Shown: one piece after another, positions 1-64,000 of the stretch
Position numbering within the stretch: the first letter of the stretch is position 1
Layout: every line of letters begins with the position of its first letter
NCBI RefSeq assembly: GCF_030653815.1
Contig: NZ_JAURYQ010000008.1
Location: 25,016-89,015 of the forward strand
Length of the DNA stretch: 64,000 nt
From: Rhodoferax sp.
GTDB taxonomy: Bacteria; Pseudomonadota; Gammaproteobacteria; Burkholderiales; Burkholderiaceae_C
Direction of reading: 5' to 3'
Position numbers and translations under genes: made by a program
Notes under the pieces: model-generated
Database searches by the model: none
What the model saw: only the letters and a program-made list of their open reading frames with translations
What the model was told of the DNA's origin: nothing

Positions 1-55
1 TTTCTTCAGGCTGCGCACTTCCAAGCCAACGGCCCACTTGTTTGAACCAACTCAT
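1..55 (-). CDS. Partial gene, N-terminus only (18 residues visible)
   Basis: An ATG on the minus strand at 55 opens a frame that runs off the left edge of the window, beginning MSWFKQVGRWLGSAQPEE. Its start overlaps the TGA of the upstream flavoprotein gene in an ATGA arrangement, which is typical of translational coupling and is the main reason to believe the gene. Too little is visible to name a family. Confidence 0.5.
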   Translation of the reverse strand, partial: MSWFKQVGRWLGSAQPEE

Positions 56-1197
56 GGTGTGTTCTCCAGCATTTGGGGTGTTTGCGAGCGAGGATTCGCA
101 GAAAACCGCCGGATAAAGCCCTGATCAATCCAGTCTTTCCAGCGCCAAACCCATTGTCCCTCAGTCGACCAGCGCCCCCAGGAAGCCACTGCATAACGCG
201 AACCACACGCCAGCAAGTACAAGGAGCGGCGCTTAGGGCTGTACGGCCGCAATGATCCGCCATTGACTATCGCCATCAGGTTTTCAGCCAAGACGGGGCC
301 CGCATGCACGGCGTGCACCCCGGAGCGGGACATAACGGCATCGGTGCGGGCGCAGACATCACCCACAGCAAAAACATTCAGGTGCGACACACTGCGGTGA
401 TACTTGTCCACCAGGATGTAGCCACGCTCGTCCAGACCAAGTTTGGACAGTCCTAGCCAAACGGCCGGGCGTGCACCCGTCGCGGCAATCACCTGGTCGG
501 CTGGCACAAGGTGACCATCAGCCAATAAAACGCCGTCTTCTGAGCCCACACCGCGTGCAAAATGCAAGCCCAACCCGGCGCGTACAGCAAACCGTTGCAC
601 CCGAGCTTGAACCGCGTTAGCGTGTCCGGGCAGCAATCCGGACTCAGAGGCGACCAGGTCAACATGCCCGTCAACGCCGGCACGTGTAAAGGCCTGTTGT
701 GCGGCAAGCGCCATCTCAACCCCTGCAGCGCCACCGCCGACCACCACCAATTTGTAGTTCTTCTTCGCCTTGGCTGCCGCCAAAATACGCGGCCAACTGG
801 CAAAGAAGTTGTCCAATGGTTTCACCGGTAACAGCTTGTCCCCAAGGGTTTCCAGCCAGGATGTATCGGTTTCGCTGCCAACGTCGAGCGACAGCAAGTC
901 ATATTCAACGTGCAGACCATCGGCAAAGCCAATACAGCGCCTCGCAGCGTCCATGCCGACGATCTGGTCGAGTACCAGACGGGCACCAGCGGCCTGAACC
1001 AATGGATCGAGGTCAACACGACACTGAGCCTGTGTGTAATGTCCCGCAACCCAGCCAGGCAACATGCCTGAATAGTTCTGGTATTTTGAAGGCGTGATCA
1101 GGACAACATCCAGTCCTGCTGGTCGTGTTTTTGCCAAGGCACGAAGGACCGACAGGTGCGCATGGCCACCACCTACTAAAACAAGTCTCTTTGTCAC
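52..1197 (-). CDS. FAD/NAD(P)-dependent oxidoreductase (NDH-2-like, SelD-associated type)
   Basis: A 381-residue flavoprotein of the pyridine nucleotide-disulfide oxidoreductase superfamily. The N-terminus has the FAD dinucleotide fold (LVLVGGGHAHLSVLRAL), followed by YSGMLPGWVAGHY and YDLLSLDVGSET, which match the family that in some organisms is fused to selenide,water dikinase. A second Rossmann motif near residue 150 (VVVGGGAAGVEMA) would bind NAD(P)H, and a late motif NVFAVGDVCA contacts FAD. No redox-active CxxC is visible next to the first motif, so it is more like a type II NADH dehydrogenase or sulfide:quinone-type enzyme than a disulfide reductase. The start is GTG at 1197. It overlaps the next minus-strand gene by 4 bp and is divergent from the Cys-rich cluster. 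The substrate is unknown. Confidence 0.8.
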   Translation of the reverse strand: MTKRLVLVGGGHAHLSVLRALAKTRPAGLDVVLITPSKYQNYSGMLPGWVAGHYTQAQCRVDLDPLVQAAGARLVLDQIVGMDAARRCIGFADGLHVEYDLLSLDVGSETDTSWLETLGDKLLPVKPLDNFFASWPRILAAAKAKKNYKLVVVGGGAAGVEMALAAQQAFTRAGVDGHVDLVASESGLLPGHANAVQARVQRFAVRAGLGLHFARGVGSEDGVLLADGHLVPADQVIAATGARPAVWLGLSKLGLDERGYILVDKYHRSVSHLNVFAVGDVCARTDAVMSRSGVHAVHAGPVLAENLMAIVNGGSLRPYSPKRRSLYLLACGSRYAVASWGRWSTEGQWVWRWKDWIDQGFIRRFSANPRSQTPQMLENTP

Positions 1198-1524
1198 TGG
1201 GTCGCCTAACGCAAATGCGGTTTCATAACCGAGACGATAAAGGCGCGCCGGCGGGCGATAAGAACAGTTCTAGACATTGGGTTCTCTCTGAAGTGGTGAC
1301 GTGAGGTTTAGTCGCGGCAGAACCCAGATTTGTTACACATCACGGACTCAATTGGCGTAGGCGCATGGCTGGTGTGGCCCTTTCGGGGGGCGCGCGGAAA
1401 AGATTTTGATGCCTGTGTAAGTATTTTTGAATGTCAAACGACTATGTCCATGAAAGTCTTGTATTTACTTGACCTTCTGAGTTTTTCCGCAAATGTCGCC
1501 CGTTTCACCTCTCAAGGATTTTTT
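1198..1524. promoter_or_regulatory. Divergent intergenic region between oxidoreductase and Cys-rich genes
   Basis: About 330 bp without a convincing gene, lying between the GTG start of the minus-strand flavoprotein and the ATG of the first Cys-rich gene. It must hold promoters for both directions. A plus-strand frame is open upstream of 1525, but its composition is unlike a protein and the signal peptide begins at 1525. A Shine-Dalgarno-like AAGGA lies about 10 nt before that ATG. I see no clear palindrome or sigma-specific promoter. Confidence 0.4.
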
Positions 1525-1806
1525 ATGAACCATCTCTCTTCCAAAATAGCCAAAACTATCGCCTCCGCCGTCGTCACTGCCGCAGCCCTTTCGGGTGGTG
1601 CTTTTGCGGCTGGTTGCGCTGGCTCCAAGTGTGGCACCAAATCGAGCATGGCCAAATGCGGAGCCTGCAAAGCCAAGTGTGGAGCAGCGATGCCGCAATG
1701 TGCTGCAAGCAAAGCTCATAAAGCCAAGAAGGTGAAGGCCAAGTGCGGTGCCTGCAAAGCCAAATGCGGGACCAAAAGTGGTGGCTGCGCAGCCGTCAAA
1801 CAGTAA
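1525..1806 (+). CDS. Small exported Cys-rich protein with KCGACKAKCG repeats
   Basis: A 93-residue protein. Residues 1-27 form a Sec signal peptide (MNHLSSKIAKTIASAVVTAA, cleavage likely after AFA). The mature part is almost wholly Cys, Lys, Gly and Ala and contains KCG motifs at regular intervals, including two copies of KCGACKAKCG. The start at 1525 is chosen because the signal peptide begins there after an AAGGA ribosome site. The composition recalls the KCG-repeat substrates of HvfA/bufferin copper-buffering systems, but no MNIO (DUF692) modifying enzyme is visible here. It heads a plus-strand run with a second Cys-rich protein, a hypothetical protein, a thioredoxin and CcdA, which suggests that its thiols are kept reduced or otherwise handled in the periplasm. 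Metal binding is inference. Confidence 0.75.
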   Translation: MNHLSSKIAKTIASAVVTAAALSGGAFAAGCAGSKCGTKSSMAKCGACKAKCGAAMPQCAASKAHKAKKVKAKCGACKAKCGTKSGGCAAVKQ

Positions 1807-1842
1807 GCCAAACGTCATTTCTTAACATTCAGGAGCATCACC

Positions 1843-2025
1843 ATGTATTCAATGTCTTCAACTCTCGCTAAAGCTCTGGCAATGGCTGTGGTCACCACGG
1901 CAGCTCTGGGCGGCTGTTCCATGATGTGCCGGGCTTGCGGCGGCAACAAGTGTGGTGCCAAAAGCTCCATGCAGAAATGTGGCGCCTGCAAAGCCAAATG
2001 TGGCGCTTGTGCTGCAAAACAATAG
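1843..2025 (+). CDS. Small Cys-rich putative lipoprotein, paralogue of the preceding gene
   Basis: A 60-residue protein starting 36 bp after the first Cys-rich gene, with an AGGAG ribosome site. The N-terminus is a signal peptide ending in LGGC, which fits a lipobox, so the mature protein may begin with a lipidated Cys. The remainder carries MCRACGG, NKCGAKSSM and QKCGACKAKCGACA, the same repeat type as its neighbour. The pair probably arose by duplication, with one copy periplasmic and one membrane-anchored. Its role is not known. The Cys-rich mature part and adjacent redox genes point to thiol or metal chemistry in the envelope. Confidence 0.7.
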   Translation: MYSMSSTLAKALAMAVVTTAALGGCSMMCRACGGNKCGAKSSMQKCGACKAKCGACAAKQ

Positions 2026-2083
2026 TCTGCATCACTTTTGATTCGCGGTGACTGCTTGGTCACCGGTTTTGATTTTTCAATCC

Positions 2084-2791
2084 ATGACAGCTTCATCCCA
2101 TCTCCGACAGCATTGGCGCGCTGCTTCCGACACGCAGATCGATCTGGCGTTGCGCAGCGCGCGCACCAGCGTTTCAGCGTTCTCCACAGCCACAGCGGAG
2201 CATGGGTCTTTGATTCAGAACTGGATCGCAGGTCGCGAGGTATTGGAGTTTGAACACTACCCGCCGGATGACCTGGTAGACGTGCGCAAAGGCTCCCAGT
2301 TCTACTACCACTCGCACCGCGATGGTGACCAGGAGCACGGGCATTTGCACTTGTTTTGGCATGCCACCGCGACTGGACGTAGGCGGTATTTGAAACCAGG
2401 CCAACCCAGGTGGAATCGCACCGAGCCGACACATCTTTTTGCGATTTCGCTTGATGCGCGAGGTCTTCCCGTTGGCCTGTTCACTGTGAACCAATGGGTC
2501 ACCGATGGCCACTGGTTTGATGCGGCCACCACCATGGATTGTGTTGATCGGTTTGGGATGGGCGAGATGGAAGGCTATGAACACTCATGCAACTGGTTGA
2601 CGGGCTTTGTTCGCTTGTATCGACCGTTGATCAATGAGCTGCTTATACGGCGCGACGGGCGCATGAGGCGTCGATCTAGCCTGGCGAAAGCCCTGCAAGA
2701 CCGGGATCTTGAAGTGTTGAGCTTGACGCCGATTGACTGGATTGCCGACATGGATGCACTGGAGACAGAGTCCATTCGGCGTGGCAGATAA
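2084..2791 (+). CDS. Conserved hypothetical protein (possibly DUF6969-like)
   Basis: About 235 residues from an ATG at 2084. A GTG at 2048 would add 12 residues. The central motif FYYHSHRDGDQEHGHLHLF is rich in His and acidic residues and could bind a metal. Further on, RPLINELLIRRD and a C-terminal segment DLEVLSLTPIDWIADMDAL are visible. There is no signal peptide or membrane segment, so it is probably cytoplasmic. I recall the YHxHR...EHGHxH pattern from a family of unknown function (possibly DUF6969), but this assignment is from memory and uncertain. It lies between the Cys-rich genes and the thioredoxin in one plus-strand run, so it may act on, or sense the same signal as, the Cys-rich proteins. 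Confidence 0.6.
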   Translation: MTASSHLRQHWRAASDTQIDLALRSARTSVSAFSTATAEHGSLIQNWIAGREVLEFEHYPPDDLVDVRKGSQFYYHSHRDGDQEHGHLHLFWHATATGRRRYLKPGQPRWNRTEPTHLFAISLDARGLPVGLFTVNQWVTDGHWFDAATTMDCVDRFGMGEMEGYEHSCNWLTGFVRLYRPLINELLIRRDGRMRRRSSLAKALQDRDLEVLSLTPIDWIADMDALETESIRRGR

Positions 2792-2860
2792 CGTGGCACC
2801 GTTGTCAATCCAACAAAATTGCTGCAACTTGACTGTGAAATACGTTTTAGAAAGGTTCTT

Positions 2861-3241
2861 ATGAAAATTGGAAAACTCATCCTCTCGACGCTCCTTGTCG
2901 TCGGTGCGTTGGTGTCACATGCGTTAGAGATCAAACCGTATTCTGCAACGGCGCTGGAGCAGGCGCAAAAGGCCGACAAACCGGTGGCGCTGCACTTTCA
3001 TGCCGATTGGTGCCCGACTTGTCGCGCTCAAACGAAAGTCTTGCAAGACCTGAAGTCAGAAGCTGGACTGGACATTACAGTGCTGGTGGCCAACTACGAC
3101 ACGGAAAAAGACCTTAAACGCCGTTTCAATGTGCGAGCCCAGTCCACTCTGGTGGTGTTGCATGGTCAGAAAGAGACCTATCGCGTGGTCGGCGATACCT
3201 CACCAGGGGGTCTTCGCGGCGCCTTGAAGTCGGCACTTTGA
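2861..3241 (+). CDS. Exported thioredoxin-fold protein
   Basis: A 126-residue protein from the ATG at 2861, preceded by AAAGG. Residues 1-21 form a signal peptide ending at SHA. The thioredoxin active site is seen in ALHFHADWCPTCRAQT as WCPTC, in the usual place after the first beta strand. The C-terminal half keeps the thioredoxin strand order and a STLVVL strand, though the cis-Pro expected just before it is not obvious. It lies 12 bp before ccdA. Together the two resemble the periplasmic and membrane parts of a DsbD-like reducing relay. Its client may be the adjacent Cys-rich proteins, which is inference from position. Confidence 0.85.
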   Translation: MKIGKLILSTLLVVGALVSHALEIKPYSATALEQAQKADKPVALHFHADWCPTCRAQTKVLQDLKSEAGLDITVLVANYDTEKDLKRRFNVRAQSTLVVLHGQKETYRVVGDTSPGGLRGALKSAL

Positions 3242-3253
3242 CCCGGTGCGACC

Positions 3254-3988
3254 ATGTCCCTTGCATTGACTGTTCCACAAGTTGGGTTAAGCCTGTTTGC
3301 CGGTAGTTTGACCACTTTGTCGCCGTGCGTATTCCCGCTATTGCCTCTGGTATTGGGAGGCGCTTTGCAGGATAACCGCTTCGCACCTGTCGCCATGGGC
3401 GTGGGCATGACAACCTCATTTGCGCTGATTGGCATGGTGCTCGGAGCGCTAGGCCCGGCTCTTGGCATTGACGGTGACACCGTGCGTACAGGCGGCGCTG
3501 CAATGCTGATCGCCTTCGCTGCTGTGATGCTTGTTCCTGCCCTGGGTGAACGATTCACGCAATGGATGTTGCCGATTGCCAGTTCGGCCAACGCGGCATC
3601 AGCCAAGCTCGACAGCGGCTCCTTGTTGGGCGCGCTGATGCTTGGCAGTGTTCTCGGCCTGGTCTGGAGCCCCTGTTCCGGACCATTGCTGGGGTCGGCC
3701 CTGACGCTGGTAGCCAGTGAAGGTGGCGTGGCACGTGGCGGCTTGGTGTTGGGTATTTTTGGCCTGGGTGCAGCGATCCCGTTGGTGGCGGTTGCTTACG
3801 CATCGCGAAGTGGATTTATGCGCGTGCGAGACTGGGTTTTGGCTCGAATCGAAAGCGTGCGATACGGTTTTGCGCTGCTGCTCGGTACCATGGGGGTTGC
3901 GATTTTGACCGGCGGCGATAAATGGCTTGAAGCGCAGGTTCTGCAGTGGTTGCCGGATGCCTGGGTTAATTTCACTGTGGGAATATAG
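3254..3988 (+). CDS. ccdA: CcdA/DsbD-type transmembrane thiol electron carrier
   Basis: A 244-residue polytopic membrane protein with about six hydrophobic segments. It has the two family Cys motifs: LSPCVFPLLPLVLGG near residue 25 and VWSPCSGPLLGSAL near residue 140, whose cysteines carry electrons from cytoplasmic thioredoxin across the membrane. The length is typical of stand-alone CcdA. It follows the exported thioredoxin by 12 bp, so the two probably make one pathway delivering reductant to the periplasm. The last plus-strand coding sequence here appears to be followed by a gene that has decayed (see 3991). Confidence 0.85.
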   Translation: MSLALTVPQVGLSLFAGSLTTLSPCVFPLLPLVLGGALQDNRFAPVAMGVGMTTSFALIGMVLGALGPALGIDGDTVRTGGAAMLIAFAAVMLVPALGERFTQWMLPIASSANAASAKLDSGSLLGALMLGSVLGLVWSPCSGPLLGSALTLVASEGGVARGGLVLGIFGLGAAIPLVAVAYASRSGFMRVRDWVLARIESVRYGFALLLGTMGVAILTGGDKWLEAQVLQWLPDAWVNFTVGI

Positions 3989-3990
3989 CG

Positions 3991-4038
3991 ATGACACGTT
4001 CACCCATTATGAAAGGTTGCATTTTTGTCTTCGCTTGA
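3991..4038 (+). pseudogene. 15-codon reading frame directly after ccdA, possible truncated gene
   Basis: Two bases after the ccdA stop an ATG opens MTRSPIMKGCIFVFA and stops at 4036. The hydrophobic start looks like the beginning of a signal peptide, and the spacing is that of an operon gene, but the frame closes at once and no continuation is recognisable downstream. It is either a degenerate remnant or chance. Confidence 0.3.
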
Positions 4039-4399
4039 ACGACCGCTTTACCGACCCCAGTCTTGACCTCTGACTGACTTCATTGGGCACTGTGCATAAG
4101 GGCACTAAGAAGTCCGTCACGAATGGCGTGTGGCAGGCAATGGATTTGGCAGCCAGTAAGCTGACTTTCGTAACCGGCAGCACCGGGTTGGGTGATGTTC
4201 GATGGCGACGTTCTGTGATCCACTGCTGCTGGCTGGGAACCAAAATCCACATGTATGAAATGATGGTCAGAAAGCAGCCATTCGATTTCGCCGGTGTTGC
4301 ACGGCAACAAATTCAGTGGTCCGACCTGCATCCTGCGACCGGTTCACAAAGACGCTTCTCAGTCGGATAATAGGGCAACGAATTGATGCCACCCAACCC
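4039..4399. other. Intergenic stretch with no supported gene
   Basis: About 360 bp between the end of the thiol-redox cluster and the UPF0149 gene. Open frames on both strands lack recognisable family motifs and credible ribosome sites. It presumably holds the promoter for the UPF0149 gene. I see no clear hairpin or repeat. Confidence 0.4.
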
Positions 4400-5110
4400 A
4401 TGATCACCCCATTCGAACCTTTGACAGAAATTGAGTTGCAAGAACTCGATCAATTCCTGCTCTTTGAGGTGCAGTCTGATGAATCCATGACCTCGGATAC
4501 CCTTGACGGGTATTTGCATGCCATCGCCATTGGCCCTACGTCACTGATGCCTCAACAATGGATGCCAGGCATATGGGGTGAAGGGGACAGCATGATGCCA
4601 CCGGTCAAAAGCATTGAGCAGCTTAACCGCGTCCTGAGCCTGATCATGCGTCACTTCAACAGCATCATTGCTGTAGTGGAGCAACTACCACGCGAGACAT
4701 ACCCCATCTGGTGCACCAGTGAATATCGCGGTAAAGAATACGATGACGCTGAAGGATGGGCCTACGGTTTCACGGAAGGTATGAAACTGTGCTGGAAAGA
4801 TTGGGAACCCCTTTTGAAAACCCCTCAAGGGCAAGCCTGGTACCGGCCAATCGGATTGCTGGGTGAAGACGACTTCTCGCCTGAGCAGGATAAGCAGACA
4901 AAAACACCAGCCCAGCGCGGCAAGCTGGCACTGCAGATCCCCGAGGCGGTTGTGGCCATGTATGAATATTGGCTGCCATACAGGCGCGCTGTCTATGAGC
5001 GACAGGTTGCCAAGTCTATGCAGGGAAAAGTGGGGCGCAATGAACCTTGCCCCTGTGGCAGTGACAAAAAGTACAAGGTTTGCTGTGGTGCAGCTTCAGT
5101 TCTACATTGA
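4400..5110 (+). CDS. UPF0149 (YgfB/YecA) family protein with C-terminal SEC-C zinc motif
   Basis: A 236-residue protein. The ATG at 4400 is chosen because the family N-terminus (LTEIELQELDQFL) follows at once. An upstream in-frame start at 4316 would add unrelated residues. The UPF0149 domain covers roughly residues 10-175, with the typical MTSDTLDGYLHAIAIGP and AEGWAYGFTEGM segments. The last 20 residues (GRNEPCPCGSDKKYKVCCG) form a SEC-C zinc-binding motif like that of SecA. YecA-type proteins are thought to interact with the ribosome or SecA-linked proteins, but their role remains poorly defined. This is the last ordinary gene before the plasmid-derived region. Confidence 0.85.
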   Translation: MITPFEPLTEIELQELDQFLLFEVQSDESMTSDTLDGYLHAIAIGPTSLMPQQWMPGIWGEGDSMMPPVKSIEQLNRVLSLIMRHFNSIIAVVEQLPRETYPIWCTSEYRGKEYDDAEGWAYGFTEGMKLCWKDWEPLLKTPQGQAWYRPIGLLGEDDFSPEQDKQTKTPAQRGKLALQIPEAVVAMYEYWLPYRRAVYERQVAKSMQGKVGRNEPCPCGSDKKYKVCCGAASVLH

Positions 5111-5248
5111 GTCCTGAAATGGGACTGTCCAGCAGAAAATCTCTGATTGCCAACGATGGTGTCATCTATCGGATGTCGAACAAGCGTTTTGACCACACAA
5201 TGCGCCATCCAGATGACGATTTTCGGCTTCGCTTTAATGTGCTCAAAA

Positions 5249-6721
5249 TCAGCGGTAGATCGGCAAGAGGATCGACCGGTTGACCATGACGTTGAACGCC
5301 ATGCCAGGACGAATTTGCAGGGTTGGTGAAATGTTCAGATTCTTTTGCAAAATCTTTGAGCTGACATCGCTCAAGGAATTCATGGCAGCGGCAGAGGCTT
5401 GAGCCGAGCCGGTCGGCGTGTTGAACGCACCCTGGTTTTGCGGCTGCGACTGTTGGGCGGCAACCCCCAAAAACGACACCAGCAGAGCCGATGACCAGGT
5501 TTTCCAGAAGTGGTTATTCACCTGATCTTCCATGCCGGATTGACCCTGACCGTCGGCCGCCGACATGCCGCGCAAGGAAATCCGCGAACCATTGGGCAAG
5601 ATCAGTTCATCCCACGCCGCCAGCACCCGTGATTGACCATAGGCGACATCAGCAGAGTACCTGCCGATCAGGCGCGAACCCTGTGGGATCACCACAGCGT
5701 CTGGTTCATTGGTGGCATAAACAGTCTGGCGGGTTTGGGCCACGATGGTGCCAGGCAGATCGGAATTGATGCCAGACAGCATGACCGCGGGAATGACCGA
5801 GCCGGCCGTCAATTCAAACTCCCCCATTTGAGCCTTGAGTAATTCCGGCAGGTAGCCATTGTCAGCAGCTTCCTTCATGAACGCCCGGTTGCGAGATTGG
5901 GCAACCACAGCCGGGTCCTGACCAACAGGGCCGCCAGCGGCCGGAGTGGCAGGCAAATATCCTGAATTGCTATTTGTACCTGCCATTCCGGAGGGTGAAT
6001 TCACCGTGCGCACGGTCTCGGCAGAGACAGATGCGCGGGCATTCGCAGCGCGCCCATTGGCTGCTGACAGCCTTTGATCCAGACCCCCCACCGGGCGCTC
6101 ATCCTCAGCACCCACGCCCAAGATGCCCCCTGCAGTCGATTTGGCAGCCAGCGCGGAGCCACCCTTGCCGATGTCGGATGTTTCGGCCGAATCAGAAGCC
6201 ATGATGAGACCCTGGAGTCGCTCGTATTTTCGTTTTTGCAGCCACAACCGGTGTGCCTCAGCGGGTGTCGGCGGTGATGCACCGCCGCTGGCCGCTTGAG
6301 CTCCACCAGAAATGCCATTTTGAGCTGACGAGCGGGTTGTTAGCGGCCCTGTCTGTTGACCATCAGGCGTTTGAAAAGTTGTTTGACTCCTGATGGCAAC
6401 GGCTCGCCGCTTGATGTCTTCAGCGTTTTCCTTGTACGGCGCCGATTGACCCGGCGCATCACTGGCCGTCAACTGCTTGTTTGAGTCAGCCTGATCACCA
6501 CTTTTGCCGCTGATCATCACGCCGATCAAAATGGCCGAGGCGACCGTCGAGGCGCCACCCAAAAGTAAAAATTGCCCTTTTTTGGAGAGTCGTTTGGTAC
6601 CGGGTGGCGGCGTATGAATTTCCAGCGGCTGACCAGGGCCATCAATGGCCGCAACATCAATGTCCGCCTGAGCGCTCATCGGATCGTCAGTCGGGGATTT
6701 CTTGCCCAGTCTGAAGATCAT
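5249..6721 (-). CDS. trbI: Conjugal transfer protein TrbI (VirB10 family)
   Basis: A 490-residue inner/outer membrane-spanning component of the type IV secretion core. The start at 6721 is set by an ATGA overlap with the trbG stop. There is a short cytoplasmic N-terminus, one membrane helix at about 48-70 (FLLLGGASTVASAILIGVMI), a long low-complexity periplasmic linker rich in Gly, Ala and Ser, and a C-terminal VirB10 domain from about residue 300 with SVIPAVMLSGINSDLPG and VIPQGSRLIGRY. VirB10 senses ATP-driven signals from the inner membrane and gates the outer-membrane channel. It is the last gene of the trbF-trbG-trbI set and ends 138 bp from the UPF0149 gene, so the plasmid backbone boundary lies in that gap. 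Confidence 0.93.
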   Translation of the reverse strand: MIFRLGKKSPTDDPMSAQADIDVAAIDGPGQPLEIHTPPPGTKRLSKKGQFLLLGGASTVASAILIGVMISGKSGDQADSNKQLTASDAPGQSAPYKENAEDIKRRAVAIRSQTTFQTPDGQQTGPLTTRSSAQNGISGGAQAASGGASPPTPAEAHRLWLQKRKYERLQGLIMASDSAETSDIGKGGSALAAKSTAGGILGVGAEDERPVGGLDQRLSAANGRAANARASVSAETVRTVNSPSGMAGTNSNSGYLPATPAAGGPVGQDPAVVAQSRNRAFMKEAADNGYLPELLKAQMGEFELTAGSVIPAVMLSGINSDLPGTIVAQTRQTVYATNEPDAVVIPQGSRLIGRYSADVAYGQSRVLAAWDELILPNGSRISLRGMSAADGQGQSGMEDQVNNHFWKTWSSALLVSFLGVAAQQSQPQNQGAFNTPTGSAQASAAAMNSLSDVSSKILQKNLNISPTLQIRPGMAFNVMVNRSILLPIYR

Positions 6722-7833
6722 TTGGCACCCCAGTTGAACAAACTGTTCTGCCCTGATTTTTCGCATTGAATGGTTTGCGCGCTGGCACCCACACCAAGCA
6801 CCAGACTGAGTTTGGCCGGCTTGCCATCGATGATGTAGTAGCCGTTCACAAGCCGTGAATTCAGCAACTCGGTCTCATTGTTCGAACTGTTGAACACTGC
6901 GGGTGCATCACTGGCTGCTGTACCGGGCGGCAATTGGATGAACGTGTGCGTGTCATTGGCAAAGACCCGTGCCGGCTTGAAAGCCGCGTCACCCGTGCAG
7001 GTGTAGCCAAAATCCAGCGTGGTTGGATCAAGTTTGCCAACAGACTTGTCTGCGACGACACGTTGGGTCCTGGCTTGTTCTGCGGCCAGTTTGGTGGCGG
7101 CAATCGTTGCCTCAAATTCTGCCTTTTGCCGTGCTGTCGCTTGTGCCTCAGCGCTCAAGTCGCGCGTCATGTTTGCCGGGTCATACCAGCTCACCATGGG
7201 AACATACTCGGTTTTGCTGGACACCAGGTGCATGTAATAGATGCGGCCCTTGTCAGTTGTCACAACCAGGTTGGTTGACAGGCCTGCCTGAGTGGGTTTC
7301 AGCATCATCACCGGCTTTGACCCGGCGGTTGCGTTCTGCATTAGCCAGCGCACCGTGTCGCCAATCGAAACACTGGTCACAGCCTCACCGTCCTGCAGCG
7401 CGACCGAACAGACGTGCAAGGGTGCGCAGGTAATGGTCGGACGTGAATAGCCATAGGGATATTCGACAGCACCACTGGCACCCACCAACGCTTCAGCCAC
7501 GCCCGTTTGTTCCCAGCGTTGCGCCGCTGAAAGCCTTGCGGCATCGGCGGCGGAAAGCTTTCTGATCTGCACCTTGGCAGTTGGCAGCATGGGTGGTGTC
7601 AACACCTCTGACGTTGCAGCGATTGTTTGCTTTGCAGGGGCAGGTTGCAATGGCAGGGCACGAACTGCCGGGAGTATCAGGGTATTCAACGCAGCCGTGG
7701 ACGTCGGGGTCGAAACGTCGGCGCCCATGGCTTCGACGGTGGCTGGTGTGGTGGATAGTGCAGCCGAAGTTGACTCTGCAAATGTGCCCGAAGTCATGGA
7801 AATAATGGCAACAGTGAGGAGGGATGTTTTCAT
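6718..7833 (-). CDS. trbG: Conjugal transfer protein TrbG (VirB9 family)
   Basis: A 371-residue periplasmic component of the secretion core. The start at 7833 gives a clean signal peptide (MKTSLLTVAIISMTSGTFA). A long Ala/Pro/Thr-rich segment precedes the VirB9 domain, recognisable from YPYGYSRPTITCAPLHVCSV, a region with SIGDTVRWLM and LVVTTDKGRIYYMHLVS, and the C-terminal subdomain with LNSRLVNGYYIID. TrbG/VirB9 forms the outer-membrane ring with VirB7 and VirB10. A VirB7/TrbH-like lipoprotein gene is not evident nearby. It overlaps trbI by 4 bp and follows trbF by 11 bp. Confidence 0.93.
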   Translation of the reverse strand: MKTSLLTVAIISMTSGTFAESTSAALSTTPATVEAMGADVSTPTSTAALNTLILPAVRALPLQPAPAKQTIAATSEVLTPPMLPTAKVQIRKLSAADAARLSAAQRWEQTGVAEALVGASGAVEYPYGYSRPTITCAPLHVCSVALQDGEAVTSVSIGDTVRWLMQNATAGSKPVMMLKPTQAGLSTNLVVTTDKGRIYYMHLVSSKTEYVPMVSWYDPANMTRDLSAEAQATARQKAEFEATIAATKLAAEQARTQRVVADKSVGKLDPTTLDFGYTCTGDAAFKPARVFANDTHTFIQLPPGTAASDAPAVFNSSNNETELLNSRLVNGYYIIDGKPAKLSLVLGVGASAQTIQCEKSGQNSLFNWGAK

Positions 7834-7844
7834 GAGGACGACCT

Positions 7845-8498
7845 TTACAGAACTTCTTTTGTCCAGGAGATGGATTTGACGTAAATACCAAAGGGATTCC
7901 AAAGCGCAACTTTTGGGCTTTCCGCCAGCTTGGCATCAATCCCAACCGTGACGACCGCTTTCCAATGCTCCGCAACAGCAGCCGCGCCAGGCTTGGCTTT
8001 TGATTCCACCCACGACACCTGGTAGGTTTCGCCCCCTTGAGGAATGACGGATGAAATTTCGACACGCGTGACAGAGCCATCAACCGAGAACGGCGAGTTG
8101 TCTTTGAAAAATTCATTCAAGAATCCGGCCACGTCGCGCCCCGCCATTGCATACACCCGGTTCAGTGTGACCTGTTGGGCTACAGCATCCGGCAACATGG
8201 AGCGCACGTCTTTGATGAAGGCTGCCAATTGAGCAACCATCAGCCTTTTGTCCAAATCAGCCCGTGCCACCGGGGCAGGACGGGCAACAGCAACAGGCGA
8301 GCCGAGTTGGTCGGTGACCACCACAAACGGCTGAATCTTTGATTGGGATCCGACGAACGCTATGCCCACCACGGCCACCACCGCGACAGCCAAAGAGCCG
8401 GCGGCCATCAGTTGCCAATTGCGCGCGCGTGAGATCAATCCACCGTATCGCTCATCCCACTCCCGGCGAGCGTTGAGGTATGGATTCTGTTTTGACAT
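7845..8498 (-). CDS. trbF: Conjugal transfer protein TrbF (VirB8 family)
   Basis: A 217-residue inner-membrane assembly factor of the mating-pair-formation apparatus. The start at 8498 gives the family N-terminus NPYLNARREWDERYGG. One transmembrane helix follows at about 30-53 (LMAAGSLAVAVVAVVGIAFV), and the rest is a periplasmic NTF2-like VirB8 domain containing FIKDVRSMLPD and VSWVESKAK. It is the first gene of the trbF-G-I segment. Upstream, the AbiE pair separates it from the primase and trbL. Confidence 0.93.
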   Translation of the reverse strand: MSKQNPYLNARREWDERYGGLISRARNWQLMAAGSLAVAVVAVVGIAFVGSQSKIQPFVVVTDQLGSPVAVARPAPVARADLDKRLMVAQLAAFIKDVRSMLPDAVAQQVTLNRVYAMAGRDVAGFLNEFFKDNSPFSVDGSVTRVEISSVIPQGGETYQVSWVESKAKPGAAAVAEHWKAVVTVGIDAKLAESPKVALWNPFGIYVKSISWTKEVL

Positions 8499-8660
8499 GC
8501 AAGCGTCCTTTTTGAGTGCTGTTGCCAAATACCGATCTGGCGCAAGCAACACAAAATGAGCATCGATCGCTCTGGCAAGCAGCGCAGTGCCAACCGACGG
8601 GAAAACTACCCGCTGTACGCTGAAAGAATTGCAGCAATTGCAAGAACCCAGCCGATCAAG

Positions 8661-9533
8661 CTAAGACCGCTCTCTAGCACGTCGCGCGTTTGGCATCAAA
8701 AATCCGGCGAGGTCTGTCACCACCGTTTCAAGCGCTGGGATTTCGATGGCCAAATCGCGAACGAAGGCAGCCCACTGTAGCTGCTTGCCTGAGTCGAACG
8801 CAAAAGCCTGCGTCAATGCCAAGGGTGCCTCACGCGGAATGGCCGTGCCACGCCGTTCAAACGTAGCCGCGATGGCCCGAGGCAGGCGGTCATCCTCAAA
8901 TTCATAGCTCCGACTCAGAATCCACACGTCATAGAAGTCCTTCATACGGCTGTTGGCCAACCCGAGCATGACCATGGCCTGAAATTTTTCGGCAATCACC
9001 GTCTCGCGGGCATAGACGCGCAGTCTAGGCTGCGGCAGATCGAGCAGGACCGGCAGATTGACCTCATCAATGCCGGGCTCAATGGCGTCGCCAAAGCCTA
9101 TGTCAATGATGACGGTAATACGCGCACCAGCGAGCCCCCCGGTGGTGCGAAGACGCAAGCCACCATACTCAAGCTCTTCGCGGATCAACTCCACGCGCAT
9201 CGCATCGATGTCGAACACCATGCCGTCGTTTACCTCAATGGCGCAGATCTCACGAAACGTGACGAGCATCGCATCCGGAGCCGAATCGCCATAACCCAGA
9301 AAATCAACGTCGCGTGTCGGACGATGCGGATCATCGAACCACGTCGTCATCAACATCGCACCCTTGAGTACGAACCGATCGCGATGGGGCGACAGGCTGA
9401 GCCGATGCAGAAGTCGCTCATTGGCGTAGCGAGTCAGCAAAAGGTCAAAGGACTGCCCCTTCTGGCGTGCCAGCGTCAGCAGGCGGGCGCGCACCGAGGT
9501 GCCGACGTCTCGCGGTTTCTTGGGCTCAGCCAT
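8661..9533 (-). CDS. abiEii: AbiEii-type nucleotidyltransferase toxin
   Basis: A 290-residue protein of the nucleotidyl-transferase AbiEii/AbiGii family, the toxin of type IV toxin-antitoxin and abortive-infection pairs. The polymerase-beta-like core is seen as VLKGAMLMTTWFDDPHRPTRDVDFLGY at about residues 56-82, where the RxTxDxDF carries the metal-binding acids, and later as YARETVIAEKFQAMVMLGLANSRMKDFYDVWIL, a hallmark of the family. It overlaps the antitoxin gene by 8 bp, the usual antitoxin-then-toxin order. The pair sits between the primase and trbF, so it has been inserted in, or evolved as a stabiliser of, the transfer operon. It would act as plasmid addiction and possibly phage exclusion. 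Confidence 0.9.
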   Translation of the reverse strand: MAEPKKPRDVGTSVRARLLTLARQKGQSFDLLLTRYANERLLHRLSLSPHRDRFVLKGAMLMTTWFDDPHRPTRDVDFLGYGDSAPDAMLVTFREICAIEVNDGMVFDIDAMRVELIREELEYGGLRLRTTGGLAGARITVIIDIGFGDAIEPGIDEVNLPVLLDLPQPRLRVYARETVIAEKFQAMVMLGLANSRMKDFYDVWILSRSYEFEDDRLPRAIAATFERRGTAIPREAPLALTQAFAFDSGKQLQWAAFVRDLAIEIPALETVVTDLAGFLMPNARRARERS

Positions 9534-10194
9534 GGGATGTCAACGCACTCATGTACGGCTCCATGATTTTCCAGACTTTGGCGTCAACCGCCTCTCTTGC
9601 AATTTCGGCGGGCGAAGCCTTTTTTTGTCTTAGTGCCTCGCGCAGTCCTTCCAGCGCGACGTTGATGCCGATGGTCTGCCGATACCGAAACAAGTCTGCA
9701 ATGGTTTTAGCCACGCCGAAGATCGGAACGGATACCCCGTCAATGACGTGGCTTTCAACACCATGTAGCAGGCGCGGCCCTGAAAAACGAGCGAAACGAA
9801 CCGGCGGATATTTAAATGTGGGGTGCCAGTCTTTCGAACCAATGGCCATCCAGACTTTGGGTGGAATCTGGTCAGTCAAACTGTGGAACGCCAGGGACGA
9901 CGTCAGGCAGATGACCCCCTTGGGAACAAGTTTGGATGCCTCGGCAAGGGTGTGATTCACATCGAGAGATGCGTCTGCAAGCTGATACAGCCCTCGGGCA
10001 AGGCGAACGAGAACGCCCTCTCGCTCAAGGCGCGACACCGTCGCTGCAGTAATGCCCTTTGCAGTCAATTCACTCAGGCGCGACATGCCCGTGGCCTGCA
10101 GATGGGCCACAGCACTATTTCGCTGGGATGGTTGATTCTTGGAATTCACTGATACAAAACATCGGATTTCACCTGATATTACTCTATGATTCAT
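9526..10194 (-). CDS. abiEi: AbiEi-type antitoxin / transcriptional repressor
   Basis: A 222-residue protein with the AbiEi architecture. An N-terminal winged helix at about residues 30-75 (LSELTAKGITAATVSRLEREGVLVRLARGLYQL) would bind operator DNA, followed by a C-terminal antitoxin domain with GVICLTSSLAFHSLTDQIP, VRFARFSGPRLLHGVESH and VAKTIADLFRYRQTIG. The start used is ATG 10194. The family often starts near the winged helix, so a shorter protein is possible. It overlaps the toxin by 8 bp and presumably autoregulates the pair from a promoter in 10195-10295. Confidence 0.88.
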   Translation of the reverse strand: MNHRVISGEIRCFVSVNSKNQPSQRNSAVAHLQATGMSRLSELTAKGITAATVSRLEREGVLVRLARGLYQLADASLDVNHTLAEASKLVPKGVICLTSSLAFHSLTDQIPPKVWMAIGSKDWHPTFKYPPVRFARFSGPRLLHGVESHVIDGVSVPIFGVAKTIADLFRYRQTIGINVALEGLREALRQKKASPAEIAREAVDAKVWKIMEPYMSALTSHG

Positions 10195-10295
10195 ATCATT
10201 TTCAATTCACCATCACCCGATGAATGCGTTGCAAGCCACGCGGCTAGTTAACTGAATACCCATCTGGTCACTGCTCGGTCTGTTGGTGTTTGGTT

Positions 10296-11792
10296 TCACC
10301 GTTCGAATTCAGGCTCAGAAGCCTGTTGACTTTCTTTGACAGGCAAAAAAATGTCAGCCCTCGCTTTCTCCACTTCCGCAGCCGATGCAGCGCTGGCAAT
10401 GAAGTTACGCACTGCCTGGGGACCGCCCTGGCCGAGCAAGTCCCGTGCATCAGCGCCAACTTGACTGTTCGCCGGCGGCACAGCCAAAGCGAACCCTGTC
10501 ACCTTGGCAGCTTCCAAAGCCCGTGGGATGGCGTTTGATTTGAGTCTTCCAGCCTCAGTCCGGCCGATGTCGTGATCTGTTGCAATGACGACACCCGAAA
10601 ACAAATCCGACATGCCCGTTTGCTTGACCCATTTTGCGACCGCCATCACATTGTTCGACGACAACGCACACAGCGTATTGCCCGCACCACTTTGTTGAAT
10701 GGCGAGTCCGGTGGCCACCCCCTCGCAGATTACCAGCGGTTTGCTTTTGTCAGCAACCGCCAGCCAAGCTTGTATTGGCGCCAGGCCATCGGCGGCCATT
10801 GTCTTCATCAATGAATCAAGCCCTGGTAAAGGCACAAAGGCGCCGACGGTGTGAGAGCCTTTTGCCATGATTTTGTCGGTGTTGAACGCGACTTTGCGCA
10901 TCAGGTGTTGCGCACCACACAGTTCCAGCGTGTCTGGCCCGCCCATCGGATCAGGACGAAACATGGGGACCAGGATCGTGCCGGCAAATCTGTGCCCTGG
11001 GGGGTACACCCGCAACTCCGTGCCATCCAGAACAGCATTGCCTTTGACAAGGTGACGATGGTCAGTTGGCGGGGTGACACCTGCCATCCAGGACTTGCAA
11101 GTGTCTCGATTCAAATCCAGGTCAGTTGTACGCAACTCAGCAGGCGCCGGGCGCGGTGAAGCAGATGATGACGGGGGTGGCGCAAGATCACCATCCAGTC
11201 CCAAATCGCGTCCCGTGACATACATGGTTTTCTTGCCATCGCTTGTTTGCCGGCCTTCGCGCCAGGGCGCAGGAAGAGCAATATCGCCCCGGAATGAAAA
11301 AGCTGTTGCAAGACCATCTTTGGAGACAAGCAACTTGTAGACAGGTTTTTGATCCGTACCATCGCTGTAGCGCCCATGCAGCCGCGACGCAACAAACCCC
11401 GCCGATTGCAGCAGTGCATCAGCCGACCGCCACACTTGTTCTGGGTCATACCAGCGACGTTGTTCGGGTTCTGAAGAGAATTTCGGCACTTTGGTCAGCG
11501 CCGTCAGTTTGTTGCTAACCATCAATTGGTGGATGTGCGTGCCAACTGCCGGGGTTGATTTGGCTCCAAGACGGATGCCTCCAGCAGCGTGCCACGGCTC
11601 ACCCGCTGCCAGTCCTTTCTCGGCGTAGCGATGCCACATTTTGAGAGAACCATCGCGCGCCACGGACAGCCGCCCGCCAGGCGTTCGACTGGTCTCGCCG
11701 GGCAAACGAAATTCAACCAAATGGTCTTTGACCTTTTGAATCTCGCAGCCACGTGCAACGAGGTAGTTCTCAATGATTTGTAGCGAGCGCAC
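10296..11792 (-). CDS. Conjugative Toprim-type DNA primase
   Basis: A 498-residue protein with a C-terminal Toprim domain. The N-terminal third (about 1-90) includes LPGETSRTPGGRLSVARDGSLKMWHR, matching primases carried by mobile elements. The Toprim domain at about 340-460 shows the catalytic Glu in PLVICEGVATGLAI and the acidic pair in VIATDHDIG. These enzymes make primers on DNA entering the recipient during conjugation or support plasmid replication. The start is GTG at 11792. The gene follows trbL by about 10 bp, so it is part of the transfer operon. The C-terminal tail (VEKARADIFLPVKESQQ) is poorly conserved. Confidence 0.85.
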   Translation of the reverse strand: MRSLQIIENYLVARGCEIQKVKDHLVEFRLPGETSRTPGGRLSVARDGSLKMWHRYAEKGLAAGEPWHAAGGIRLGAKSTPAVGTHIHQLMVSNKLTALTKVPKFSSEPEQRRWYDPEQVWRSADALLQSAGFVASRLHGRYSDGTDQKPVYKLLVSKDGLATAFSFRGDIALPAPWREGRQTSDGKKTMYVTGRDLGLDGDLAPPPSSSASPRPAPAELRTTDLDLNRDTCKSWMAGVTPPTDHRHLVKGNAVLDGTELRVYPPGHRFAGTILVPMFRPDPMGGPDTLELCGAQHLMRKVAFNTDKIMAKGSHTVGAFVPLPGLDSLMKTMAADGLAPIQAWLAVADKSKPLVICEGVATGLAIQQSGAGNTLCALSSNNVMAVAKWVKQTGMSDLFSGVVIATDHDIGRTEAGRLKSNAIPRALEAAKVTGFALAVPPANSQVGADARDLLGQGGPQAVRNFIASAASAAEVEKARADIFLPVKESQQASEPEFER

Positions 11793-11801
11793 CGTGATAC
11801 C

Positions 11802-13478
11802 TCAGGTATCGAGCCCCATGCGCAAGCCTGGTGCGTGACCCACATGACCATCACTCACCCAATGCGGTTTTCTTCGATCCGCAGCATGTTGCAAACGCTT
11901 CGAAAAGCTGTTGAGTTTGTCTGCCATGCCGCCCGGATGTTGCTTGTAGTCCGCCTCAAATCGCTGTTGGAAAGACCGTGCATCGAATGAATTAGCAGAC
12001 GTGCCGCCGGTTTCGTTGGTGCTTTGATTTGCGCCACCACCCGGCGTGGCAGATGGATCAAAACGCGGGTCAACAAAACCGGGCGCTTGGGTCTGGCCCA
12101 AACTTTGGCCGCTCGCATTCGTGCCACGTCGAGCCATCGGACTCTCAGACGGACCAGGCGCTGCGCTGTCAGGGCCAGAGCCTTCACTTGGTGTGCGAGC
12201 CCTAGCAGACTGGCTAGCCGAGCTGGATGCAGTGGGTGAAACGGATGGACCCGGCAAAGCCAGGAAAGGCGCTATACCGGTGCCGCCACTGTTTGCGCTG
12301 CTGGATTTTCTGGTGTTGCTGGTATTGCTGGTATTGCTTGGACCAGCAGCAGGCTGAAATGGGTTATTGGCATTGACCGTACCACTGATGCCACCGCCAA
12401 AGCCGACACCAGCAGAAGAGCCACCAATCGCACCCGCTGCCTTTTGCACAGGCAGCAATGCGCCCATGGCGCCACCAGCAAGCCCCAATGCCCGTGTACC
12501 GGCTGCACTTGCAGCCAGGCCCGCCGCCACCGGCGCACCGCCCACCATGCCCGCCGCCGTGCCTGCGCTTTGCAGCGACATCGCCACCGTGCCGTTCAGC
12601 ATCGACCCAGCCAGGCCGGGTGCCATGTAGCCAGTCACACCATAGAACAGCGATGCGCCACCCACACCTAAATAGTCACCAAAACTGGGACCCTCCGGGT
12701 GCGCTGCGTAGGCAGCCGCAATGGTATCTTTCAGCGCTTGGGTGAAGCTGTCACCAAAGCCGATGATCAAGTAGATGGTGAACAGTTTGACGCCAACGGA
12801 GATCGCATAGCCAAAGTATTTTTCCGATAAATTGTGGGTCCAGCGCGAGCCGGAAAACCCCAGCATCAACGCACCCCCGCCAATGATCAAGTACGACTCA
12901 ACCAGGGTGATGAGCAGTTGAACCGCAATCAGCCCGTAGCCAAGGACAATAAAAACTGAGGCAACACCCACAATGATGGCGCTCAGCATGAATTTGCCCA
13001 GGCCTTGCCCCGAATTTGTCAAAGTGTTGATGATCATGCTGCCCGTGCTGGGCGCGGCATCATTGGAGAATTGCATCAGGCTGGCGGCCACTTGCAGCCC
13101 TTGGTCAAAAACAGCGGACGGCGACAACACGGAAGTGCCACCCACACCAGCACCGGCCGCCTTGAAGGAATTGATGATGGCGGGAATCCACTCAGGCGCC
13201 TTGATCAGCACCATGGCAAAAAATGACAGGGACATGACCTTGAACAAGGTCCCCACCATGATTTCCGAAAGCTCTGACTTTTTGAGCGTGAGCTGAATCG
13301 CCGACCAGGCGAATTCAAGTGCAGCCAGGCCAAAGAACAAATTGGTGGCGTAACCCAAAGCAGTCGCCATCCAGCCGCCGGATGCCCCTTGAACCTGACT
13401 CACCAGCGTGTCCATCATGCCAGCGGCATTCGCCCATGGCGTGATGCCGCACAGCAGCAGAAAAATGGCGACCCGCAT
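11802..13478 (-). CDS. trbL: Conjugal transfer protein TrbL (VirB6 family)
   Basis: A 558-residue polytopic inner-membrane protein. The ATG at 13478 is preferred to the GTG at 13487 because it begins a good signal sequence (MRVAIFLLLCGITPWANA). The VirB6/TrbL domain with several membrane helices covers about 20-270 (for example GKFMLSAIIVGVASVFIVLG and ESYLIIGGGALMLGFSGSRW). From about 350 the protein turns into a Ser/Thr/Asn/Pro/Gly-rich cytoplasmic tail, as is common in this family. VirB6 forms part of the inner-membrane translocation pore. It starts 14 bp after trbJ. Confidence 0.92.
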   Translation of the reverse strand: MRVAIFLLLCGITPWANAAGMMDTLVSQVQGASGGWMATALGYATNLFFGLAALEFAWSAIQLTLKKSELSEIMVGTLFKVMSLSFFAMVLIKAPEWIPAIINSFKAAGAGVGGTSVLSPSAVFDQGLQVAASLMQFSNDAAPSTGSMIINTLTNSGQGLGKFMLSAIIVGVASVFIVLGYGLIAVQLLITLVESYLIIGGGALMLGFSGSRWTHNLSEKYFGYAISVGVKLFTIYLIIGFGDSFTQALKDTIAAAYAAHPEGPSFGDYLGVGGASLFYGVTGYMAPGLAGSMLNGTVAMSLQSAGTAAGMVGGAPVAAGLAASAAGTRALGLAGGAMGALLPVQKAAGAIGGSSAGVGFGGGISGTVNANNPFQPAAGPSNTSNTSNTRKSSSANSGGTGIAPFLALPGPSVSPTASSSASQSARARTPSEGSGPDSAAPGPSESPMARRGTNASGQSLGQTQAPGFVDPRFDPSATPGGGANQSTNETGGTSANSFDARSFQQRFEADYKQHPGGMADKLNSFSKRLQHAADRRKPHWVSDGHVGHAPGLRMGLDT

Positions 13479-13492
13479 CGATAGCACTCCGC

Positions 13493-14194
13493 TCAGTATT
13501 GGCCGGAATGGTTACGAAAGAAGTTGCGGTACAAAAGCTCGTCCTGGTACTTTTCGTTTTCCTGTTTGGCGATGGCATTCAGTCGGGCCTGTTCCGCCGC
13601 AATGATGGTGCCGTGCAGTGCTTGGGTTTCATTGACCATCATGCCGGCAATTTGATTGCCAGCCTGAATTGCTTGCAACCGGCCCGCGGCAGTCTGGGAT
13701 GCCAACTGAATTTGCTGCAACGCACTTTGGGTGGTCGAAAAATTGTTGGCATTCAAGCCCAATTGCTGCAACGCCGCGCCAATCTGGTTGCTCAAGCCTT
13801 TGTTCCAATTCACCAGATTTTGCTGTTGGTTCGAAAGCAAATTGCCGTTGCCGTAGGTTGTTTGCATGTCGGTGATGGAATTGACAGTTGCATTCACAAT
13901 GCCTTGCGTGTTTTGAATCGTGCTCACCAAGGAGGTCAAACGCGCCGCAATGCCGCTCCACGCCTGAATTGGAATGCCGAGCGTGTTCTGGTACATGTTC
14001 TGGTACATCTGGATTTGCTGCTGCAGCTGTTCCAGATTGCTTGAATAGACATTGACCAGCTCGGCGTTGTTCAGCCACTGGGTGGCTTCCATGGCACCCA
14101 CAAAGCCGCCACCACCGGCGTGAGCGGATGGTATTGACGCAAAAGCAAAGGCAGCTGCCACTGCGGCGCTGGAAAGCAGCTTCTTGGGCTTCAT
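13493..14194 (-). CDS. trbJ: Conjugal transfer protein TrbJ (VirB5 family)
   Basis: A 233-residue secreted minor pilus component. The start at 14194 follows an AAGGAAAT ribosome site and begins a signal peptide (MKPKKLLSSAAVAAAFAFAS) cleaved near AHA. The mature protein is largely helical and Gln-rich, with ATQWLNNAELVNVYSSNLEQ, repeated Q-rich coils and the conserved QALHGTIIAAEQARLNAIAK. VirB5/TrbJ proteins sit at the pilus tip and help mate recognition. A 158-bp gap separates it from trbE, which is unusual for this otherwise tight operon and may hold a promoter. Confidence 0.92.
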   Translation of the reverse strand: MKPKKLLSSAAVAAAFAFASIPSAHAGGGGFVGAMEATQWLNNAELVNVYSSNLEQLQQQIQMYQNMYQNTLGIPIQAWSGIAARLTSLVSTIQNTQGIVNATVNSITDMQTTYGNGNLLSNQQQNLVNWNKGLSNQIGAALQQLGLNANNFSTTQSALQQIQLASQTAAGRLQAIQAGNQIAGMMVNETQALHGTIIAAEQARLNAIAKQENEKYQDELLYRNFFRNHSGQY

Positions 14195-14352
14195 GGGGAT
14201 TTCCTTTATTGAACACGGTTGCCCTATACCGGCCAGACGCAAGTTGACGCAAAAAGTGGCCCTCCCACGATCAAACAACCAGTAAAACCGTGGTGACACA
14301 GGGGAGGTCTGTGCGAGCGTCGGGCCAGATGCTCTTTGCTGACCTGTCACAG

Positions 14353-16797
14353 TCAATAGCTATCCCACAAACGAGCGGCGTCGAACTGGCCGCGCTCCCG
14401 CAGCCAGGCAGACGGCCAGGTAAGCGCATCGAGCTTTTGCAGATGACGAATCCGCGCCAAATCCTCGCGTCCACTGGCCCCAACAAAGGCCATTTCCGGT
14501 GGCGTCAGTCCCAATTCAAAAACGCGGGAGCCGTCCGGGTGCAGGTGGTAATACTGGCGCTTAGGTATGGCATTGCTGACGATCTGGATTTGCCGACGGT
14601 TGAGTCCAATCGCTTGATACAGCCCGCACAAGGCCTCGGTTTGCGCTTGCGGGTTGGGCAACAGAATCTTTGACGGACAGGACTCGAAAATCACATCGGC
14701 AATGCCACTGCCAGATAAATCGCTCAGGGACTGGGTGGCAAAAATGACCGCCACATTCGATTTACGCAACACCTTTAGCCATTCGCGAATCTTGGCTCTG
14801 AAGGCGGGGTGCCCCAGCATGATCCAGGCCTCATCAAGCACCAACAAGGTGGGTTGACCCAGAAAACGCTGTTCAAGCCGGTGAAACAGATAGGCAAGAA
14901 CGGGCAAAACAATCTTTTCGCCGCGAGCCATCAGGTGTTCAAGCTCGAAGACCTGGAAGATGTCCGCCTGCAGTCCATCGCTTTCGGCGTCCAGCAACCG
15001 CCCCGCTGATCCGCGCAGCGAGTAATACTCCAAAGCTTCACGCAGACGGTTGTCCTGCAATGTCAGCAAAAAATTTGACAGCGTGCGTTGCTCCGCGCAG
15101 TCTGTGGAGGCCGCCAACTGGTTGACGGCGCGAAAGAGCTCTTTGCGCAGTTCTGGTGACATGGCCACACCTTGCAGTTCTGCCAGGCTTTCAAGCCATT
15201 CAGCCGCCCAGGTGCGCTCAACTTCACCGTCAATTTGCCCCAAGGGACAAAACGTGATGCTGTCTGATTCGCCGGCAATTTCGTAATGCTGGCCACCGGC
15301 CGCAGCCACCAAGGGGAACATGGAATAGCCCTTGTCAAAGACAAAGGCTTGCGCGCCTGGATACCGAAAATGCTGCGCCACCAGCGTTGCCAACAGCGTG
15401 GACTTGCCCGATCCGGTCGGTCCAATAATGGCCGTGTGGCCTAAATCGCCAGCGTGCAAACAAACTCGATATGGCGTTGCACCATCAGTTTTTGCCTGCA
15501 ACAGCGGCGCCGAATGTTCAGGATAGAACGGACACGGGTGAGCATCCGGACCGGCCCAAATGGCCGTGAGGGGCAGTAAGTGCGCCAGGTTCAAGGTGTT
15601 GACCAGCGGGCGACGCACATTGGCATACAGATTGCCAGGCATGCTGCCCAGATAAGCTTCCACCGCATTGACCGACTCGACGCGCGCTGAGAACCCCGCA
15701 TTGGCGATCATCTTGGTCACGTACTGCGCCGCATCACGCAATTGCTGCAGGTTGGCACTGGAGAGCAGGATAACGCTGGTGTAGAAGCCAAATCGCACTA
15801 AACCACTGCTCGCCTCAGCCATCGCCGCTACAGCGTCGGCAGCCATGTCGTCCGCATCCGCATTCACGTGGGTGACGCCGCCACCCTGGCTTGAGCGCAT
15901 CAAGTTCATCAGTGACAGCCGCTTTTGCGCCCACTTTGAACGGTAGTTGCCAAGGGCCTTGTCCGCTTCACGCACCGGCATGAAAATGAAACGATTTGAC
16001 CAGCGGTATTCCACCGGCAAGCGTGACAAGAAGTCCAGAATGCCGGGGAAACTGGCGCCAGGAAAGCCCGTCACGGCGATGCAAATAGCTGTTTTGTCGT
16101 CAATCCGGGGCTCGAATCCCGTCACAAAGTCGTGTTGGCCTAGTACCGCGTCAAGGTACATTGGCACCGTGCCCATGACAAAACTGGCGCGTGGTGCCAG
16201 AGCGACACAAGAAGCCAAATGCGCCAGAAGCTGACTCTCAACCGATCCGGTTTCAGTGTCGACAGTGTCCACCAGGCGACGGATTTTGAGCGTTCCTGCC
16301 AGCCGCGATTCAATTTCAGCCAGAACAGTTTTGAAGCGAGTCAAACTGCGCTCTGCCACTCCAGTCTTTTGAGCCCCGTCCACAAACAGCATCTCGGCTT
16401 TTGCCGCAGCATCACGGTCCGGATGCCAGCACAAGACCAGCGTGTAGTCACTTTGAAAGCCAGCCCAATCGCCTTCATGGGCGAGACGGCGGCAATCGTC
16501 CAGCAGTCGGGTGGTACGGTCCGGAAAAGCGCCGTCCAAAGGGTAACCAGGGGATTGACGGCGCACGGCATCCACATTCAGGCTCCAGCCATCATCAAGA
16601 GCCAGGGCCGCATTGATCCGAGCCGACACGGCCGCCAGTTCCTCTTTGGTGGCACTGTCCAGATCCGGGCCGCGAAATTCAAAACCCGCCAGCAGGCCAC
16701 CAGATTTTGTGAGTACCACGCCGTTGTCGATCAGCGCCGCCCAGGGCAACAGATCCGGCAGGCCTTGGGCCTGGCTGCGAAATTCTTTCAAGAGCAT
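14353..16797 (-). CDS. trbE: Conjugal transfer ATPase TrbE (VirB4 family)
   Basis: An 814-residue cytoplasmic or membrane-associated ATPase that powers pilus assembly and substrate transport. The CagE/TrbE/VirB4 N-terminal domain covers about 1-400 (LPWAALIDNGVVLTKSGGLL). Walker A is GPTGSGKSTLL near residue 458 and Walker B is LLVLDEAWIML near 650, followed by the arginine-finger region VIFATQSLSDL. Length and motif spacing match full-length TrbE, and no frameshift is seen. It follows trbD by 3 bp. Confidence 0.95.
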   Translation of the reverse strand: MLLKEFRSQAQGLPDLLPWAALIDNGVVLTKSGGLLAGFEFRGPDLDSATKEELAAVSARINAALALDDGWSLNVDAVRRQSPGYPLDGAFPDRTTRLLDDCRRLAHEGDWAGFQSDYTLVLCWHPDRDAAAKAEMLFVDGAQKTGVAERSLTRFKTVLAEIESRLAGTLKIRRLVDTVDTETGSVESQLLAHLASCVALAPRASFVMGTVPMYLDAVLGQHDFVTGFEPRIDDKTAICIAVTGFPGASFPGILDFLSRLPVEYRWSNRFIFMPVREADKALGNYRSKWAQKRLSLMNLMRSSQGGGVTHVNADADDMAADAVAAMAEASSGLVRFGFYTSVILLSSANLQQLRDAAQYVTKMIANAGFSARVESVNAVEAYLGSMPGNLYANVRRPLVNTLNLAHLLPLTAIWAGPDAHPCPFYPEHSAPLLQAKTDGATPYRVCLHAGDLGHTAIIGPTGSGKSTLLATLVAQHFRYPGAQAFVFDKGYSMFPLVAAAGGQHYEIAGESDSITFCPLGQIDGEVERTWAAEWLESLAELQGVAMSPELRKELFRAVNQLAASTDCAEQRTLSNFLLTLQDNRLREALEYYSLRGSAGRLLDAESDGLQADIFQVFELEHLMARGEKIVLPVLAYLFHRLEQRFLGQPTLLVLDEAWIMLGHPAFRAKIREWLKVLRKSNVAVIFATQSLSDLSGSGIADVIFESCPSKILLPNPQAQTEALCGLYQAIGLNRRQIQIVSNAIPKRQYYHLHPDGSRVFELGLTPPEMAFVGASGREDLARIRHLQKLDALTWPSAWLRERGQFDAARLWDSY

Positions 16798-16800
16798 TTT

Positions 16801-17124
16801 TCAGCCTCCGAATTTGCGCGGCGACGCAAACGGTGTTGCGGCACTCTTGTACAGCTTGCGGTATTGCAAACTGCGAGCAAAGGTCTTGGAGAGTTGGGGG
16901 TCAAAGTTGGCCGCGCGAGTCAGCACCCATGCGCCGACGGCCCACAAAATCAGACCAAAAATGGCGGCCCAGAGTTGAAACAAGGAAACAATGAACACAC
17001 CGGCCACGATGCCCAGTGCCAGGATCAGCTCTCGCTCAGCGCCCAGCAGCAGCATGGGCCTGAGCATGGATTGATGCAGCGGTACTGAAAAGTCAGCTCC
17101 GCTATCTTTGCTTTGATCAGCCAT
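16801..17124 (-). CDS. trbD: Conjugal transfer protein TrbD (VirB3 family)
   Basis: A 107-residue small inner-membrane protein. It has the VirB3 signature in VPLHQSMLRPMLLLGAERELIL followed by two hydrophobic helices at about 38-72, and it ends in a cationic segment with FARSLQYRKLYKSAATP. It lies between trbC (26 bp) and trbE (3 bp), the standard position. VirB3 works with VirB4 at the inner-membrane platform of the secretion system. Confidence 0.92.
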   Translation of the reverse strand: MADQSKDSGADFSVPLHQSMLRPMLLLGAERELILALGIVAGVFIVSLFQLWAAIFGLILWAVGAWVLTRAANFDPQLSKTFARSLQYRKLYKSAATPFASPRKFGG

Positions 17125-17150
17125 GATTTGCGATTAGAAACGACGGACCA

Positions 17151-17492
17151 TCAGATCAAGGCGCCGCTGTTGACCAGACCGATCATGCTCAGGAAGTTGG
17201 CGCCAAAAACGATCAGTGCCACGCCGAGCACCACGTACAGCAATTTCTTTGCAATCCCACCCAAGTCGTCACCACCAAAAATCAGCGCCGCACCTGCAGC
17301 CAGGAAGGCCACGGTCGAAATGCCGGTGGCCACTGGCCCGGTCAGGTTGTTGACCACCGTGGTGATCGGGCCGTCCCAGGGCAGGGCTGGGCCAGCGTGG
17401 GCCACCTGGGATACCAGTGCGGCCATGCCCGAGATGACTGGTGTGACCAGCTTTTTGAGTGATTTGGTAGGCTTGGTTGTTTGGAAATGCAC
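17151..17492 (-). CDS. trbC: Conjugal transfer pilin TrbC (VirB2 family)
   Basis: A 113-residue prepilin from a GTG start at 17492, with GGAG about 8 nt upstream. It has a long signal sequence (LKKLVTPVISGMAALVSQVA, cleaved near AHA), then two hydrophobic helices separated by a short polar loop (GGDDLGGIAKK), the typical VirB2/TrbC layout. The mature pilin would polymerise into the conjugative pilus. It is the first gene of the trbC-D-E-J-L-primase run and starts about 150 bp from the DnaA box of the predicted origin. Confidence 0.9.
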   Translation of the reverse strand: MHFQTTKPTKSLKKLVTPVISGMAALVSQVAHAGPALPWDGPITTVVNNLTGPVATGISTVAFLAAGAALIFGGDDLGGIAKKLLYVVLGVALIVFGANFLSMIGLVNSGALI

Positions 17493-17648
17493 GATCTACT
17501 CCAGTTGGAAAAAAGACACCGGCCTGTTTGGCTGGTGCTTGATACCGCTGGACTGCAAATGAACAAATCGACGCGTAGCGCCCCCGTGCAATACAGCTCA
17601 ACTACTCGGGTCTGACGGAGTGATAGAGCAGCAGCCGGACGGCAAAAG

Positions 17649-17657
17649 TTATCCACA
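17649..17657 (+). promoter_or_regulatory. DnaA box
   Basis: TTATCCACA matches the strict bacterial DnaA-box consensus and lies 4 bp from the first iteron. Confidence 0.75.
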
Positions 17658-17661
17658 AAAC

Positions 17662-17767
17662 CACGGCATAGCACATACCGGCGAACACGGCATAGCAGAT
17701 ACCAGCACGGCATAGCGCATACCAAACCACGGCATAGCAGGTACCGGAGCACGGCATAGCACATACC
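17662..17767 (+). repeat. Five 18-bp iterons (TrfA-binding candidates)
   Basis: Copies of CACGGCATAGCACATACC or one- to two-base variants start at 17662, 17686, 17706, 17728 and 17750. The first and last are identical. Variants are CAGATACC, CGCATACC and CAGGTACC in the right half. Start-to-start distances are 24, 20, 22 and 22 bp, close to two helical turns, so bound initiator would sit on one DNA face. Confidence 0.9.
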
Positions 17768-17833
17768 GCGACAAAGTGAAAATTGTCAAAATCTCAAGGC
17801 AAATCAATGGCTTGGGGGTGGTGCAAAAAGCAG

Positions 17834-17866
17834 CTAATCTGTCTTTAATCTATCTCTAATCTGCGG
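17834..17866 (+). repeat. Three AT-rich 11-mers, predicted unwinding element
   Basis: CTAATCTGTCT, TTAATCTATCT and CTAATCTGCGG follow each other without gaps, so TAATCT recurs at 17835, 17846 and 17857, exactly 11 bp apart. Tandem AT-rich 11- to 13-mers next to iterons are where iteron-type origins melt. Confidence 0.65.
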
Positions 17867-17903
17867 CGTTCAAAACTGCCCCTGCATCGGGCTGACCCGG
17901 AGC

Positions 17904-18050
17904 GCCGTGGCACGCACACCCATCGGCTCGCCGGACACCATGATTGCCGCTCACGCCCTGAGCCAACAGGCCCTGCTGGTCACCGACAACACCCGCGAGT
18001 TTGCCAAGTTGCCTGGCTTGCAGCCAGGCAACTGGGTCACAGTTACTTGA
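17904..18050 (+). pseudogene. vapC: C-terminal fragment of a VapC-type PIN-domain toxin
   Basis: The plus strand encodes about 48 residues ending at the TGA at 18048, including ARTPIGSPDTMIAAHALSQQ and ALLVTDNTREFAKLPGL followed by QPGNW. This is the conserved C-terminus of VapC ribonucleases, with the late acidic residues of the PIN site (SPD and TDNTREF). The rest of the gene and its vapB antitoxin are missing, since the frame upstream runs into the origin repeats. It is a relic of a toxin-antitoxin pair lost from the replicon. Confidence 0.75.
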
Positions 18051-18064
18051 TTTGACGCTCGGGC

Positions 18065-18946
18065 TCAGGGCAGTCCGCGAAATCGACCACGCTTCAGCAG
18101 GTGCCTTGATTGACTTGCAGTTGGCAGTTTTGACAGGTGCACCAAGTCTGAAGCATCGATTTTCCAGGTCCAGTGGGTGACTTCTTCCAGTCTTTCCAGG
18201 GCTGACTTCAGGTCCTGCTTGAACCCTTTGATGGCTGAATTTTGACTGCCGCACAGCCGATGAAGGGTGTCAACTTTGACAGGGAAGGGCTTGGCATGAG
18301 AGCTGTAATACCCGTGCAGCCATTGGGCAAGGGGTCGCTTTTTGAGTGCCATGCGCTGGCCAAATTCCACACTTGACCAGCCGTCCAGGCCATAGAGCTC
18401 GATGAGCTTCGGATTCATTTCAATCACGTAACGGCCACTCTGATCGTCCCTGCCACCATGGCTCAGGATGGCCCCAAAATAGGCCCGGTGGCCATCCTTG
18501 ATTTCTACCACGCTGGCCGCCAAGCGCGCAAATGCGCCTTTCAGCCACTCATGCTGGCTTTTGCCGTTGCCACGTCCAATGCACTTCAAGAATTGTGAAG
18601 CAGTGAACTGAATCCTGCACCCCAGCCCGCCAGTTCTGGCCAGTTGCAGGGCTTGTTCCCAGACGTCCAAATCAGGCTGATCCAGTTGCGGACCGGTGTG
18701 AATGATTTTGATACCTTCGACGCTGGCCTTCTGCACGCGCTGCTGGAAAGACCTTGGGCCACGTCGCACCACGCCAAAAAGTGCCGATCTCAGGACGCTG
18801 TTGGGAACTCCCCGGCAAACCTCTGCCCACAGTGGCAACTGCACCTCCAAAGACTTTTCTGCAACGACGGTTTGCAGTGCCGCAGCTTGTTGCACCCGTG
18901 CCTTGGCCAGTGCCAGGTTTTCTTCAAAAGTTCGTTTTTGCCGCAT
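18065..18946 (-). CDS. trfA: Plasmid replication initiator TrfA
   Basis: A 293-residue protein. The start at 18946 is fixed by a TGATG overlap with the upstream helix-turn-helix gene, so the longer open frame can be ignored. The TrfA signature follows: LPLWAEVCRGVPNSVLRSAL, GVVRRGPRSFQQRVQKASVE and GPQLDQPDLDVWEQALQLAR. TrfA binds oriV iterons as a monomer, recruits DnaB and sets copy number. The initiator and the iteron array 0.3 kb away would make this element replication-competent if excised. The C-terminal winged-helix region (RRPLAQWLHGYYSSH-like segment and LHRLCGSQNSAIKGFKQDLK) appears intact. Confidence 0.9.
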   Translation of the reverse strand: MRQKRTFEENLALAKARVQQAAALQTVVAEKSLEVQLPLWAEVCRGVPNSVLRSALFGVVRRGPRSFQQRVQKASVEGIKIIHTGPQLDQPDLDVWEQALQLARTGGLGCRIQFTASQFLKCIGRGNGKSQHEWLKGAFARLAASVVEIKDGHRAYFGAILSHGGRDDQSGRYVIEMNPKLIELYGLDGWSSVEFGQRMALKKRPLAQWLHGYYSSHAKPFPVKVDTLHRLCGSQNSAIKGFKQDLKSALERLEEVTHWTWKIDASDLVHLSKLPTASQSRHLLKRGRFRGLP

Positions 18947-19257
18947 CAACCCGACGCGCCAGTCTGATTCTTGCGAGGCCGACCACGGCCACGTACCGGC
19001 TTGGTCAGTACGACCGTGGTCGAGGTTGCCTGTGCCAGTCCGGGCACTGCGATGCGGCCGGTGGTCGTGGGTGGCAAACCCAAGATAAACGCCTGAATGT
19101 CCGATGACCGCCACCGAACCGATGTGCCAATTTTTACAGGGGGAGGGAAGCCGACTGGCGGTGTTTTTCGCCCGTATTGCCAATTCCAAATAGATGCTTC
19201 ACTGATCTTGAGTATTGCCGCAACATCAGCAGCAGCCAGGAGTTCCAAACTTTGCAT
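18946..19257 (-). CDS. Helix-turn-helix regulator translationally coupled to trfA
   Basis: A 103-residue protein starting at ATG 19257. A TTG further upstream lies inside a palindrome and is unlikely. Residues 5-55 form an AlpA/MerR-like DNA-binding helix-turn-helix (AAADVAAILKISEASIWNWQ, then a basic wing with GFPPPVKIGTSVRWRSSDIQ), and the tail is basic (RGRGRPRKN, an AT-hook-like RGRP core). It overlaps trfA by one base (TGATG) and is preceded at once by a near-perfect palindrome, so it probably represses its own and trfA transcription, acting as copy-number control. Confidence 0.75.
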   Translation of the reverse strand: MQSLELLAAADVAAILKISEASIWNWQYGRKTPPVGFPPPVKIGTSVRWRSSDIQAFILGLPPTTTGRIAVPGLAQATSTTVVLTKPVRGRGRPRKNQTGASG

Positions 19258-19260
19258 TCT

Positions 19261-19282
19261 GATCAACTTTTGAAAGTTGATC
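19261..19282. promoter_or_regulatory. Palindromic operator upstream of the trfA operon
   Basis: GATCAACTTT and AAAGTTGATC are perfect 10-bp arms separated by TG, 4 bp upstream of the regulator ATG. The position covers the expected ribosome-site or promoter region, so binding would block expression of the regulator-trfA pair. Confidence 0.7.
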
Positions 19283-19350
19283 CCAGCGAGATTCTTGGAG
19301 GTTTTGCGCGCCCACGCAGTCGGCGGACGGGATCGATAACCCGCCGACGC

Positions 19351-19827
19351 TCACGCGCAGGCGGTTGGCGGGCACGGAGAAAGCTTGGGCGTGAGCGTGT
19401 CGGTCACCGTGCACAGGACCGATTTGACGATTGAACGCACGTGCAGTTCTGCTGCAACGATTGCTTTTATGGCCGACCAAAGAACCGATGATTGCGCCAC
19501 AACCCTTGCGATTGCAGCGCGCCGCAGTATCCTGACAATATTTTGTTGATGTTCATCCCTGACCCTGTTTTTTTGTTTGATTACGTACTCTATTTGAGCC
19601 GCCTTACCGTTTCCTGATTGTGTTGCGAGGTGTGCCAATTTGACAAATATCATGCCAAGCACAAGACATGCAGCTTGACCATAAAAATTGCCGGAAACAA
19701 TTTCGAATTGCATGGCGCAGACAAGCAGCAACTCAAGGGCCAACATTAACTTGCCATATGTTTTTTGAATAAAAATGGTGTTGATGAGCTTGTCATGACG
19801 GTGATTGAATATCGCAAGGTCACGCAT
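19351..19827 (-). CDS. Hypothetical membrane protein between trbB and the replication genes
   Basis: A 158-residue protein with two hydrophobic segments at about 27-45 and 49-67 (LMLALELLLVCAMQF and AACLVLGMIFVKLAHLA), followed by a charged helical region (EYVIKQKNRVRDEHQQNIVR) and a mostly hydrophobic C-terminal part. It begins 12 bp after trbB and runs in the same direction, so it is probably expressed with it. I do not recognise the family. The position is compatible with an accessory mating-pair or entry-exclusion protein, but nothing in the sequence proves that. Confidence 0.55.
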   Translation of the reverse strand: MRDLAIFNHRHDKLINTIFIQKTYGKLMLALELLLVCAMQFEIVSGNFYGQAACLVLGMIFVKLAHLATQSGNGKAAQIEYVIKQKNRVRDEHQQNIVRILRRAAIARVVAQSSVLWSAIKAIVAAELHVRSIVKSVLCTVTDTLTPKLSPCPPTACA

Positions 19828-19839
19828 GATTTTTCTGAC

Positions 19840-20805
19840 TCATCCAAGTCGTCTCAGCTCGAAACCAATGGCGCTCGACCAATTGGTAACTTCGGCGACT
19901 TCATCGATCATCCGACCAGTTGAATTTCTTTTGATTGAAATCACCAGGTTGACCGCTTCGCTAATCAACTTTGGCGCTGCGGGTACGCCAGCCTCTTGAA
20001 TGAGTTGGCCGACTCTTACCAAAGCCGCACCAGTGGAATTGGCATGCACAGTGCCAATGCCGCCAGGGTGTCCTGTATTCCAGGCCTTGAGCAGCGCCAG
20101 AGCCGACTTGTCCCTGACTTCACCCACAACAATCCGGTCTGGCCGTAAGCGAAGCGTGGCTCGCAATAAACTGACTTGGTCAATATTGGCAGACGTTCTT
20201 AAAAATACCGTGTTTTTGACGCTGCATTGCAGCTCCAGTACGTCTTCGATGATCACGATCCGGTGATCCGGGGTAATGTTGGAAATCTCATTCAAAACGG
20301 CGTTCGCCAAAGTCGTTTTGCCAGAGCCAGTGCCCCCGGCAATCAGGATATTTTTTCTGTCTGCAACCGCCGTTTTGATCAATGTGGCTTGCAGCTCAGT
20401 CATCACTCCCGTGCGAACATAGTCAGCCAGGCTGAAAATCAGTGTTGCCTTTTTTCTGATGGCAAAAGTTGGCGCTGGCACAACCGGTGGAATCAAGGCT
20501 TCAAACCGCGAACCATCCAAGGGCAACTCGCATTCCAGAATCGGGTTGTCCGCGTTGACCGTGGTACCCAGCATGGCCGCCACCGTGGCAACAATGGACA
20601 TGGCTCGTACACGGTCAATCTTGCCAATGCATTGCATCCCACCTACATGGGAATCGGTCCAGAGGTCGCCAGACGGATTAAGCATGATCTCCACCACCTG
20701 GTCATCAGCCAGGGCGGCCAGGATGTCAGTCCCGAGGGCGCGCCGCAGCGCATCATCCGACCTGCGGTGGAACTCATGGCTGGACGTGTTTTGGTGTGGG
20801 CTCAT
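19840..20805 (-). CDS. trbB: Conjugal transfer ATPase TrbB (VirB11 family)
   Basis: A 321-residue hexameric traffic ATPase. The ATG at 20805 is chosen over a TTG at 20862 because the TrbB family begins at this point (RRALGTDILAALADDQVVEI, then MLNPSGDLW). Walker A is GGTGSGKTTLANAV near residue 158, followed by the Asp box (HRIVIIEDVLELQC), Walker B region and HANSTGAALVR with the conserved His. VirB11 switches the system between pilus building and DNA transfer. Here it is separated from trbC by the replication module, whereas trbB-C-D-E are contiguous in RK2, so the operon has been rearranged around oriV/trfA. Confidence 0.93.
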   Translation of the reverse strand: MSPHQNTSSHEFHRRSDDALRRALGTDILAALADDQVVEIMLNPSGDLWTDSHVGGMQCIGKIDRVRAMSIVATVAAMLGTTVNADNPILECELPLDGSRFEALIPPVVPAPTFAIRKKATLIFSLADYVRTGVMTELQATLIKTAVADRKNILIAGGTGSGKTTLANAVLNEISNITPDHRIVIIEDVLELQCSVKNTVFLRTSANIDQVSLLRATLRLRPDRIVVGEVRDKSALALLKAWNTGHPGGIGTVHANSTGAALVRVGQLIQEAGVPAAPKLISEAVNLVISIKRNSTGRMIDEVAEVTNWSSAIGFELRRLG

Positions 20806-20897
20806 GCGGGCATACCGCACATCCGCAATCAGTCGGCGCAACCACTTTTTGAGGTAAGTCAACCCGTAAAGACGACTGAATTTGAGGGGTATTGCGG

Positions 20898-21000
20898 TTG
20901 AATACTGGCTGTCGGCTGTCTGAATATTGGCCAGACACTGGCCTTATTTCGAGGTATTTATTCTGCTTGTGAAATTGTGGCCACTCGGTACATTTACCGA
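20898..21000. promoter_or_regulatory. Divergent promoter region between trbB and the plus-strand pair
   Basis: The gap contains a direct repeat (GAATACTGGC at about 20900 and GAATATTGGC about 24 bp later) and a short inverted repeat TCGGT-acattt-ACCGA near 20985. Either could be an operator for the divergent transfer and accessory genes. No assignment to a known regulator is possible by eye. Confidence 0.35.
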
Positions 21001-21026
21001 CATCAACACATTCGCAGGGGATCAAA

Positions 21027-21383
21027 ATGAAGGTATCGGAAGTTGCCAACCACATCGTTCAAACGGCCAATTCGGATGAACTCAAAAGTCTTCAAACCTT
21101 GAAGACGGTTTGCAACAGTGACTCTGCGTTTGTGGCGGCAGTCAAGAAATACCAAGCGTATCAAAAATTGCTACAGAAGGCATTCTTGCTGAGCCGAACC
21201 TGGCAGAAATTAGGTCAAGCCCGTACATGGAAAATTACCATCAAAGCGCTGCAGGCCGCACTCAAGGCGATGGTGGCCGGGTTCAAACGCTTGACAGAAT
21301 TTGCCGAGTTGCCAGATTCATTGAAAAGGCAGATTGAGAAACTAATCAAGACGAATAGCTTGCAAATATCGCCTGCTTGGTGA
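21027..21383 (+). CDS. Hypothetical helical protein
   Basis: A 118-residue protein with an AGGGG ribosome site 7 nt before the ATG. It is predicted to be almost wholly alpha-helical and basic (VKKYQAYQKLLQKAFLLSRT, ALQAALKAMVAGFKRLTEFA), with no membrane segment or Cys. It runs on the plus strand, opposite to the transfer genes, and is followed closely by the sigma-like gene. No family is recognised. The pair could be a regulator and its partner. Confidence 0.55.
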   Translation: MKVSEVANHIVQTANSDELKSLQTLKTVCNSDSAFVAAVKKYQAYQKLLQKAFLLSRTWQKLGQARTWKITIKALQAALKAMVAGFKRLTEFAELPDSLKRQIEKLIKTNSLQISPAW

Positions 21384-21415
21384 ATAGCTTAATAAATCCG
21401 CAAAGGTGGTTCTTG

Positions 21416-21970
21416 ATGGATACAAAACACTTCAGATCCTTGTCGAAAAAATGGGCTTTCAAACTGCGTGAAGATGCACGGGATATTGAGCAGGAAATTA
21501 TTGTTTTTTATCTCACTCGGCAATCAGAAAACAAGAACCTGGATATCTTTCGACCCGGCCATGAAGGCGCACTGTTTGAGCTACTGAAGCACAAAATCAG
21601 GGGCAACAACCTGGAAAGCTTGGGTGGCAGTGGCAGACGATTGGGTGGCGTGGGTGACGAAGACGATGCTGGCGAGATCGACATTCACGACGAGTTTGAG
21701 TCGCCAAATGAAAAGGCCGATCAGCTCGACAAGCGGCTGCAATTTGAGCAGGTGTTCTGCCAGGAACTGGACCAAATTGATGAACTGAACAATTTGGCCG
21801 GTAGCGACTTGGGCGATGCCTTTGGCTTCACGGGTGCAAATGGCCGGGCCGTTTTGTCCCAACTCAAAAAGCAAATTGTCGCCAGCGCACAAAAGCGGTT
21901 CAACGCCAATTTGCGGGCTGTAAAGCCGTCCTCACGGGCGAAAGCCCGGCAGCAAACGGCGACGGCGTAA
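21416..21970 (+). CDS. Putative sigma-70-like regulator on the plasmid backbone
   Basis: A 184-residue protein from ATG 21416 with AAAGGTGG upstream. The first 60 residues (LREDARDIEQEIIVFYLTRQ, then a GALFELLKHKIRG helix) resemble region 2 of ECF-type sigma factors, where DxxQE is typical. The rest is acidic and a classical region 4 helix-turn-helix is not obvious, so it could instead be an anti-activator or a phage-type transcription factor. Its last 71 bp overlap tail-to-tail with the VirB1-like gene, which hints at antisense interference between the two. Confidence in the coding status is good, in the sigma assignment low. Confidence 0.5.
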   Translation: MDTKHFRSLSKKWAFKLREDARDIEQEIIVFYLTRQSENKNLDIFRPGHEGALFELLKHKIRGNNLESLGGSGRRLGGVGDEDDAGEIDIHDEFESPNEKADQLDKRLQFEQVFCQELDQIDELNNLAGSDLGDAFGFTGANGRAVLSQLKKQIVASAQKRFNANLRAVKPSSRAKARQQTATA

Positions 21971-22484
21971 CCGTCAGTCGCACGGCCGCCATGGCGGCAG
22001 GGTTGGCTGCAAAAGAAGATGTTTCAGGAAGTTTTGCCAGATGTCCACCGGGTATCGCTGGCACCTTCACTCCGGCTTGTCCAAACACCTTTTGGGCGTA
22101 GGTAGCCCCGATTTTTGAATCCGACCGGCCGGTGTTGTACATGCTCAGGGCGCCGCCGAGCGAGCCGGCTCTTCCATAGCTCGCAGCCAGAATGTTTGCC
22201 CCGGCAGCAATGTTGGTGCAGGGGTCGAACACCTGTTCCACAGTCAGCCCCAGCGCGGGCAAATTTTTGCTATTGATTTGCGCCAACCCCATATCAACAC
22301 TTTCGCCACGGCCGACAGCCGCCACCGCAGCGGCCACGGCCACAGCTTTGGACTCAAAGGCCATTGATTTTCTTGTCGTGTTGTTGTTGACCAGCCAGGA
22401 CTGGCCGCCGGATTCCTGCTTCACAACAGCGGCCATGGTGACCGTATCGACGGCGGGTGCACACATCATCAAGAGCTCAAGCAC
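21900..22484 (-). CDS. Lytic transglycosylase, VirB1-like
   Basis: About 194 residues from a GTG at 22484. ATG codons 15-18 bp later are alternative starts, and upstream in-frame sequence is only the shadow of the preceding gene. The SLT fold is clear: AAVVKQESGGQSWLV with the catalytic Glu, DMGLAQINSKNLPALGL, ANILAASYGRAGSLGGALSM and YNTGRS. VirB1 enzymes open the peptidoglycan for the secretion apparatus. No signal peptide is evident, which is unusual but seen in some family members. Its C-terminus overlaps the plus-strand gene by 71 bp. Confidence 0.85.
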   Translation of the reverse strand: MLELLMMCAPAVDTVTMAAVVKQESGGQSWLVNNNTTRKSMAFESKAVAVAAAVAAVGRGESVDMGLAQINSKNLPALGLTVEQVFDPCTNIAAGANILAASYGRAGSLGGALSMYNTGRSDSKIGATYAQKVFGQAGVKVPAIPGGHLAKLPETSSFAANPAAMAAVRLTVTPSPFAAGLSPVRTALQPANWR

Positions 22485-22494
22485 GGCGCCCCCG

Positions 22495-23106
22495 TCACCC
22501 AAATTTGGAGCCGATGATGAAAGCCGCCACGGTTGAAAACGCACCCAACCCGACAGCGGCCAACACGTAAAGCGACATGAATGCCTCGCGGGCTGCAGCC
22601 AGGAGCTTGGCATCATCCAGGTCAACTTTGACCCGCCCAGGCGCAGCCTCCAAAGCATCCACTACCGCCTCAGCAACTGCAGGTTTCAGCGTCTCACCGA
22701 CACGGCGCGGGAATTTTTGCAGTTCCCCACGCATGGCAGTCATCATGACCACAATCGACTCAAGGCTGTCATCATCGTGACCAGGTCCTTTCGCCTGCCC
22801 CGGCGCACCTTTGACCAATGCGCCAGACAGCGCTTCAAATTCGATGCGCATGGCTGCAGCAGGCACCTGGCGCAACAATACTGGCAAGAGCCAGATCCAG
22901 TTGGGATCACTCTCACCCATGCCGGCACGCACCGCCACGTCAACAATGTGTTGCACATCAGATGGCAGGCCAGAGGGCGCGAGCCGGGCCGCCAGTTCAT
23001 CAATCAAGGTGCCAGCGCGGCGTGCAAGCGCCGCGGCGGGCAAAGGCGAGATGACCCCGGAAATGGAGTTGCCGATGCGCCGATCTTCATCATCAGCACC
23101 ACTCAT
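22495..23106 (-). CDS. Hypothetical protein with C-terminal membrane helix (StbC position)
   Basis: A 203-residue protein with a predicted cytoplasmic helical body (PAAALARRAGTLIDELAARL, ALEAAPGRVKVDLDDAKLLA) and a single C-terminal transmembrane helix (LYVLAAVGLGAFSTVAAFII). It overlaps the ParA-like gene by 4 bp (ATGA), so the two are coupled. The order DNA-binding protein, ParA-like ATPase, small third protein matches the stbABC stability operon of R388-type plasmids, and this would be the stbC position. That is inference from gene order, not sequence recognition. A tail-anchored partner could tether the ATPase to the membrane. Confidence 0.6.
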   Translation of the reverse strand: MSGADDEDRRIGNSISGVISPLPAAALARRAGTLIDELAARLAPSGLPSDVQHIVDVAVRAGMGESDPNWIWLLPVLLRQVPAAAMRIEFEALSGALVKGAPGQAKGPGHDDDSLESIVVMMTAMRGELQKFPRRVGETLKPAVAEAVVDALEAAPGRVKVDLDDAKLLAAAREAFMSLYVLAAVGLGAFSTVAAFIIGSKFG

Positions 23107-23861
23107 CTGGAAGACTCAAGGGCAGCCAGTTTGCGTCCGGCAATGCCACGGTAGGTTTGGGCGACCGTGCGCGTGCCGATGGCCACACCGGATCCCGGAA
23201 AATTGCCCTTGTCGATCACCGTGTGCAGGGGCATCGAACCGATTAACTCGGCCGCGCGCGGCATCATGGCAGGCAATTCCAGCTCCGACCATGCATAGTC
23301 CTCGCCACTTAAGAGGGTCTTCCGGATGCTTGATTTGTCCCAGAATTCAAAAGACTTGCCGGGCCCGTGCTTCAGATTGATCAGCACCACCCCGTTTTGG
23401 TAAAACATGGGGCTTTTGCCAACGCGGGCCTCCAGTTGATTCGTGCTCGATGCATCAATGCCCATCACCCAGATCGGTGTCGGATTCATCAATGCCATCA
23501 GGCTTAACACTGACTCCGTGATGTAAAGACCGGCCGCAGACGGCAAGGAAAAAACAAGGCGGATTTTGTCCGTTTCATTGATCTGGGTTTCAGCCAATTC
23601 GTTGATCAGATTCAGCCAGTCGTCTTCTGATTTGATTGGGCGTTGCAGGCCTATGACATGGATGTTGTTGACAGCCTCATTTTTGTAGCCGTTGTCACAC
23701 ACCACATCCGGGTTCATGGGATCCGCGTCAATGACAATCAATTTGTCAATCTTTGGCATTCCCGACACTTCATGGTTGATGAAGCTGTCTACCAGGCACC
23801 GGGAGACGAAGCTTTTGCCCACGCCGCCTTTGTCGCCGTCCACAAAATACGATTTGATCAT
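23103..23861 (-). CDS. ParA/MinD-family ATPase, StbB-like
   Basis: A 252-residue P-loop ATPase. Start 23861 is preferred to 23867 because AAAGGA then lies at a suitable distance. The deviant Walker A is GDKGGVGKSFVSR, and an acidic Walker-B-like strand is KLIVIDADPMNPDV. The later segment IWVMGIDASSTNQLEAR is typical of StbB/TraL-like relatives rather than classical chromosome-type ParA. StbB supports plasmid localisation and conjugation. It sits between a DNA-binding gene and a tail-anchored protein and overlaps the latter by 4 bp. Confidence 0.8.
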   Translation of the reverse strand: MIKSYFVDGDKGGVGKSFVSRCLVDSFINHEVSGMPKIDKLIVIDADPMNPDVVCDNGYKNEAVNNIHVIGLQRPIKSEDDWLNLINELAETQINETDKIRLVFSLPSAAGLYITESVLSLMALMNPTPIWVMGIDASSTNQLEARVGKSPMFYQNGVVLINLKHGPGKSFEFWDKSSIRKTLLSGEDYAWSELELPAMMPRAAELIGSMPLHTVIDKGNFPGSGVAIGTRTVAQTYRGIAGRKLAALESSR

Positions 23862-23897
23862 GACCATCCTTTGAGTTGTTTAAATTCGTGCAAGAAG

Positions 23898-24641
23898 CTA
23901 TTGGCTTGATTTCCACTTGGCGATGGCTTCGTCATACTGGAGTAGCGCGCGTTCGTACATGCCTCGTATCCTGTTTTCTGCGGCAATGATTTCGAACATG
24001 CCGTCGGGGATTTTTGCGTTGTCAGGGATAGTCTTGGAGACGGTCAAATAGTCATCAATATTCATCCTGGTGACGTCCAGCAATTCGCCTTTCACTTCGA
24101 TGAATTTGAGCCTGGTGATTTCGTCTGGAAATACAGTTTGACTTGCCCCAATTGGTTGGGCTGCGCCATGTTTTCCACCTGACCGCGCCGTATCTGTGGT
24201 CACCGGCTTTGCCTGTTCATCAGGGTTGCGAGTCAGTTCGGTTGCCATGGGCGCGGAGTCCGTCTCGGCAGCAAGAGCAGAGTAGGGCGTATCACCTTGA
24301 GCTTTGGCAGGCGTAAGCGGTTGAATTTGAAGACATGACGCTGATGGGGCCGGAGCCGCTGCACCGGGGAACCTGGGTTTTTTGCCTCTTTTTAATGGCT
24401 TCAGCCCGCGCTCTTCCCGAACTATGCCAAGGTGGCGAACAAGGTGCCCCTTGGTGATCTTTATGTCATGTTTTTGAAGCGCAGATGCGATTCTCTCCAG
24501 CGACATGCCCTGACCCAAAAAATCTTCAATGACCTCGAAGGCCGACCGCACGATCAGAGCGGGGTCGTCCTTTTGGGCAAGTTCAATTTCTTCACGAAGA
24601 ATTGAATCGATTTCTGAGCTGATGCTTTGCATAATCCCCAT
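23898..24641 (-). CDS. DNA-binding protein, StbA-like plasmid stability factor
   Basis: About 247 residues from ATG 24641. ATG 24632 is an alternative, and further upstream sequence is not coding in this frame. Residues 25-75 contain a helix-turn-helix (AFEVIEDFLGQGMSLERIAS then LQKHDIKITKGHLVRHL), like the mobile-element regulators that recognise direct repeats. A basic KRGKKPRFPG segment and a Pro/Ala/Thr-rich linker follow, then a C-terminal helical domain (ITRLKFIEVKGELLDVTRMN). Four GACAGGC-type repeats lie directly upstream. StbA of R388 binds direct repeats in its own promoter, so the arrangement fits, but the name is inferred. Confidence 0.6.
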   Translation of the reverse strand: MGIMQSISSEIDSILREEIELAQKDDPALIVRSAFEVIEDFLGQGMSLERIASALQKHDIKITKGHLVRHLGIVREERGLKPLKRGKKPRFPGAAAPAPSASCLQIQPLTPAKAQGDTPYSALAAETDSAPMATELTRNPDEQAKPVTTDTARSGGKHGAAQPIGASQTVFPDEITRLKFIEVKGELLDVTRMNIDDYLTVSKTIPDNAKIPDGMFEIIAAENRIRGMYERALLQYDEAIAKWKSSQ

Positions 24642-24666
24642 ACCGACAGGGTGCAAGTTGTGGTGC

Positions 24667-24718
24667 GACAGGCGGCACGACAGCAGGCACAACCTGCATG
24701 ACAGGCACGCTGACAGGC
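24667..24718. repeat. GACAGGC direct repeats upstream of the stbA-like gene
   Basis: GACAGGC occurs at 24667, 24700 and 24712, and an interrupted copy (GACAGCAGGC) at 24679. Starts are spaced 12, 21 and 12 bp, giving two pairs. They lie 26-77 bp upstream of the stbA-like start and are candidate binding sites for that protein, or part of an oriT region. Confidence 0.55.
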
Positions 24719-24888
24719 GAATCAATTCACCAGCAACGTGGGGGGTAGCCGCAACTGAAGTGTGCAGGGTAAGGGCCTTGTGCCCACGTTTTTTTGCTGC
24801 ACAAAAACTTGGCAGCGGCCCCCTGCTCAGGGCGTTGCCCCGAGACCCGCACTCAAACACCACGCGTCGCGCTTCGCTTGACTTGAAG

Positions 24889-25440
24889 TTGGGCATCACG
24901 ACGGTCACTGAGGCTGGAGCGAGACTTCTCCTAGCCTGCAGGATCGCAGGCATTGACGCGCGCACCTTGCAATGCTGGCAAGCCCATGAGGGATTGGTCA
25001 AGGGCGATGGTGGACCACAAGCGGTGCGTCCCACACCCTGCCATGCATTGAGATTAGACGATCGCGCCATCTTGCTTAGCGTGACCAATGAGTCGCGCTT
25101 CTGCGTAGTACCACCTGCCCGTATCGTTCCCATGTCGGCTTACGAAGGCGTGCATCTGGCCAGCGAGTCCAGCTTAACTGGGTACTACGGGCACAAGGAC
25201 AAACCACTCACCGAGGACGCGCCAAAGCGCCCAAAACAGTGCGACCGCCCACGACACACTTTGCCAGCGCAGCACGCCAGGTCTGGTGTTGGAATTTGAC
25301 CTATTTGCCTGCGACTGTGATGGGTCGTTGGTTTCATTTGTACCTGATTCTGGAGTTGTCCAGCCGCAAGATCGTGGGCTGTGAAGTGCATGACGGTGAT
25401 CGCTCGGATCATGCGGTTCACCTGGTACGGCGAGCGGTGG
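24889..25440 (+). pseudogene. Frameshifted, truncated IS3-family transposase remnant
   Basis: Plus-strand translation gives EAGARLLLACRIAGIDARTL, then VRPTPCHAL and VPPARIVPM in one frame, and after a frameshift near 25175-25185 LRAQGQTTHRGRAKAPKTVR, QVWCWNLTYLPATVMGRWFH and LYLILELSSRKIVGCEVHDG in another. This is the C-terminal ORF of an IS3-family element, with the first catalytic Asp in WNLTY replaced (usually WDxTY) and the end lost after AVHLVRRA, before the last catalytic acid. No inverted repeats are recognised. It is a dead remnant lying exactly between the plasmid backbone and the defence operon. Confidence 0.8.
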
Positions 25441-25575
25441 CAGCAGGATGCTTTAGTCAGCCCGATGCTTGGTTGTGTGCACTTGGCTTGAGGGACTGAG
25501 TCCCATGTTGCACTGCCTTGCCCGCCATCTTTGGCGCTCGCGGGGGGATGACTTGAGCTTCTGCCCGAGTTGTAG

Positions 25576-27519
25576 CTAGTGCGTTTCCTGCATACGCCCA
25601 TAGCCGGTGGCGATGCGAGAAGCAAGTTCGGGAAACAGCAAGCTCAGCACTGCGTCATACCGCGCGGGTCGGAGACATGCTTCATCGCCTGACGCTACTT
25701 TGTCGATGATGGATTGGCGCCATGCTGCATAGAGATCGGCCTGCTTCTGCGTGAACTGCGCCTCAAGGCCGTAGGCCTTGACTGCCATAGGGTAGAGCGT
25801 ATTCCACTGCTGGGTATCGGTGCCGCTTTGCATGACGGCGTTGAGAACCTGAAACCCGGTGTCGACTGCGTAGCCGACGCCGCGGTTCTGCTGAATGGAC
25901 AGGATGCGTGGAATGACGCCAGCATCTTCTACCATGACCACATCGGCAGCGCCTGGCATGCCATGTGCCGCGAGGGCCTCAGCGGCTTCCATGAGTTGCA
26001 CCCACTGTTCGCTGTCTGGCCCGAGGAGCGAGGGCTTTGGCTCGTTGCCTCGATGTGTCCGTCGTGCTTTCTTAATGCGGGCGTTGGCGTCGTAGAACCG
26101 CATTGCCGCCGAGAGGTAGGTGACGGCCCACTCTGAGGCCGGTGTGGCGAGGAGGCGAGGGCGTCTCAATTCAAGCAGCCGCTCTTGATAGCGAACGGTG
26201 ATCGGGTGTCGGTCCATTTCTGCTTCGAGCATCTTCCGCTTGATGCGCCAGACGGGATGGTGAACCCAGCGTTTGCCTATCGTCTGGTCGACGATCAGGG
26301 TGCGCAGCCCGTCCAAGGTCACTCGCCCCCCGAATGAGCCGATGTTGATCTCCAGTGTTGGCAGATCGAGTTCGCGGATGCGGCGTAGTTTTTCTTCGTC
26401 GATTCCATGGGTCACCGTGACTTCGGCCAATAAGGTCAGCGGCCAAGCTTGGCTGTAGGTGTCTTCGACATCCTCCTCGAAGTCTCCGCTGACCATCGTC
26501 ATGGTGCCGCCGTGGGTATGAATCTGGCGTCCTCCGAGCGTAGCGATCACGTCAGGCACGATGCTGCCCAGGCGCCGCTCCAGTCGTACCTCATCCAACA
26601 CCAGGTTGCGAGAGGCCGTCATCCAAAGTTTACGAATTCTGTCCTCTTCCCAGTCGCCACCGAACTCCTCGGGCGGATCGCGGGTGACCTCGACTTCGAG
26701 GCCGGGCGTCGCAATCGACGAGGCTTGCTCAAGGATAGCCTTGACTTCGCGGTGAAGCAGCGTTTCGCGGCGCCAGCGTTGTATGGTTGCGGCGTCCGTG
26801 TCGAGCGGCAGGTGCGAGCGAAAGTCCGATTCGTCGGTCTCCTGCCAGCCGTCCAGAGCATCTCGTGCGGCCTGCGTGGCCGCTGCATTGGCCTCTGTGG
26901 TTAGCTCTTGATCATTCCAATGGGCGCACCACCGGATGTCCGGAAGGATGCGCAGCCGGGCGCGAATCTCCTCGGGTCCGAGCATCGCGATAGTTGGATC
27001 GGAAAGCGACAGCGTGACGATGGCGCGTCCGCTGCCGTCGCTGTCGGTTTCGCGAAGACCTGTCAGGTCGACCAGCAACTCTCGTCCATCGTCGAGCGTC
27101 AGCAGGGCCGTCGCGTAGTCATGCAATGCCGCGCTGACAATGGAAACGCGTGCGGCCGGGGCTTCAACCCAGACCTCATAGCCCTGGCCGCTGAAGCCCT
27201 TGGCAGTCGCCGACATTCTCCGCCGTGGAAGATCGATAAAGCCTGTCTCCAGCAGGTGTCGCGTGGCGGCAAGGCGTGCTGCAACCACAGAACAGTCATC
27301 CTTCTGCGCGCCTGCTGGATGACGGAAATGCGCCGTGGGGCGTGTTCGAAGCGGCTGGCCTGCCATCACGGGGATCAGCGAAAGTTTGCACGCGGGGCAG
27401 GTGCATACGCACCCACCTTGCGCGACTTCGGGATCGTGGATGTAACGCGGCTCGCCGGTTTGCGCGTCGTGCGCCCACTTTAACGGCACCGTAGTGGCGT
27501 CGACGGCTGGGTTCCGCAT
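25576..27519 (-). CDS. CoiA-like protein, putative nuclease
   Basis: A 647-residue protein from ATG 27519, 32 bp after the DUF6527 stop. The N-terminus has a CoiA-like metal-binding cluster: CVCTCPACKLSL at residues 37-48, then AHFRHPAG and a Cys at 76. A central segment (SIVPDVIATLGG, later LTLLAEVTVTHGIDEEKLRR and LPTLEINI) looks like a PD-(D/E)xK nuclease core, in which PD and AEVT would supply the metal-binding acids. The C-terminal 200 residues are helical and unassigned. CoiA proteins act in DNA uptake in Gram-positives, but relatives in Proteobacteria occur in mobile and defence contexts. As the last gene of the nine-gene run it is a candidate effector. Function is inferred. Confidence 0.7.
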   Translation of the reverse strand: MRNPAVDATTVPLKWAHDAQTGEPRYIHDPEVAQGGCVCTCPACKLSLIPVMAGQPLRTRPTAHFRHPAGAQKDDCSVVAARLAATRHLLETGFIDLPRRRMSATAKGFSGQGYEVWVEAPAARVSIVSAALHDYATALLTLDDGRELLVDLTGLRETDSDGSGRAIVTLSLSDPTIAMLGPEEIRARLRILPDIRWCAHWNDQELTTEANAAATQAARDALDGWQETDESDFRSHLPLDTDAATIQRWRRETLLHREVKAILEQASSIATPGLEVEVTRDPPEEFGGDWEEDRIRKLWMTASRNLVLDEVRLERRLGSIVPDVIATLGGRQIHTHGGTMTMVSGDFEEDVEDTYSQAWPLTLLAEVTVTHGIDEEKLRRIRELDLPTLEINIGSFGGRVTLDGLRTLIVDQTIGKRWVHHPVWRIKRKMLEAEMDRHPITVRYQERLLELRRPRLLATPASEWAVTYLSAAMRFYDANARIKKARRTHRGNEPKPSLLGPDSEQWVQLMEAAEALAAHGMPGAADVVMVEDAGVIPRILSIQQNRGVGYAVDTGFQVLNAVMQSGTDTQQWNTLYPMAVKAYGLEAQFTQKQADLYAAWRQSIIDKVASGDEACLRPARYDAVLSLLFPELASRIATGYGRMQETH

Positions 27520-27551
27520 GGTCTCCGATCTGGTTTTAACCTTCCAAGTAC

Positions 27552-27890
27552 TCAAGCCTTGCACCATTCGATCAGTCCCTTCCGGATCCAAAAATGACAT
27601 CTGCACATTTTCTGCTGATGGATCGAGGGGGAAACCGTTGGGCGCCTCCAAAAATCATGCTCAACCTCCCAACGTGGACGACGTTCGGGATTTAGCGAAA
27701 GCGATATCTGAACACCGCATCCGCCTGGGCAACTCAAGCACGCCCATTTTTTTACCCCACCGGCCACCACTAACCAAAGTTCGCCGGCAGGTATCTCGAT
27801 CTTGCCCGGATGCCGATCGACTCGTTTCACGAGAAAGTTGAAGTCCAGAAGCCCGAGGCGGCGCAGCATCAACGCAAAGAAGCGGTTCAT
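27552..27890 (-). CDS. DUF6527 metal-binding protein of the ubiquitin-like system
   Basis: A 112-residue protein whose start lies 4 bp after the JAB-E1 stop. It has the pattern ELWLVVAGGVKKWACLSCPG followed by CGVQISLSLN, PRW, TVSPSI and CRCHFWIRKGLIEWC. Multiple Cys, one His and the SPS motif match the small metal-binding family DUF6527, which is repeatedly seen beside bacterial E1/E2/multi-ubiquitin genes. A role as a zinc-binding accessory, possibly ligase-like or substrate-binding, has been suggested by comparative genomics but is not established here. The tight spacing on both sides shows that it belongs to the operon. Confidence 0.8.
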   Translation of the reverse strand: MNRFFALMLRRLGLLDFNFLVKRVDRHPGKIEIPAGELWLVVAGGVKKWACLSCPGGCGVQISLSLNPERRPRWEVEHDFWRRPTVSPSIHQQKMCRCHFWIRKGLIEWCKA

Positions 27891-27894
27891 ACAG

Positions 27895-29304
27895 TTACCC
27901 GATCACGCCAAGAAAGGGGTTCACGTCACCGCGGCCCCAGGTGGCCTCGGTTCCGCAAACAGGGCATGTCGGAATCGGTCGACACGTCATTGAACGATCC
28001 TCCACACGGTCGAATCGGCGAATGCGGTTGTGCGTCATTCCACCTTGGCCGCGGAAACCTGTCAAACCCTGGATCAACTCATCCACTGCGGCGCAAGCAA
28101 TACTGGTAGTGAACGTGACCACTGCTGGGGCTGGGTCGCCACCTCCCTCCACATACGCCTCGGCCTTGCGGCGTTCAAACTCTGCCGGATCATTGCGCTG
28201 CAATCCTTCAGCTGCAGCACGCTGGGCGTTGACGACGCCAAGGCAAATCAGGCAAGGGTTACCCGGCCTGATTGTCGTGACGCGGCCAGTCATATCGTAG
28301 TCCACACCGCTTTTGGCCGACCGCATGCGCAACCCTACGTCGATCAACGGAATGCCGTAGTAGTGGGCAAGTCGGTTCAAGGTGAGCCGACCCTGGTTGT
28401 CATCGGTACAGCCGAAAAGCACATCGCAAGACCGCAGAACGTCACGTAGCGATGGGTCGCCCACCCATGCACGCCGAGTAACAACCTGGGTGCCCAAGCC
28501 GCAAGCCTCGATTTCACGTGCGAGGATGTCTATCTTGGCCAGCTTCGCGGGTACATCGGCGGCGCGCGATCCGTGGACACGGTTGAGATTGGTCGTGTCG
28601 ATCGTGTCGTTGTCCATCAATGCGAGATGCCCGACACCCAGCCGAGTCAGCAGCGAAACGACGGCACTGCCCGTTCCGCCGCAACCGATCACCCCTACCC
28701 GCAGTGCCTGCACGATGGGATTGAAGCCCTTGCCGAACAGTGCTGCCTGCCGAGCTAGAAACTCCGTATCTTCGCGTTCAGCGTCCGCGCGCCAGATCTT
28801 GATCTTGCTTCCGACAATGGATATGGACGACGCCTTCGTGGATGCCTTGGCTGATTTCCACAGGCGCCCCACGATGGCATCGTGCTGACCGAAGACCATA
28901 CTGGCAAGTCCCTGTGCACCCTTGTTGAAGGTGGTGCGCGCCAGCTCAGCTTCGTTGCGATCGTCCTGGTCGGAGAAAAACGCACCCGCGCCTGGATGCG
29001 TGTGAACCAGTGCGGGGACGAGGTTACGGTGCTGTGCCAGGCCCAGCAGCCGCATGAATCCCTGCGTTGACCACGTCACGTGCACCGAGGAGGACGAGAC
29101 CATCTCGTCGGATGTGATGGGCACCACCTCGTGCGAGATCAGGCGGATGCGCGGCTGCTTGGACCAAGGATCGGCCGCAATTTCGGCTTTGCCAAACAGC
29201 ACATAGGCAGCTGCCTCCGAACCGTTCTCTCGATGAAGCAGCGCGCGCAGCGCCGCTTCATGGGATTCCAGCAAAATGATGTCCAACGCTACGGCCGACA
29301 TCAT
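27895..29304 (-). CDS. JAB/JAMM peptidase fused to ThiF/E1 activating enzyme
   Basis: A 469-residue two-domain protein. The start at 29304 overlaps the upstream stop as ATGA. The JAB domain (about 1-190) has the JAMM zinc motif HTHPGAGAFFSDQDD (His101, His103, Ser111, Asp114). The E1 domain (about 210-450) has the nucleotide loop VGVIGCGGTGSAVVSLLTRL, ALMDNDTIDTTNLNR and two CxxC pairs (PCLICLG and CPVCG) that probably bind structural zinc. E1 would adenylate the C-terminus of a ubiquitin-like protein, and JAB would process or remove it. Such fusions occur in predicted bacterial ubiquitin-like systems and in anti-phage operons of the CBASS and Bil type. The substrate here is presumably the tandem Ub-like protein encoded just upstream. 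Confidence 0.92.
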   Translation of the reverse strand: MMSAVALDIILLESHEAALRALLHRENGSEAAAYVLFGKAEIAADPWSKQPRIRLISHEVVPITSDEMVSSSSVHVTWSTQGFMRLLGLAQHRNLVPALVHTHPGAGAFFSDQDDRNEAELARTTFNKGAQGLASMVFGQHDAIVGRLWKSAKASTKASSISIVGSKIKIWRADAEREDTEFLARQAALFGKGFNPIVQALRVGVIGCGGTGSAVVSLLTRLGVGHLALMDNDTIDTTNLNRVHGSRAADVPAKLAKIDILAREIEACGLGTQVVTRRAWVGDPSLRDVLRSCDVLFGCTDDNQGRLTLNRLAHYYGIPLIDVGLRMRSAKSGVDYDMTGRVTTIRPGNPCLICLGVVNAQRAAAEGLQRNDPAEFERRKAEAYVEGGGDPAPAVVTFTTSIACAAVDELIQGLTGFRGQGGMTHNRIRRFDRVEDRSMTCRPIPTCPVCGTEATWGRGDVNPFLGVIG

Positions 29305-30230
29305 TTGGCCTCCGCCAGCGCGTGCTCGATGCGCTTGATCATCGTGTGCAGGCCATCGACACCCGGCCGCCAGCTGTTGTTGTGGCGAGACCAGCGTTGC
29401 CAGTTGTGGCCCATGAAAGCGTGCGGCTGATCCGCGCATGTCGGGTAGCGACCTGCGGACACCAATGTCAACCAGAGGTTGCAGAAGAACATGTCCGGTG
29501 CCACGTCGGGATAGCCGGGCGGCAGAATCACCAGCACGTCGGCAGCCGGGTGATTGAACTTGCCTTGAGGCAGTTGCATCTGCTTCAGCACAACACCCGT
29601 GTGCGGGCCGTCACTGACGACAGCCACGGTGAAGCCGTGGCTGTCGAGATAGCGCTGATCGGCTTCCGGCAGGGCCGCCAGTCCTTCCGTCGTGTCGCGG
29701 ATGAGCGTGATGAAGCGTTCAATGCCCGGCTTGCTGAGGTCGATCAAGTCGGTATCGCGGATGAGCACATCCTGGCCGCCGCCACGCACTTCGAGATAGA
29801 CGTCATAGGTGTCGGTAGGGACGCCAGCCAACGCCTTCAAGATCTTGCCACTGATGGACGGCTTACCCCATTCCATTTGGCGATCGTCGATCGTGAACTT
29901 GAAGGCGCGGTCGGTCTGAAAAATGACGAAGCGCTCTGCACCGCGTCCACGCAGATCGTAAGTCTCGTCGAGACGCAGGTCCTCGAACTCGCCAGACGGC
30001 AGGATTGCGTAGATGCTGTAGTCCGCCACAGGACGGACTTCGGCGGCTTGAAGGATCTGGCGGCCGGTAGGGACCGGATCGCGCAGATCCAGATGGCGCT
30101 CGTTGAGCTGTTCATCGGCCACCACGATGCGATAGAGGTGTGCCAGACGAAGACTGCGGCCTTCGCGGATGGCGGCACCAACATCTTCGAGAGGGATATG
30201 GCTGTCATCGCCAGGATTTTTCGTTTGCAT
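29301..30230 (-). CDS. Tandem ubiquitin-like domains fused to an E2-like domain
   Basis: A 309-residue protein. Two multi-ubiquitin-type beta-grasp domains lie at about 31-105 (YRIVVADEQLNERHLDLRDP, FEDLRLDETYDLRG) and 109-178 (FKFTIDDRQMEWGKPSISGK, DVLIRDTDLIDLSKPGIERF). The C-terminal part (about 182-309) matches prokaryotic E2 family E: ADVLVILPPGYPDVAPDMFF, then GHNWQRWSRHNNSWRPGVDG and a terminal helix. Cys250 and Cys265 are candidates for the thioester residue. No free C-terminal diglycine is visible, so either the Ub-like domains are cleaved from the fusion by the JAB enzyme or they act as a scaffold. It overlaps the JAB-E1 gene by 4 bp, which ties modifier, conjugase and activator into one unit. 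Confidence 0.88.
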   Translation of the reverse strand: MQTKNPGDDSHIPLEDVGAAIREGRSLRLAHLYRIVVADEQLNERHLDLRDPVPTGRQILQAAEVRPVADYSIYAILPSGEFEDLRLDETYDLRGRGAERFVIFQTDRAFKFTIDDRQMEWGKPSISGKILKALAGVPTDTYDVYLEVRGGGQDVLIRDTDLIDLSKPGIERFITLIRDTTEGLAALPEADQRYLDSHGFTVAVVSDGPHTGVVLKQMQLPQGKFNHPAADVLVILPPGYPDVAPDMFFCNLWLTLVSAGRYPTCADQPHAFMGHNWQRWSRHNNSWRPGVDGLHTMIKRIEHALAEAK

Positions 30231-30322
30231 TTGATTGACTTTCTGTCGGCCATCTGCGGGATTGCAGTTTTCTTGGCCTTCAATAAGTCAATCGCGGCGG
30301 ATTCCAGGACCGGAAAGCCGAT

Positions 30323-33300
30323 TCAAACATTTTTTATGGTGATCGCGCCGGCCGGAAGGTCGCCGCAGATGAAGAAGCTGGGGCAACGTGGGCAAGCGCG
30401 CGCTTCTTCCTTCACAGGAAATTCGCCGGCGCGGACGCGCCTGACGATCTCCTGGACCTTCTCACTGCGCGTTTTGAGCTTTCGCTCGGTGATCTCCAAC
30501 GGCTGCGTCGTCTCGCTGGTCAGGTATGTGACCTCGACCTGGGCCGACCCACCATAAGTCTGCATGGTCGCGAGATGGAGCAGCGTGTACTCGATGTCAT
30601 CGAAAGCGTTGGACCTTGGTTTGCCGGTTTTTACCCGCCGAACGACGATCTGCCCCTTGTCGCCCCGGGCGACACTGTCCGGCCGGACGAGAATTTCGCC
30701 TTCCACCCACCCGAGCGAGATCGGCGCTGCCGGTGCAGGTACGCCGCGACTTCGAGTTTCGATGAGGTAGCCCACCAGCCGGCGCGCGATGCACCGGTAA
30801 TCTTCCGCATAGCCATGGTCGACTGCTCCCTTGGCCTGCCATGCCTGGTCGAAGCGCGCGCCGAGTTCGGCTTCGTTTGGCACCGTCATCTCATGCGTGA
30901 TCTTCAACCAATCGAATACGTCCCCGACAACGTTGTGCATCTTCATGAAGGCCGTTTCCGTACGGCGACCTCCGAGTTTCAGGACGTGGGTGTAAAAAAA
31001 GCGACGTGGACATCGCTCGAACAGGTTGACCTGGCTATCGGTCCAGACCGGCTTTTGCGCCCAGGCAACTTGCAAGCATGAATTCGGCCGCGGCTTGACA
31101 CGCCGCTGCGGTGGATTGGGCGAGTGGATCAGAAGGTGTCGGATGGAGGCCAGGAACTTCGATGGATTGCGCGCTTTGCCGTCGGACTGAACCGATGATG
31201 CATAGAGAAAGAGCCGATCACGGGCGCGGGACAGCGCCACGAAGAACAGGCATTCCTCTTCTTCATCGTGCCCAGCTTTCACCGCTTCCAATCCGGTGAT
31301 TCCATCTGAGCCATGAATCAGACCGTCTGGCGGCACGCAGCGCGGTGCCATGTTGTTGCGCGGCAGACCTGAGGTCACCATGCCGGGTATGTGCACGGTG
31401 TGAAACTCCAGTCCCTTGCTGGCATGGATCGTCATGAGACGTACCGCATCGATGCCGTCGACGACTCCTGGCAAATGGCGCAAGCCGCGGTCCTCCGAAA
31501 GCAGGACGAGTCGGCGAATTCGATCAAGAAGGCGCGTGCAGGGGGCACCCGCACCCGATGGTTGTTGACGGCAGAAGTTGAGGAATTGCCACAGCGCCAG
31601 ACCTTTCATTCTGCTTTGGGCGTCGCCTGCCAGGTACAGGGCCTTGGCGAGTCCAAGATGGTCGATCACCCAGGTGGACAAAATGGTCCAAGGATTGCCG
31701 GTCGGGCTGATCCCATCGAAAAGTTCGGCCACGCGCGCCAATGTGGCTTTGCTCGTTCCGGCGAGTTCCGGTGGCCAGCTCCCTGCGAACCGCCAGTCGA
31801 GCGCCGCAACTTTGCTTTCGCGCAGTCGCTCGATGATCTTTACGACATCTTGCAGCGGCAGCTTGTACGCCGGCATCGTGGAGGCCCGCACCAATCCGAC
31901 GACATAGGGGTCGCTCAGCATGGAGAGCAAGGCGAGGAGATCCTTGATCTCAGGTCGCTCGAACAGACTCCCAAGGTGGAGTACCGGGATGCCTCTGGCT
32001 TCCAGGCCCTCAGCGATTTCGCTCAGACGGGCGTTGGATGCGCACAGAAGGGCCTGTTCGCGGTAAGCCGTTCCCGCGTCGCGTTGGGCCTGGATCGCAG
32101 CGGCCACCGTCGAGATTTCATCATCCGTTGTGCTCACAACCCTGAACTCTGGTGCGACACCAGAGGCGCCTCGGCTCGCTTTCAAATGCAATGGCAATGC
32201 GCCAGTCGATGCCTTCATCGTGCCGGAGAAGGCCGTGAAAACATCGATGACTTCCTGTCGAGACCGATAGTTGATACCCAGTTGATCAACTTGAGCACCG
32301 GGAAAATCCAAGGCGAACTGGGCCATGTTGGTGGCCGATGCGCCGCGGAAGCGATAAATGGATTGACGGGCATCGCCAACAACCCAGAGGTCACGTCCAT
32401 CACCGACGATAGCTTTCAAAAGACGTACGGAAGAACGGTTCACGTCTTGGTATTCGTCGACGAGGACATGCGTGTGCCGTGCCCTTAGTGCATTCCTCAC
32501 TTCGGCATCGGCTTCGACAAGGCGTACAGGCTGGGCGACGAGATCGCCAAAGTCGATCAACTGCTTTGCAGTCATCAGGCGCTCGTAGGTTTCGTAGACC
32601 AAAGCGACTTCCAGGCACTTCTCAGCACGCATCGCCGCATCGGCATCATCAGCGCAGTTCTGTGCCATGGCTTGGGCCAATGCCCGGTAGCCAACAGCGT
32701 CAATCACCTCGTCCTTGGCGCGTGAAATCGCACTGAGCATGTCGCTGAGATCGAGCGCTGGGTCCCATAGGTTGCGATAGTGGTGCAACGGGAGTCGCGG
32801 CAACTCGTCTTCCAGCAATTCGATGCCTTCGGATCGATCAATGAGACGAGGGCCTGCAGGTAGTCCCAGCTTGTCGTGAAAACGGCGGACGATATCCAAG
32901 CCGAATGCATGAAACGTACCGATCCACATCGCTGCGGCAGCTTTTGGGTTGCTTGCGGCGAGTCGCTCGCTCAACTCGTTCGCCGCCTTGTTGGAGAACG
33001 TGAGGACAAGAATGGACATCGGGTCCACGCCGTCAGTCAGAAGACTCTGGATACGCTGCACCAGCGTTCTGGTCTTGCCTGTGCCTGGACCGGCCTGCAA
33101 CTGGAACGCAGTGTTGCGATGGTTGGCAGCCGCAATCTGGGTCGGGTCTGGAGTCAATACCGCCGCTGCGGCGGCAGGCTGCATGGATGCGGTTGGCTCC
33201 ATCGGCAGGAGCAGTGCATCCAGAAGCTGTTGCTGGACTACCTGCAAGGGTGCGCCAAGGCGATTGGCGATGTCGGCAGAAGAGCAGCCACCATCGACGT

Positions 33301-33748
33301 GGTGATGACGGGCGACCGAGCGCGGTAACAAGAGTTCGCGGGCGAAGAGGTCCATACGGACCTCACGGCGTTCCCGGGCGCCATAGTCAAGCACTCTTTC
33401 GATGCCGACTGGCGCATCCTCCACCGAACGGTCTGGTTCGACTTCCTCCGTTACCACGTCCTGAACGCCACCTTCCAAGACGACATGCCCCAGTTCATGA
33501 GCGATCAGAAAGGCGCGGTCGAACACCGCACCAGTATCTTCATACAAAATGCTTCCGGCTTGGCTGTCGAATACCGCACGCCCGCTTTTCAGTGCGGAGT
33601 CGCCCTGTGGCAAAGCATACACATCAAGGTCTCGCCGAGCCGCTTCGCGGCTGACGAGTTCAAGCAGGTTCCATGGATCGTCGCCCGCTGCGACCGCCGC
33701 TTGATGGATGCGTTCTGCCTCACGCCGTGTGGCTTCGGTCGCATCCAT
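30323..33748 (-). CDS. ImmA/IrrE metallopeptidase - UvrD helicase - nuclease-like fusion
   Basis: A 1141-residue multidomain protein. An ImmA/IrrE zinc-peptidase domain occupies about 1-150, with HELGH at residues 84-88. A superfamily 1A helicase follows, with Walker A AGPGTGKTRTLVQRI near 218 and Walker B VDEYQDVNRSS near 420, then VGDARQSIYRFRGA and MTIHASKGLEFHTVHIPG. The last 250 residues resemble the AddB/RecB-type PD-(D/E)xK nuclease with an iron-sulfur signature (ACPRCPSFFICGD), but where DxKTG is expected the sequence reads RRVKTGK, so the nuclease may be inactive. ImmA/IrrE peptidases cleave repressors in DNA-damage or phage responses. The fusion suggests a helicase that senses abnormal DNA and cleaves a regulator, possibly one of the two genes directly upstream (2-bp gap). 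That is inference. Confidence 0.88.
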   Translation of the reverse strand: MDATEATRREAERIHQAAVAAGDDPWNLLELVSREAARRDLDVYALPQGDSALKSGRAVFDSQAGSILYEDTGAVFDRAFLIAHELGHVVLEGGVQDVVTEEVEPDRSVEDAPVGIERVLDYGARERREVRMDLFARELLLPRSVARHHHVDGGCSSADIANRLGAPLQVVQQQLLDALLLPMEPTASMQPAAAAAVLTPDPTQIAAANHRNTAFQLQAGPGTGKTRTLVQRIQSLLTDGVDPMSILVLTFSNKAANELSERLAASNPKAAAAMWIGTFHAFGLDIVRRFHDKLGLPAGPRLIDRSEGIELLEDELPRLPLHHYRNLWDPALDLSDMLSAISRAKDEVIDAVGYRALAQAMAQNCADDADAAMRAEKCLEVALVYETYERLMTAKQLIDFGDLVAQPVRLVEADAEVRNALRARHTHVLVDEYQDVNRSSVRLLKAIVGDGRDLWVVGDARQSIYRFRGASATNMAQFALDFPGAQVDQLGINYRSRQEVIDVFTAFSGTMKASTGALPLHLKASRGASGVAPEFRVVSTTDDEISTVAAAIQAQRDAGTAYREQALLCASNARLSEIAEGLEARGIPVLHLGSLFERPEIKDLLALLSMLSDPYVVGLVRASTMPAYKLPLQDVVKIIERLRESKVAALDWRFAGSWPPELAGTSKATLARVAELFDGISPTGNPWTILSTWVIDHLGLAKALYLAGDAQSRMKGLALWQFLNFCRQQPSGAGAPCTRLLDRIRRLVLLSEDRGLRHLPGVVDGIDAVRLMTIHASKGLEFHTVHIPGMVTSGLPRNNMAPRCVPPDGLIHGSDGITGLEAVKAGHDEEEECLFFVALSRARDRLFLYASSVQSDGKARNPSKFLASIRHLLIHSPNPPQRRVKPRPNSCLQVAWAQKPVWTDSQVNLFERCPRRFFYTHVLKLGGRRTETAFMKMHNVVGDVFDWLKITHEMTVPNEAELGARFDQAWQAKGAVDHGYAEDYRCIARRLVGYLIETRSRGVPAPAAPISLGWVEGEILVRPDSVARGDKGQIVVRRVKTGKPRSNAFDDIEYTLLHLATMQTYGGSAQVEVTYLTSETTQPLEITERKLKTRSEKVQEIVRRVRAGEFPVKEEARACPRCPSFFICGDLPAGAITIKNV

Positions 33749-33750
33749 AG

Positions 33751-34344
33751 CTAGTCCCGCAGTGCCTTCAGCGCCTCTTGTTGGGCTGGCGTGAGTTGGG
33801 AAGTCTCAACGGCCTGCTCGAACGATATCTGCTCGGTCACCGCAGGCTTCACGCTCGATCTGAAACTCAGACCGGACACTATGGTCGGTGGATTGTTCAA
33901 ATACGCAGACACGGCGTCGACAGTCGCACCTAGTTCGCCGGCGAGCCGTTGAACGAGTTGCCTCGGAATGGTACTTGCGTCCACTGCTCGGTCACGAAAA
34001 CGCATCAACAATAAATTGCTGATGTTCAGTCTTTGAGCTACAGATTTAAACGCAGAGCGAGTCAATTGAACAAATGGATCCGCGACCGCAGCGTTCTGTG
34101 CCGAGCCAATTGCTGTCTGAAATTGCTGCCAAGCCTTTTCGACAACCTGTTCAGACGACACCTGCAGTTCATCGTCGCCTCGGGAGGCATCAATCATCAA
34201 TTCAATCGAGCAGTCCACCAGTGCATTTGCATGTTCTGGATACAGGCTCAGATATTGCTCCAATGTTGTGCGGTCATGTGAGGGTTCAACGGAGAACGCA
34301 AGAAGAACCTCTTCTTCATTCAGTTTCGAATGTTTGACGCTCAT
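33751..34344 (-). CDS. Hypothetical partner of the sigma-like factor
   Basis: A 197-residue soluble protein starting inside the sigma-like stop (ATGA overlap) and ending 2 bp before the ImmA-UvrD gene. The N-terminus (TTLEQYLSLYPEHANALVDC) resembles the short helical segments of anti-sigma-like proteins. The middle (SVAQRLNISNLLLMRFRDRA, then LAGELGATVDAVSAYLNNPP) looks like a degenerate helix-turn-helix. No catalytic motif is seen. Position suggests an anti-sigma factor or repressor controlling the operon, and it is a plausible substrate for the adjacent ImmA/IrrE peptidase. No family is recognised. Confidence 0.6.
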   Translation of the reverse strand: MSVKHSKLNEEEVLLAFSVEPSHDRTTLEQYLSLYPEHANALVDCSIELMIDASRGDDELQVSSEQVVEKAWQQFQTAIGSAQNAAVADPFVQLTRSAFKSVAQRLNISNLLLMRFRDRAVDASTIPRQLVQRLAGELGATVDAVSAYLNNPPTIVSGLSFRSSVKPAVTEQISFEQAVETSQLTPAQQEALKALRD

Positions 34345-35132
34345 AGTTCAGCCTCCTCTTCAAGAATGGCCTTGAGAGCTTTGCAGGCACGATCACGGCG
34401 GTTACGAACCGTCCTTTCGTCACACTGCAGAATACGTGCAATTGTCATGACATCTTGTTCCTTGGCATCAATCGGAATTCCTTTCAAAAGAAGACCGATG
34501 ACTTGCTTTTGATCCGGGGGTAAGCGGTCAATCGCAGCAAAAAGCACCGACCGGAAAGCAGGATCGTCAATTTTTTGAGGGTCGCCGCTCAAAAAGTTCT
34601 CCAGAGCAACTTCGACCTCGGGCGAAACCTCGGGGCCATCCGCATCCTGGGATCTCAGGGGGACAGTTGTTACGTCACCGACTACCGCTTTGAATTTGCG
34701 CAAAACGGACGTTCGAAGCGCGACCATCGCTTGATCGAAGTGAACTTCGTAAAAATCCAGCATATCAGCTTGTGAAGCGCAATCTTTTGTGACCAATACG
34801 ACAAATCGGTTAATGACTTCGTCACGAATATCGGTTGCGCTGCCGATACGAGAGCTCCAGATTTTCGAACGTAGTGACTGGTCTACGCGTTTCATCAGGA
34901 GGCGATATATCTTCTCGAACTGGCCATGTTCGCCATCTGCCCAGGCTCGCCGTAGGAAATAAAGCAGGACCTCCGTTGGCACATGCTCTGGGGCCGTTCT
35001 TGATACACCAGCGAACTGTAGAACTCGTGATGCCGCGTCAACAGACTCCAGTTTTTTGATCCAGGCCTCAATTGCGGGAGGGCGCTGGTAAGGCGTTCCG
35101 TCCTTGTCCTTGCGTTTAAGCGCTTCCGGCAT
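34341..35132 (-). CDS. Sigma-70-like transcription factor
   Basis: A 263-residue protein with a GGAGAAGG ribosome site. The N-terminal half is helical, with a region-2-like segment (IGSATDIRDEVINRFVVLVT). The C-terminus is a clear region-4 helix-turn-helix: LPPDQKQVIGLLLKGIPIDA, then VMTIARILQCDERTVRNRRD and RACKALKAIL. This is how ECF-like sigma factors end. It overlaps its downstream partner by 4 bp and begins 53 bp after ietS. Carrying its own sigma-like factor would let the operon be switched on as a unit. Whether it directs the promoter upstream of ietA or an internal one is not visible. Confidence 0.7.
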   Translation of the reverse strand: MPEALKRKDKDGTPYQRPPAIEAWIKKLESVDAASRVLQFAGVSRTAPEHVPTEVLLYFLRRAWADGEHGQFEKIYRLLMKRVDQSLRSKIWSSRIGSATDIRDEVINRFVVLVTKDCASQADMLDFYEVHFDQAMVALRTSVLRKFKAVVGDVTTVPLRSQDADGPEVSPEVEVALENFLSGDPQKIDDPAFRSVLFAAIDRLPPDQKQVIGLLLKGIPIDAKEQDVMTIARILQCDERTVRNRRDRACKALKAILEEEAEL

Positions 35133-35185
35133 TCCTTCTCCAGTGATGTTGGTTAGGTGGGGTGAATGGGGCTTGGCGGGTTGCG

Positions 35186-37405
35186 CTATCGAATACGAAT
35201 CGGCAGCGACACTTGCGGCTGGATCGGCACCAACGTTTTGGCGTAGGCGCGCAGGATGTCGTTGTAGAGGTCGGCATGTTTCGGGGCTTCCACCGTGATG
35301 ATCAGCGCGTAGCGGATTTTCTCGGCACCTGTGGCGCGGCCCCCTGACTCGCGAGCGTTGTAGTGGATATCGAAGACGGGGTTGTCAAGACTGCTACCGA
35401 GCATGCCTTTGGCACCGTGGAGGACGGTTTCCCATTTGCCGAGGTCTGAGCGGCGCTCCTCCTCGGTGGCGTACTTCTTCATGTCGAAGAAGCCCTTGGT
35501 GTCGGCATTGGCCTTGCCGTCCTTGATTTTCTTGTCACTGGGCCGGAACACAATCTCCAGCCCTGCGCGCGTATAGGCCGCCGCATCCTGCGGATCAGTT
35601 GGCGATGCGTAGCAAAATGTTGCCTTGAGGCGCACTTTGCCGTTCAAACCCCCAGCTGGCAGGGGTAGCGTGGCACGAAGGTACTTGCCGGGTTTCAACT
35701 CGCCCTGGTAAACCACACGCGCTACGCCCGCAGGGCAGGTGATGATCTCCATCAGGTCTTCTGGCACTTTGCCCCAACCTACCTCAACTTTGTCGTGGGT
35801 TGATGCATCGGCCGCATGGACCAGCAAGGCTTTGATTGCCAGTGGTGTCAACTCGGCACCCAGAATGGCGCGGACGCCCACTGCATTACGCAGCAGGTAA
35901 GGAGAGGCGAAACTGGTGCCGAGTTGTGGGGCCAGCAGCGGTTTCTTTCCCGGGGACAGCACATGAAAATACTTGGCCGCATCTCCGCCAAAAGCCATCA
36001 AATCCGGTTTGACTACACCTGGGCTGCGGCCGGGGCCGATGGCGCTGTAGGGTGCTCTTGCCCACCCCGCTTCGGTACCGTTGGTGGCACCAACGGCCAG
36101 TGCGTTCACGCAGTCCGACGGCACCTGTACTCGGGCATTGCCGACAGAGCGGTCCATTTCGCCGTTGTTACCGACCGCGACGGTCATCAAGGTATCGCCG
36201 TCGGCTAACAGATCATCAATTACCGAGGTCCAGGCGTGAACGTCGGTGTCTTCGATGGGCAGGTCAGGCCCAAGGCTAAGATTGACGAACTGGTATTGGC
36301 GCGACAGCAGAACCTGTTCGACAAAGCCCAAAGTGCGATACAGCTCCAGGGGGTCTTCCGCATCGGCATCCTTGTCGAGTACACGTAAGTGATCAACATA
36401 GGCAAACGGGCGTTGCGCGGTGCCGTTTGGCTGGATGGGGCCGAACAGGAATGCAGAAGTCACCCCGAGACCATGTTCCAAGCCTTGTGGATCGTCTTCG
36501 GCATTTTCATCAAGAACCCGGTATGACCGCAGCCAGGGACCGATCGCATGCTCTTTCGGCAAGCCGCCGTCCAGGATGGCCACCTTGGGCTCGGACGAAA
36601 ACGGCTGTTCGGTCGGCAGGCTGCAACTGACCGTCACGCTGCCCGTGCGATGCACGGGGCGCATGCCGCGCAGCCTGGGCATTGGCCGGATCACACGCAC
36701 GAATACAAACTCCGCCAGCCGATCAATGCTGTCATGCTTACCTTCGACCGGAACGAACCACATGTTGCCTGCCGTGAAGCCGAGGTCACTGTGGATTTTG
36801 ACGTCTACATCTTTCGCGTATTTGGCGAACGCCCGCTGGACAAACAAATGGTTCTCGTCGGGCAACAGGTGAAGGCCTACTTCAAAGAAGCGATCCTTCT
36901 TGTGCCCGTGGCTGACGATTCGCTCCTGGGGGGCGAATACAGAGAACTTCTCAATATGCGCGAGATCACCGGCTTCGTCTGATTCGGGTTCGATGCCTTT
37001 GGTCCAGGCTTTGAGATGGCGAAATGCTTGACGCTTGCCGGCGACAAACAACTCAGTTGTTGTGCATTCCCTGGTGGGGCCTTTCTTTGTCCAGCCGTCC
37101 GGGGTTAACTTGACGGTTCTGCTGCCTACTGATTCCAGGCCGACGGTACGCAGCATCGCCACTGGAAAGAACGATCGGGCGATGTAGCTGGGATTCATCG
37201 TCAGGCGTGCAACGCCAAAGTCACCGGGGCATGCTTGCGATGGCAATGCGTCCAGCGCCGCAGCTGCGTCAGAAAACTGGGGTGTTAGTCGCTCTCTGGC
37301 CTGCTGCAAGGTATAGACCTCAGCCTTGCCCGGCATGCGTTTTGGCCCCTTGATATCGTGTGTGAGCAGTTCGCCGCGTCCGATCAGAAAATTGGTTTGG
37401 CTCAT
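35186..37405 (-). CDS. ietS: Subtilisin-like S8 serine protease, IetS-type
   Basis: A 739-residue protein with an S8 peptidase domain in the middle. The catalytic Asp is in VAILDGGLPKEHAIG near residue 280, the His in GLEHGLGVTSAFLFG near 315 and the Ser in LGTSFASPYLLRNA near 500, so the triad looks complete. There is no signal peptide, so it is intracellular. The N-terminal 250 and C-terminal 200 residues are specific to proteases paired with AAA+ ATPases. It overlaps the ATPase gene by 4 bp. ATPase-protease pairs of this type are known as IetAS, first described for plasmid stability/incompatibility and later reported as anti-phage. A regulated intracellular protease acting as effector is inferred. 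Confidence 0.88.
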   Translation of the reverse strand: MSQTNFLIGRGELLTHDIKGPKRMPGKAEVYTLQQARERLTPQFSDAAAALDALPSQACPGDFGVARLTMNPSYIARSFFPVAMLRTVGLESVGSRTVKLTPDGWTKKGPTRECTTTELFVAGKRQAFRHLKAWTKGIEPESDEAGDLAHIEKFSVFAPQERIVSHGHKKDRFFEVGLHLLPDENHLFVQRAFAKYAKDVDVKIHSDLGFTAGNMWFVPVEGKHDSIDRLAEFVFVRVIRPMPRLRGMRPVHRTGSVTVSCSLPTEQPFSSEPKVAILDGGLPKEHAIGPWLRSYRVLDENAEDDPQGLEHGLGVTSAFLFGPIQPNGTAQRPFAYVDHLRVLDKDADAEDPLELYRTLGFVEQVLLSRQYQFVNLSLGPDLPIEDTDVHAWTSVIDDLLADGDTLMTVAVGNNGEMDRSVGNARVQVPSDCVNALAVGATNGTEAGWARAPYSAIGPGRSPGVVKPDLMAFGGDAAKYFHVLSPGKKPLLAPQLGTSFASPYLLRNAVGVRAILGAELTPLAIKALLVHAADASTHDKVEVGWGKVPEDLMEIITCPAGVARVVYQGELKPGKYLRATLPLPAGGLNGKVRLKATFCYASPTDPQDAAAYTRAGLEIVFRPSDKKIKDGKANADTKGFFDMKKYATEEERRSDLGKWETVLHGAKGMLGSSLDNPVFDIHYNARESGGRATGAEKIRYALIITVEAPKHADLYNDILRAYAKTLVPIQPQVSLPIRIR

Positions 37406-38568
37406 GCTTCAAGTTCCCTTTTCGATGTTTTCTTTGTGGTTGACGGCTGTTCGGCGGTGTACTTACGGATGGTGTCTCGGCTTACACCTGTGAGCTCGGA
37501 GACCGTGTGCTGTGACAGACGGGTCTGTTTAGCCAGCAGTACGGCCAGATCAATGCGCGCCTGACGATCCAGCACAAGAGCCCGTGATTTGACGAATTCT
37601 TCAATCAGGTCGGCATCTGATGCCGTTCCAAGTGCCACCGCGCGTCGGAAGCGCTGGATGTCGCGCTCAATGTCGCTGAACGACTCGCCATTGAAGGCGA
37701 AAGTCAGGATGTCAATCCAGCGACCAAACAATGCAAAGTCTGGACCGAGAAATCGCTTGATGGCTGCTTTGACGGCTGGTGTTTCTGGCGTCTTGAAATT
37801 GACGACCAGATCGAATCGGCGCCACAGCGCCGGATCGATCAGCTCCGGATGGTTGGTGGCCGCCAGCAGCAGGCCCGTGGCAGGCCACTCATCGACCTCC
37901 TGCAGAATGACAGTGACAAGGCGCTTCAACTCGCCGATGTCGGTCTCGTCGCTACGGCGTTTGGCAACGGCATCGATTTCATCCAGCAAGAGTACGCAGG
38001 GACTGCGTTTCGCGAAATCAAGTGCAGTGCGCAGGTTGCTCCCACTTCGTCCGAGCAGGCTGCTCATGACGGCGGTCAGGTCCAATACATACAGCGGGAC
38101 CTCCAATTGCGCAGCAAGCCAGCGTGCTGTCAATGTTTTGCCAACGCCTGGTGGTCCGACAAAGATTGCCGAGCGCGTCGGGCTTAATCCCATTGAGGCG
38201 AGGCGTTCCGTCTGTCGACGCTCCTGAATGAGTTGACTCAACGTCTCTTCGAGGCTGATTGACAACAACGGCTGCTCTCGATCTGGTGTGTCCTTGAAGA
38301 CTTTCAGAAGTGAAAGTCGTGACTCGTCATCGACCGGCAATGTTTGGGTGGGTAGGGCAGGCTGCATGGCCTTGCGCATGGGGGCGCTTGCTCGATGCGT
38401 CTTAGTGCGTAGATAGAGGTCTAACTGTTCAGCCAGCTCTGGGTCGGTGTTGCGGTACTTCCGGACTAGCCGGGCCACGAACAGGCGTACATCTTCGCTC
38501 TGCTCGGCAAGAGCCAGTCTAATGACTTGGGCTAAATCTGATTGAACTTCGTTCATTTCGTCCAACAT
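37402..38568 (-). CDS. ietA: AAA+ ATPase, IetA-type
   Basis: A 388-residue ATPase. A helical N-terminal region (about 1-130) precedes the AAA module with Walker A VGPPGVGKTLTARWL near 140, Walker B CVLLLDEIDAVAKRR near 192, sensor 1 LLLAATNHPE and arginine-finger region DPALWRRFDLVV. The last 50 residues hold a helix-turn-helix-like segment (LSQHTVSELTGVSRDTIRKY), which could bind DNA. It is the first gene of the nine-gene run and overlaps the protease gene by 4 bp. In IetAS pairs the ATPase is thought to control the protease. The start ATG 38568 follows an AT-rich region. ATG 38556 is an alternative. Confidence 0.88.
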   Translation of the reverse strand: MLDEMNEVQSDLAQVIRLALAEQSEDVRLFVARLVRKYRNTDPELAEQLDLYLRTKTHRASAPMRKAMQPALPTQTLPVDDESRLSLLKVFKDTPDREQPLLSISLEETLSQLIQERRQTERLASMGLSPTRSAIFVGPPGVGKTLTARWLAAQLEVPLYVLDLTAVMSSLLGRSGSNLRTALDFAKRSPCVLLLDEIDAVAKRRSDETDIGELKRLVTVILQEVDEWPATGLLLAATNHPELIDPALWRRFDLVVNFKTPETPAVKAAIKRFLGPDFALFGRWIDILTFAFNGESFSDIERDIQRFRRAVALGTASDADLIEEFVKSRALVLDRQARIDLAVLLAKQTRLSQHTVSELTGVSRDTIRKYTAEQPSTTKKTSKRELEA

Positions 38569-38640
38569 TTATGTAAATAATTGATTTTAAAAGAAAAAAT
38601 ATAATTTAAAAGTGGAATAAGAAAATTATCTCACGTTTTG
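38569..38640 (-). promoter_or_regulatory. AT-rich promoter region of the defence operon
   Basis: About 70 bp of strikingly AT-rich DNA (runs such as AAAAGAAAAAATATAATTTAAAA) directly upstream of ietA, in a GC-rich surrounding. It is the only long AT-rich gap before the nine genes and is the likely site of their promoter. Individual -35 and -10 boxes cannot be chosen with confidence. Confidence 0.5.
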
Positions 38641-39227
38641 AAGCGACTGTGAAGGTGTGTGGGGATCTGGTGCCGAATTCAGGCGAGTCATGCTGGCGGC
38701 ACATTGCATAACGTGCCCGGCTGGCCCCGAGCGTCCGCCAGTAAGGGCGGCGGTGTTGGCAGGCTGCGCCACTTGCTATCCGGACTGGTTTGTTCGCATC
38801 GATATTCGACAAAGCAGCAATATTTACTGCGCAGTGAATCTTGTTGACCCACGCAGGGCATCCCGGCGTTGCCGCCGTCGGGCTCGCGGGCGTTGCCCCA
38901 CGCCTCGTACCGAGTTGCGCCCATGCGGCTTTGATCCCTGACGCCTCCGGCCTCTACTTCGTTCCTGGCCTGCGCGCTGCGCTTGCCTTTCGTGACTTCG
39001 TTGAAGGTGGGTTGGGTGGTCTTGCTGTTTCCTTTTAGCCGTATCTTGAGCTTGATCGGCGGATGTGGCGTGGTCTACGTCCTGGAGCGGTCAGGCTGGA
39101 TTGAAGCTGATTGTGAATGCCTCAACATTTTTGTTTCGACGCAAAATTCCCAAAGTGATCTTATGTTTGGCGTAGGTTTTGGCGTAGGTTTTTGATCTAC
39201 CAGGTATGTTTTCATTGGTAGATTGAT
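38641..39227. other. Island-edge stretch with no supported gene
   Basis: Nearly 590 bp between the defence operon promoter and the tRNA-Gly fragment. Open frames here lack family motifs. It includes a tandem 12-bp repeat (GGCGTAGGTTTT twice, near 39169-39193) and TCTACCA/TGGTAGA elements at 39196, 39216 and 39229 in alternating orientation. It looks like decayed mobile-element sequence at an insertion boundary. Confidence 0.4.
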
Positions 39228-39250
39228 TTCTACCATTGAACTACACCCGC
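39228..39250 (-). pseudogene. 5' fragment of a tRNA-Gly gene
   Basis: Read on the minus strand, the 23 nt begin GCGGGTGTAGTTCAATGG and continue TAGAA, identical or nearly so to the acceptor arm and D arm of bacterial tRNA-Gly(UCC). After position 23 the match stops and no anticodon or T arm follows. The fragment faces the island, so the 3' part of the tRNA has been lost or displaced at this boundary. Confidence 0.65.
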
Positions 39251-39337
39251 GTATGACCTGAAAGGTCTTCAAGAGGCGCTAGTGTACATGCTCGCAGCCA
39301 CCCCTTTGGGGAGCGGCGCCTCGCAGCGATAGGCCCG

Positions 39338-40807
39338 TTATTTCAGGATGTCACCGATGCACAGGTACTTGATTTCCACGTAGTCATCAATGCCGTGGTG
39401 CGAACCTTCGCGGCCCAGGCCGGATTGCTTGACGCCACCAAATGGCACATGTTCGGTTGCCAGAATGCCCACGTTGATGCCGACCATGCCATATTCCAGC
39501 GCCTCGCTGACGCGGAAGATGCGGCCCACGTCGCGGCTGTAAAAATAGCTCGCCAGACCGAATTCGGTGTTGTTGGCGGCATCCACGGCTTCCTGCTCGG
39601 TCTGGAACTTGAAGATCGGGGCGAATGGGCCAAAGGTTTCTTCCTTGGCGCACAGCATGTCGGCGGTGGCATCAGCCACCACGGTCGGCTCGAAGAACTG
39701 GCCACTTAGGCGTTTGCCGCCCACCAGCAAGCGGGCACCCTTGGCCACCGCATCGTTCACATGGCGCTCCACCTTTAGCAGCGCGGCTTCTTCGATCAAC
39801 GGACCCTGGTTGACGCCGTCCTCAAAACCATTGCCGACCTTGGCGGTTTTGACCTTGGCGGCAAACTTGGTGACGAATTCGTCGTACACGCCTGCCTGCA
39901 CGTACAGGCGGTTGGAGCAGACGCAGGTCTGGCCGGCGTTGCGGTATTTGGAGGCAAAGGCGCCTTCCACCGCGCTGTCGATGTCGGCATCGTCAAACAC
40001 GATGAAAGGCGCGTTGCCGCCGAGTTCGAGCGAGAGTTTCTTGACGGTCGGAGCGCTTTGCGCCATCAGGATGCGGCCCACTTCGGTCGAGCCGGTGAAG
40101 CTGATGTGGCGCACCACGTCGCTGGCGCACAGCACCTTGCCCACGGCAATCGAGTTGTCGGCGTCGGCCGTGATCATGTTGAGCACGCCGGCCGGAATGC
40201 CGGCGCGAATCGCCAGCTCGGCCGCCGCCAGGGCGGTCAGCGGGGTCAACTCCGCCGGTTTGATGATGACCGTGCAGCCGGCGGCCAGCGCGGGCGCCAC
40301 TTTGCGGGTGATCATGGCAATGGGAAAGTTCCAGGGCGTGATGGCGGCGCAGACGCCAATGGGCTGACGCAGCACCATCAGGCGGCGGTTGTTGTCAAAC
40401 TGGGGCAGGGTTTCGCCGTTGATGCGCTTGGCCTCTTCGGCAAACCACTCGACAAAGCTGGCGCCGTAAGCCACTTCACCCTTGGCTTCCGGCAGCGGCT
40501 TGCCCTGCTCGGCGGTCATGATGCGGCCCAGGTCGTCCTGATTGGCCATCAGCAGGTCATACCACTTGCGCAAAATGATGCTGCGCTCTTTGGCGGTCTT
40601 GCTGCGCCAGGCCGGCCAGGCGGCATTGGCGGCGGCGATTGCAGCTTCGGCCTCAGCCGGGCCCAGGTTGGCCACGTCGGCCAGATGGGCACCGGTGGCG
40701 GGGTCGTTCACGGCAAAGCGGCTGGCGCCAGCGACCCATTGGCCGTTGATGAGGGCGTCGGTCTTGAGCAGGGAAGGGTCTTTCAGCAGGGACAGGGGAG
40801 ATGACAT
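39338..40807 (-). CDS. gabD: NAD(P)-dependent succinate-semialdehyde dehydrogenase
   Basis: A 489-residue aldehyde dehydrogenase. The start at 40807 gives the family N-terminus (LLKTDALINGQWVAGASRFA). The cofactor region TPWNFPIAMITRKVAPALAA and FTGSTEVGR, the catalytic Glu in LELGGNAPFIVFDDAD and the catalytic Cys in NAGQTCVCSNRLYV (CVC, as in GabD) are present, as is the C-terminal GLGREGSHHGIDDY. It oxidises succinate semialdehyde to succinate, completing the breakdown of GABA made by the GabT encoded 6 kb upstream in the same direction. It is the last gene of the catabolic cluster. Confidence 0.93.
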   Translation of the reverse strand: MSSPLSLLKDPSLLKTDALINGQWVAGASRFAVNDPATGAHLADVANLGPAEAEAAIAAANAAWPAWRSKTAKERSIILRKWYDLLMANQDDLGRIMTAEQGKPLPEAKGEVAYGASFVEWFAEEAKRINGETLPQFDNNRRLMVLRQPIGVCAAITPWNFPIAMITRKVAPALAAGCTVIIKPAELTPLTALAAAELAIRAGIPAGVLNMITADADNSIAVGKVLCASDVVRHISFTGSTEVGRILMAQSAPTVKKLSLELGGNAPFIVFDDADIDSAVEGAFASKYRNAGQTCVCSNRLYVQAGVYDEFVTKFAAKVKTAKVGNGFEDGVNQGPLIEEAALLKVERHVNDAVAKGARLLVGGKRLSGQFFEPTVVADATADMLCAKEETFGPFAPIFKFQTEQEAVDAANNTEFGLASYFYSRDVGRIFRVSEALEYGMVGINVGILATEHVPFGGVKQSGLGREGSHHGIDDYVEIKYLCIGDILK

Positions 40808-40845
40808 GGTGCGTGTTCCAAAAAATGTGGGGTGACTGTTGAATA

Positions 40846-41787
40846 TTAACGTCTGGTGACTCCGGGCAGGACGCACAGCATTTCGTACAGCAAATTGGCC
40901 CCGAGCAGTGCGGTATTTCCGGAGGTGTCGTAGGCGGGTGAGACTTCCACCAGGTCGCCACCCACCAGGTTGAGCCCGTGGCAGCCGCGAATGATTTCCA
41001 GCGCCTGCGGCACGCTCAGACCGCCAATTTCGGGCGTGCCGGTGCCGCCTGCATAGGCGGGGTCGATGCCGTCGATGTCAAAGCTGAGGTAGCAGGGCGT
41101 GGTGCCGATGTGGGCGCGGATTTTGGCCATCAGGGGCGCGAGCGACTGGTACCAGATTTCATGCGCGGGCACCAGGGTAAAACCTTGCTGGCGCGGCCAG
41201 TCGAAGTCGTCAGAGGCGTAGCCGCTGCCGCGCAGGCCGATCTGGAACACCTTGTGACAATCCAGCAGGTTTTCTTCAACAGCGCGGCGAAACGGCGTGC
41301 CGTGCGCAATGCGCTCGCCAAACATGTCCGGATTCACGTCCGCGTGCGCGTCCACGTGCACCAGGGCTACCGGGCCGTATCTGGTGGCCAGGGCGCGAAG
41401 AATGGGCAGGGCGATGGTGTGATCACCACCCAGCGTCAAGGGAATGCAATTGGCAGCCAGCACGGGTTCGTAAAACGCCGTGATGATGGCCAGCGACTTT
41501 TCCAGGGAATAGGTGTTGATGGGCACATCACCCAGATCGGCCACCTGCAGGGTATCAAAGGGCGCAGCGCCGGTGGCCATGTTGTAGGGCCGGATCAGGC
41601 TGGATTCGGCGCGAATCTGGCGTGGCCCAAAACGCGCACCAGGACGGTGCGAGGTGCCGATGTCGAGCGGAATACCAATGAACGCCGCATCGAGTCCTTG
41701 CGCCGACTCGACCACAGGCAGGCGCATCATGCTGGCAATGCCACCAAAACGTGGCATGGCGTTGCCTGACAGAGGCTGATTTTTCAT
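40846..41787 (-). CDS. Ureohydrolase: agmatinase or guanidinobutyrase
   Basis: A 313-residue manganese enzyme of the arginase family. The metal-binding motifs are LTLGGDHTIALPIL, VHVDAHADVN and LSFDIDGIDPAYAGGTGTPE, all intact. It hydrolyses a guanidino compound to urea plus an amine. Between a GABA dehydrogenase gene and a polyamine-type ABC importer, 4-guanidinobutyrate (yielding GABA directly) is an attractive substrate, as is agmatine (yielding putrescine). The sequence alone does not decide. The start at 41787 follows a longer open frame, and it lies 38 bp upstream of gabD. Confidence 0.88.
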   Translation of the reverse strand: MKNQPLSGNAMPRFGGIASMMRLPVVESAQGLDAAFIGIPLDIGTSHRPGARFGPRQIRAESSLIRPYNMATGAAPFDTLQVADLGDVPINTYSLEKSLAIITAFYEPVLAANCIPLTLGGDHTIALPILRALATRYGPVALVHVDAHADVNPDMFGERIAHGTPFRRAVEENLLDCHKVFQIGLRGSGYASDDFDWPRQQGFTLVPAHEIWYQSLAPLMAKIRAHIGTTPCYLSFDIDGIDPAYAGGTGTPEIGGLSVPQALEIIRGCHGLNLVGGDLVEVSPAYDTSGNTALLGANLLYEMLCVLPGVTRR

Positions 41788-41795
41788 TGTCGTGC

Positions 41796-42620
41796 TCAAT
41801 GCCTTCTGCCGCGCAACCACTCCAGCACCAGCATCAGCGACGTGGTGAAGATGATCAGCAGGGTGGCCACGGCGGCAATGGTTGGGTTGATGTTTTCGCG
41901 GATGCCGGTGAACATCTGGCGCGGCAGGGTCACCTGGTCGGGACCGGCGATGAACAGGGTCACCACCACTTCGTCAAATGAGGTGGCAAAGGCAAACAGC
42001 GCACCCGAGATGACGCCCGGCGCAATGATCGGCAAGGTGACGCGGAAAAACGTGGTGAGGTGGCCGGCGCCCAAGCTTAAAGATGCGCGGATCAAATTCT
42101 CATTGAAACTTTGCAGCGTGGCCAGCACGGTGGTCAGCACAAAGGGCGCCCCCAGGGCCGCATGCACCAAAATCAGTCCCAGATAGGTGTCATTGAGTCC
42201 AATTTTTGCGAAGAACAAATAGGTGCTCACCCCCACCACCACAATCGGCACCACCATGGGTGCGATCAGCAGGCTCATCAGCAGGCCCTTGCCCCAAAAA
42301 TTGGCCCGTGCCAGGCCAACTGCGGCCATGGTACCAAGAATGGTGGCCAGGACGGTGGCCAAAGGCGCCACGATGAAACTGTTGCGGGTGGCACGGCTCC
42401 AGGCATCCGATGTGAACAGGTTTTCATACCACTGCAAGGACCAACCGGGCATGGGGTAAGCCAGGAATGAACTGCTTGAGAACGACAGTGGCATGATGGC
42501 CAGGATCGGCAGCAGCAAAAACAGCAGCACCAGCACGCCGACACCGCGCAGTAAATACCAGCCGATCTTGTCGGGCAGGGTGGCGTAGGCTGGGAATATG
42601 GGGCGGGCGGGAAGTGACAT
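41796..42620 (-). CDS. ABC importer permease, PotC-like
   Basis: A 274-residue inner-membrane protein with six predicted helices and the EAA loop in NLIRASLSLGAGHLTTFFRV, TLPIIAPGV. It is the second permease of a polyamine/opine-type importer. The start at 42620 lies 5 bp after the first permease gene and the end lies 8 bp before the ureohydrolase start. The substrate is likely GABA, guanidinobutyrate, agmatine or putrescine, judged from the adjacent catabolic genes. Confidence 0.9.
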   Translation of the reverse strand: MSLPARPIFPAYATLPDKIGWYLLRGVGVLVLLFLLLPILAIMPLSFSSSSFLAYPMPGWSLQWYENLFTSDAWSRATRNSFIVAPLATVLATILGTMAAVGLARANFWGKGLLMSLLIAPMVVPIVVVGVSTYLFFAKIGLNDTYLGLILVHAALGAPFVLTTVLATLQSFNENLIRASLSLGAGHLTTFFRVTLPIIAPGVISGALFAFATSFDEVVVTLFIAGPDQVTLPRQMFTGIRENINPTIAAVATLLIIFTTSLMLVLEWLRGRRH

Positions 42621-42625
42621 GTGGT

Positions 42626-43867
42626 TTATCCCAGGCTGAGTTCGGACTTCACCACACGGCGGTACACCGCGTACAGCACCAAGGTGGCAGACAGCAGCAC
42701 GGCGCCCAGCGCGCAGGCCATGCCCCAATTCACGGTGACATTGGTGTACTGGGCAATGTAGTAGCTCAGCATTTGGTCATCGGGCCCGCCCAGCAGGGCC
42801 GGTGTCACGTAGTACCCAATACTCAGGATGAACACCAGCAAGCCGCCGGCGCCCATGCCCGGAAAAGTTTGCGGCATGTACACCCGGAAAAACGCCGCCA
42901 GAGGTGAGCTGCCCAGCGACACGGCCGCCCGCAAATAGGTGGGGGGCACAGACTTCATCACGCTGTACAGCGGCAAGATCATGAACGGGAGCAGGATGTG
43001 CACCATGGCGATGATGACACCGACCCGATTGAACAGCAGCGGCAGCGGCTCGTTGATCAGGCCCAGGTCCAGAAAGAATCGGTTGATCACGCCGTTGGTT
43101 TGCAGCAGCACGATCCAGGCGGCAGAGCGCACCAGCACCGATGTCCAGAACGGCACCAACACCAGAATCATCAGGATGTTCGCCTGGCGCGGCGTCAGGG
43201 TCGACAGCCAATAGGCCAGCGGGTAACCCAGCAGCAGGCAGAAGACGGTCACCACAGCGCTGACGCTGAAGGTGCGCATCAGGATTTTGAAAAAAGCCGC
43301 TGACTCGGGGTCGACATTGACAATCTCGCCTTGAATGTCGCGTTTCAGGTCGACCGAGGCCAGCAGGTAGTCGGGTGTCCAGCGCGAACCATTTTTTGCG
43401 ATGGCGCGCCAGTAGTCCAGTTCGGCCCAACGCGGGTCGAGTTCCAGCATGTGCGCCTTGACTTGCGCGGGGTTCAAATCCGCTGGGAATGGCAGGGCGC
43501 GGAAAGTCCCCATGACCAGTGAGCGGGCACCGCTAATTTCGCTGTTCAGGCGGCGTGCCAGGTTTCCTGCGTCAGACTGTTCGGCAATGTGGGCGAAGTC
43601 TGTCGCCAGTGCCGCGTAGGCCTCATCTGGCGGGTTGGAGGTGCGGTCCCATTTGTCCAGCACCTTCACGGTCTGCGCGAGCGTGCTGGCCACCTCGGGG
43701 TTTTCGACGGCGCGCATCAGCAGCGCGCCGATCGGCACGATGAAGGTCGCCAGTAAAAAAATCAGCAGCGGCAGAGTCAGAGAGATGGCAAAGACCTTTT
43801 TGCGGCGCTGCGAGCGTCGCAACTGTGCCGCCAGGTTGCCAGGAATCAGGGTCGTAGCGACAGTCAT
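42626..43867 (-). CDS. ABC importer permease, PotB-like
   Basis: A 413-residue inner-membrane permease, longer than PotB because of a large periplasmic insertion of about 150 residues after the first helix (RAVENPEVASTLAQTVKVLD onwards). Helices resume at about 200, and the EAA-like loop is TYLRAAVSLGSSPLAAFFRV. The start at 43867 is chosen because GGAG then lies 8 nt upstream. With 43873 the spacing would be only 2 nt. It follows the binding-protein gene by 21 bp and is the first permease of the importer. Confidence 0.88.
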   Translation of the reverse strand: MTVATTLIPGNLAAQLRRSQRRKKVFAISLTLPLLIFLLATFIVPIGALLMRAVENPEVASTLAQTVKVLDKWDRTSNPPDEAYAALATDFAHIAEQSDAGNLARRLNSEISGARSLVMGTFRALPFPADLNPAQVKAHMLELDPRWAELDYWRAIAKNGSRWTPDYLLASVDLKRDIQGEIVNVDPESAAFFKILMRTFSVSAVVTVFCLLLGYPLAYWLSTLTPRQANILMILVLVPFWTSVLVRSAAWIVLLQTNGVINRFFLDLGLINEPLPLLFNRVGVIIAMVHILLPFMILPLYSVMKSVPPTYLRAAVSLGSSPLAAFFRVYMPQTFPGMGAGGLLVFILSIGYYVTPALLGGPDDQMLSYYIAQYTNVTVNWGMACALGAVLLSATLVLYAVYRRVVKSELSLG

Positions 43868-43888
43868 TGCCATCTCTCCAGGTTCAAC

Positions 43889-44920
43889 TTACTGCGCAGC
43901 CCAGGCGGTGAAACGCTTCTCCAGCGCCTCGCCCTGGTCAGCCCAGAAGCTCACGTTGAACTGCAATGCGGTCTTGGCGTTGGCCGGTGCGGTGGGCAGT
44001 CCTGAAAGCACCTTGGCGTCAAGCTTGGCCAGCGCCTTGGTGTTGGTCGGGCCGTAAGCGATGTTTTTGGCGTACTCGGCCTGGGCGTCTGCACTGCTGG
44101 CCATGGCGATGAACTTCAGGGCGGCCTCCTTGTTGGGTGTGCCTTTGGGCATGACCCAGTAGTCCAGGTCATAAATGCCACCGGTCCAGGTGATCTTGAG
44201 GTTTTTGCCTTCGCGCTGGGCGGCGTCAATGCGGCCGTTGTAGGCGGTGGTCATGACCACGTCACCCGCCACCAGGAACTGGGGCGGCTGCGCACCGGCT
44301 TCCCACCACTGGATGTTGGGCTTGAGTTCGGTCAGTTTCTTGAAGGCGCGGTCAGCGCCTTCTTTGGTTTTAAGCACCTTGTAAACGTCTGCCACTGGCA
44401 CACCATCGGCCATCAGGGCAAATTCAACGTTGTAGCGGGCACCCTTGCGCATGGCGCGTTTGCCAGCAAATTTCTTCACGTCCCAGAAATCGGCCCAGGT
44501 GGTGGGAGCCGTCTTGAGCTTGTCGCCGTCATAGGCCATCACGGTGGACCACACAAAAGTGCCGATGCCGCACTCATGAATGGCAGCAGGGGTGAAGTCG
44601 GCCTTGTTGCCGATCTTGCTGTAATCAAGCTTTTCGAACAGGCCCTCGTCACAGCCGCGCGCCACGTCGGGGGATTCCACTTCCACCACGTCCCAGTTAA
44701 CCTTCTTGGCTTCGACCATGGCCTTGATCTTGGCTTGCTCGCCGTTGTATTCAACACCCAGCACTTTATTGCCCGTGGCTTTCTCAAACGGGGCAAAGTA
44801 CGCGATTTTTTGGGCGTTGCCGTTGGCGCCACCAAAGTTGACCACGGTCAACTGGGTCTGCGCTTGGACTGATACGGTAAACAGTGCGGCACAGGCCGCG
44901 ACCAGGGGGGTAAGTTTCAT
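43889..44920 (-). CDS. ABC importer periplasmic binding protein, PotD/F-like
   Basis: A 343-residue exported protein. The signal peptide (MKLTPLVAACAALFTVSVQA, cut at AQA) begins at 44920 after a GAAGGAG site. The mature part is an extracellular solute-binding protein of the spermidine/putrescine group: LTVVNFGGANGNAQKIAYFA, EYNGEQAKIKAMVEAKKVNW, and IYDLDYWVMPKGTPNKEAAL. It would capture the substrate for the two permeases encoded just downstream. It lies 51 bp after the ATPase gene. Confidence 0.9.
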   Translation of the reverse strand: MKLTPLVAACAALFTVSVQAQTQLTVVNFGGANGNAQKIAYFAPFEKATGNKVLGVEYNGEQAKIKAMVEAKKVNWDVVEVESPDVARGCDEGLFEKLDYSKIGNKADFTPAAIHECGIGTFVWSTVMAYDGDKLKTAPTTWADFWDVKKFAGKRAMRKGARYNVEFALMADGVPVADVYKVLKTKEGADRAFKKLTELKPNIQWWEAGAQPPQFLVAGDVVMTTAYNGRIDAAQREGKNLKITWTGGIYDLDYWVMPKGTPNKEAALKFIAMASSADAQAEYAKNIAYGPTNTKALAKLDAKVLSGLPTAPANAKTALQFNVSFWADQGEALEKRFTAWAAQ

Positions 44921-44971
44921 CGATAGGCTCCTTCTTTTGAGGGGTAAAACAGAACTAAAAATGCACACGGG

Positions 44972-46066
44972 TCAGGCATAGACCCGCAAATGCTCGGGGG
45001 GCAAAACCAGCCAGATGGCATCACCGGCTTGCGGGATGTTGGGGCCGGAGAGCGCAATCTTGACGGTGGCCGGGGCTTGTTGGGCCACCTGGCAGCGCAT
45101 GCGCAGGTGGTCGCCGTAATAAATCACGTCGTTGACCCGGGCACTCAGGCTGTTGGCCGGCGCTGGCTGTGTGCCAGGGCAAATCAGCGCGCGTTCGGGC
45201 CGGATGCAGGCCTGCACCGGGGAATTCAATGGCGCGCCGTTGATGTCCAGCCCTTGTAGCGCGGTACCGCAGGGCATTTGCAACTGGCAGCTGCCGCCGG
45301 CACCGCGTTCGGTGGTGGTAATCTGCGCGTCCAACACGGTGTTGTCGCCGACAAAGCTGGCCACAAAACGGTTCACAGGTGTCTCATAAAGCTGTGTGAC
45401 GGTGTCAATCTGCTGGATCAGCCCATCGTTGAACACCGCCACCCGGTCCGACATGGTCAGCGCTTCAGACTGGTCGTGCGTCACGTAGACAAAGGTCAGC
45501 CCGAGCTTGCGGTGCAGCTCTTTGAGCTCGATCTGCATGTGTTCGCGCAACTGCTTGTCGAGTGCGCCCAAGGGTTCGTCCATCAGCACCAGTTGCGGGT
45601 TGAACACCAGCGCACGCGCCAAGGCCACACGCTGTTGCTGCCCGCCCGAGAGTTGGCCTGGATAGCGGTCGCTCTTGTCAGCCAGATGCACCATGTCCAG
45701 CGCGCGTTTGACTTTGTCTTCACGCTCTGACTTGCCCATTTTGCGCACCGTGAGCGGGTAGGCCACGTTGTCGGCAATGCTCATGTGCGGAAACAGCGCG
45801 TAGTTTTGAAACACCATGCCAAAGTTGCGCTTGTGCGGGGGTGTTTTAGTGATGGACTTGCCCGCCAGGAAAATTTCACCCGAGGTGGGCGACTCAAACC
45901 CGGCCAGCATCATCAACGTGGTGGTTTTGCCCGAACCCGACGGGCCCAGCAGCGACAGGAATTCGCCACTCTGGATGTCCAGGTTCAGGTCACGCACCAC
46001 CAGGGTGCTGCCGTCATAGGTTTTTTGCACGCTGGAGAAGCGAACGAGGGGGTCAGACAAAGCCAT
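44972..46066 (-). CDS. ABC importer ATPase, PotA-like
   Basis: A 364-residue ATPase with Walker [18 protein letters not shown]-loop [11 protein letters not shown] signature [15 protein letters not shown] and Walker [13 protein letters not shown]. The C-terminal 110 residues form a TOBE domain ([13 protein letters not shown]), as in polyamine and other CUT1-like importers. It energises the permeases encoded downstream. It is the first transport gene after gabT, which lies 81 bp upstream. Confidence 0.92.
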
Positions 46067-46147
46067 TATTTGCTATTCTTTCTAAAGCACTTGATACCCG
46101 TGTTATTTGGGCTGCAAGTTGTTTTAACTATGCAAATACCGTGCCAA

Positions 46148-47440
46148 TCAGGCCACTGCTGCCAGGCAGGCCTCGATGATGGCCAGGCCTTCGTCCACGA
46201 TCGCGTCGCTGGCGGTCAATGGCACCAGAATGCGCACCACGTTGCCGTAAGTGCCGCAAGTCAGCAAGATCAGGCCGCGTTTGGTGGCCTCGGATGCCAA
46301 GGCTTTGGCCAACTCTGCACTGGGTTGGTGTGGGTCGCCGTCTTTGCACAACTCGATCGCCACCATGGCACCCAAACCGCGCACGTCGCAAATGCGTTTG
46401 TCTTTGGCCGCCATGGCTTTGAGCTTGGCCATCATGTGCGCACCGAGCGTGCGGCTGCGTTCCAGCAGATTCTCTTTCTCGAACACGTCCATCACCGCCA
46501 GCGCCGCCGCACAGGCAATCGGGCTGCCCGCATAAGTGCCGCCCAAACCGCCTGCTGCCGGGGCGTCCATCACCTCGGCGCGGCCCACCACGCCCGCGAT
46601 CGGGTAACCCCCGGCCATGGATTTGGCCATGGTGATCATGTCAGGTGCGACACCGCTTTGCTCGATGGCAAACCAGGTGCCGGTGCGACCGGCGCCGGTT
46701 TGAATTTCGTCGGCAATCAGCAAAATGCCGTGCTGGTCGCACAAGGCGCGCAGGCGTTGCAAGAACTCGGTGGGCGCCACATTGAAGCCGCCTTCACCTT
46801 GCACTGGCTCGACGATGATGGCCGCCACCCGGCTGGCTTCCACGTCGTTCTTGAAGATCAGCTCAATCGAGGCAATCGAGTCGTCCACGCTCACGCCGTG
46901 GGCGGCGTTGGGGAACTGAGCGTGAAAAATCTCGTTCGGGAACGGCCCGAAGCCAAGCTTGTAGGGCGCCACCTTGCCCGTCAGACCCAAGGTCAACAGG
47001 GTACGGCCGTGGTAGCCGCTGGTAAAGGCAATGACGGCGCTGCGTTTGGTGTGCGAGCGGGCAATCTTGATGGCGTTTTCAACCGCTTCGGCACCGGTTG
47101 TCAAAAATAGGGTCTTTTTGGCAAAGTTGCCTGGCGCCAGTGCGTTGAAGCGCTCTGCCAGTTCCACGTAGGATTCATACGCCAGAACCTGGAAGCAAGT
47201 GTGGGTGAAGAGGTCAATCTGATCCTTCACGGCCTGCATGATTTCGGGACGGCAGTGGCCGGTATTGAGCACCGCTATGCCCCCGGCAAAATCAATGTAG
47301 CGCTTGCCTTCCACATCCCACACCTCAGCGTTTTCGCCACGCGAAATAAACACCTCATGGCTTTGGCCAACACCGCGGGGAATGGCAGCGCGGCGACGTT
47401 CCATCAGGGCAGCATTGGTTTTTTGAGTCTTGGTAAGCAT
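46148..47440 (-). CDS. gabT: 4-aminobutyrate aminotransferase
   Basis: A 430-residue class III PLP aminotransferase. The start at 47440 gives the family N-terminus (MERRRAAIPRGVGQSHEVFI). PLP-binding features are visible: TTGAEAVENAIKIAR, YHGRTLLTLGLTGK, IADEIQTGAGRTGTWFA and the lysine in MAKSMAGGYPIAGV. It converts GABA and 2-oxoglutarate to succinate semialdehyde and glutamate, feeding gabD. It is divergent from the MocR-type regulator, with about 150 bp between the starts holding both promoters. Confidence 0.93.
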   Translation of the reverse strand: MLTKTQKTNAALMERRRAAIPRGVGQSHEVFISRGENAEVWDVEGKRYIDFAGGIAVLNTGHCRPEIMQAVKDQIDLFTHTCFQVLAYESYVELAERFNALAPGNFAKKTLFLTTGAEAVENAIKIARSHTKRSAVIAFTSGYHGRTLLTLGLTGKVAPYKLGFGPFPNEIFHAQFPNAAHGVSVDDSIASIELIFKNDVEASRVAAIIVEPVQGEGGFNVAPTEFLQRLRALCDQHGILLIADEIQTGAGRTGTWFAIEQSGVAPDMITMAKSMAGGYPIAGVVGRAEVMDAPAAGGLGGTYAGSPIACAAALAVMDVFEKENLLERSRTLGAHMMAKLKAMAAKDKRICDVRGLGAMVAIELCKDGDPHQPSAELAKALASEATKRGLILLTCGTYGNVVRILVPLTASDAIVDEGLAIIEACLAAVA

Positions 47441-47587
47441 GGGGAACACTCCTGAACAGTAGATAGGCGTTGATAAAGTGGCGTGACTGTATTGGCGATT
47501 GCGCTTTGCAACCATATACAGTTGGGTCTTTTTCAAGACGTACTGTGCAGCCTCTGGAGCCAATACACAGAAACCCTATGCCTCATC

Positions 47588-48982
47588 ATGTTCACGCTTA
47601 ATCCGCAAAGTTCCACACCCCTGGTTTTGCAAATCGTGGCAGGTTTTCGCACCGCCATTGATGAGGGCGAGTTGCGCGCAGGCTCCAAGGCACCGTCGAT
47701 TCGCCAATTTGCGCATGCACACAACGTCAGCGTGTTCACCGTGGTGGATGCCTATGACCGGCTGGTGGCACAAGGCTACCTTGCGTCACGCCCGCACTCG
47801 GGCTTTTTTGTCAAACAGCGGCCGACCTCGGTGACCGAGTTGCCAGGACACGGGCCCAACTTCAGTTTTGATTCGATGTGGTACCTGCGGCGCATTTTTG
47901 AGAACCGGGCCTTGCGCATGAAACCCGGTTGCGGCTGGCTGCCGGGCGACTGGCTGTTTCAGGACGGCGTGCGGCGCGGGCTGCGCAGCCTGGCTGCCGA
48001 CGACGTGGACGTGGGGGGGTATGGTGAACCCAAAGGCTACCCGCCACTGCGAAAACAGGTGCGCGACCTGCTGGCCGAGCAGGAGATATCGGTCACCGCC
48101 GAGCAGGTGCTCCTGACCCAGGGTTCCAGCCAGGCCATGGACCTGGTGGCGCGCCGCCTGGTGCGCCCCGGGGACGCCGTGCTGGTGGATGATCCGGGTT
48201 ACCCCAACCTGTTGTTTTCATTGCGGTTTCTGGGTGCGCGCCTGATTGGGGTGCCGCGCACCCCTTCGGGTTACGACCTGGTCGCGCTGGAGCGTCTGGT
48301 GATCGAAGAAAAGCCCAAGGTGTTCTTTACCCAGCCAAGGCTGCAGAGCCCGACCGGTTCGATTGCCCAGTTGGCGCATCTGCACCGCGTGATGCAACTG
48401 GCGGACAAGCATGATTTTTTGGTGGTTGAGAACGACATCTATGCCGACCTGGATCCTGAGCCACGGCCTTCCCTGGCCAGTCTGGACCAATTGAACCGGG
48501 TGATTTACATCAGTAGCTTTTCCAAGACCATTTCGCCCAACATCCGGGTCGGTTACCTGGCCGCCAACCCGGACCTGCTGGAAGACCTGGCGCAACTCAA
48601 AATGATCTCCGGATTAACCTCGTCGGAATTCAGCGAGCGACTGGCGCATGGCGCGTTGACAGACGGGCGCTGTCGCAAGCACGTCAAGGGGCTGCGCGAA
48701 CGCCTGGCCAAAGCGCATGTCGATGCCGCCTCGCGCCTGATTGACGTGGGTTTTGAGATCTTTTGTGAACCCAAGGCGGGCATTTTTCTGTGGGCTCGCC
48801 ATCCGGGCATTGCCGACTCTGCCGAACTGGCCTACAAAGCGGCCGAGCAGGATATTTTGCTGGGCCCCGGTCACCTGTTCAGCCCCGCCCTGCAGACCAG
48901 TCCATGGCTGCGTTTCAATGTGATCTTTTGTGATGAGCCCGCCTTGTTCGCTTTTTTGCAGGCGCAGTGCCAACCCCCCTGA
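47588..48982 (+). CDS. MocR/GabR-type regulator (GntR domain fused to aminotransferase fold)
   Basis: A 464-residue protein. The start at 47588 begins the GntR winged helix (TPLVLQIVAGFRTAIDEGEL, then SIRQFAHAHNVSVFTVVDAY). The C-terminal two thirds are a class I PLP aminotransferase fold with QVLLTQGSSQAMDLVARRLV, DDPGYPNLLF and the PLP lysine in YISSFSKTISPNIRVGYLAA. Such MocR regulators sense an amino compound through PLP, and GabR is the GABA-responsive example. Divergence from gabT makes control of the catabolic cluster by GABA or a related compound likely. Confidence 0.88.
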   Translation: MFTLNPQSSTPLVLQIVAGFRTAIDEGELRAGSKAPSIRQFAHAHNVSVFTVVDAYDRLVAQGYLASRPHSGFFVKQRPTSVTELPGHGPNFSFDSMWYLRRIFENRALRMKPGCGWLPGDWLFQDGVRRGLRSLAADDVDVGGYGEPKGYPPLRKQVRDLLAEQEISVTAEQVLLTQGSSQAMDLVARRLVRPGDAVLVDDPGYPNLLFSLRFLGARLIGVPRTPSGYDLVALERLVIEEKPKVFFTQPRLQSPTGSIAQLAHLHRVMQLADKHDFLVVENDIYADLDPEPRPSLASLDQLNRVIYISSFSKTISPNIRVGYLAANPDLLEDLAQLKMISGLTSSEFSERLAHGALTDGRCRKHVKGLRERLAKAHVDAASRLIDVGFEIFCEPKAGIFLWARHPGIADSAELAYKAAEQDILLGPGHLFSPALQTSPWLRFNVIFCDEPALFAFLQAQCQPP

Positions 48983-49026
48983 TCACCTAAAATCATCAGC
49001 TTTGACACCCCAGGTCTCTTCACTCC

Positions 49027-51657
49027 ATGAATTCAACCGCTGTTCCGGTCACCGTTGCCGACATTCGCAAGAGCTTCCTCGACTTCTTTGCCTCCAAAGG
49101 CCACACCGTGGTGGCCAGCAGCCCGCTGGTGCCGGGCAACGACCCCACGCTGATGTTCACCAACTCCGGCATGGTGCAGTTCAAGGACGTGTTTTTGGGG
49201 TCCGACAAGCGCAGTTACGTGCGCGCCGCCTCGGTGCAGGCCTGTCTGCGCGCCGGTGGCAAGCACAACGACCTGGAAAACGTGGGCTACACCGCACGCC
49301 ACCACACCTTTTTCGAGATGCTGGGCAACTGGAGCTTTGGCGACTATTTCAAGCGTGAAAGTCTCAAGTGGGCCTGGGAACTGCTGACCGTGGTTTACCA
49401 ACTGCCGCCTGAGCGCCTGCTGGCCACCGTCTACGAAGAGGACGACGAGGCTTATGACATCTGGACCAAAGAGATTGGCCTGCCGCCCGAGCGTGTGATC
49501 CGCATCGGCGACAACAAGGGCGGGCGTTACAAGTCCGACAACTTCTGGATGATGGCCGACACCGGCCCCTGCGGCCCGTGCTCCGAGATTTTTTACGACC
49601 ACGGCGACCACATTCCTGGCGGCCCACCCGGCAGCCCGGGCGAGGATGGCGACCGCTTCATCGAGATCTGGAACAACGTGTTCATGCAGTTCAACATGGC
49701 GGATGACGGCTCGGTCACGCCGCTGCCCGCACCCTGCGTCGACACCGGCATGGGCCTGGAGCGCCTGGCTGCCATTCTGCAGCATGTGCACAGCAACTAC
49801 GAGATCGACCTGTTCGACGCCCTGATCAAGGCCGCCGCCCGCGAAACCCGTTGCGCTGACCTTGGCAACAACTCGCTCAAGGTGATTGCCGACCACATCC
49901 GCGCCACATCCTTTCTGGTGAGCGACGGCGTGCTGCCCGGCAACGAGGGCCGCGGCTACGTGCAGCGCCGCATCACCCGCCGCGCCATTCGCCACGGCTA
50001 CAAGCTGGGCCAAAAAACGCCGTTTTTCCACAAGTTGGTGCCCGACCTGGTGGCTCTCATGGGCGCTGCCTACCCCAGCCTGGCGGCCCAGGCGGACCGC
50101 ATCATGGACGTGCTGCGCGTCGAGGAAGAGCGCTTTTACGAGACCCTGGAAGTGGGCATGCAGATCCTGGACGAAGCCCTGGCGGGTGGTGTCAAGGTTT
50201 TGCCCGGTGAGGTTGCCTTCAAGCTGCACGACACCTATGGCTTCCCGCTGGATTTGTCGGCCGATGTCTGCCGCGAGCGCGGCTTGACGGTGGACGAGGC
50301 CGGTTTCAAGGCCGCCATGGAAAAGCAAAAGGCCCAGGGCCGCGCCGCTGGCAAGTTCAAAATGGACAAGACGCTGGAGTACAGCGGTGCGGGCAATACC
50401 TTCGTGGGTTACGACAAGCTGGAAGCGCCGGCCAAAGTGGTGGCGCTGTACCTGGACGGCACGCCGGTGGCCGAACTCAAAGTGGGTCAGCAAGGGGTGG
50501 TGGTACTGGACACCACGCCGTTCTATGCCGAAAGCGGCGGCCAGGTGGGTGATGAAGGTGTCATCACCAGCGGCTCGGCCCGATTCGCCGTGGGTGACAC
50601 GCAGAAAATCAAGGCCGACGTGTTTGGTCACCACGGCACGGTGGCACAGGGCACGCTGGCCGTGGGCGATTCGGTCAGCGCCAGCGTCGACCTTGAGCAG
50701 CGCGCCGCCACCCAGCGCAACCATTCGGTCACGCACCTGATGCACAAGGCCTTGCGCGAGGTGCTGGGCGGCCATGTGCAGCAAAAAGGCAGTCTGGTCA
50801 ATGCCGAGCGCACGCGCTTTGACTTTGCCCACAACGCGCCGGTCACAGACGCTGAAATCCGCGAAATCGAAGCCCGCGTGAATGCCGAGATCCTGGCCAA
50901 TGCCGCCACCCAGGCGCAGGTGATGGACATCGAATCGGCGCAAAAAACCGGTGCCATGATGCTGTTCGGCGAAAAATATGGCGAATCGGTGCGGGTGCTC
51001 GACATTGGCAGTAGCCGCGAACTCTGCGGCGGCACTCATGTGGCGCGCACCGGTGACATTGGCCTGTTCAGCATCACGGCAGAAGGCGGCGTGGCCTCGG
51101 GCGTGCGCCGCATCGAGGCGGTGACCGGTTTCAACGCCCTGACCTATATGCAGGAGATGGAAGCCATGCTGGGGGGGGTCGCCGGTAGTCTGAAAGTCAC
51201 CCCGAGTGAGGTCCACGCCCGCGTCGGAGCCCTGCTGTCGCAAGTGCGTGATCTTGAAAAAGAGCTGACTGCACTCAAAGGCAAACTGGCCTCGGCGCAA
51301 GGTGACGATCTGGTCTTGCAGGCGCAAGACATCCAGGGCGTCAAGCTGCTGGTCGCGCAACTGGAGGGCGCTGACGCCAAAACCCTGCGCGACACCATGG
51401 ACAAGCTCAAGGACAAGCTCAAAACCGCGGTCATCGTGCTCGGCGTGGTCGACGGCGCCAAGGTGCAGATCGCTGTCGGCGTGACGCCCGACACCACGGC
51501 CAAGGTCAAGGCCGGTGAGCTGGTTAACTTCGTTGCCGGTCAAGTGGGCGGCAAGGGCGGAGGCAAACCCGACATGGCCATGGCTGGCGGCACCGACCCC
51601 GCCAAACTGGCCGCCGCCTTGGCCAGCGTGCAGGGCTGGGTGGAGACCAAGCTTTGA
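49027..51657 (+). CDS. alaS: Alanyl-tRNA synthetase
   Basis: An 876-residue enzyme, close to the usual bacterial length. The catalytic core shows [19 protein letters not shown] and [14 protein letters not shown]. The editing domain shows [17 protein letters not shown] and the zinc-binding [13 protein letters not shown]. The C-Ala domain ends with [20 protein letters not shown]. It charges tRNA-Ala and removes mischarged Ser or Gly. A very long open frame on the opposite strand overlaps it and is a composition artefact. Confidence 0.97.
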
Positions 51658-51684
51658 TGAACGCAAGCGCTGAAACCATGCCTT

Positions 51685-51709
51685 TGTAGGAGCGGCGCCC
51701 CCGTCGCGA
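51685..51709 (+). repeat. REP-like intergenic element after alaS
   Basis: The sequence TGTAGGAGCGGCGCC followed by CCCGTCGCGA resembles the REP elements of Pseudomonas and relatives, with a short GGCGCC centre. A degenerate relative in opposite orientation lies near 39300-39330 (GGGAGCGGCGCC...TCGCAGCGAT). It may be a repetitive extragenic element or mRNA-end structure. Confidence 0.45.
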
Positions 51710-51750
51710 TTGCCTCTATTCTTTTTCCGATTCAACAGGAACAACATCCC

Positions 51751-52527
51751 ATGAGTGCTTTTTTGAATGAAACCGTTTTGAGCGTCCACCACTGGACCGA
51801 CCGGCTGTTCAGCTTCACCACCACGCGCGACGAAACGTTGCGTTTTTCCAATGGCCACTTCACCATGATCGGCCTGCGCGATGACAATGGCAAACCGCTG
51901 CTGCGCGCCTACAGCATCGTCAGCGCCAACTACGAAGACCACCTGGAATTTTTGAGCATCAAGGTGCAAGACGGCCCGCTGACATCCAAGCTGCAGCACA
52001 TCCAGGTGGGCGACAAGATTGTGGTGGGCAAAAAGCCCACCGGCACCTTGTTGATTGACTACCTGCTGCCTGGGAAAAACCTGTACCTGTTTGGCACGGG
52101 TACTGGTCTGGCCCCGTTTTTGAGTGTGGTGCGCGACCCTGAAACCTATGAAAAATTTGAAAAAATCATTCTGGTGCATGGCGTGCGGCAGGTCGCCGAA
52201 CTGGCCTACTACGACTACCTGACCGTGGACCTGCCCAAGCACGAGTTTCTGGGCGAAATGGTGAGCGCGCAAATGCTGTATTACCCCACGGTCACGCGTG
52301 AGCCATTCAAAAACCGGGGCCGCATCACCGACCTGATCGAATCCGGCAAGTTGCAAGCCGACCTGGGTTTGCCCAAGTTCGACCCGGCCAATGACCGCGC
52401 CATGATGTGCGGCAGCCCGGCGTTGCTGAAAGACCTGAAACACATTCTGGAAAAACGTGGCTTCCTGGAAGGCAACACCACCAAGCAGGGTGACTTTGTG
52501 GTCGAACGCGCCTTTGTGGAGCAGTAA
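51751..52527 (+). CDS. fpr: Ferredoxin(flavodoxin)-NADP+ reductase
   Basis: A 258-residue flavoenzyme. The FAD-binding domain has LLRAYSIVSANYEDHLEFLS and the NADP-binding domain has LYLFGTGTGLAPFLSVV, ILVHGVRQVAELAYYD and MMCGSPALLKDLKHIL. The C-terminal AFVEQ is close to the aromatic-ended tail of bacterial class I subclass II enzymes. It passes electrons between NADPH and ferredoxin or flavodoxin, including in oxidative-stress defence. It is followed after 2 bp by the kinase gene. Confidence 0.93.
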   Translation: MSAFLNETVLSVHHWTDRLFSFTTTRDETLRFSNGHFTMIGLRDDNGKPLLRAYSIVSANYEDHLEFLSIKVQDGPLTSKLQHIQVGDKIVVGKKPTGTLLIDYLLPGKNLYLFGTGTGLAPFLSVVRDPETYEKFEKIILVHGVRQVAELAYYDYLTVDLPKHEFLGEMVSAQMLYYPTVTREPFKNRGRITDLIESGKLQADLGLPKFDPANDRAMMCGSPALLKDLKHILEKRGFLEGNTTKQGDFVVERAFVEQ

Positions 52528-52529
52528 GC

Positions 52530-53537
52530 ATGAGTTATCACCTCTACGCCATCGGCAACGCGCTGGTCGATACCGAATACGAAGTCTCTGATGCCCAGTT
52601 GCAGGCGGCAGGCGTCGAAAAACGGCACATGACGCTGATTGATACCGCGCGCCGTGCCGAACTCCTCAGCCATGTGCACAATGTCAAATCGCACCGAACC
52701 GGTGGCGGCTCGGCCGGCAACACCGTGGTGGCGCTGGCACAACTGGGTGGCAAGGCGTTTTACTCCTGTCGCGTGGCCGATGATGAGTTGGGCGATTTTT
52801 ATACCAAAGACCTGCTCGCCAATAGCGTCGCCACCAACCTCACGCACACCAAAGCGCCCGCGGGTCAAACCGGCAGCTGCATGGTGATGGTCACGCCCGA
52901 TGCCGAGCGCAGCATGAGCACTTTTTTGGGGGCCACGGCCGACATTGACGAGTCCGCACTGCACCCGCACGACATCGTCAAGTCCCGTGTTTACTACATG
53001 GAAGGCTACTTGGCCGCCTCGCCCACCGGGCTGACCGCCGCCATCAAGGGGCGTGCCATTGCGGCGCAGGCGGGCGTCAAGCTGGCCACCACGCTAAGCG
53101 ACATGAGCATGATCAATTTCTGCCGTCCCGGCCTGGATGCCATGGTCGGTACCGACCTGGACTTTTTGTTCTGCAACGAGGAAGAAGCCCAGGTCTGGTG
53201 CGGGACCACGGATGTGGCGCAGATATGCCAGCAACTTGGGCAACAGGCAAAAATCGTGTGTCTGACGCGAAGCGCCAAGGGTTGTCTGGTAATCGAAGCC
53301 GGCCAGGTGACCGAGGTGCCTGCAGCGCAGGTGAAAGCCGTCGATACCAACGGGGCCGGTGATATGTTTGCCGGGGCCTTTTTGTACGCGGTCACGCACG
53401 GCCACAGCCACGCCCAGGCGGCCTGGCTGGCCAATCAGGCCGCTGGCCGTGTGGTGTCGCAATATGGCAATCGCCTTAGCCAGGAAAACATGAATGGCAT
53501 CAAAGCCGACTTCGCCCGGCACATCGCCGTAGTTTGA
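52530..53537 (+). CDS. PfkB-family carbohydrate/nucleoside kinase, adenosine kinase-like
   Basis: A 335-residue kinase of the ribokinase superfamily. The N-terminal signature is THRTGGGSAGNTVVALAQLG-like (HRTGGGSAGNTVVALAQLGG) and the C-terminal catalytic motif is DTNGAGDMFAGAFLYAV with the base Asp in GAGD. The IGNALVDTEYEVSDAQL start resembles adenosine kinase-type members. Substrate assignment is not certain from sequence. It begins 2 bp after fpr and is probably co-transcribed. Confidence 0.88.
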   Translation: MSYHLYAIGNALVDTEYEVSDAQLQAAGVEKRHMTLIDTARRAELLSHVHNVKSHRTGGGSAGNTVVALAQLGGKAFYSCRVADDELGDFYTKDLLANSVATNLTHTKAPAGQTGSCMVMVTPDAERSMSTFLGATADIDESALHPHDIVKSRVYYMEGYLAASPTGLTAAIKGRAIAAQAGVKLATTLSDMSMINFCRPGLDAMVGTDLDFLFCNEEEAQVWCGTTDVAQICQQLGQQAKIVCLTRSAKGCLVIEAGQVTEVPAAQVKAVDTNGAGDMFAGAFLYAVTHGHSHAQAAWLANQAAGRVVSQYGNRLSQENMNGIKADFARHIAVV

Positions 53538-53673
53538 AGCAAGGGTTTACATACTTGATCCAGCTTTGGGTGTTAGGGTTTTCGTTCAGCGTCTGTTCAG
53601 GTTTAAGCGTTAAACTCCCTTTACAGCAGGTCCGGCTGCCAATTTTTTGTTCAACTTTAAAGGTAACTTTCCT

Positions 53674-53979
53674 ATGACAACACGTCGCGTATTCATGATG
53701 CAATCGGTTTTGGGTGCCAGCGTTTTGGCCTCAGGTGCGGCAATGGCTGCGGCCCCCATGGTGGCTGAGACTGATGCCAACGCCAAGGGTCTGGGTTACG
53801 TGGCTGACACGGCCAAGGCAGATGCCAAGAAGTACCCTAAGCACGCTGACACACAACTGTGCAGCAACTGCGCTTTGTACCAAGGCAAGGCGGGTTCCAC
53901 CGCAGGTGGTTGCCCGCTGTTTGCCGGCAAGGAAGTGGCCGCCAAGGGCTGGTGCAGCGCCTGGGCCAAGAAAGCCTAA
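53674..53979 (+). CDS. High-potential iron-sulfur protein (HiPIP)
   Basis: A 101-residue protein. The start at 53674 begins a twin-arginine signal peptide (TTRRVFMMQSVLGASVLASG, cut near AMA). The mature protein has the four cubane-binding Cys in LCSNCALYQG, GGCPLFAG and GWCSAWAKKA, the exact HiPIP spacing. HiPIPs carry electrons in the periplasm between the bc1 complex and reaction centres or terminal oxidases, and are common in Burkholderiales. A strong terminator follows. Confidence 0.94.
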   Translation: MTTRRVFMMQSVLGASVLASGAAMAAAPMVAETDANAKGLGYVADTAKADAKKYPKHADTQLCSNCALYQGKAGSTAGGCPLFAGKEVAAKGWCSAWAKKA

Positions 53980-54005
53980 GCGCCTCGCTGGATCCGTCCA
54001 GTTCA

Positions 54006-54038
54006 CACAAAACCCACCCTTGCGGTGGGTTTTGTTTT
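54006..54038 (+). terminator. Rho-independent terminator after the HiPIP gene
   Basis: AAAACCCACCC and GGTGGGTTTT pair around a TTGC loop and are followed by a T-rich tail (GTTTTTG). Confidence 0.85.
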
Positions 54039-54084
54039 TGGGCTCTGCCAGTCAGGGCAATGCTAAATTTCGGATAATCGGGTC

Positions 54085-54807
54085 ATGAACCCAACAATCA
54101 ACGCTGACCCGGCCGAACTGGCCAAATTCTCCGACCTGGCCCACCGCTGGTGGGATGCCGAGGGTGAGTTTCGCCCGCTGCACCAGATCAACCCCCTGCG
54201 TCTGGGCTGGATGAAAGAATTCTGCGACCTGCAGGACAAGGCTGTGCTCGACGTCGGCTGTGGTGGTGGCATTCTGGCCGACTCGTTAGCCCGCTCTGGC
54301 GCCCACGCCACCGGCATCGACCTGTCGACCAAGGTGCTGCGCATTGCCCAACTGCACGCCATGGACGCTGAAACCAAAAACGTGCACTACCGCGAGATCA
54401 GCGCCGAGGCCATGGCCGCCGAGCAGCCCGCAGGCTTTGATGTGGTGACCTGCATGGAAATGCTGGAGCACGTGCCCGACCCGGCGTCGGTGGTGCAGGC
54501 TTGTGCCACGCTGGTCAAGCCGGGTGGCTGGGTGTTTTTCTCCACCCTTAACCGCAACCCCATGTCCTTTGTGCAGGCCATCGTGGGGGCTGAATACGTG
54601 CTCAACATGCTGCCACGTGGCACCCACGAATATGCCAAATTCATCCGCCCCAGCGAACTGGCGGGCTTTTGCCGTCGTGCCGGCCTGAATGTCCTGCAGA
54701 CGCGGGGATTGTCGTTCAACCCGCTGACCCAGCGCTATTGGCTCAACAACAACACCAGCGTGAATTACCTGCTGGCCACGCAAAAACCAGCCCATTCTCC
54801 AGCGTGA
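54085..54807 (+). CDS. ubiG: Ubiquinone biosynthesis O-methyltransferase
   Basis: A 240-residue SAM-dependent methyltransferase. The start region ELAKFSDLAHRWWDAEGEFR is typical of UbiG. The SAM site is VLDVGCGGGILADSLARSGA and GIDLSTKVLRIAQLHA, followed by FDVVTCMEMLEHVPDP and GGWVFFSTLNRNP. It methylates both hydroxyl steps in ubiquinone synthesis. It overlaps gph by TGATG. Confidence 0.95.
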   Translation: MNPTINADPAELAKFSDLAHRWWDAEGEFRPLHQINPLRLGWMKEFCDLQDKAVLDVGCGGGILADSLARSGAHATGIDLSTKVLRIAQLHAMDAETKNVHYREISAEAMAAEQPAGFDVVTCMEMLEHVPDPASVVQACATLVKPGGWVFFSTLNRNPMSFVQAIVGAEYVLNMLPRGTHEYAKFIRPSELAGFCRRAGLNVLQTRGLSFNPLTQRYWLNNNTSVNYLLATQKPAHSPA

Positions 54808-55496
54808 TGCACCCAGCCGCCCTGTTTTCCCAAGTGCAGGCGGTGCTGTTCGATCTGGACGGCACGCTCATTGACAGCGCGCCTGACTTGGCGGCCGCCG
54901 CTGACGCCATGCGTGTTGCGCGCGGTCTGCCGTCCCTGCCGCTGGCGCAGTACCGCCCCATGGCGGGCGCCGGAGCCCGTGGCCTGTTGGGCGTGGCCTT
55001 TGGCATGACCCCCGAGCACGCAGATTACGAGACATTGCGCGAAGAGTTTTTTTGTAACTATGAGCGTAGCCTGACGCAGCGCACCGGGATCTTCAATGGC
55101 GTGCCCGAGTTGCTGGAGAGTTTTGCCATTCAGGGTGTGAAATGGGGCGTGGTGACCAACAAGTCCGAACGCTTCACCTTGCCGCTGACGGGCGCCATGC
55201 CTTTGTTTGCCACCGCCGGCGCCATTGTCAGCGGCGACACCACACCGCATGCCAAACCGCACCCGGAACCCTTGCTGGAAGCCGCCCGCCGCTTGGGCGT
55301 GGATGCCAGTCGCTGTGTTTATGTGGGTGACGACGAACGTGACATCGTGGCCGGTCTGGCGGCCGGCATGGCGACCGTGGCGGTCACCTATGGTTACCTT
55401 GGGGCGCAGGCCGACACCAGCCGGTGGGGCGCAAATGCCACAATTAATTGTGTGAATGAACTCTTGCCGCTCTTGCAATTTTCCAGTGTGGCCTAA
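54807..55496 (+). CDS. gph: HAD-family phosphoglycolate phosphatase
   Basis: A 229-residue HAD hydrolase starting at the ATG inside TGATG (54807). Motif I is VLFDLDGTLIDSAPDLAAAA, motif II WGVVTNKSERF, motif III region KPHPEPLLEAARRLG and motif IV VYVGDDERDIVAGLAAGM. Phosphoglycolate phosphatase is the usual annotation in the ubiG-gph pair of Burkholderiales. It ends 13 bp before the tmRNA gene. Confidence 0.9.
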   Translation: MHPAALFSQVQAVLFDLDGTLIDSAPDLAAAADAMRVARGLPSLPLAQYRPMAGAGARGLLGVAFGMTPEHADYETLREEFFCNYERSLTQRTGIFNGVPELLESFAIQGVKWGVVTNKSERFTLPLTGAMPLFATAGAIVSGDTTPHAKPHPEPLLEAARRLGVDASRCVYVGDDERDIVAGLAAGMATVAVTYGYLGAQADTSRWGANATINCVNELLPLLQFSSVA

Positions 55497-55509
55497 AATA
55501 GGAAACTGA

Positions 55510-55886
55510 GGGGCTGCACTGGTTTCGACGTGGATTCGGACGCGCGGCAGGGCATGTCGAGCTGAATGGGCTCGTAAAACAGATTCAAAAAAACTAACTG
55601 CAAACGACGAACGTTTCGCACTCGCTGCTTAATTGCACGTGAGCCTCACAACAGTCAGCCGATCGGCTGGGCAAGGGTAGCGCAAGCTGTCCAGGCTGTG
55701 GGGTAATTTAATTCGGCTGGGGTCGCCTTGGGTAACTTAGGGCGATTCAAGAAAATAGGTTACTGGCGATTTGCATAGCGTGCCACTGCGCGATGTGAAA
55801 AGCGAGATCCAAATCAGACGGCTACACATGTAGAACTGTTCGAAGAAGGTTTGCGGACGCGGGTTCAAATCCCGCCAGCTCCACCA
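55510..55886 (+). ncRNA. ssrA: Transfer-messenger RNA (tmRNA)
   Basis: The 5' end GGGGCTGCACTGGTTTCGAC and the 3' end GGTTCAAATCCCGCCAGCTC-CACCA are the tRNA-like halves. GGGGCTG pairs with CAGCTCC (one G-U) and the gene ends in encoded CCA. The tag reading frame at 55600-55632 encodes ANDERFALAA and a stop. tmRNA with SmpB rescues stalled ribosomes. Its 3' end is a common integration site, and an integrase gene follows at once. Confidence 0.97.
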
Positions 55887-55898
55887 CTATAACGTCCA

Positions 55899-55937
55899 AG
55901 GCCGTTTGCTGACATCCAGTAAACGGCCTTTTTCTTT
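55899..55937 (+). terminator. Terminator after ssrA
   Basis: AGGCCGTTT (55899-55907) pairs with AAACGGCCT (55921-55929), followed by TTTTCTTT. It separates tmRNA from the integrase. Confidence 0.8.
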
Positions 55938-55998
55938 GGAAAATCAATAATTTATGTCCAATGTTGTCCAAAGTGATGTGATTGCATCCAAACGATGA

Positions 55999-56085
55999 CC
56001 GGGGAACAAACCGGGGAACAACCGGGGAGAATTATGGTAAATTCAGAGTTGTTCCCCGGTTTTTGCTGGGAATTCTGTTCCCCGG
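55999..56085. repeat. CCGGGGAACA repeat cluster upstream of the integrase
   Basis: CCGGGGAACA is present at 55999 and 56011, CCGGGGAGA at 56022, and the inverse TGTTCCCCGG at 56050 and 56076. A doubled TTGTCCAA-type element lies slightly upstream (near 55955-55975). The copies in both orientations between the attachment site and the integrase ATG suit arm-type integrase or excisionase sites, or a repressor operator. Confidence 0.65.
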
Positions 56086-56098
56086 CTTTGGAGTTCCC

Positions 56099-57343
56099 AT
56101 GTTGACTGACAAGCATTGTAAAAATGCGATCTGCCCCGCAGACAAGAAGCGCGCACGTTTCACTGACTCTGGGGGGTTGTACCTGGAAGTGAGTCCCGCT
56201 GGGTCAAAGCGTTGGTTTTGGAAGCTGTACGCCAATGGCAAAGAAGGGCGCATGGCCTTGGGTAGCTACCCGGCGATGGGGCTGGCAGATGCTCGCAAAG
56301 CTCGGGATACGGTCAGGCTGCAAAAGGCCGGAGGGCATGACCCGGTGCAAGCGCGCAAGGTGGAAAAGCTCAAGGCCAGCAATCCGGCTGGCGACACCTT
56401 TCAGGTGGTTGCCCTGGAGTGGTATGCCAAACAGGCGCCGCAGTGGAGTCCTGCGCATGCTGATCGCTCGTTGCGTCAGTTCGAGCGCGACCTTTTCCCT
56501 TGGCTTGGTGCGCGACGTATGAAGGAAATCGAGCCTGTGGAGCTTCTGGCCACCCTCCGCAAGGTGGAGGAACGGGGCGCAGTGGAGACGGCTGATCGAG
56601 GTCTGATGCTTGCGCGTCAAGTCTGGCGTTACGGGGTGGCAACCGGTCGAGTTGACCGTGACATTACAGCCGACCTCAAGGGAGCGCTATCTCCATATCG
56701 GGGCAAACACTTTGCGGCCATTACGGAGCCTGTAAAGTTTGGTGAGTTGTTGCGGGCACTCACGGCTTATCGTGGAAGTGCGGCTGTGCGCGCCGCCCTG
56801 CAGCTTGCGCCATTGCTGTTCCAGCGGCCTGGTGAATTGCGGGGCGCTGCATGGTCTGAAGTGGATCTAGATGCTGCTTTGTGGACTATTCCGGCGGCTC
56901 GAATGAAGCGCGGCAAAGATGGGAAAGAAAACGGTGACCCACATCTGGTTCCATTGCCAAGGCAGGCTGTGGAAATCCTGCGCAACTTACACCCGCTGAC
57001 CGGACATGGAACCTTGATTTTCCCCGGTGAGCGCAACCATGACCGACCCATTTCCGAAAACTCTGTACGAACAGCTTTAATCACGCTCGGCTACACATCG
57101 GAGTTGCATACTTGGCACGGTTTTAGAGCAACTGCTCGGACCATGTTGGCCGAACGCTTGGACTGCGATCCATTGATCATTGAAGCGCAGCTTGCCCACG
57201 CGGTGAAGGACGCCAATGGACGCGCATACAACCGTACCCAATACTTGAAGCACCGCACTGAAATGATGCAGCGATGGGCGGACTATCTGGACAAACTCCG
57301 CAAGGGGGCCGATGTATTTGAATTGCCCCGGCAAGTCGCATGA
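56099..57343 (+). CDS. int: Tyrosine site-specific integrase of the ssrA-integrated island
   Basis: A 414-residue integrase. The ATG at 56099 begins the DUF4102 N-terminal domain (MLTDKHCKNAICPADKKRAR, then GGLYLEVSPAGSKRWFWKLY). A SAM-like core-binding domain covers about 100-190. The catalytic domain shows the first Arg in FQRPGELRGAAWSEVD, HTWHGFRATARTM (His-x-x-Arg) and the nucleophile Tyr in AYNRTQYLKHRTEMMQRW. P4-type integrases of this kind commonly use tRNA or tmRNA 3' ends, consistent with ssrA 0.2 kb upstream. The partner att site is expected right of the window. Confidence 0.93.
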   Translation: MLTDKHCKNAICPADKKRARFTDSGGLYLEVSPAGSKRWFWKLYANGKEGRMALGSYPAMGLADARKARDTVRLQKAGGHDPVQARKVEKLKASNPAGDTFQVVALEWYAKQAPQWSPAHADRSLRQFERDLFPWLGARRMKEIEPVELLATLRKVEERGAVETADRGLMLARQVWRYGVATGRVDRDITADLKGALSPYRGKHFAAITEPVKFGELLRALTAYRGSAAVRAALQLAPLLFQRPGELRGAAWSEVDLDAALWTIPAARMKRGKDGKENGDPHLVPLPRQAVEILRNLHPLTGHGTLIFPGERNHDRPISENSVRTALITLGYTSELHTWHGFRATARTMLAERLDCDPLIIEAQLAHAVKDANGRAYNRTQYLKHRTEMMQRWADYLDKLRKGADVFELPRQVA

Positions 57344-57395
57344 GTGCGATTGGGTCCAATTGCATGCATGGGGCGCCTGCAGCTACGCAGCGTTC

Positions 57396-57515
57396 TTATA
57401 TTGAACCCATGCGTTCCTGAAATTCACGCTCCTGGCGCGCATCGTCCCAGTCAATGAAATCTCCATAATCGTCAACCGCTTCTTCCTCTGTAAAGTCTTC
57501 GTCGAAATCATACAT
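57396..57515 (-). CDS. 39-residue highly acidic microprotein
   Basis: A short gene from ATG 57515 to TAA 57396, with a near-ideal ribosome site (AGGAGA, 6 nt from the ATG). The product begins MYDFDEDFTEEEAVDDYGDF and continues IDWDDARQEREFQERMGSI. About 16 of 39 residues are Asp or Glu. It lies on the strand opposite to the integrase, convergent with it. Strongly acidic small proteins on mobile elements can mimic DNA (anti-restriction or anti-defence) or act as small regulators, but no family is recognised and expression is unproven. Confidence 0.55.
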   Translation of the reverse strand: MYDFDEDFTEEEAVDDYGDFIDWDDARQEREFQERMGSI

Positions 57516-58384
57516 AAAAGTCTCCTGTGTATCAGTGCTGGCCTAAAAGAATGAATTCTTATTCTTGTAGGTCGAGACGTCAACGGCGATTTTGCAGGCC
57601 ATAAAAATCAGGTGGCGTGATCTAAGTGGCCGATGATTTTTTTGTTGGATTTAGTTGGACTTCTCTGGACCTGGTAGGACGCCAGTTTGCTGAGCAAGGG
57701 CGCGACAGTGCTCGAAATTCTTTCAGAGATTTTCTTTGTGCGTGTCTTTTGAGCGCAACAAAAAGGCGCATTCCAATGGGGAAGGTTGGCTATCAACCAC
57801 CGCTTGGCAGCGAAGAGGAGTTGGACTTTGCGCCAGCTGCATGTAGGCTTCGTTTCTGACTGAGCGTATATCGCCAAAGAGGAATCCAGAAGTTTTCAAA
57901 TACATATCACCAACGTGAACTGGGGAGCCTTTGTTAGCTGGTCACCCGTTACGCAAGTCGCAGCACCCTTCGTGTTGCACCAGCGGCTAGATGCAAGCCA
58001 TTGAGCTTGGAGATCTGCCACGTCAAGGTTCATCTGCCCCTGGCAAATAAGATATCTGAACTAGGCCGACAAGGCTTCTATCCCGCGACTGCAGCGTACG
58101 CAAGCTGATAGTCTGTACTTCGCACCAACTGCTTGCTATCCGTCCAATCTGGCTTGAATGGTCGGGTTGGACTCTATGCCGCACGTTTCTGCCGGTAGGT
58201 GATCTTCGGTCGCCGGCCCCATCGGGTGATTGCCGCTTGTTTTTTCACCACCCCTAAAGAGAATTCCGCGCCGAGCCGTTTCAGGATCGGCCGGTTTCTG
58301 TTTGCGTCAACCCCAAAGGAGAAATCATCGAATCCAACCGCACACGACCAAGTTTAATTTTTCATCAACCGAAGGAGTTTCAAC
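57516..58384. other. Long intergenic stretch with decayed sequence
   Basis: About 870 bp without a supported gene. Near 58180-58240 the minus strand reads WGRRPKITYRQKRAA and a stop, which looks like the C-terminal end of an otherwise lost protein, possibly a transposase. The last 100 bp before 58385 contain two purine-rich ribosome-site-like motifs (AAAGGAG and GAAGGAG), the second used by the next gene. The rest shows nothing recognisable. Confidence 0.4.
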
Positions 58385-58807
58385 GTGACATCTCTCATTT
58401 GTCCAAATTGCGGTTCTGAGCACATCAGGATCAAGAACATCGCCAGGAAGACAGGCGGAGCCATAGGCACAGTTGCAGGCGGTGCCAGCGGCATAGCCGG
58501 CGCCATGAGCGGCGCAAGACTGGGTTTTTTAGTCGGCGTCACAGCTGGGCCAGTAGGTGCCTTTGCCGGCTCGCTGGCCGGCGCTGCGCTGGGAGGCATC
58601 TTCGGTGCCGCCGTTGGCTGTGAAGTCGGCGTCACCGTCGGCGGCATGGTCGATGACCATCTGCTGGAAAACTACGCCTGCATCACCTGCGGTCACTCTT
58701 TTGGACGTAACGAAGCCATGGAACCCGGTGCCATGGGGCAGGCCGTCCTGAACGTGGCACACGCCTCAGCCCCCGAGTCCCCCAAGTCCAATGCCACCAA
58801 GCGTTAG
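58385..58807 (+). CDS. Split zinc-ribbon protein with glycine-rich membrane core
   Basis: A 140-residue protein from a GTG at 58385 with GAAGGAG upstream. Residues 3-15 contain CPNCGSEH, then come about 75 residues of Gly/Ala-rich hydrophobic sequence (GGAIGTVAGGASGIAGAMSG, VGVTAGPVGAFAGSLAGAAL) with glycine-zipper spacing, then CITCGHSFGRNE. The two CxxC pairs would form one zinc ribbon with the membrane segment looped out between them. Small island genes of this type have no known role. Membrane insertion is likely. Confidence 0.65.
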   Translation: MTSLICPNCGSEHIRIKNIARKTGGAIGTVAGGASGIAGAMSGARLGFLVGVTAGPVGAFAGSLAGAALGGIFGAAVGCEVGVTVGGMVDDHLLENYACITCGHSFGRNEAMEPGAMGQAVLNVAHASAPESPKSNATKR

Positions 58808-58944
58808 ACCTTCCCCGCCGAAATCTCGGCATCGTTTTCCTTCTCCCCAAGTCTCCCTAAACCCGGGCGCAGCCCGTTTCTGCATTTTGACGCAGAGGCA
58901 CGGTCACGCCCATTCAAAACCAACCCAACGAAAGAAACCATCAC

Positions 58945-59913
58945 ATGGCACACCAACTTGAAAAAATGGCTTACACCGGCGAAACCCCTTGGCACCAGCT
59001 GGGCAACCAGCTTCCCGCCAAACAACCCATCGAGGTCTGGGCAGAAAAAGCCGGCATGAACTGGGACATCTGCGCCACGCCCGTCCGCTACATGACCGAG
59101 CAGGCCGGCTCACTCGGCTCCATCATGTCGTTTGACGAGCAACAGGTGCTGTACCGCAGCGACACCGAGGCCCCTCTGTCCGTGGTCAGTGGCCGCTACC
59201 AGGTGGTCCAGCCCAAGGCCGTCCTGGAGTTCTACCGGGATCTGACTGAAATCTCGGGCTTTGAGCTGGAAACGGCTGGCGTCCTCAAAGCAGGCAAGAA
59301 ATTCTGGGCCCTGGCGCGCACCGGCAAGGAAACGGTGCTCAAAGGCAACGACGTGGTCAAGGGCTACATCCTGCTGGCCACGTCCTGCGACGGAACGCTT
59401 GCCACCACGGCAACCCCGACGACCATCCGGGTGGTCTGCAATAACACCTTGGCCATCGCCCTGAACGGCGTCAGCAGCGCCATTAAGGTGCCGCACAGCA
59501 CCAGCTTCGACGCCCAAGCGGTGAAGAAACTGCTGGGAGTGGCTGTGTCGCACTGGGACAGTTTCATGTACAGCATGAAAACCCTGTCCGAGCGCAAAGT
59601 CAAAACCCATGAGTCCATGAACTACTTCCTGCGTGTCCTTTGCGAAACCGACAGCCATGCCGACGCAACGCGGGGCCTGACGAATGAGCGGGCCTTGAAA
59701 AAGGTCCAGGCGCTTTATGACGGCCACGGCAGGGGAGCAGAACTGTCTGCCGCCAGCGGTACGGCTTGGGGATTGCTCAGCGCGGTCACCGAGTTTGTGG
59801 ACCACGAGAAACGCGCCCGCAGCCAGGAGTATCGGCTCGACAGCGCCTGGTTCGGTCAGGGGGCCAACCTCAAGCAACGGGCGCTTGACTACGCACTGCA
59901 ACTCGCGGCCTGA
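58945..59913 (+). CDS. DUF932 family (phage/plasmid-like) protein
   Basis: A 322-residue protein matching the phage/plasmid-like DUF932 family. The N-terminus has MAYTGETPWHQLGNQLPAKQ and YRSDTEAPLSVVSGRYQVVQ, the middle LARTGKETVLKGNDVVKGYI and ATPTTIRVVCNNTLAIALNG. The C-terminal helical part ends with LKQRALDYALQLAA. Members are encoded next to recombination genes on integrative elements and plasmids, but their activity is not established. A strong hairpin terminator follows before the YqaJ gene. Confidence 0.88.
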   Translation: MAHQLEKMAYTGETPWHQLGNQLPAKQPIEVWAEKAGMNWDICATPVRYMTEQAGSLGSIMSFDEQQVLYRSDTEAPLSVVSGRYQVVQPKAVLEFYRDLTEISGFELETAGVLKAGKKFWALARTGKETVLKGNDVVKGYILLATSCDGTLATTATPTTIRVVCNNTLAIALNGVSSAIKVPHSTSFDAQAVKKLLGVAVSHWDSFMYSMKTLSERKVKTHESMNYFLRVLCETDSHADATRGLTNERALKKVQALYDGHGRGAELSAASGTAWGLLSAVTEFVDHEKRARSQEYRLDSAWFGQGANLKQRALDYALQLAA

Positions 59914-59956
59914 ACAGGCTATCCGCTGCAATCCGTCAAAGGACCAGCGCCAGCAT

Positions 59957-59995
59957 AAACCCCGGCCCATCTTCGGATGGACCGGGGTTTTGTCA
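59957..59995 (+). terminator. Strong hairpin after the DUF932 gene
   Basis: AAACCCCGGCCCATC pairs with GATGGACCGGGGTTT around a TTCG loop, followed by TTGTC. The stable UUCG-type loop makes a firm terminator or processing site between DUF932 and YqaJ. Confidence 0.8.
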
Positions 59996-60032
59996 TTGGG
60001 CGAACCAATCTAACCAAATGAAAGGAATTGCC

Positions 60033-61034
60033 ATGGGCAATACCGCAACGGCTGACAAGCCACTCAGGTCTAGGCCAGCTTTGAAGCTGGTCAAAACCAA
60101 CGAACTGTCGCGTGACGACTGGCTGAACGTCCGAAAGGGCGGTATCGGCAGCTCCGATGCCGGGGCAGCGGTGGGTCTAAACCCATACAAATCCCCGCTC
60201 GAACTCTGGATGGAAAAGACCGGCAAAGACGCCGGCCTGCCCAAAACAGACCCCAACGACGAAACCAGCCCGATGTACTGGGGCACGCTATTGGAGCCGA
60301 TTGTGGCGGCGCATTACACCAAGCGCACCGGGAACCGTGTGCGGCGGGTCAACGCCGTTCTACAGCATCCCAGCGAGCCCTGGATGCGTGCCAACCTGGA
60401 TCGGGAAATCGTCGGCTCACCCGACGTGCAGATCCTGGAATGCAAGACGGCAGGGATGAATGGCGCCAGGCTGTGGAAGGAGGGCGTTCCAGAGTACGTC
60501 CAGCTTCAGGTCATGCACCAGCTGGCCGTCACCGGCAAGCAGGCGGCGGACGTGGCGGTACTGATCTGCGGCCAAGAGCTGCAGGTGCACCGGATCGAGC
60601 GCGATGAAGCCATGATCGCCCAGCTGATCGAACTGGAGCGGCATTTCTGGCGCTTCGTCGAACTGGATCTGGCGCCACCGGCCGATGGTTCAGATTCCGC
60701 GGATGTGGCCTTGCGCGCGCTCTATCCCCATGACAACGGGCAGTGCCTGGATCTGGTTCACGACCTGGAGATGTCGGCGGCGTTCTCGGACCTGTTGGCG
60801 GTCAGGCAGTTGCTGACCACGCAAACGCAGCTGGAAGCCCAACTCAAGCAGCGTATCCAGCAGCGTATGGGCGACGTGACCAAGGCTGTGTTCGACGGCG
60901 GGGAGGTGAGCTGGAAGCGCAGCAAGGACGGCCTCGGGCTGGATCTTGAAAAGCTCCTGGTGGACCAACCGGACCTGCCGCAGCGTTATCCCCTGGTCAA
61001 GCCAGGTTCCCGGCGATTTCTTGTGAACGTGTAA
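60033..61034 (+). CDS. YqaJ-family (lambda exonuclease-type) recombination nuclease
   Basis: A 333-residue protein. The start at 60033 is preferred to 60018 because AAAGGAAT precedes it at the right distance. The YqaJ domain is clear: LSRDDWLNVRKGGIGSSDAG, VGLNPYKSPLELW, MYWGTLLEPIVAAHYTKRTG, and the catalytic core MRANLDREIVGSPDVQILEC with K following (D...ExK). It would resect double-strand ends for single-strand-annealing recombination. A matching Bet/RecT annealing protein is not visible in the window. The C-terminal part is a helical accessory region. Confidence 0.88.
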   Translation: MGNTATADKPLRSRPALKLVKTNELSRDDWLNVRKGGIGSSDAGAAVGLNPYKSPLELWMEKTGKDAGLPKTDPNDETSPMYWGTLLEPIVAAHYTKRTGNRVRRVNAVLQHPSEPWMRANLDREIVGSPDVQILECKTAGMNGARLWKEGVPEYVQLQVMHQLAVTGKQAADVAVLICGQELQVHRIERDEAMIAQLIELERHFWRFVELDLAPPADGSDSADVALRALYPHDNGQCLDLVHDLEMSAAFSDLLAVRQLLTTQTQLEAQLKQRIQQRMGDVTKAVFDGGEVSWKRSKDGLGLDLEKLLVDQPDLPQRYPLVKPGSRRFLVNV

Positions 61035-61040
61035 ACCCTC

Positions 61041-61098
61041 GCCCCATTCCGCTGGGGCTTTTATGGCCTGCCCCTATGCGGAGTGAAGGGGGCAGGCC
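61041..61098 (+). terminator. Two hairpins between YqaJ and the next gene
   Basis: GCCCCA (61041-61046) pairs with TGGGGC (61053-61058), followed by TTTTA, as a weak terminator. A second, longer hairpin has GGCCTGCCCC (61065-61074) and GGGGCAGGCC (61089-61098) as perfect arms. The second may regulate translation of the downstream gene. Confidence 0.6.
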
Positions 61099-61135
61099 TG
61101 GACAAATCAAATCAACCAAACCAGAAGGAAACAAC

Positions 61136-62035
61136 ATGCTTAAAGGATTGGCTTTGACGCCACCGGTCGTCGGCCGGATATCAATCGGCAAGGTCGTGGA
61201 AAAGAACGGCCACAGGCTCCCGGAGAAGGATGACGAGTTCACGGTCACGAGCCAGGTGCAGAACAAGGACGGCTGGGTCAACCATCCGGTGGATCAAACC
61301 CTGCGCAGCGCACCAGGCGCCAAGCTGCGCGGCATCCCGGTCAGGCTGCTGTTCAATGACCCGGACCTCAACCTGCGGGCCAACTACAGCCTCTTCGACC
61401 GTAAAACCGGCCGGCCTCTTTGTGTTGGCAATGGCGAGACCTGCCGGCGTTCCACGTTGGCAGGCATAGAGACCCTGCCTTGCCCCTCACCCCAAGGATG
61501 CGAGCTGGCCGTAGGCGGGAACTGCAAGCCCTGCGGGCGGCTGAATGTGCGCATCGGGGATGAAGATGAGCTGGGCAGCTTTCTGTTTCGCACCACGGGC
61601 TACAACAGCATCCGCACGCTTTCGACCCGGCTGAAGTACTTCCATGCGGTATCGGGCGGCTTGCTGTCCACACTGCCGTTGGAGCTGCGTCTGCGGGGGA
61701 AGTCCACCACCCAGTCGCACCGGGCGCCCATTTATTACGTCGATTTGACGGTGCGATCTGGCATGGCGCTGGCAGAGGCTATTGCGGGTGCCCGGGCTGA
61801 GGATGGGCACCGCAAGGGTGCGGGTTTTGATCAGGTGGCTCTGGAGGACGCTGCCCGGCAGGGCTTTGCCAATGGGGCGTTCGAGGAGTCGGAGGAGGAG
61901 GGCGCGGATCTGGTGGAGGAGTTTTACCCAGATGAATCTGGTAGCAACCAGCAAGGCAGTTCGATGGGAACAGGGAAAAAGCCCAACTTGGGGGATAAGC
62001 TGCATCACAGGGCGGCACAACTTAATACGGCTTAA
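61136..62035 (+). CDS. Recombination-associated island protein (hydrolase or metal-binding type)
   Basis: A 299-residue protein from ATG 61136, preceded by AGAAGGAA. Features include LKGLALTPPVVGRISIGKVV, PEKDDEFTVTSQVQNKDGWV, RGIPVRLLFNDPDLNLRANY and a Cys cluster (LCVGNGETCRR, CPSPQGCELAVGGNCKPCGR) that could bind zinc or an iron-sulfur cluster. The C-terminus is acidic (ESEEEGADLVEEF). The family is often found next to YqaJ and DUF932 genes in integrative elements and may work with the exonuclease. Function is not known. The context suggests DNA recombination. Confidence 0.75.
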   Translation: MLKGLALTPPVVGRISIGKVVEKNGHRLPEKDDEFTVTSQVQNKDGWVNHPVDQTLRSAPGAKLRGIPVRLLFNDPDLNLRANYSLFDRKTGRPLCVGNGETCRRSTLAGIETLPCPSPQGCELAVGGNCKPCGRLNVRIGDEDELGSFLFRTTGYNSIRTLSTRLKYFHAVSGGLLSTLPLELRLRGKSTTQSHRAPIYYVDLTVRSGMALAEAIAGARAEDGHRKGAGFDQVALEDAARQGFANGAFEESEEEGADLVEEFYPDESGSNQQGSSMGTGKKPNLGDKLHHRAAQLNTA

Positions 62036-62139
62036 GGGGAGGTGAGGGTGCATGACGGCGCGGATAGTCCCTATCTGAGCTTTCCTCCAGCGCGGCGAGG
62101 CGCCAGCGTGACAGGAACAGATGAACGCCTCTGGCGTAA

Positions 62140-62469
62140 TCACGTGCCTTCGGAAAGCTCCCGGGCAAAGGTCAAAAGTGTTTTGCGACGGCTGGCGTCC
62201 AGCTGCCCAAAGCAAAGGATCAGCTCGGCCAGGCGGTCATCAGAAGCGTAGAAGTAGGCCGTCGGCACTTTGAGTGCGGAGGCCAGTCTCTCAGCGAATG
62301 CGATGTTGGGTTCATGAATTCCGCTCTCGTAGCGGGAAATTCGTGCGCTAGCCGTCCCCTCATCCAATCCAGCAAGTACCCCAAGCTTGTCCTGGGGTAA
62401 GCCCACGGCCTGCCGCGCCTGACGTAAGCGTCGAGCGAAGGCGGGGGGCATGGGAGACGTAGCCAGCAT
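62140..62469 (-). CDS. XRE-family helix-turn-helix regulator
   Basis: About 109 residues from ATG 62469. GTG 62493 would add eight. The helix-turn-helix at about 8-65 reads FARRLRQARQAVGLPQDKLG and SARISRYESGIHEPNIAFAE, followed by an ERLASALKVPTAYFYASDD segment typical of Cro/C1-type repressors. It reads away from the membrane-protein gene, and two palindromes lie directly upstream, so it probably represses one or both. It is the likely switch of this island segment. Confidence 0.85.
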   Translation of the reverse strand: MLATSPMPPAFARRLRQARQAVGLPQDKLGVLAGLDEGTASARISRYESGIHEPNIAFAERLASALKVPTAYFYASDDRLAELILCFGQLDASRRKTLLTFARELSEGT

Positions 62470-62474
62470 CCTAC

Positions 62475-62519
62475 GATATTCGTAAATATCCACGCTCCCG
62501 TCTCTACGTTTAACGTAGA
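62475..62519. promoter_or_regulatory. Two palindromic operators upstream of the XRE gene
   Basis: TCTACGTT-T-AACGTAGA (62503-62519) is a perfect 8-bp inverted repeat, and GATATT-CGTA-AATATC (62475-62490) is a second. They lie in the divergent control region and are candidate sites for the XRE repressor. Confidence 0.7.
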
Positions 62520-62679
62520 ATTTTTACAGCCCGGAGTTGATTCTTTTGACGTTGAAGCGATGGAAAGGGAGTTATGGGTGAGGGGCTCTGCCGCCGACGC
62601 GGGAAATGAGCGGTCTGGACGAGTCAGGGGCTCGCAGACCGCGTTTTTACTAAACCAGCAATTAAATGAGAAATACGAA

Positions 62680-63438
62680 ATGAAAACGGAACAGGGATTT
62701 AAAGGACAGGTCATCTTTCACGCAGCGATTTGCACAGCAATCATCGCGCTGATCACCATCGTGGCTGCCTTCTCGTCGAACGTGCATCTGGGGTTTTTTG
62801 GCTTCATCGCGCTGTTTATTGTTGGGTCCATTTTTACGACTATTGGCGTCGTGATCGGCGATGTCCTGAGGAACATGGCCATGCCGGATGCGTACCTGAC
62901 TACAGGTTTCGCCGACTCAATTAAGAAGAAGATTTTTTGGTCCATTGGACCTCAAGCGATAGGGTGGTTCATCGGAATTATTGCCACTAACGGCTTCATG
63001 CAAAACTATCTGGGATATGACATGCAGAATGGTCGCCCTAGGCAAGCGACGACAGCGGAGGTGAATAAGGAGCTGGCTAAATTAATAGCTGAGGCGGAAC
63101 CCGTACCCGTGAAAAGCGCGCCATTGCCTCAAGTCGCTTCGCCCGATATTCAGCCTGCCTTGCCCGCGCCAGGAAGTTTCCCGTCTATTGAGTCAGGGTC
63201 TTGCGTGGTGGGCTTGAGCAGGCAGACGCCTCAGGGGCTCGAATTTGAGCGGCCGATACCTGTGTTCCGAGAGAGCAATACCATGACGCCGATTGGGACT
63301 CTTAAAACCTTCAGCAGCTTTTTCACTGAAGGTCAAGACGGGTTAACTGGGCGAGTCCATCTCGTTTATGCTCCAGGATTTTCCGGCGATGAGCCAAAAG
63401 CCGGGCAAGCGCTTGGCTGGGTGAACGCTGCAGATTGA
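62680..63438 (+). CDS. Membrane protein, possibly truncated by an IS
   Basis: A 252-residue protein from ATG 62680. An in-frame start at 62560 would add unlikely sequence. Hydrophobic segments lie at about 12-32, 37-60 and 90-110 (IFHAAICTAIIALITIVAAF, GFIALFIVGSIFTTIGVVIG). The C-terminal half is soluble, Pro-rich, with a beta-rich domain (VFRESNTMTPIGTLKTFSSF). The stop TGA at 63436 coincides with what looks like the end of the adjacent IS3-family element, so the natural C-terminus may have been cut off. No family is recognised. Confidence 0.55.
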   Translation: MKTEQGFKGQVIFHAAICTAIIALITIVAAFSSNVHLGFFGFIALFIVGSIFTTIGVVIGDVLRNMAMPDAYLTTGFADSIKKKIFWSIGPQAIGWFIGIIATNGFMQNYLGYDMQNGRPRQATTAEVNKELAKLIAEAEPVPVKSAPLPQVASPDIQPALPAPGSFPSIESGSCVVGLSRQTPQGLEFERPIPVFRESNTMTPIGTLKTFSSFFTEGQDGLTGRVHLVYAPGFSGDEPKAGQALGWVNAAD

Positions 63439-64000
63439 CCTTGCCCCTGGAATCCGTATCCCATAACCGAGATCATGAGTTGGCTTGCTTGGGCTGATTA
63501 GCAAGCCAGTTCTGCTCGAACTTCATCGGGCTGACATAGGCCAGCGTCGAATGCAGTCGAGTCCGGTTATACCAAAGCAGCCACGCAATGGTCTCGTCCT
63601 TGGCCTCCCGCCGAGTCTTGAATTTCTGCCCATACAGCCGTTCCACCTTCAATGACCCAAACAGCGTCTCGCTGCAGGCGTTATCCCAGCAGTTGCCGCG
63701 CCGACTCATGGAGCTGGTGATGCCGTACTCCGTGAGCACATCCCGGAAGTCCTTGCTGGCGTACTGACTGCCGCGGTCGCTATGGAACATCAGGCCAGCC
63801 TGCTTGCCCGGATGCCGCTTGAACCATGCCATGCGCAAAGCATCGATGACGATGTCGCGCGTCATGTCATGGCGCAATGACCAGCCCACCACCTGGCGAC
63901 TGAACAGATCAATCACCACGGCCAGGAACAACCAGCCTTCGTCCGTGGCGATGTACGTGATATCACCCACCCAGACCTTGTCGGGTTCTGCCACAGTGAA
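63436..64000 (-). mobile_element. IS3-family insertion sequence, cut by the window edge
   Basis: The minus strand carries the C-terminal transposase ORF of an IS3-family element, and the presumed terminal repeat begins TGACCTTGCCCCTGGAAT at 63436. The other end and the first ORF lie beyond the window. The exact boundary needs the other terminal repeat to be confirmed. Confidence 0.6.
63473..64000 (-). CDS. IS3-family transposase (OrfB, DDE integrase core), partial
   Basis: The last 176 residues or so of an rve-type transposase, open at the right edge (FTVAEPDKVWVGDITYI). The DDE acids are visible: Asp in WVGDITYIATDEGW, Asp in GLMFHSDRGSQYASKDF, and Glu in NACSETLFGSLKVERLYG. The C-terminus (NRTRLHSTLAYVSPMKFEQN) is typical. 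No frameshift is seen in this part, so the element may be active. It is unrelated in detail to the degraded copy at 24889. Confidence 0.93.
   Translation of the reverse strand, partial: FTVAEPDKVWVGDITYIATDEGWLFLAVVIDLFSRQVVGWSLRHDMTRDIVIDALRMAWFKRHPGKQAGLMFHSDRGSQYASKDFRDVLTEYGITSSMSRRGNCWDNACSETLFGSLKVERLYGQKFKTRREAKDETIAWLLWYNRTRLHSTLAYVSPMKFEQNWLANQPKQANS

Follow-up and report, generated by a model that had tools for sequence, protein, structure and literature searches.

Among the bacterial ubiquitin-like conjugation systems those of the Bil type protect against phage, and among the controllers of immune operons CapP is a protease of the ImmA/IrrE type. PMC13373217 speaks of hundreds of Bub operons, for which it describes protection against phage as not demonstrated, and presents CapW, CapHP and CapKS as controllers of Bub and other operons; in the case of CapHP, single-stranded DNA activates CapP, resulting in cleavage of the repressor CapH. 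Further, 70% of the multiubiquitin proteins are reported to adjoin a DUF955 (ImmA) pair (PMC4963859). Two other described proteins bear on the locus reported here, namely IrrE of Deinococcus, a metalloprotease that cuts a repressor after radiation (PMC5552922), and GajB, a UvrD-like helicase that is reported to bind DNA termini (PMC10952713). The cassette described below offers a specific and testable switch by which bacteria would decide when to run ubiquitin-like conjugation.

Gene content and conservation of the cassette

The window, i.e. the whole stretch of 64,000 nt from Rhodoferax sp. that was analysed, contains nine genes that are all read from the minus strand (25576..38568), as are all the features given below. 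The layout given in the preliminary description was reproduced exactly: the genes are separated, in order, by a 4-bp overlap, 53 bp, a 4-bp overlap, 2 bp, 92 bp, a 4-bp overlap, 4 bp and 32 bp, with the ATG codons at 29304 and 27519 taken as the starts of genes 7 and 9, for which longer mechanical ORFs exist. Domain searches backed the parts that it had named, namely IetAS, a sigma-like factor, an ImmA-helicase fusion and a multi-Ub/E2/JAB-E1 module. An Rfam search of 25000-39500 recovered no match at E<=1.

The fusion gene, gene 5 (30323..33748), codes for a single protein of 1141 aa in which Pfam profiles recognized a Peptidase_M78 (ImmA) domain (3.3e-11), a UvrD helicase and a PDDEXK_1 domain. 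As expected of an IrrE/ImmA metalloprotease, its HExxH motif and E129 are present in all 71 aligned loci and E138 in 70 of them; the Walker A and DEYQD motifs of the helicase are likewise kept in 71/71, and four Fe-S-type cysteines in 69-71 of the 71. The RecB-type (D/E)xK motif, in a register set by eye against known RecB motifs, is found in 0/71 loci, there being no D/E at the position and a K in 25. An active RecB/Cas4-type nuclease was rejected on the strength of this loss; of the two nucleic-acid enzymes in the preliminary description, gene 5 thus retains the motifs of its helicase part only. PDB sequence searches with the ImmA and nuclease regions gave no meaningful match.

The three genes downstream constitute the ubiquitin-like module. 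Gene 6 (29301..30230) is BubA/BubB-like, combining two Multi_ubiq domains (2.4e-45) with a Prok-E2_E domain (4.2e-53) in which no cysteine is invariant, and its PDB matches include Citrobacter BubB (3e-9) and the multi-ubiquitin structure 9d5b (1.7e-33). Gene 7 (27895..29304) encodes a BubCD-like fusion of a JAB deconjugase and an E1 (Prok-JAB and ThiF), which matches Citrobacter BubCD in the PDB over residues 24-419 (1.1e-39); its presumed JAMM residues (E30, H101, H103, S111 and D114) are retained in at least 20 of 21 sequences, and the E1 residues are also kept. Gene 8 (27552..27890) contains a DUF6527 domain (Pfam 1.3e-23), with no meaningful match in a PDB sequence search, which we infer to be the metal-binding protein of row 6e in PMC1779556. 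The succession of polyUbl, E2-like, JAB-E1 and DUF6527 is the gene set of the Bub (6e polyUbl) operons.

A scan of 80 genome loci, 79 of which contain gene 5, revealed that the sigma gene and gene 4 directly precede the fusion gene in 74/74 testable loci, with the 4-bp overlap between these two genes seen in 53/70. A ubiquitin-like module lies downstream in 66 of the 67 testable loci, the exception having a broken fusion gene, and gene 8 is present in 65/67. This order is kept in Pseudomonadota, Planctomycetota and Myxococcota and on one cyanobacterial plasmid. The module behind the sigma, gene 4 and fusion genes varies: three Bub-like types occur and, at locus L031, a Bil-like (ISG15-like) operon (BilB 0.0028, BilC 1.8e-15, BilD 1.4e-9) preceded by the same two-block motif (see below). 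A search of 59 other relatives, including 35 from the same genus, did not recover the E2 family of the window. A phage-borne version of the cassette was also considered, but when viral contigs were scanned with gene 4, a search that reaches close relatives only, no relative was confirmed.

For gene 9 (25576..27519), neither Pfam (E<=0.1) nor PADLOC and NCBIfam (E<=0.01) gave a match. A protein search recovered 425 relatives, most of the 120 listed being unnamed and one bearing the name competence protein CoiA; L006 and L007 each have an annotated CoiA gene near the cassette, and gene 9 matched neither of these two. As the window is the sole match among the cassette loci and the protein belongs to a large CoiA-like family, membership of gene 9 in the system was rejected, and it is a CoiA-like neighbor outside the conserved unit. 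The arrangement of genes 3-8 is far from chance, genes 1-2 are supported within one clade and gene 9 is unsupported. When conserved order was sought for all nine families, as the preliminary description had proposed for its single coordinated system, the idea stood for genes 3-8 as an ordered unit and for IetAS within one clade, and fell for gene 9. The reading that we consider probable is that genes 3-8 form a unit of six, to which IetAS has been added as a front end in one clade; within this unit a DNA-sensing fusion protein would free a sigma factor and thereby turn tagging on.

IetAS ahead of the six genes

Gene 1 (37402..38568) specifies an IetA-type AAA+ ATPase of 388 aa (PADLOC 1.3e-80; NCBIfam anti-phage ATPase IteA 2.4e-69, below the curated cut-off) and gene 2 (35186..37405) an IetS-type S8 (subtilase) protease of 739 aa (PADLOC 3.6e-45; Pfam Peptidase_S8 3.5e-16). 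In NCBIfam the two proteins score 234.3 and 125.5 bits, short of the respective equivalog cut-offs (510 and 900); the adjacency of an IetA ATPase and an IetS S8 protease is the arrangement that defines IetAS. The GxxGxGKT and DE residues are kept in 20/20 aligned cassette IetA proteins, and D279, H311 and S498 of IetS, which from the family we take to be catalytic, in 21/21.

Whether this pair belongs to the unit is contested by a reading that we regard as a serious, if somewhat less probable, possibility, namely that IetAS is an independent defense module hitch-hiking before genes 3-8 and merely transcribed through. It would account for the presence of IetAS directly upstream of the sigma gene in only 18 of the 69 testable loci, and in 0/39 type-B loci for which both flanks were long enough. 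Close relatives also stand alone: those from the order sample share 74% and 56-57% identity, those on the plasmids L150-L152 57-66%. In addition, the distances of IetA correlate with those of gene 5 (rho 0.56) less than do those of gene 5 with gene 4 (0.94). In phylogenetic trees the cassette IetA proteins lie on one side of a branch with support 94/93 against 23 free-standing ones; upon addition of six closer free copies the support falls to 84, and L157, which has no sigma gene within its 1.5 kb, emerges as the sister of the cassette group. The PADLOC IetA model is unspecific over whole genomes (368/369 genomes matched), and therefore only L120-L133 and L135-L143 (at least 223 bits) were used as free IetA from its loci. 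Nothing independent in favor of the linkage is gained from the order sample, since its three IetA matches above 85%, all with sigma and gene 4, resemble the genomes of L014, L018 and L020 in identical IetA or equal coordinates. Against independence, the cassette IetA proteins still keep to one side of the branch in the enlarged tree (22 rows versus 29 free), these loci come from 11 named bacterial families, and IetS ends only a short distance before the sigma gene. Judging from these sequence comparisons, IetAS is a clade-specific addition to genes 3-8, in line with our preferred reading of a front end.

The sigma factor, gene 4 and a two-block motif

Gene 3 (34341..35132; 263 aa) encodes an ECF-like sigma factor with a recognizable region 4; for region 2 there is no Pfam sigma-2 match among those listed, and two-domain ECF alignments begin around residue 51 with a high rmsd. 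Gene 4 (33751..34344) encodes a protein of 197 aa with a helical N-terminus and an XRE-like HTH (about 88-152) detected by a weak match. Foldseek searches with the models of both proteins gave nothing at E<=0.001, and the PDB sequence search with gene 4 gave no meaningful match. The gene 4 product is a putative repressor or anti-sigma factor and the predicted substrate of the ImmA protease.

Two copies of a two-block, promoter-like motif with the consensus TTWCCGGT-N-CGATTR mark the cassette. In the window the first, TTTCCGGT-N15-CGATTG, lies within gene 3 (34529..34557), starting 213 bp before gene 4, and the second, TTTCCGGT-N14-CGATTG, in the gap between genes 5 and 6 (30289..30316). The strict motif precedes the tagging module in 65/69 testable loci, with variants in the remaining 4, and is present inside the sigma gene in 58/71; elsewhere in the 71 loci, which amount to 2.89 Mb when both strands are counted, it has two matches. 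It was absent (0/10) from ten whole stretches with polyUb modules without gene 5; three of these (L009, L095 and L100) have looser core matches, but in no case does such a match lie ahead of polyUb on the polyUb strand. A relaxed pattern matches 7 places in the window genome, with the full first block only in the two cassette sites. Within the sigma gene, no other column among 40 conserved ones is as constrained in its codons as those of Arg194, Ala200 and Ile201 (GCG in 68/68, ATT in 66/68 and CGG in 62/70), with normalized codon entropies of 0.00 for GCG, 0.12 for ATT and 0.25 for CGG versus 0.64 for the next column; by this measure the site is under extreme synonymous-codon constraint. We regard the motif as a new element. 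There is no strict motif before ietA, a point that again favors an independent IetAS, and with promoter-like motifs before genes 4 and 6 the single transcription unit envisaged at the outset is too simple.

Alternatively, the two-block motif might be an operator to which gene 4 binds as a classical XRE repressor, with the sigma factor acting elsewhere or as an auxiliary. The structural matches of gene 4 include some of the XRE type, among them DdrO, the repressor cleaved by IrrE; moreover, the ACCGGT core is palindromic and the second block is followed by an inverted repeat that can fold. However, the unlikeness of the two blocks, their fixed spacing (15 or 16 nt from CCGG to CGATT) and the adjacent sigma gene fit a promoter better, as does the near-restriction of the strict motif to the sites before genes 4 and 6, and we consider the operator explanation unlikely. 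The inverted repeat belongs to the leader of gene 6 (30228..30294), which can fold into a hairpin immediately 5' of the start codon with a predicted energy of -26.6 kcal/mol. Among 62 such leaders the median z is -2.06, with 32 below -2; despite single leaders folding better than shuffles, we treat the structure as weak because RNAalifold returned no pair when given 31 leaders aligned by sequence alone.

Proposed mechanism and relationship to described systems

Under the preferred reading of genes 3-8 as a switch for tagging, the UvrD/dead-RecB part of gene 5 would load on DNA ends or single-stranded DNA and thereby activate the ImmA protease, which in turn would cleave the gene 4 protein. The latter is envisaged to hold either the sigma factor, as an anti-sigma, or the promoter, as a repressor; the freed sigma factor would then read the motif before gene 4 as feedback and that before gene 6 as output, and the tag might act on phage or stress proteins, with IetAS adding a proteolytic effector or a gatekeeper in its clade. 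The likely trigger of tagging is DNA laid bare by phage attack or damage. The elements of this model that stand on sequence are the gene order, the two motif sites, the active-site motifs, the loss of the RecB motif, sigma region 4 and the exchange of modules.

The exchange for a Bil-like operon, a phage-protective type, speaks against a different role of the cassette, be it a general response to DNA damage or the maintenance of plasmids or other elements through addiction or incompatibility, which appears rather improbable to us. Pointing toward it are the 77 plasmid records with a match to the sigma gene and the conjugation genes adjoining the window cassette, as well as the toxin-antitoxin reading of ImmA pairs near multiubiquitin genes (PMC4963859) and the general stress response that the authors of PMC13373217 leave possible for Bub. 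That gene 5 is mainly an effector which unwinds or blocks phage DNA, with ImmA only regulating it and the tagging module as a separate weapon, would agree with its intact helicase motifs and with PADLOC matches to GajB and DRT helicases, but is the least probable of these views given the nuclease motif lost throughout, no active nuclease recognized in the conserved unit and the regular presence of the ubiquitin-like module behind it.

In the switch model, a predicted sensor travels in one movable unit with the protein that it cuts, a sigma factor and the promoter which the latter reads. If it is correct, DNA processing would be the signal for tagging, one controller would serve different tagging systems, and bacterial ubiquitin-like immunity would possess its own damage-to-sigma relay; the protease-helicase fusion would represent a new coupling of DNA translocation to proteolysis, and the promoter would provide a simple reporter for inducing conditions and maybe for a first phage phenotype. 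The chances seem to us evenly balanced that the cassette defines a fourth class of immune-operon controller next to CapW, CapHP and CapKS, in which a helicase-borne protease frees a dedicated ECF sigma factor that acts via a private promoter on a plugged-in Bub or Bil system. An ImmA-UvrD fusion beside ubiquitin-like operons was absent from the titles and abstract beginnings listed in searches of open PMC papers, with the two key Bub papers, PMC12885553 and PMC12145246, as texts that may mention it.

Each described system shares a part of the cassette. Genes 1-2 correspond to IetAS as known from PADLOC and NCBIfam, with the cassette versions as a clade of their own ahead of genes 3-8. Gene 5 resembles the UvrD-like GajB of Gabija (PMC10952713), but has ImmA and RecB-like domains fused to it, and no GajA-type nuclease stands beside it, GajA being absent from the PADLOC matches listed with the nine proteins, which in the case of genes 5 and 7 are the best 25. 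The metalloprotease that cuts a repressor in IrrE/DdrO (PMC5552922) is a further parallel. DdrO itself is among the structural matches of gene 4. Nevertheless, the IrrE/DdrO regulon is different, and we know of no helicase fusion or sigma factor in that system. CapK and CapS (PMC13373217) also form a damage-responsive controller upstream of Bub operons, but are a kinase/STAS pair, with no protease, helicase or sigma gene mentioned in the passages on it. In CapH and CapP (PMC13373217), a protease gene and an HTH gene likewise lie ahead of the same kind of operon. Instead of a separate small ImmA-like protease with a repressor gene, however, the cassette has the protease as the N-terminus of a fusion with UvrD and RecB-type domains, and is extended by a gene for an ECF-like sigma factor and by a motif of its own; genes 5 and 4 may thus work like CapHP without being one. 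Bil occurs behind the same three genes at L031 only, and the module in the window differs from it. Genes 6-8 are, as in row 6e (PMC1779556) and the BubB and BubCD structures of the PDB, a Bub-type set of polyUbl, inactive E2-like, JAB-E1 and metal-binding proteins: the module itself shows no essential difference from these, and it is the controller that differs.

Gene content and a conserved six-gene cassette

The nine genes at 25576..38568, with the strand and all eight gaps claimed for them in the preliminary description, were reproduced. Searches with Pfam, PADLOC and NCBIfam recovered the IetA ATPase (gene 1), the IetS S8 protease (gene 2), a sigma-like factor (gene 3), a fusion of ImmA (Peptidase_M78), UvrD and PDDEXK_1 domains (gene 5), two Multi_ubiq domains with Prok-E2_E (gene 6), Prok-JAB with ThiF (gene 7) and DUF6527 (gene 8). 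The same libraries gave no identity for gene 4 (197 aa) and no family match for gene 9. All functions given for these genes are predicted. Among 21 relatives no cysteine of the E2-like domain (29301-29678) is invariant (C66 occurs in 15, C81 in 16); R95, W96 and H99 are conserved.

The ImmA region of gene 5, as an alignment, served to scan one genome from each of 84,980 species. Of the 320 pattern matches, 185 encode a relative; the best 80 of these, i.e. the nearest, with near-copies among them, were kept and scored with profiles built on the copies in the window and on plasmids. These detected gene 5 in 79 of the 80, the exception being L036, where sigma and gene 4 are on the contig and gene 5 has no score. 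In the search for conserved order that the preliminary description called for, gene 5 is immediately preceded by sigma and gene 4 in all 74 loci with 1.7 kb or more of sequence on that side. In the 67 loci whose sequence continues for 6.5 kb or more past gene 5, polyubiquitin follows in 63 by profile, in L067 by Pfam and in L046 by resemblance to L067. L031 has another ubiquitin-like module instead; in L078 gene 5 is truncated and the ORFs after it lie on the opposite strand, one of them looking transposase-like by eye. The E1 (by profile) and DUF6527 were each found in 65/67.

The cassette occurs in Pseudomonadota, Planctomycetota, Myxococcota and on one cyanobacterial plasmid; the six genes are present on plasmids of Pseudomonas koreensis, Klebsiella, Leptolyngbya, Acinetobacter, Agrobacterium, Roseovarius and Cereibacter, and the sigma gene was matched in 77 plasmid records. 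In the window its left-hand neighbour is a conjugative element, either integrated or plasmid-like (1-23000, minus strand: TrbI, TrbL, VirB4-like, VirB11-like, SLT and TrfA; conjugation and replication), and metabolic genes lie to its right. The cassette is likely to be mobile, and the restriction of the E2 family to the window's genome among the nearest 60 relatives fits the expectation for a mobile unit. In the plasmid copy L002 gene 6 is broken by insertion sequences. In L003 (Klebsiella plasmid, 18956-24859) TnsA, a DDE transposase, an ATP-binding protein and TnsD adjoin the cassette, and these Tn7-like genes are a possible carrier. In a Sphingomonas draft (L086, 8638-15368) sigma, gene 4, gene 5 and E1 are each split over overlapping frames, through either decay or sequencing errors. 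Elsewhere in the window (55510-57343) a tmRNA gene is followed by a 453-aa tyrosine integrase, possibly the sign of a second element that inserted at this tmRNA gene.

Exchangeable tagging modules and an optional IetAS

Behind sigma, gene 4 and gene 5 the 67 loci carry type A modules (polyubiquitin-E2 and JAB-E1) in 15 cases, type B (polyubiquitin and an E1 with a DUF6791 domain) in 43 and type C (diverged polyubiquitin-E2 and JAB-E1) in 6. Three are untyped by score: L078 with its broken gene 5, L086 with frame-split type-B genes, and L031, a Bil-like locus (PADLOC: BilB 0.0028, BilC 1.8e-15, BilD 1.4e-9; PDB: BilD 3.9e-7) whose first module gene (98 aa) has no family match. On a tree of gene 5 (71 rows, built by a quick method and rooted at the midpoint, with some long branches) these forms need 7 changes vs a shuffled mean of 25.8, so the modules behind sigma, gene 4 and gene 5 were probably exchanged a few times. 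Two type-B modules (L067 13472-13879; L046 4930-5337, by resemblance) have one ubiquitin-like domain rather than a tandem, preceded by a charged coiled-coil-like N-terminus. Just upstream of the complete cassette in L042 (3652-8452) lies a second, different ubiquitin-like module with Ubl-like, E2-like and JAB-E1-like parts and two DUF6527-like matches.

Conversely, a multiubiquitin match was found in 15 of 398 genomes of the phylum, with gene 5 directly upstream in 6, the window's own counted. Thus the gene 5 controller is tied to such modules, but polyubiquitin modules are not tied to it. Two gene 5-less loci (L095, L101) show a weak ImmA-like match (18-23 bits) on the opposite strand.

Where 5 kb or more of upstream sequence is present (69 loci), IetS scores above 100 bits in 18; the typed modules of IetAS-bearing loci are A in 11, C in 4 and B in none, and the families named in the trees are Oxalobacteraceae, Comamonadaceae, Chromobacteriaceae, Rhodocyclaceae, Gallionellaceae, Alcaligenaceae, Nitrosomonadaceae, Rhodanobacteraceae, Burkholderiaceae, Pseudomonadaceae and Zoogloeaceae. 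In IetA trees, whose long branches leave exact joins unsure, 20 cassette copies fall on one side of a branch vs 23 free-standing ones (support 94/93); upon adding six closer free copies the split is 22 vs 29 (support 84), with L157 as sister. Distances over 17 loci correlate with rho 0.89 for IetA-IetS, 0.56 for IetA-gene 5 and 0.94 for gene 5-gene 4 (Mantel 0/500 for all three). A close IetS is present in 8 of 349 genomes of the order, including the window's own. Three of these (86-87% identity) have sigma and gene 4 downstream; their genomes look like those of L014, L018 and L020 and are therefore not independent. For the other four (74%, 57%, 56% and a partial 46%) sigma and gene 4 were not found within the stretch examined. 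IetAS is thus an optional, though recurrent, partner of the cassette.

Free-standing IetAS on Agrobacterium and Komagataeibacter plasmids (L151 2399-9214, L152 2397-9214; divergent, IetS 57-58% identical) adjoins a caspase-family gene and hypothetical genes, perhaps another recurrent partner. A conserved block (roughly GTGAGAnAATA) with an AT-rich stretch precedes ietA in the window (~38569-38650, minus strand) and in L010-L035; unlike the sigma motif, it is perhaps ietA's own promoter or operator.

A promoter-like motif and the gene 5 fusion

The two-block motif TTWCCGGT-N-CGATTR lies between genes 5 and 6 in 65/69 testable loci, window counted, and as variants in the remaining four (L004, L007, L052, L060). 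Its blocks are near-invariant and its spacer is variable, a difference that the search pattern itself fixes in part. CCGG and CGATT are 16 nt apart in type B and four type A loci; the spacing is 15 nt in the remaining type A loci, in type C and in the Bil-like locus. Outside the two cassette sites the strict motif has two matches in the 71 loci (2.89 Mb counted on both strands), none before ietA or the sigma gene. It is absent throughout ten stretches with polyubiquitin and without gene 5; among the five non-own gene 5 stretches of that sample, some of them close to scan loci, it precedes polyubiquitin in three, as a variant in one, and not in the most distant. The relaxed CCGGTN{13,16}GCGATTG occurs 7 times in the window's genome vs once for a control pattern; the five places outside the cassette lack TTW of the first block.

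The second site lies inside the sigma gene in 58/71 loci, 192-231 bp upstream of the gene 4 match. Because it overlaps conserved residues, synonymous choice was compared across all 40 sigma-gene columns conserved in at least 85%. The three most constrained codons were Ala200 (GCG 68/68; normalised entropy 0.00), Ile201 (ATT 66/68; 0.12) and Arg194 (CGG 62/70; 0.25), the next column standing at 0.64; such extreme constraint points to selection acting on the DNA.

Counting the window and the plasmid copies, 79 gene 5 proteins were long enough, and they reduce to 71 distinct ones. Within HExxH both H and the E are retained in 71/71, as are Walker A and DEYQD, and the four Fe-S-type cysteines in 69-71. 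At the RecB (D/E)xK position, where losing the acidic residue should abolish cleavage, D/E is found in 0/71 and K in 25/71. Hence the RecB-type domain probably grips DNA, and gene 5 is more likely a sensor or motor than a shredder.

A candidate relay and known controllers

The cassette's parts suggest a relay from a DNA signal to tagging, each arrow of which we infer: a DNA end or ssDNA would engage gene 5, which would bring about cleavage of gene 4; this would allow sigma to act on promoters before gene 4, as feedback, and before gene 6, for tagging. The window's genes 6-7 match the solved BubB (3e-9) and BubCD (1.1e-39). In the main text of PMC13373217, which does not contain "helicase", "ImmA", "IetAS" or "DUF6527" and names UvrD only as an E. 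coli repair gene, CapW, CapKS and the ssDNA-activated CapP, which cuts CapH, are controllers of Bub and other operons, 219/544 Bub operons having CapW or CapHP and 59 CapKS. For a UvrD protein sensing DNA ends, GajB provides a precedent (PMC10952713).
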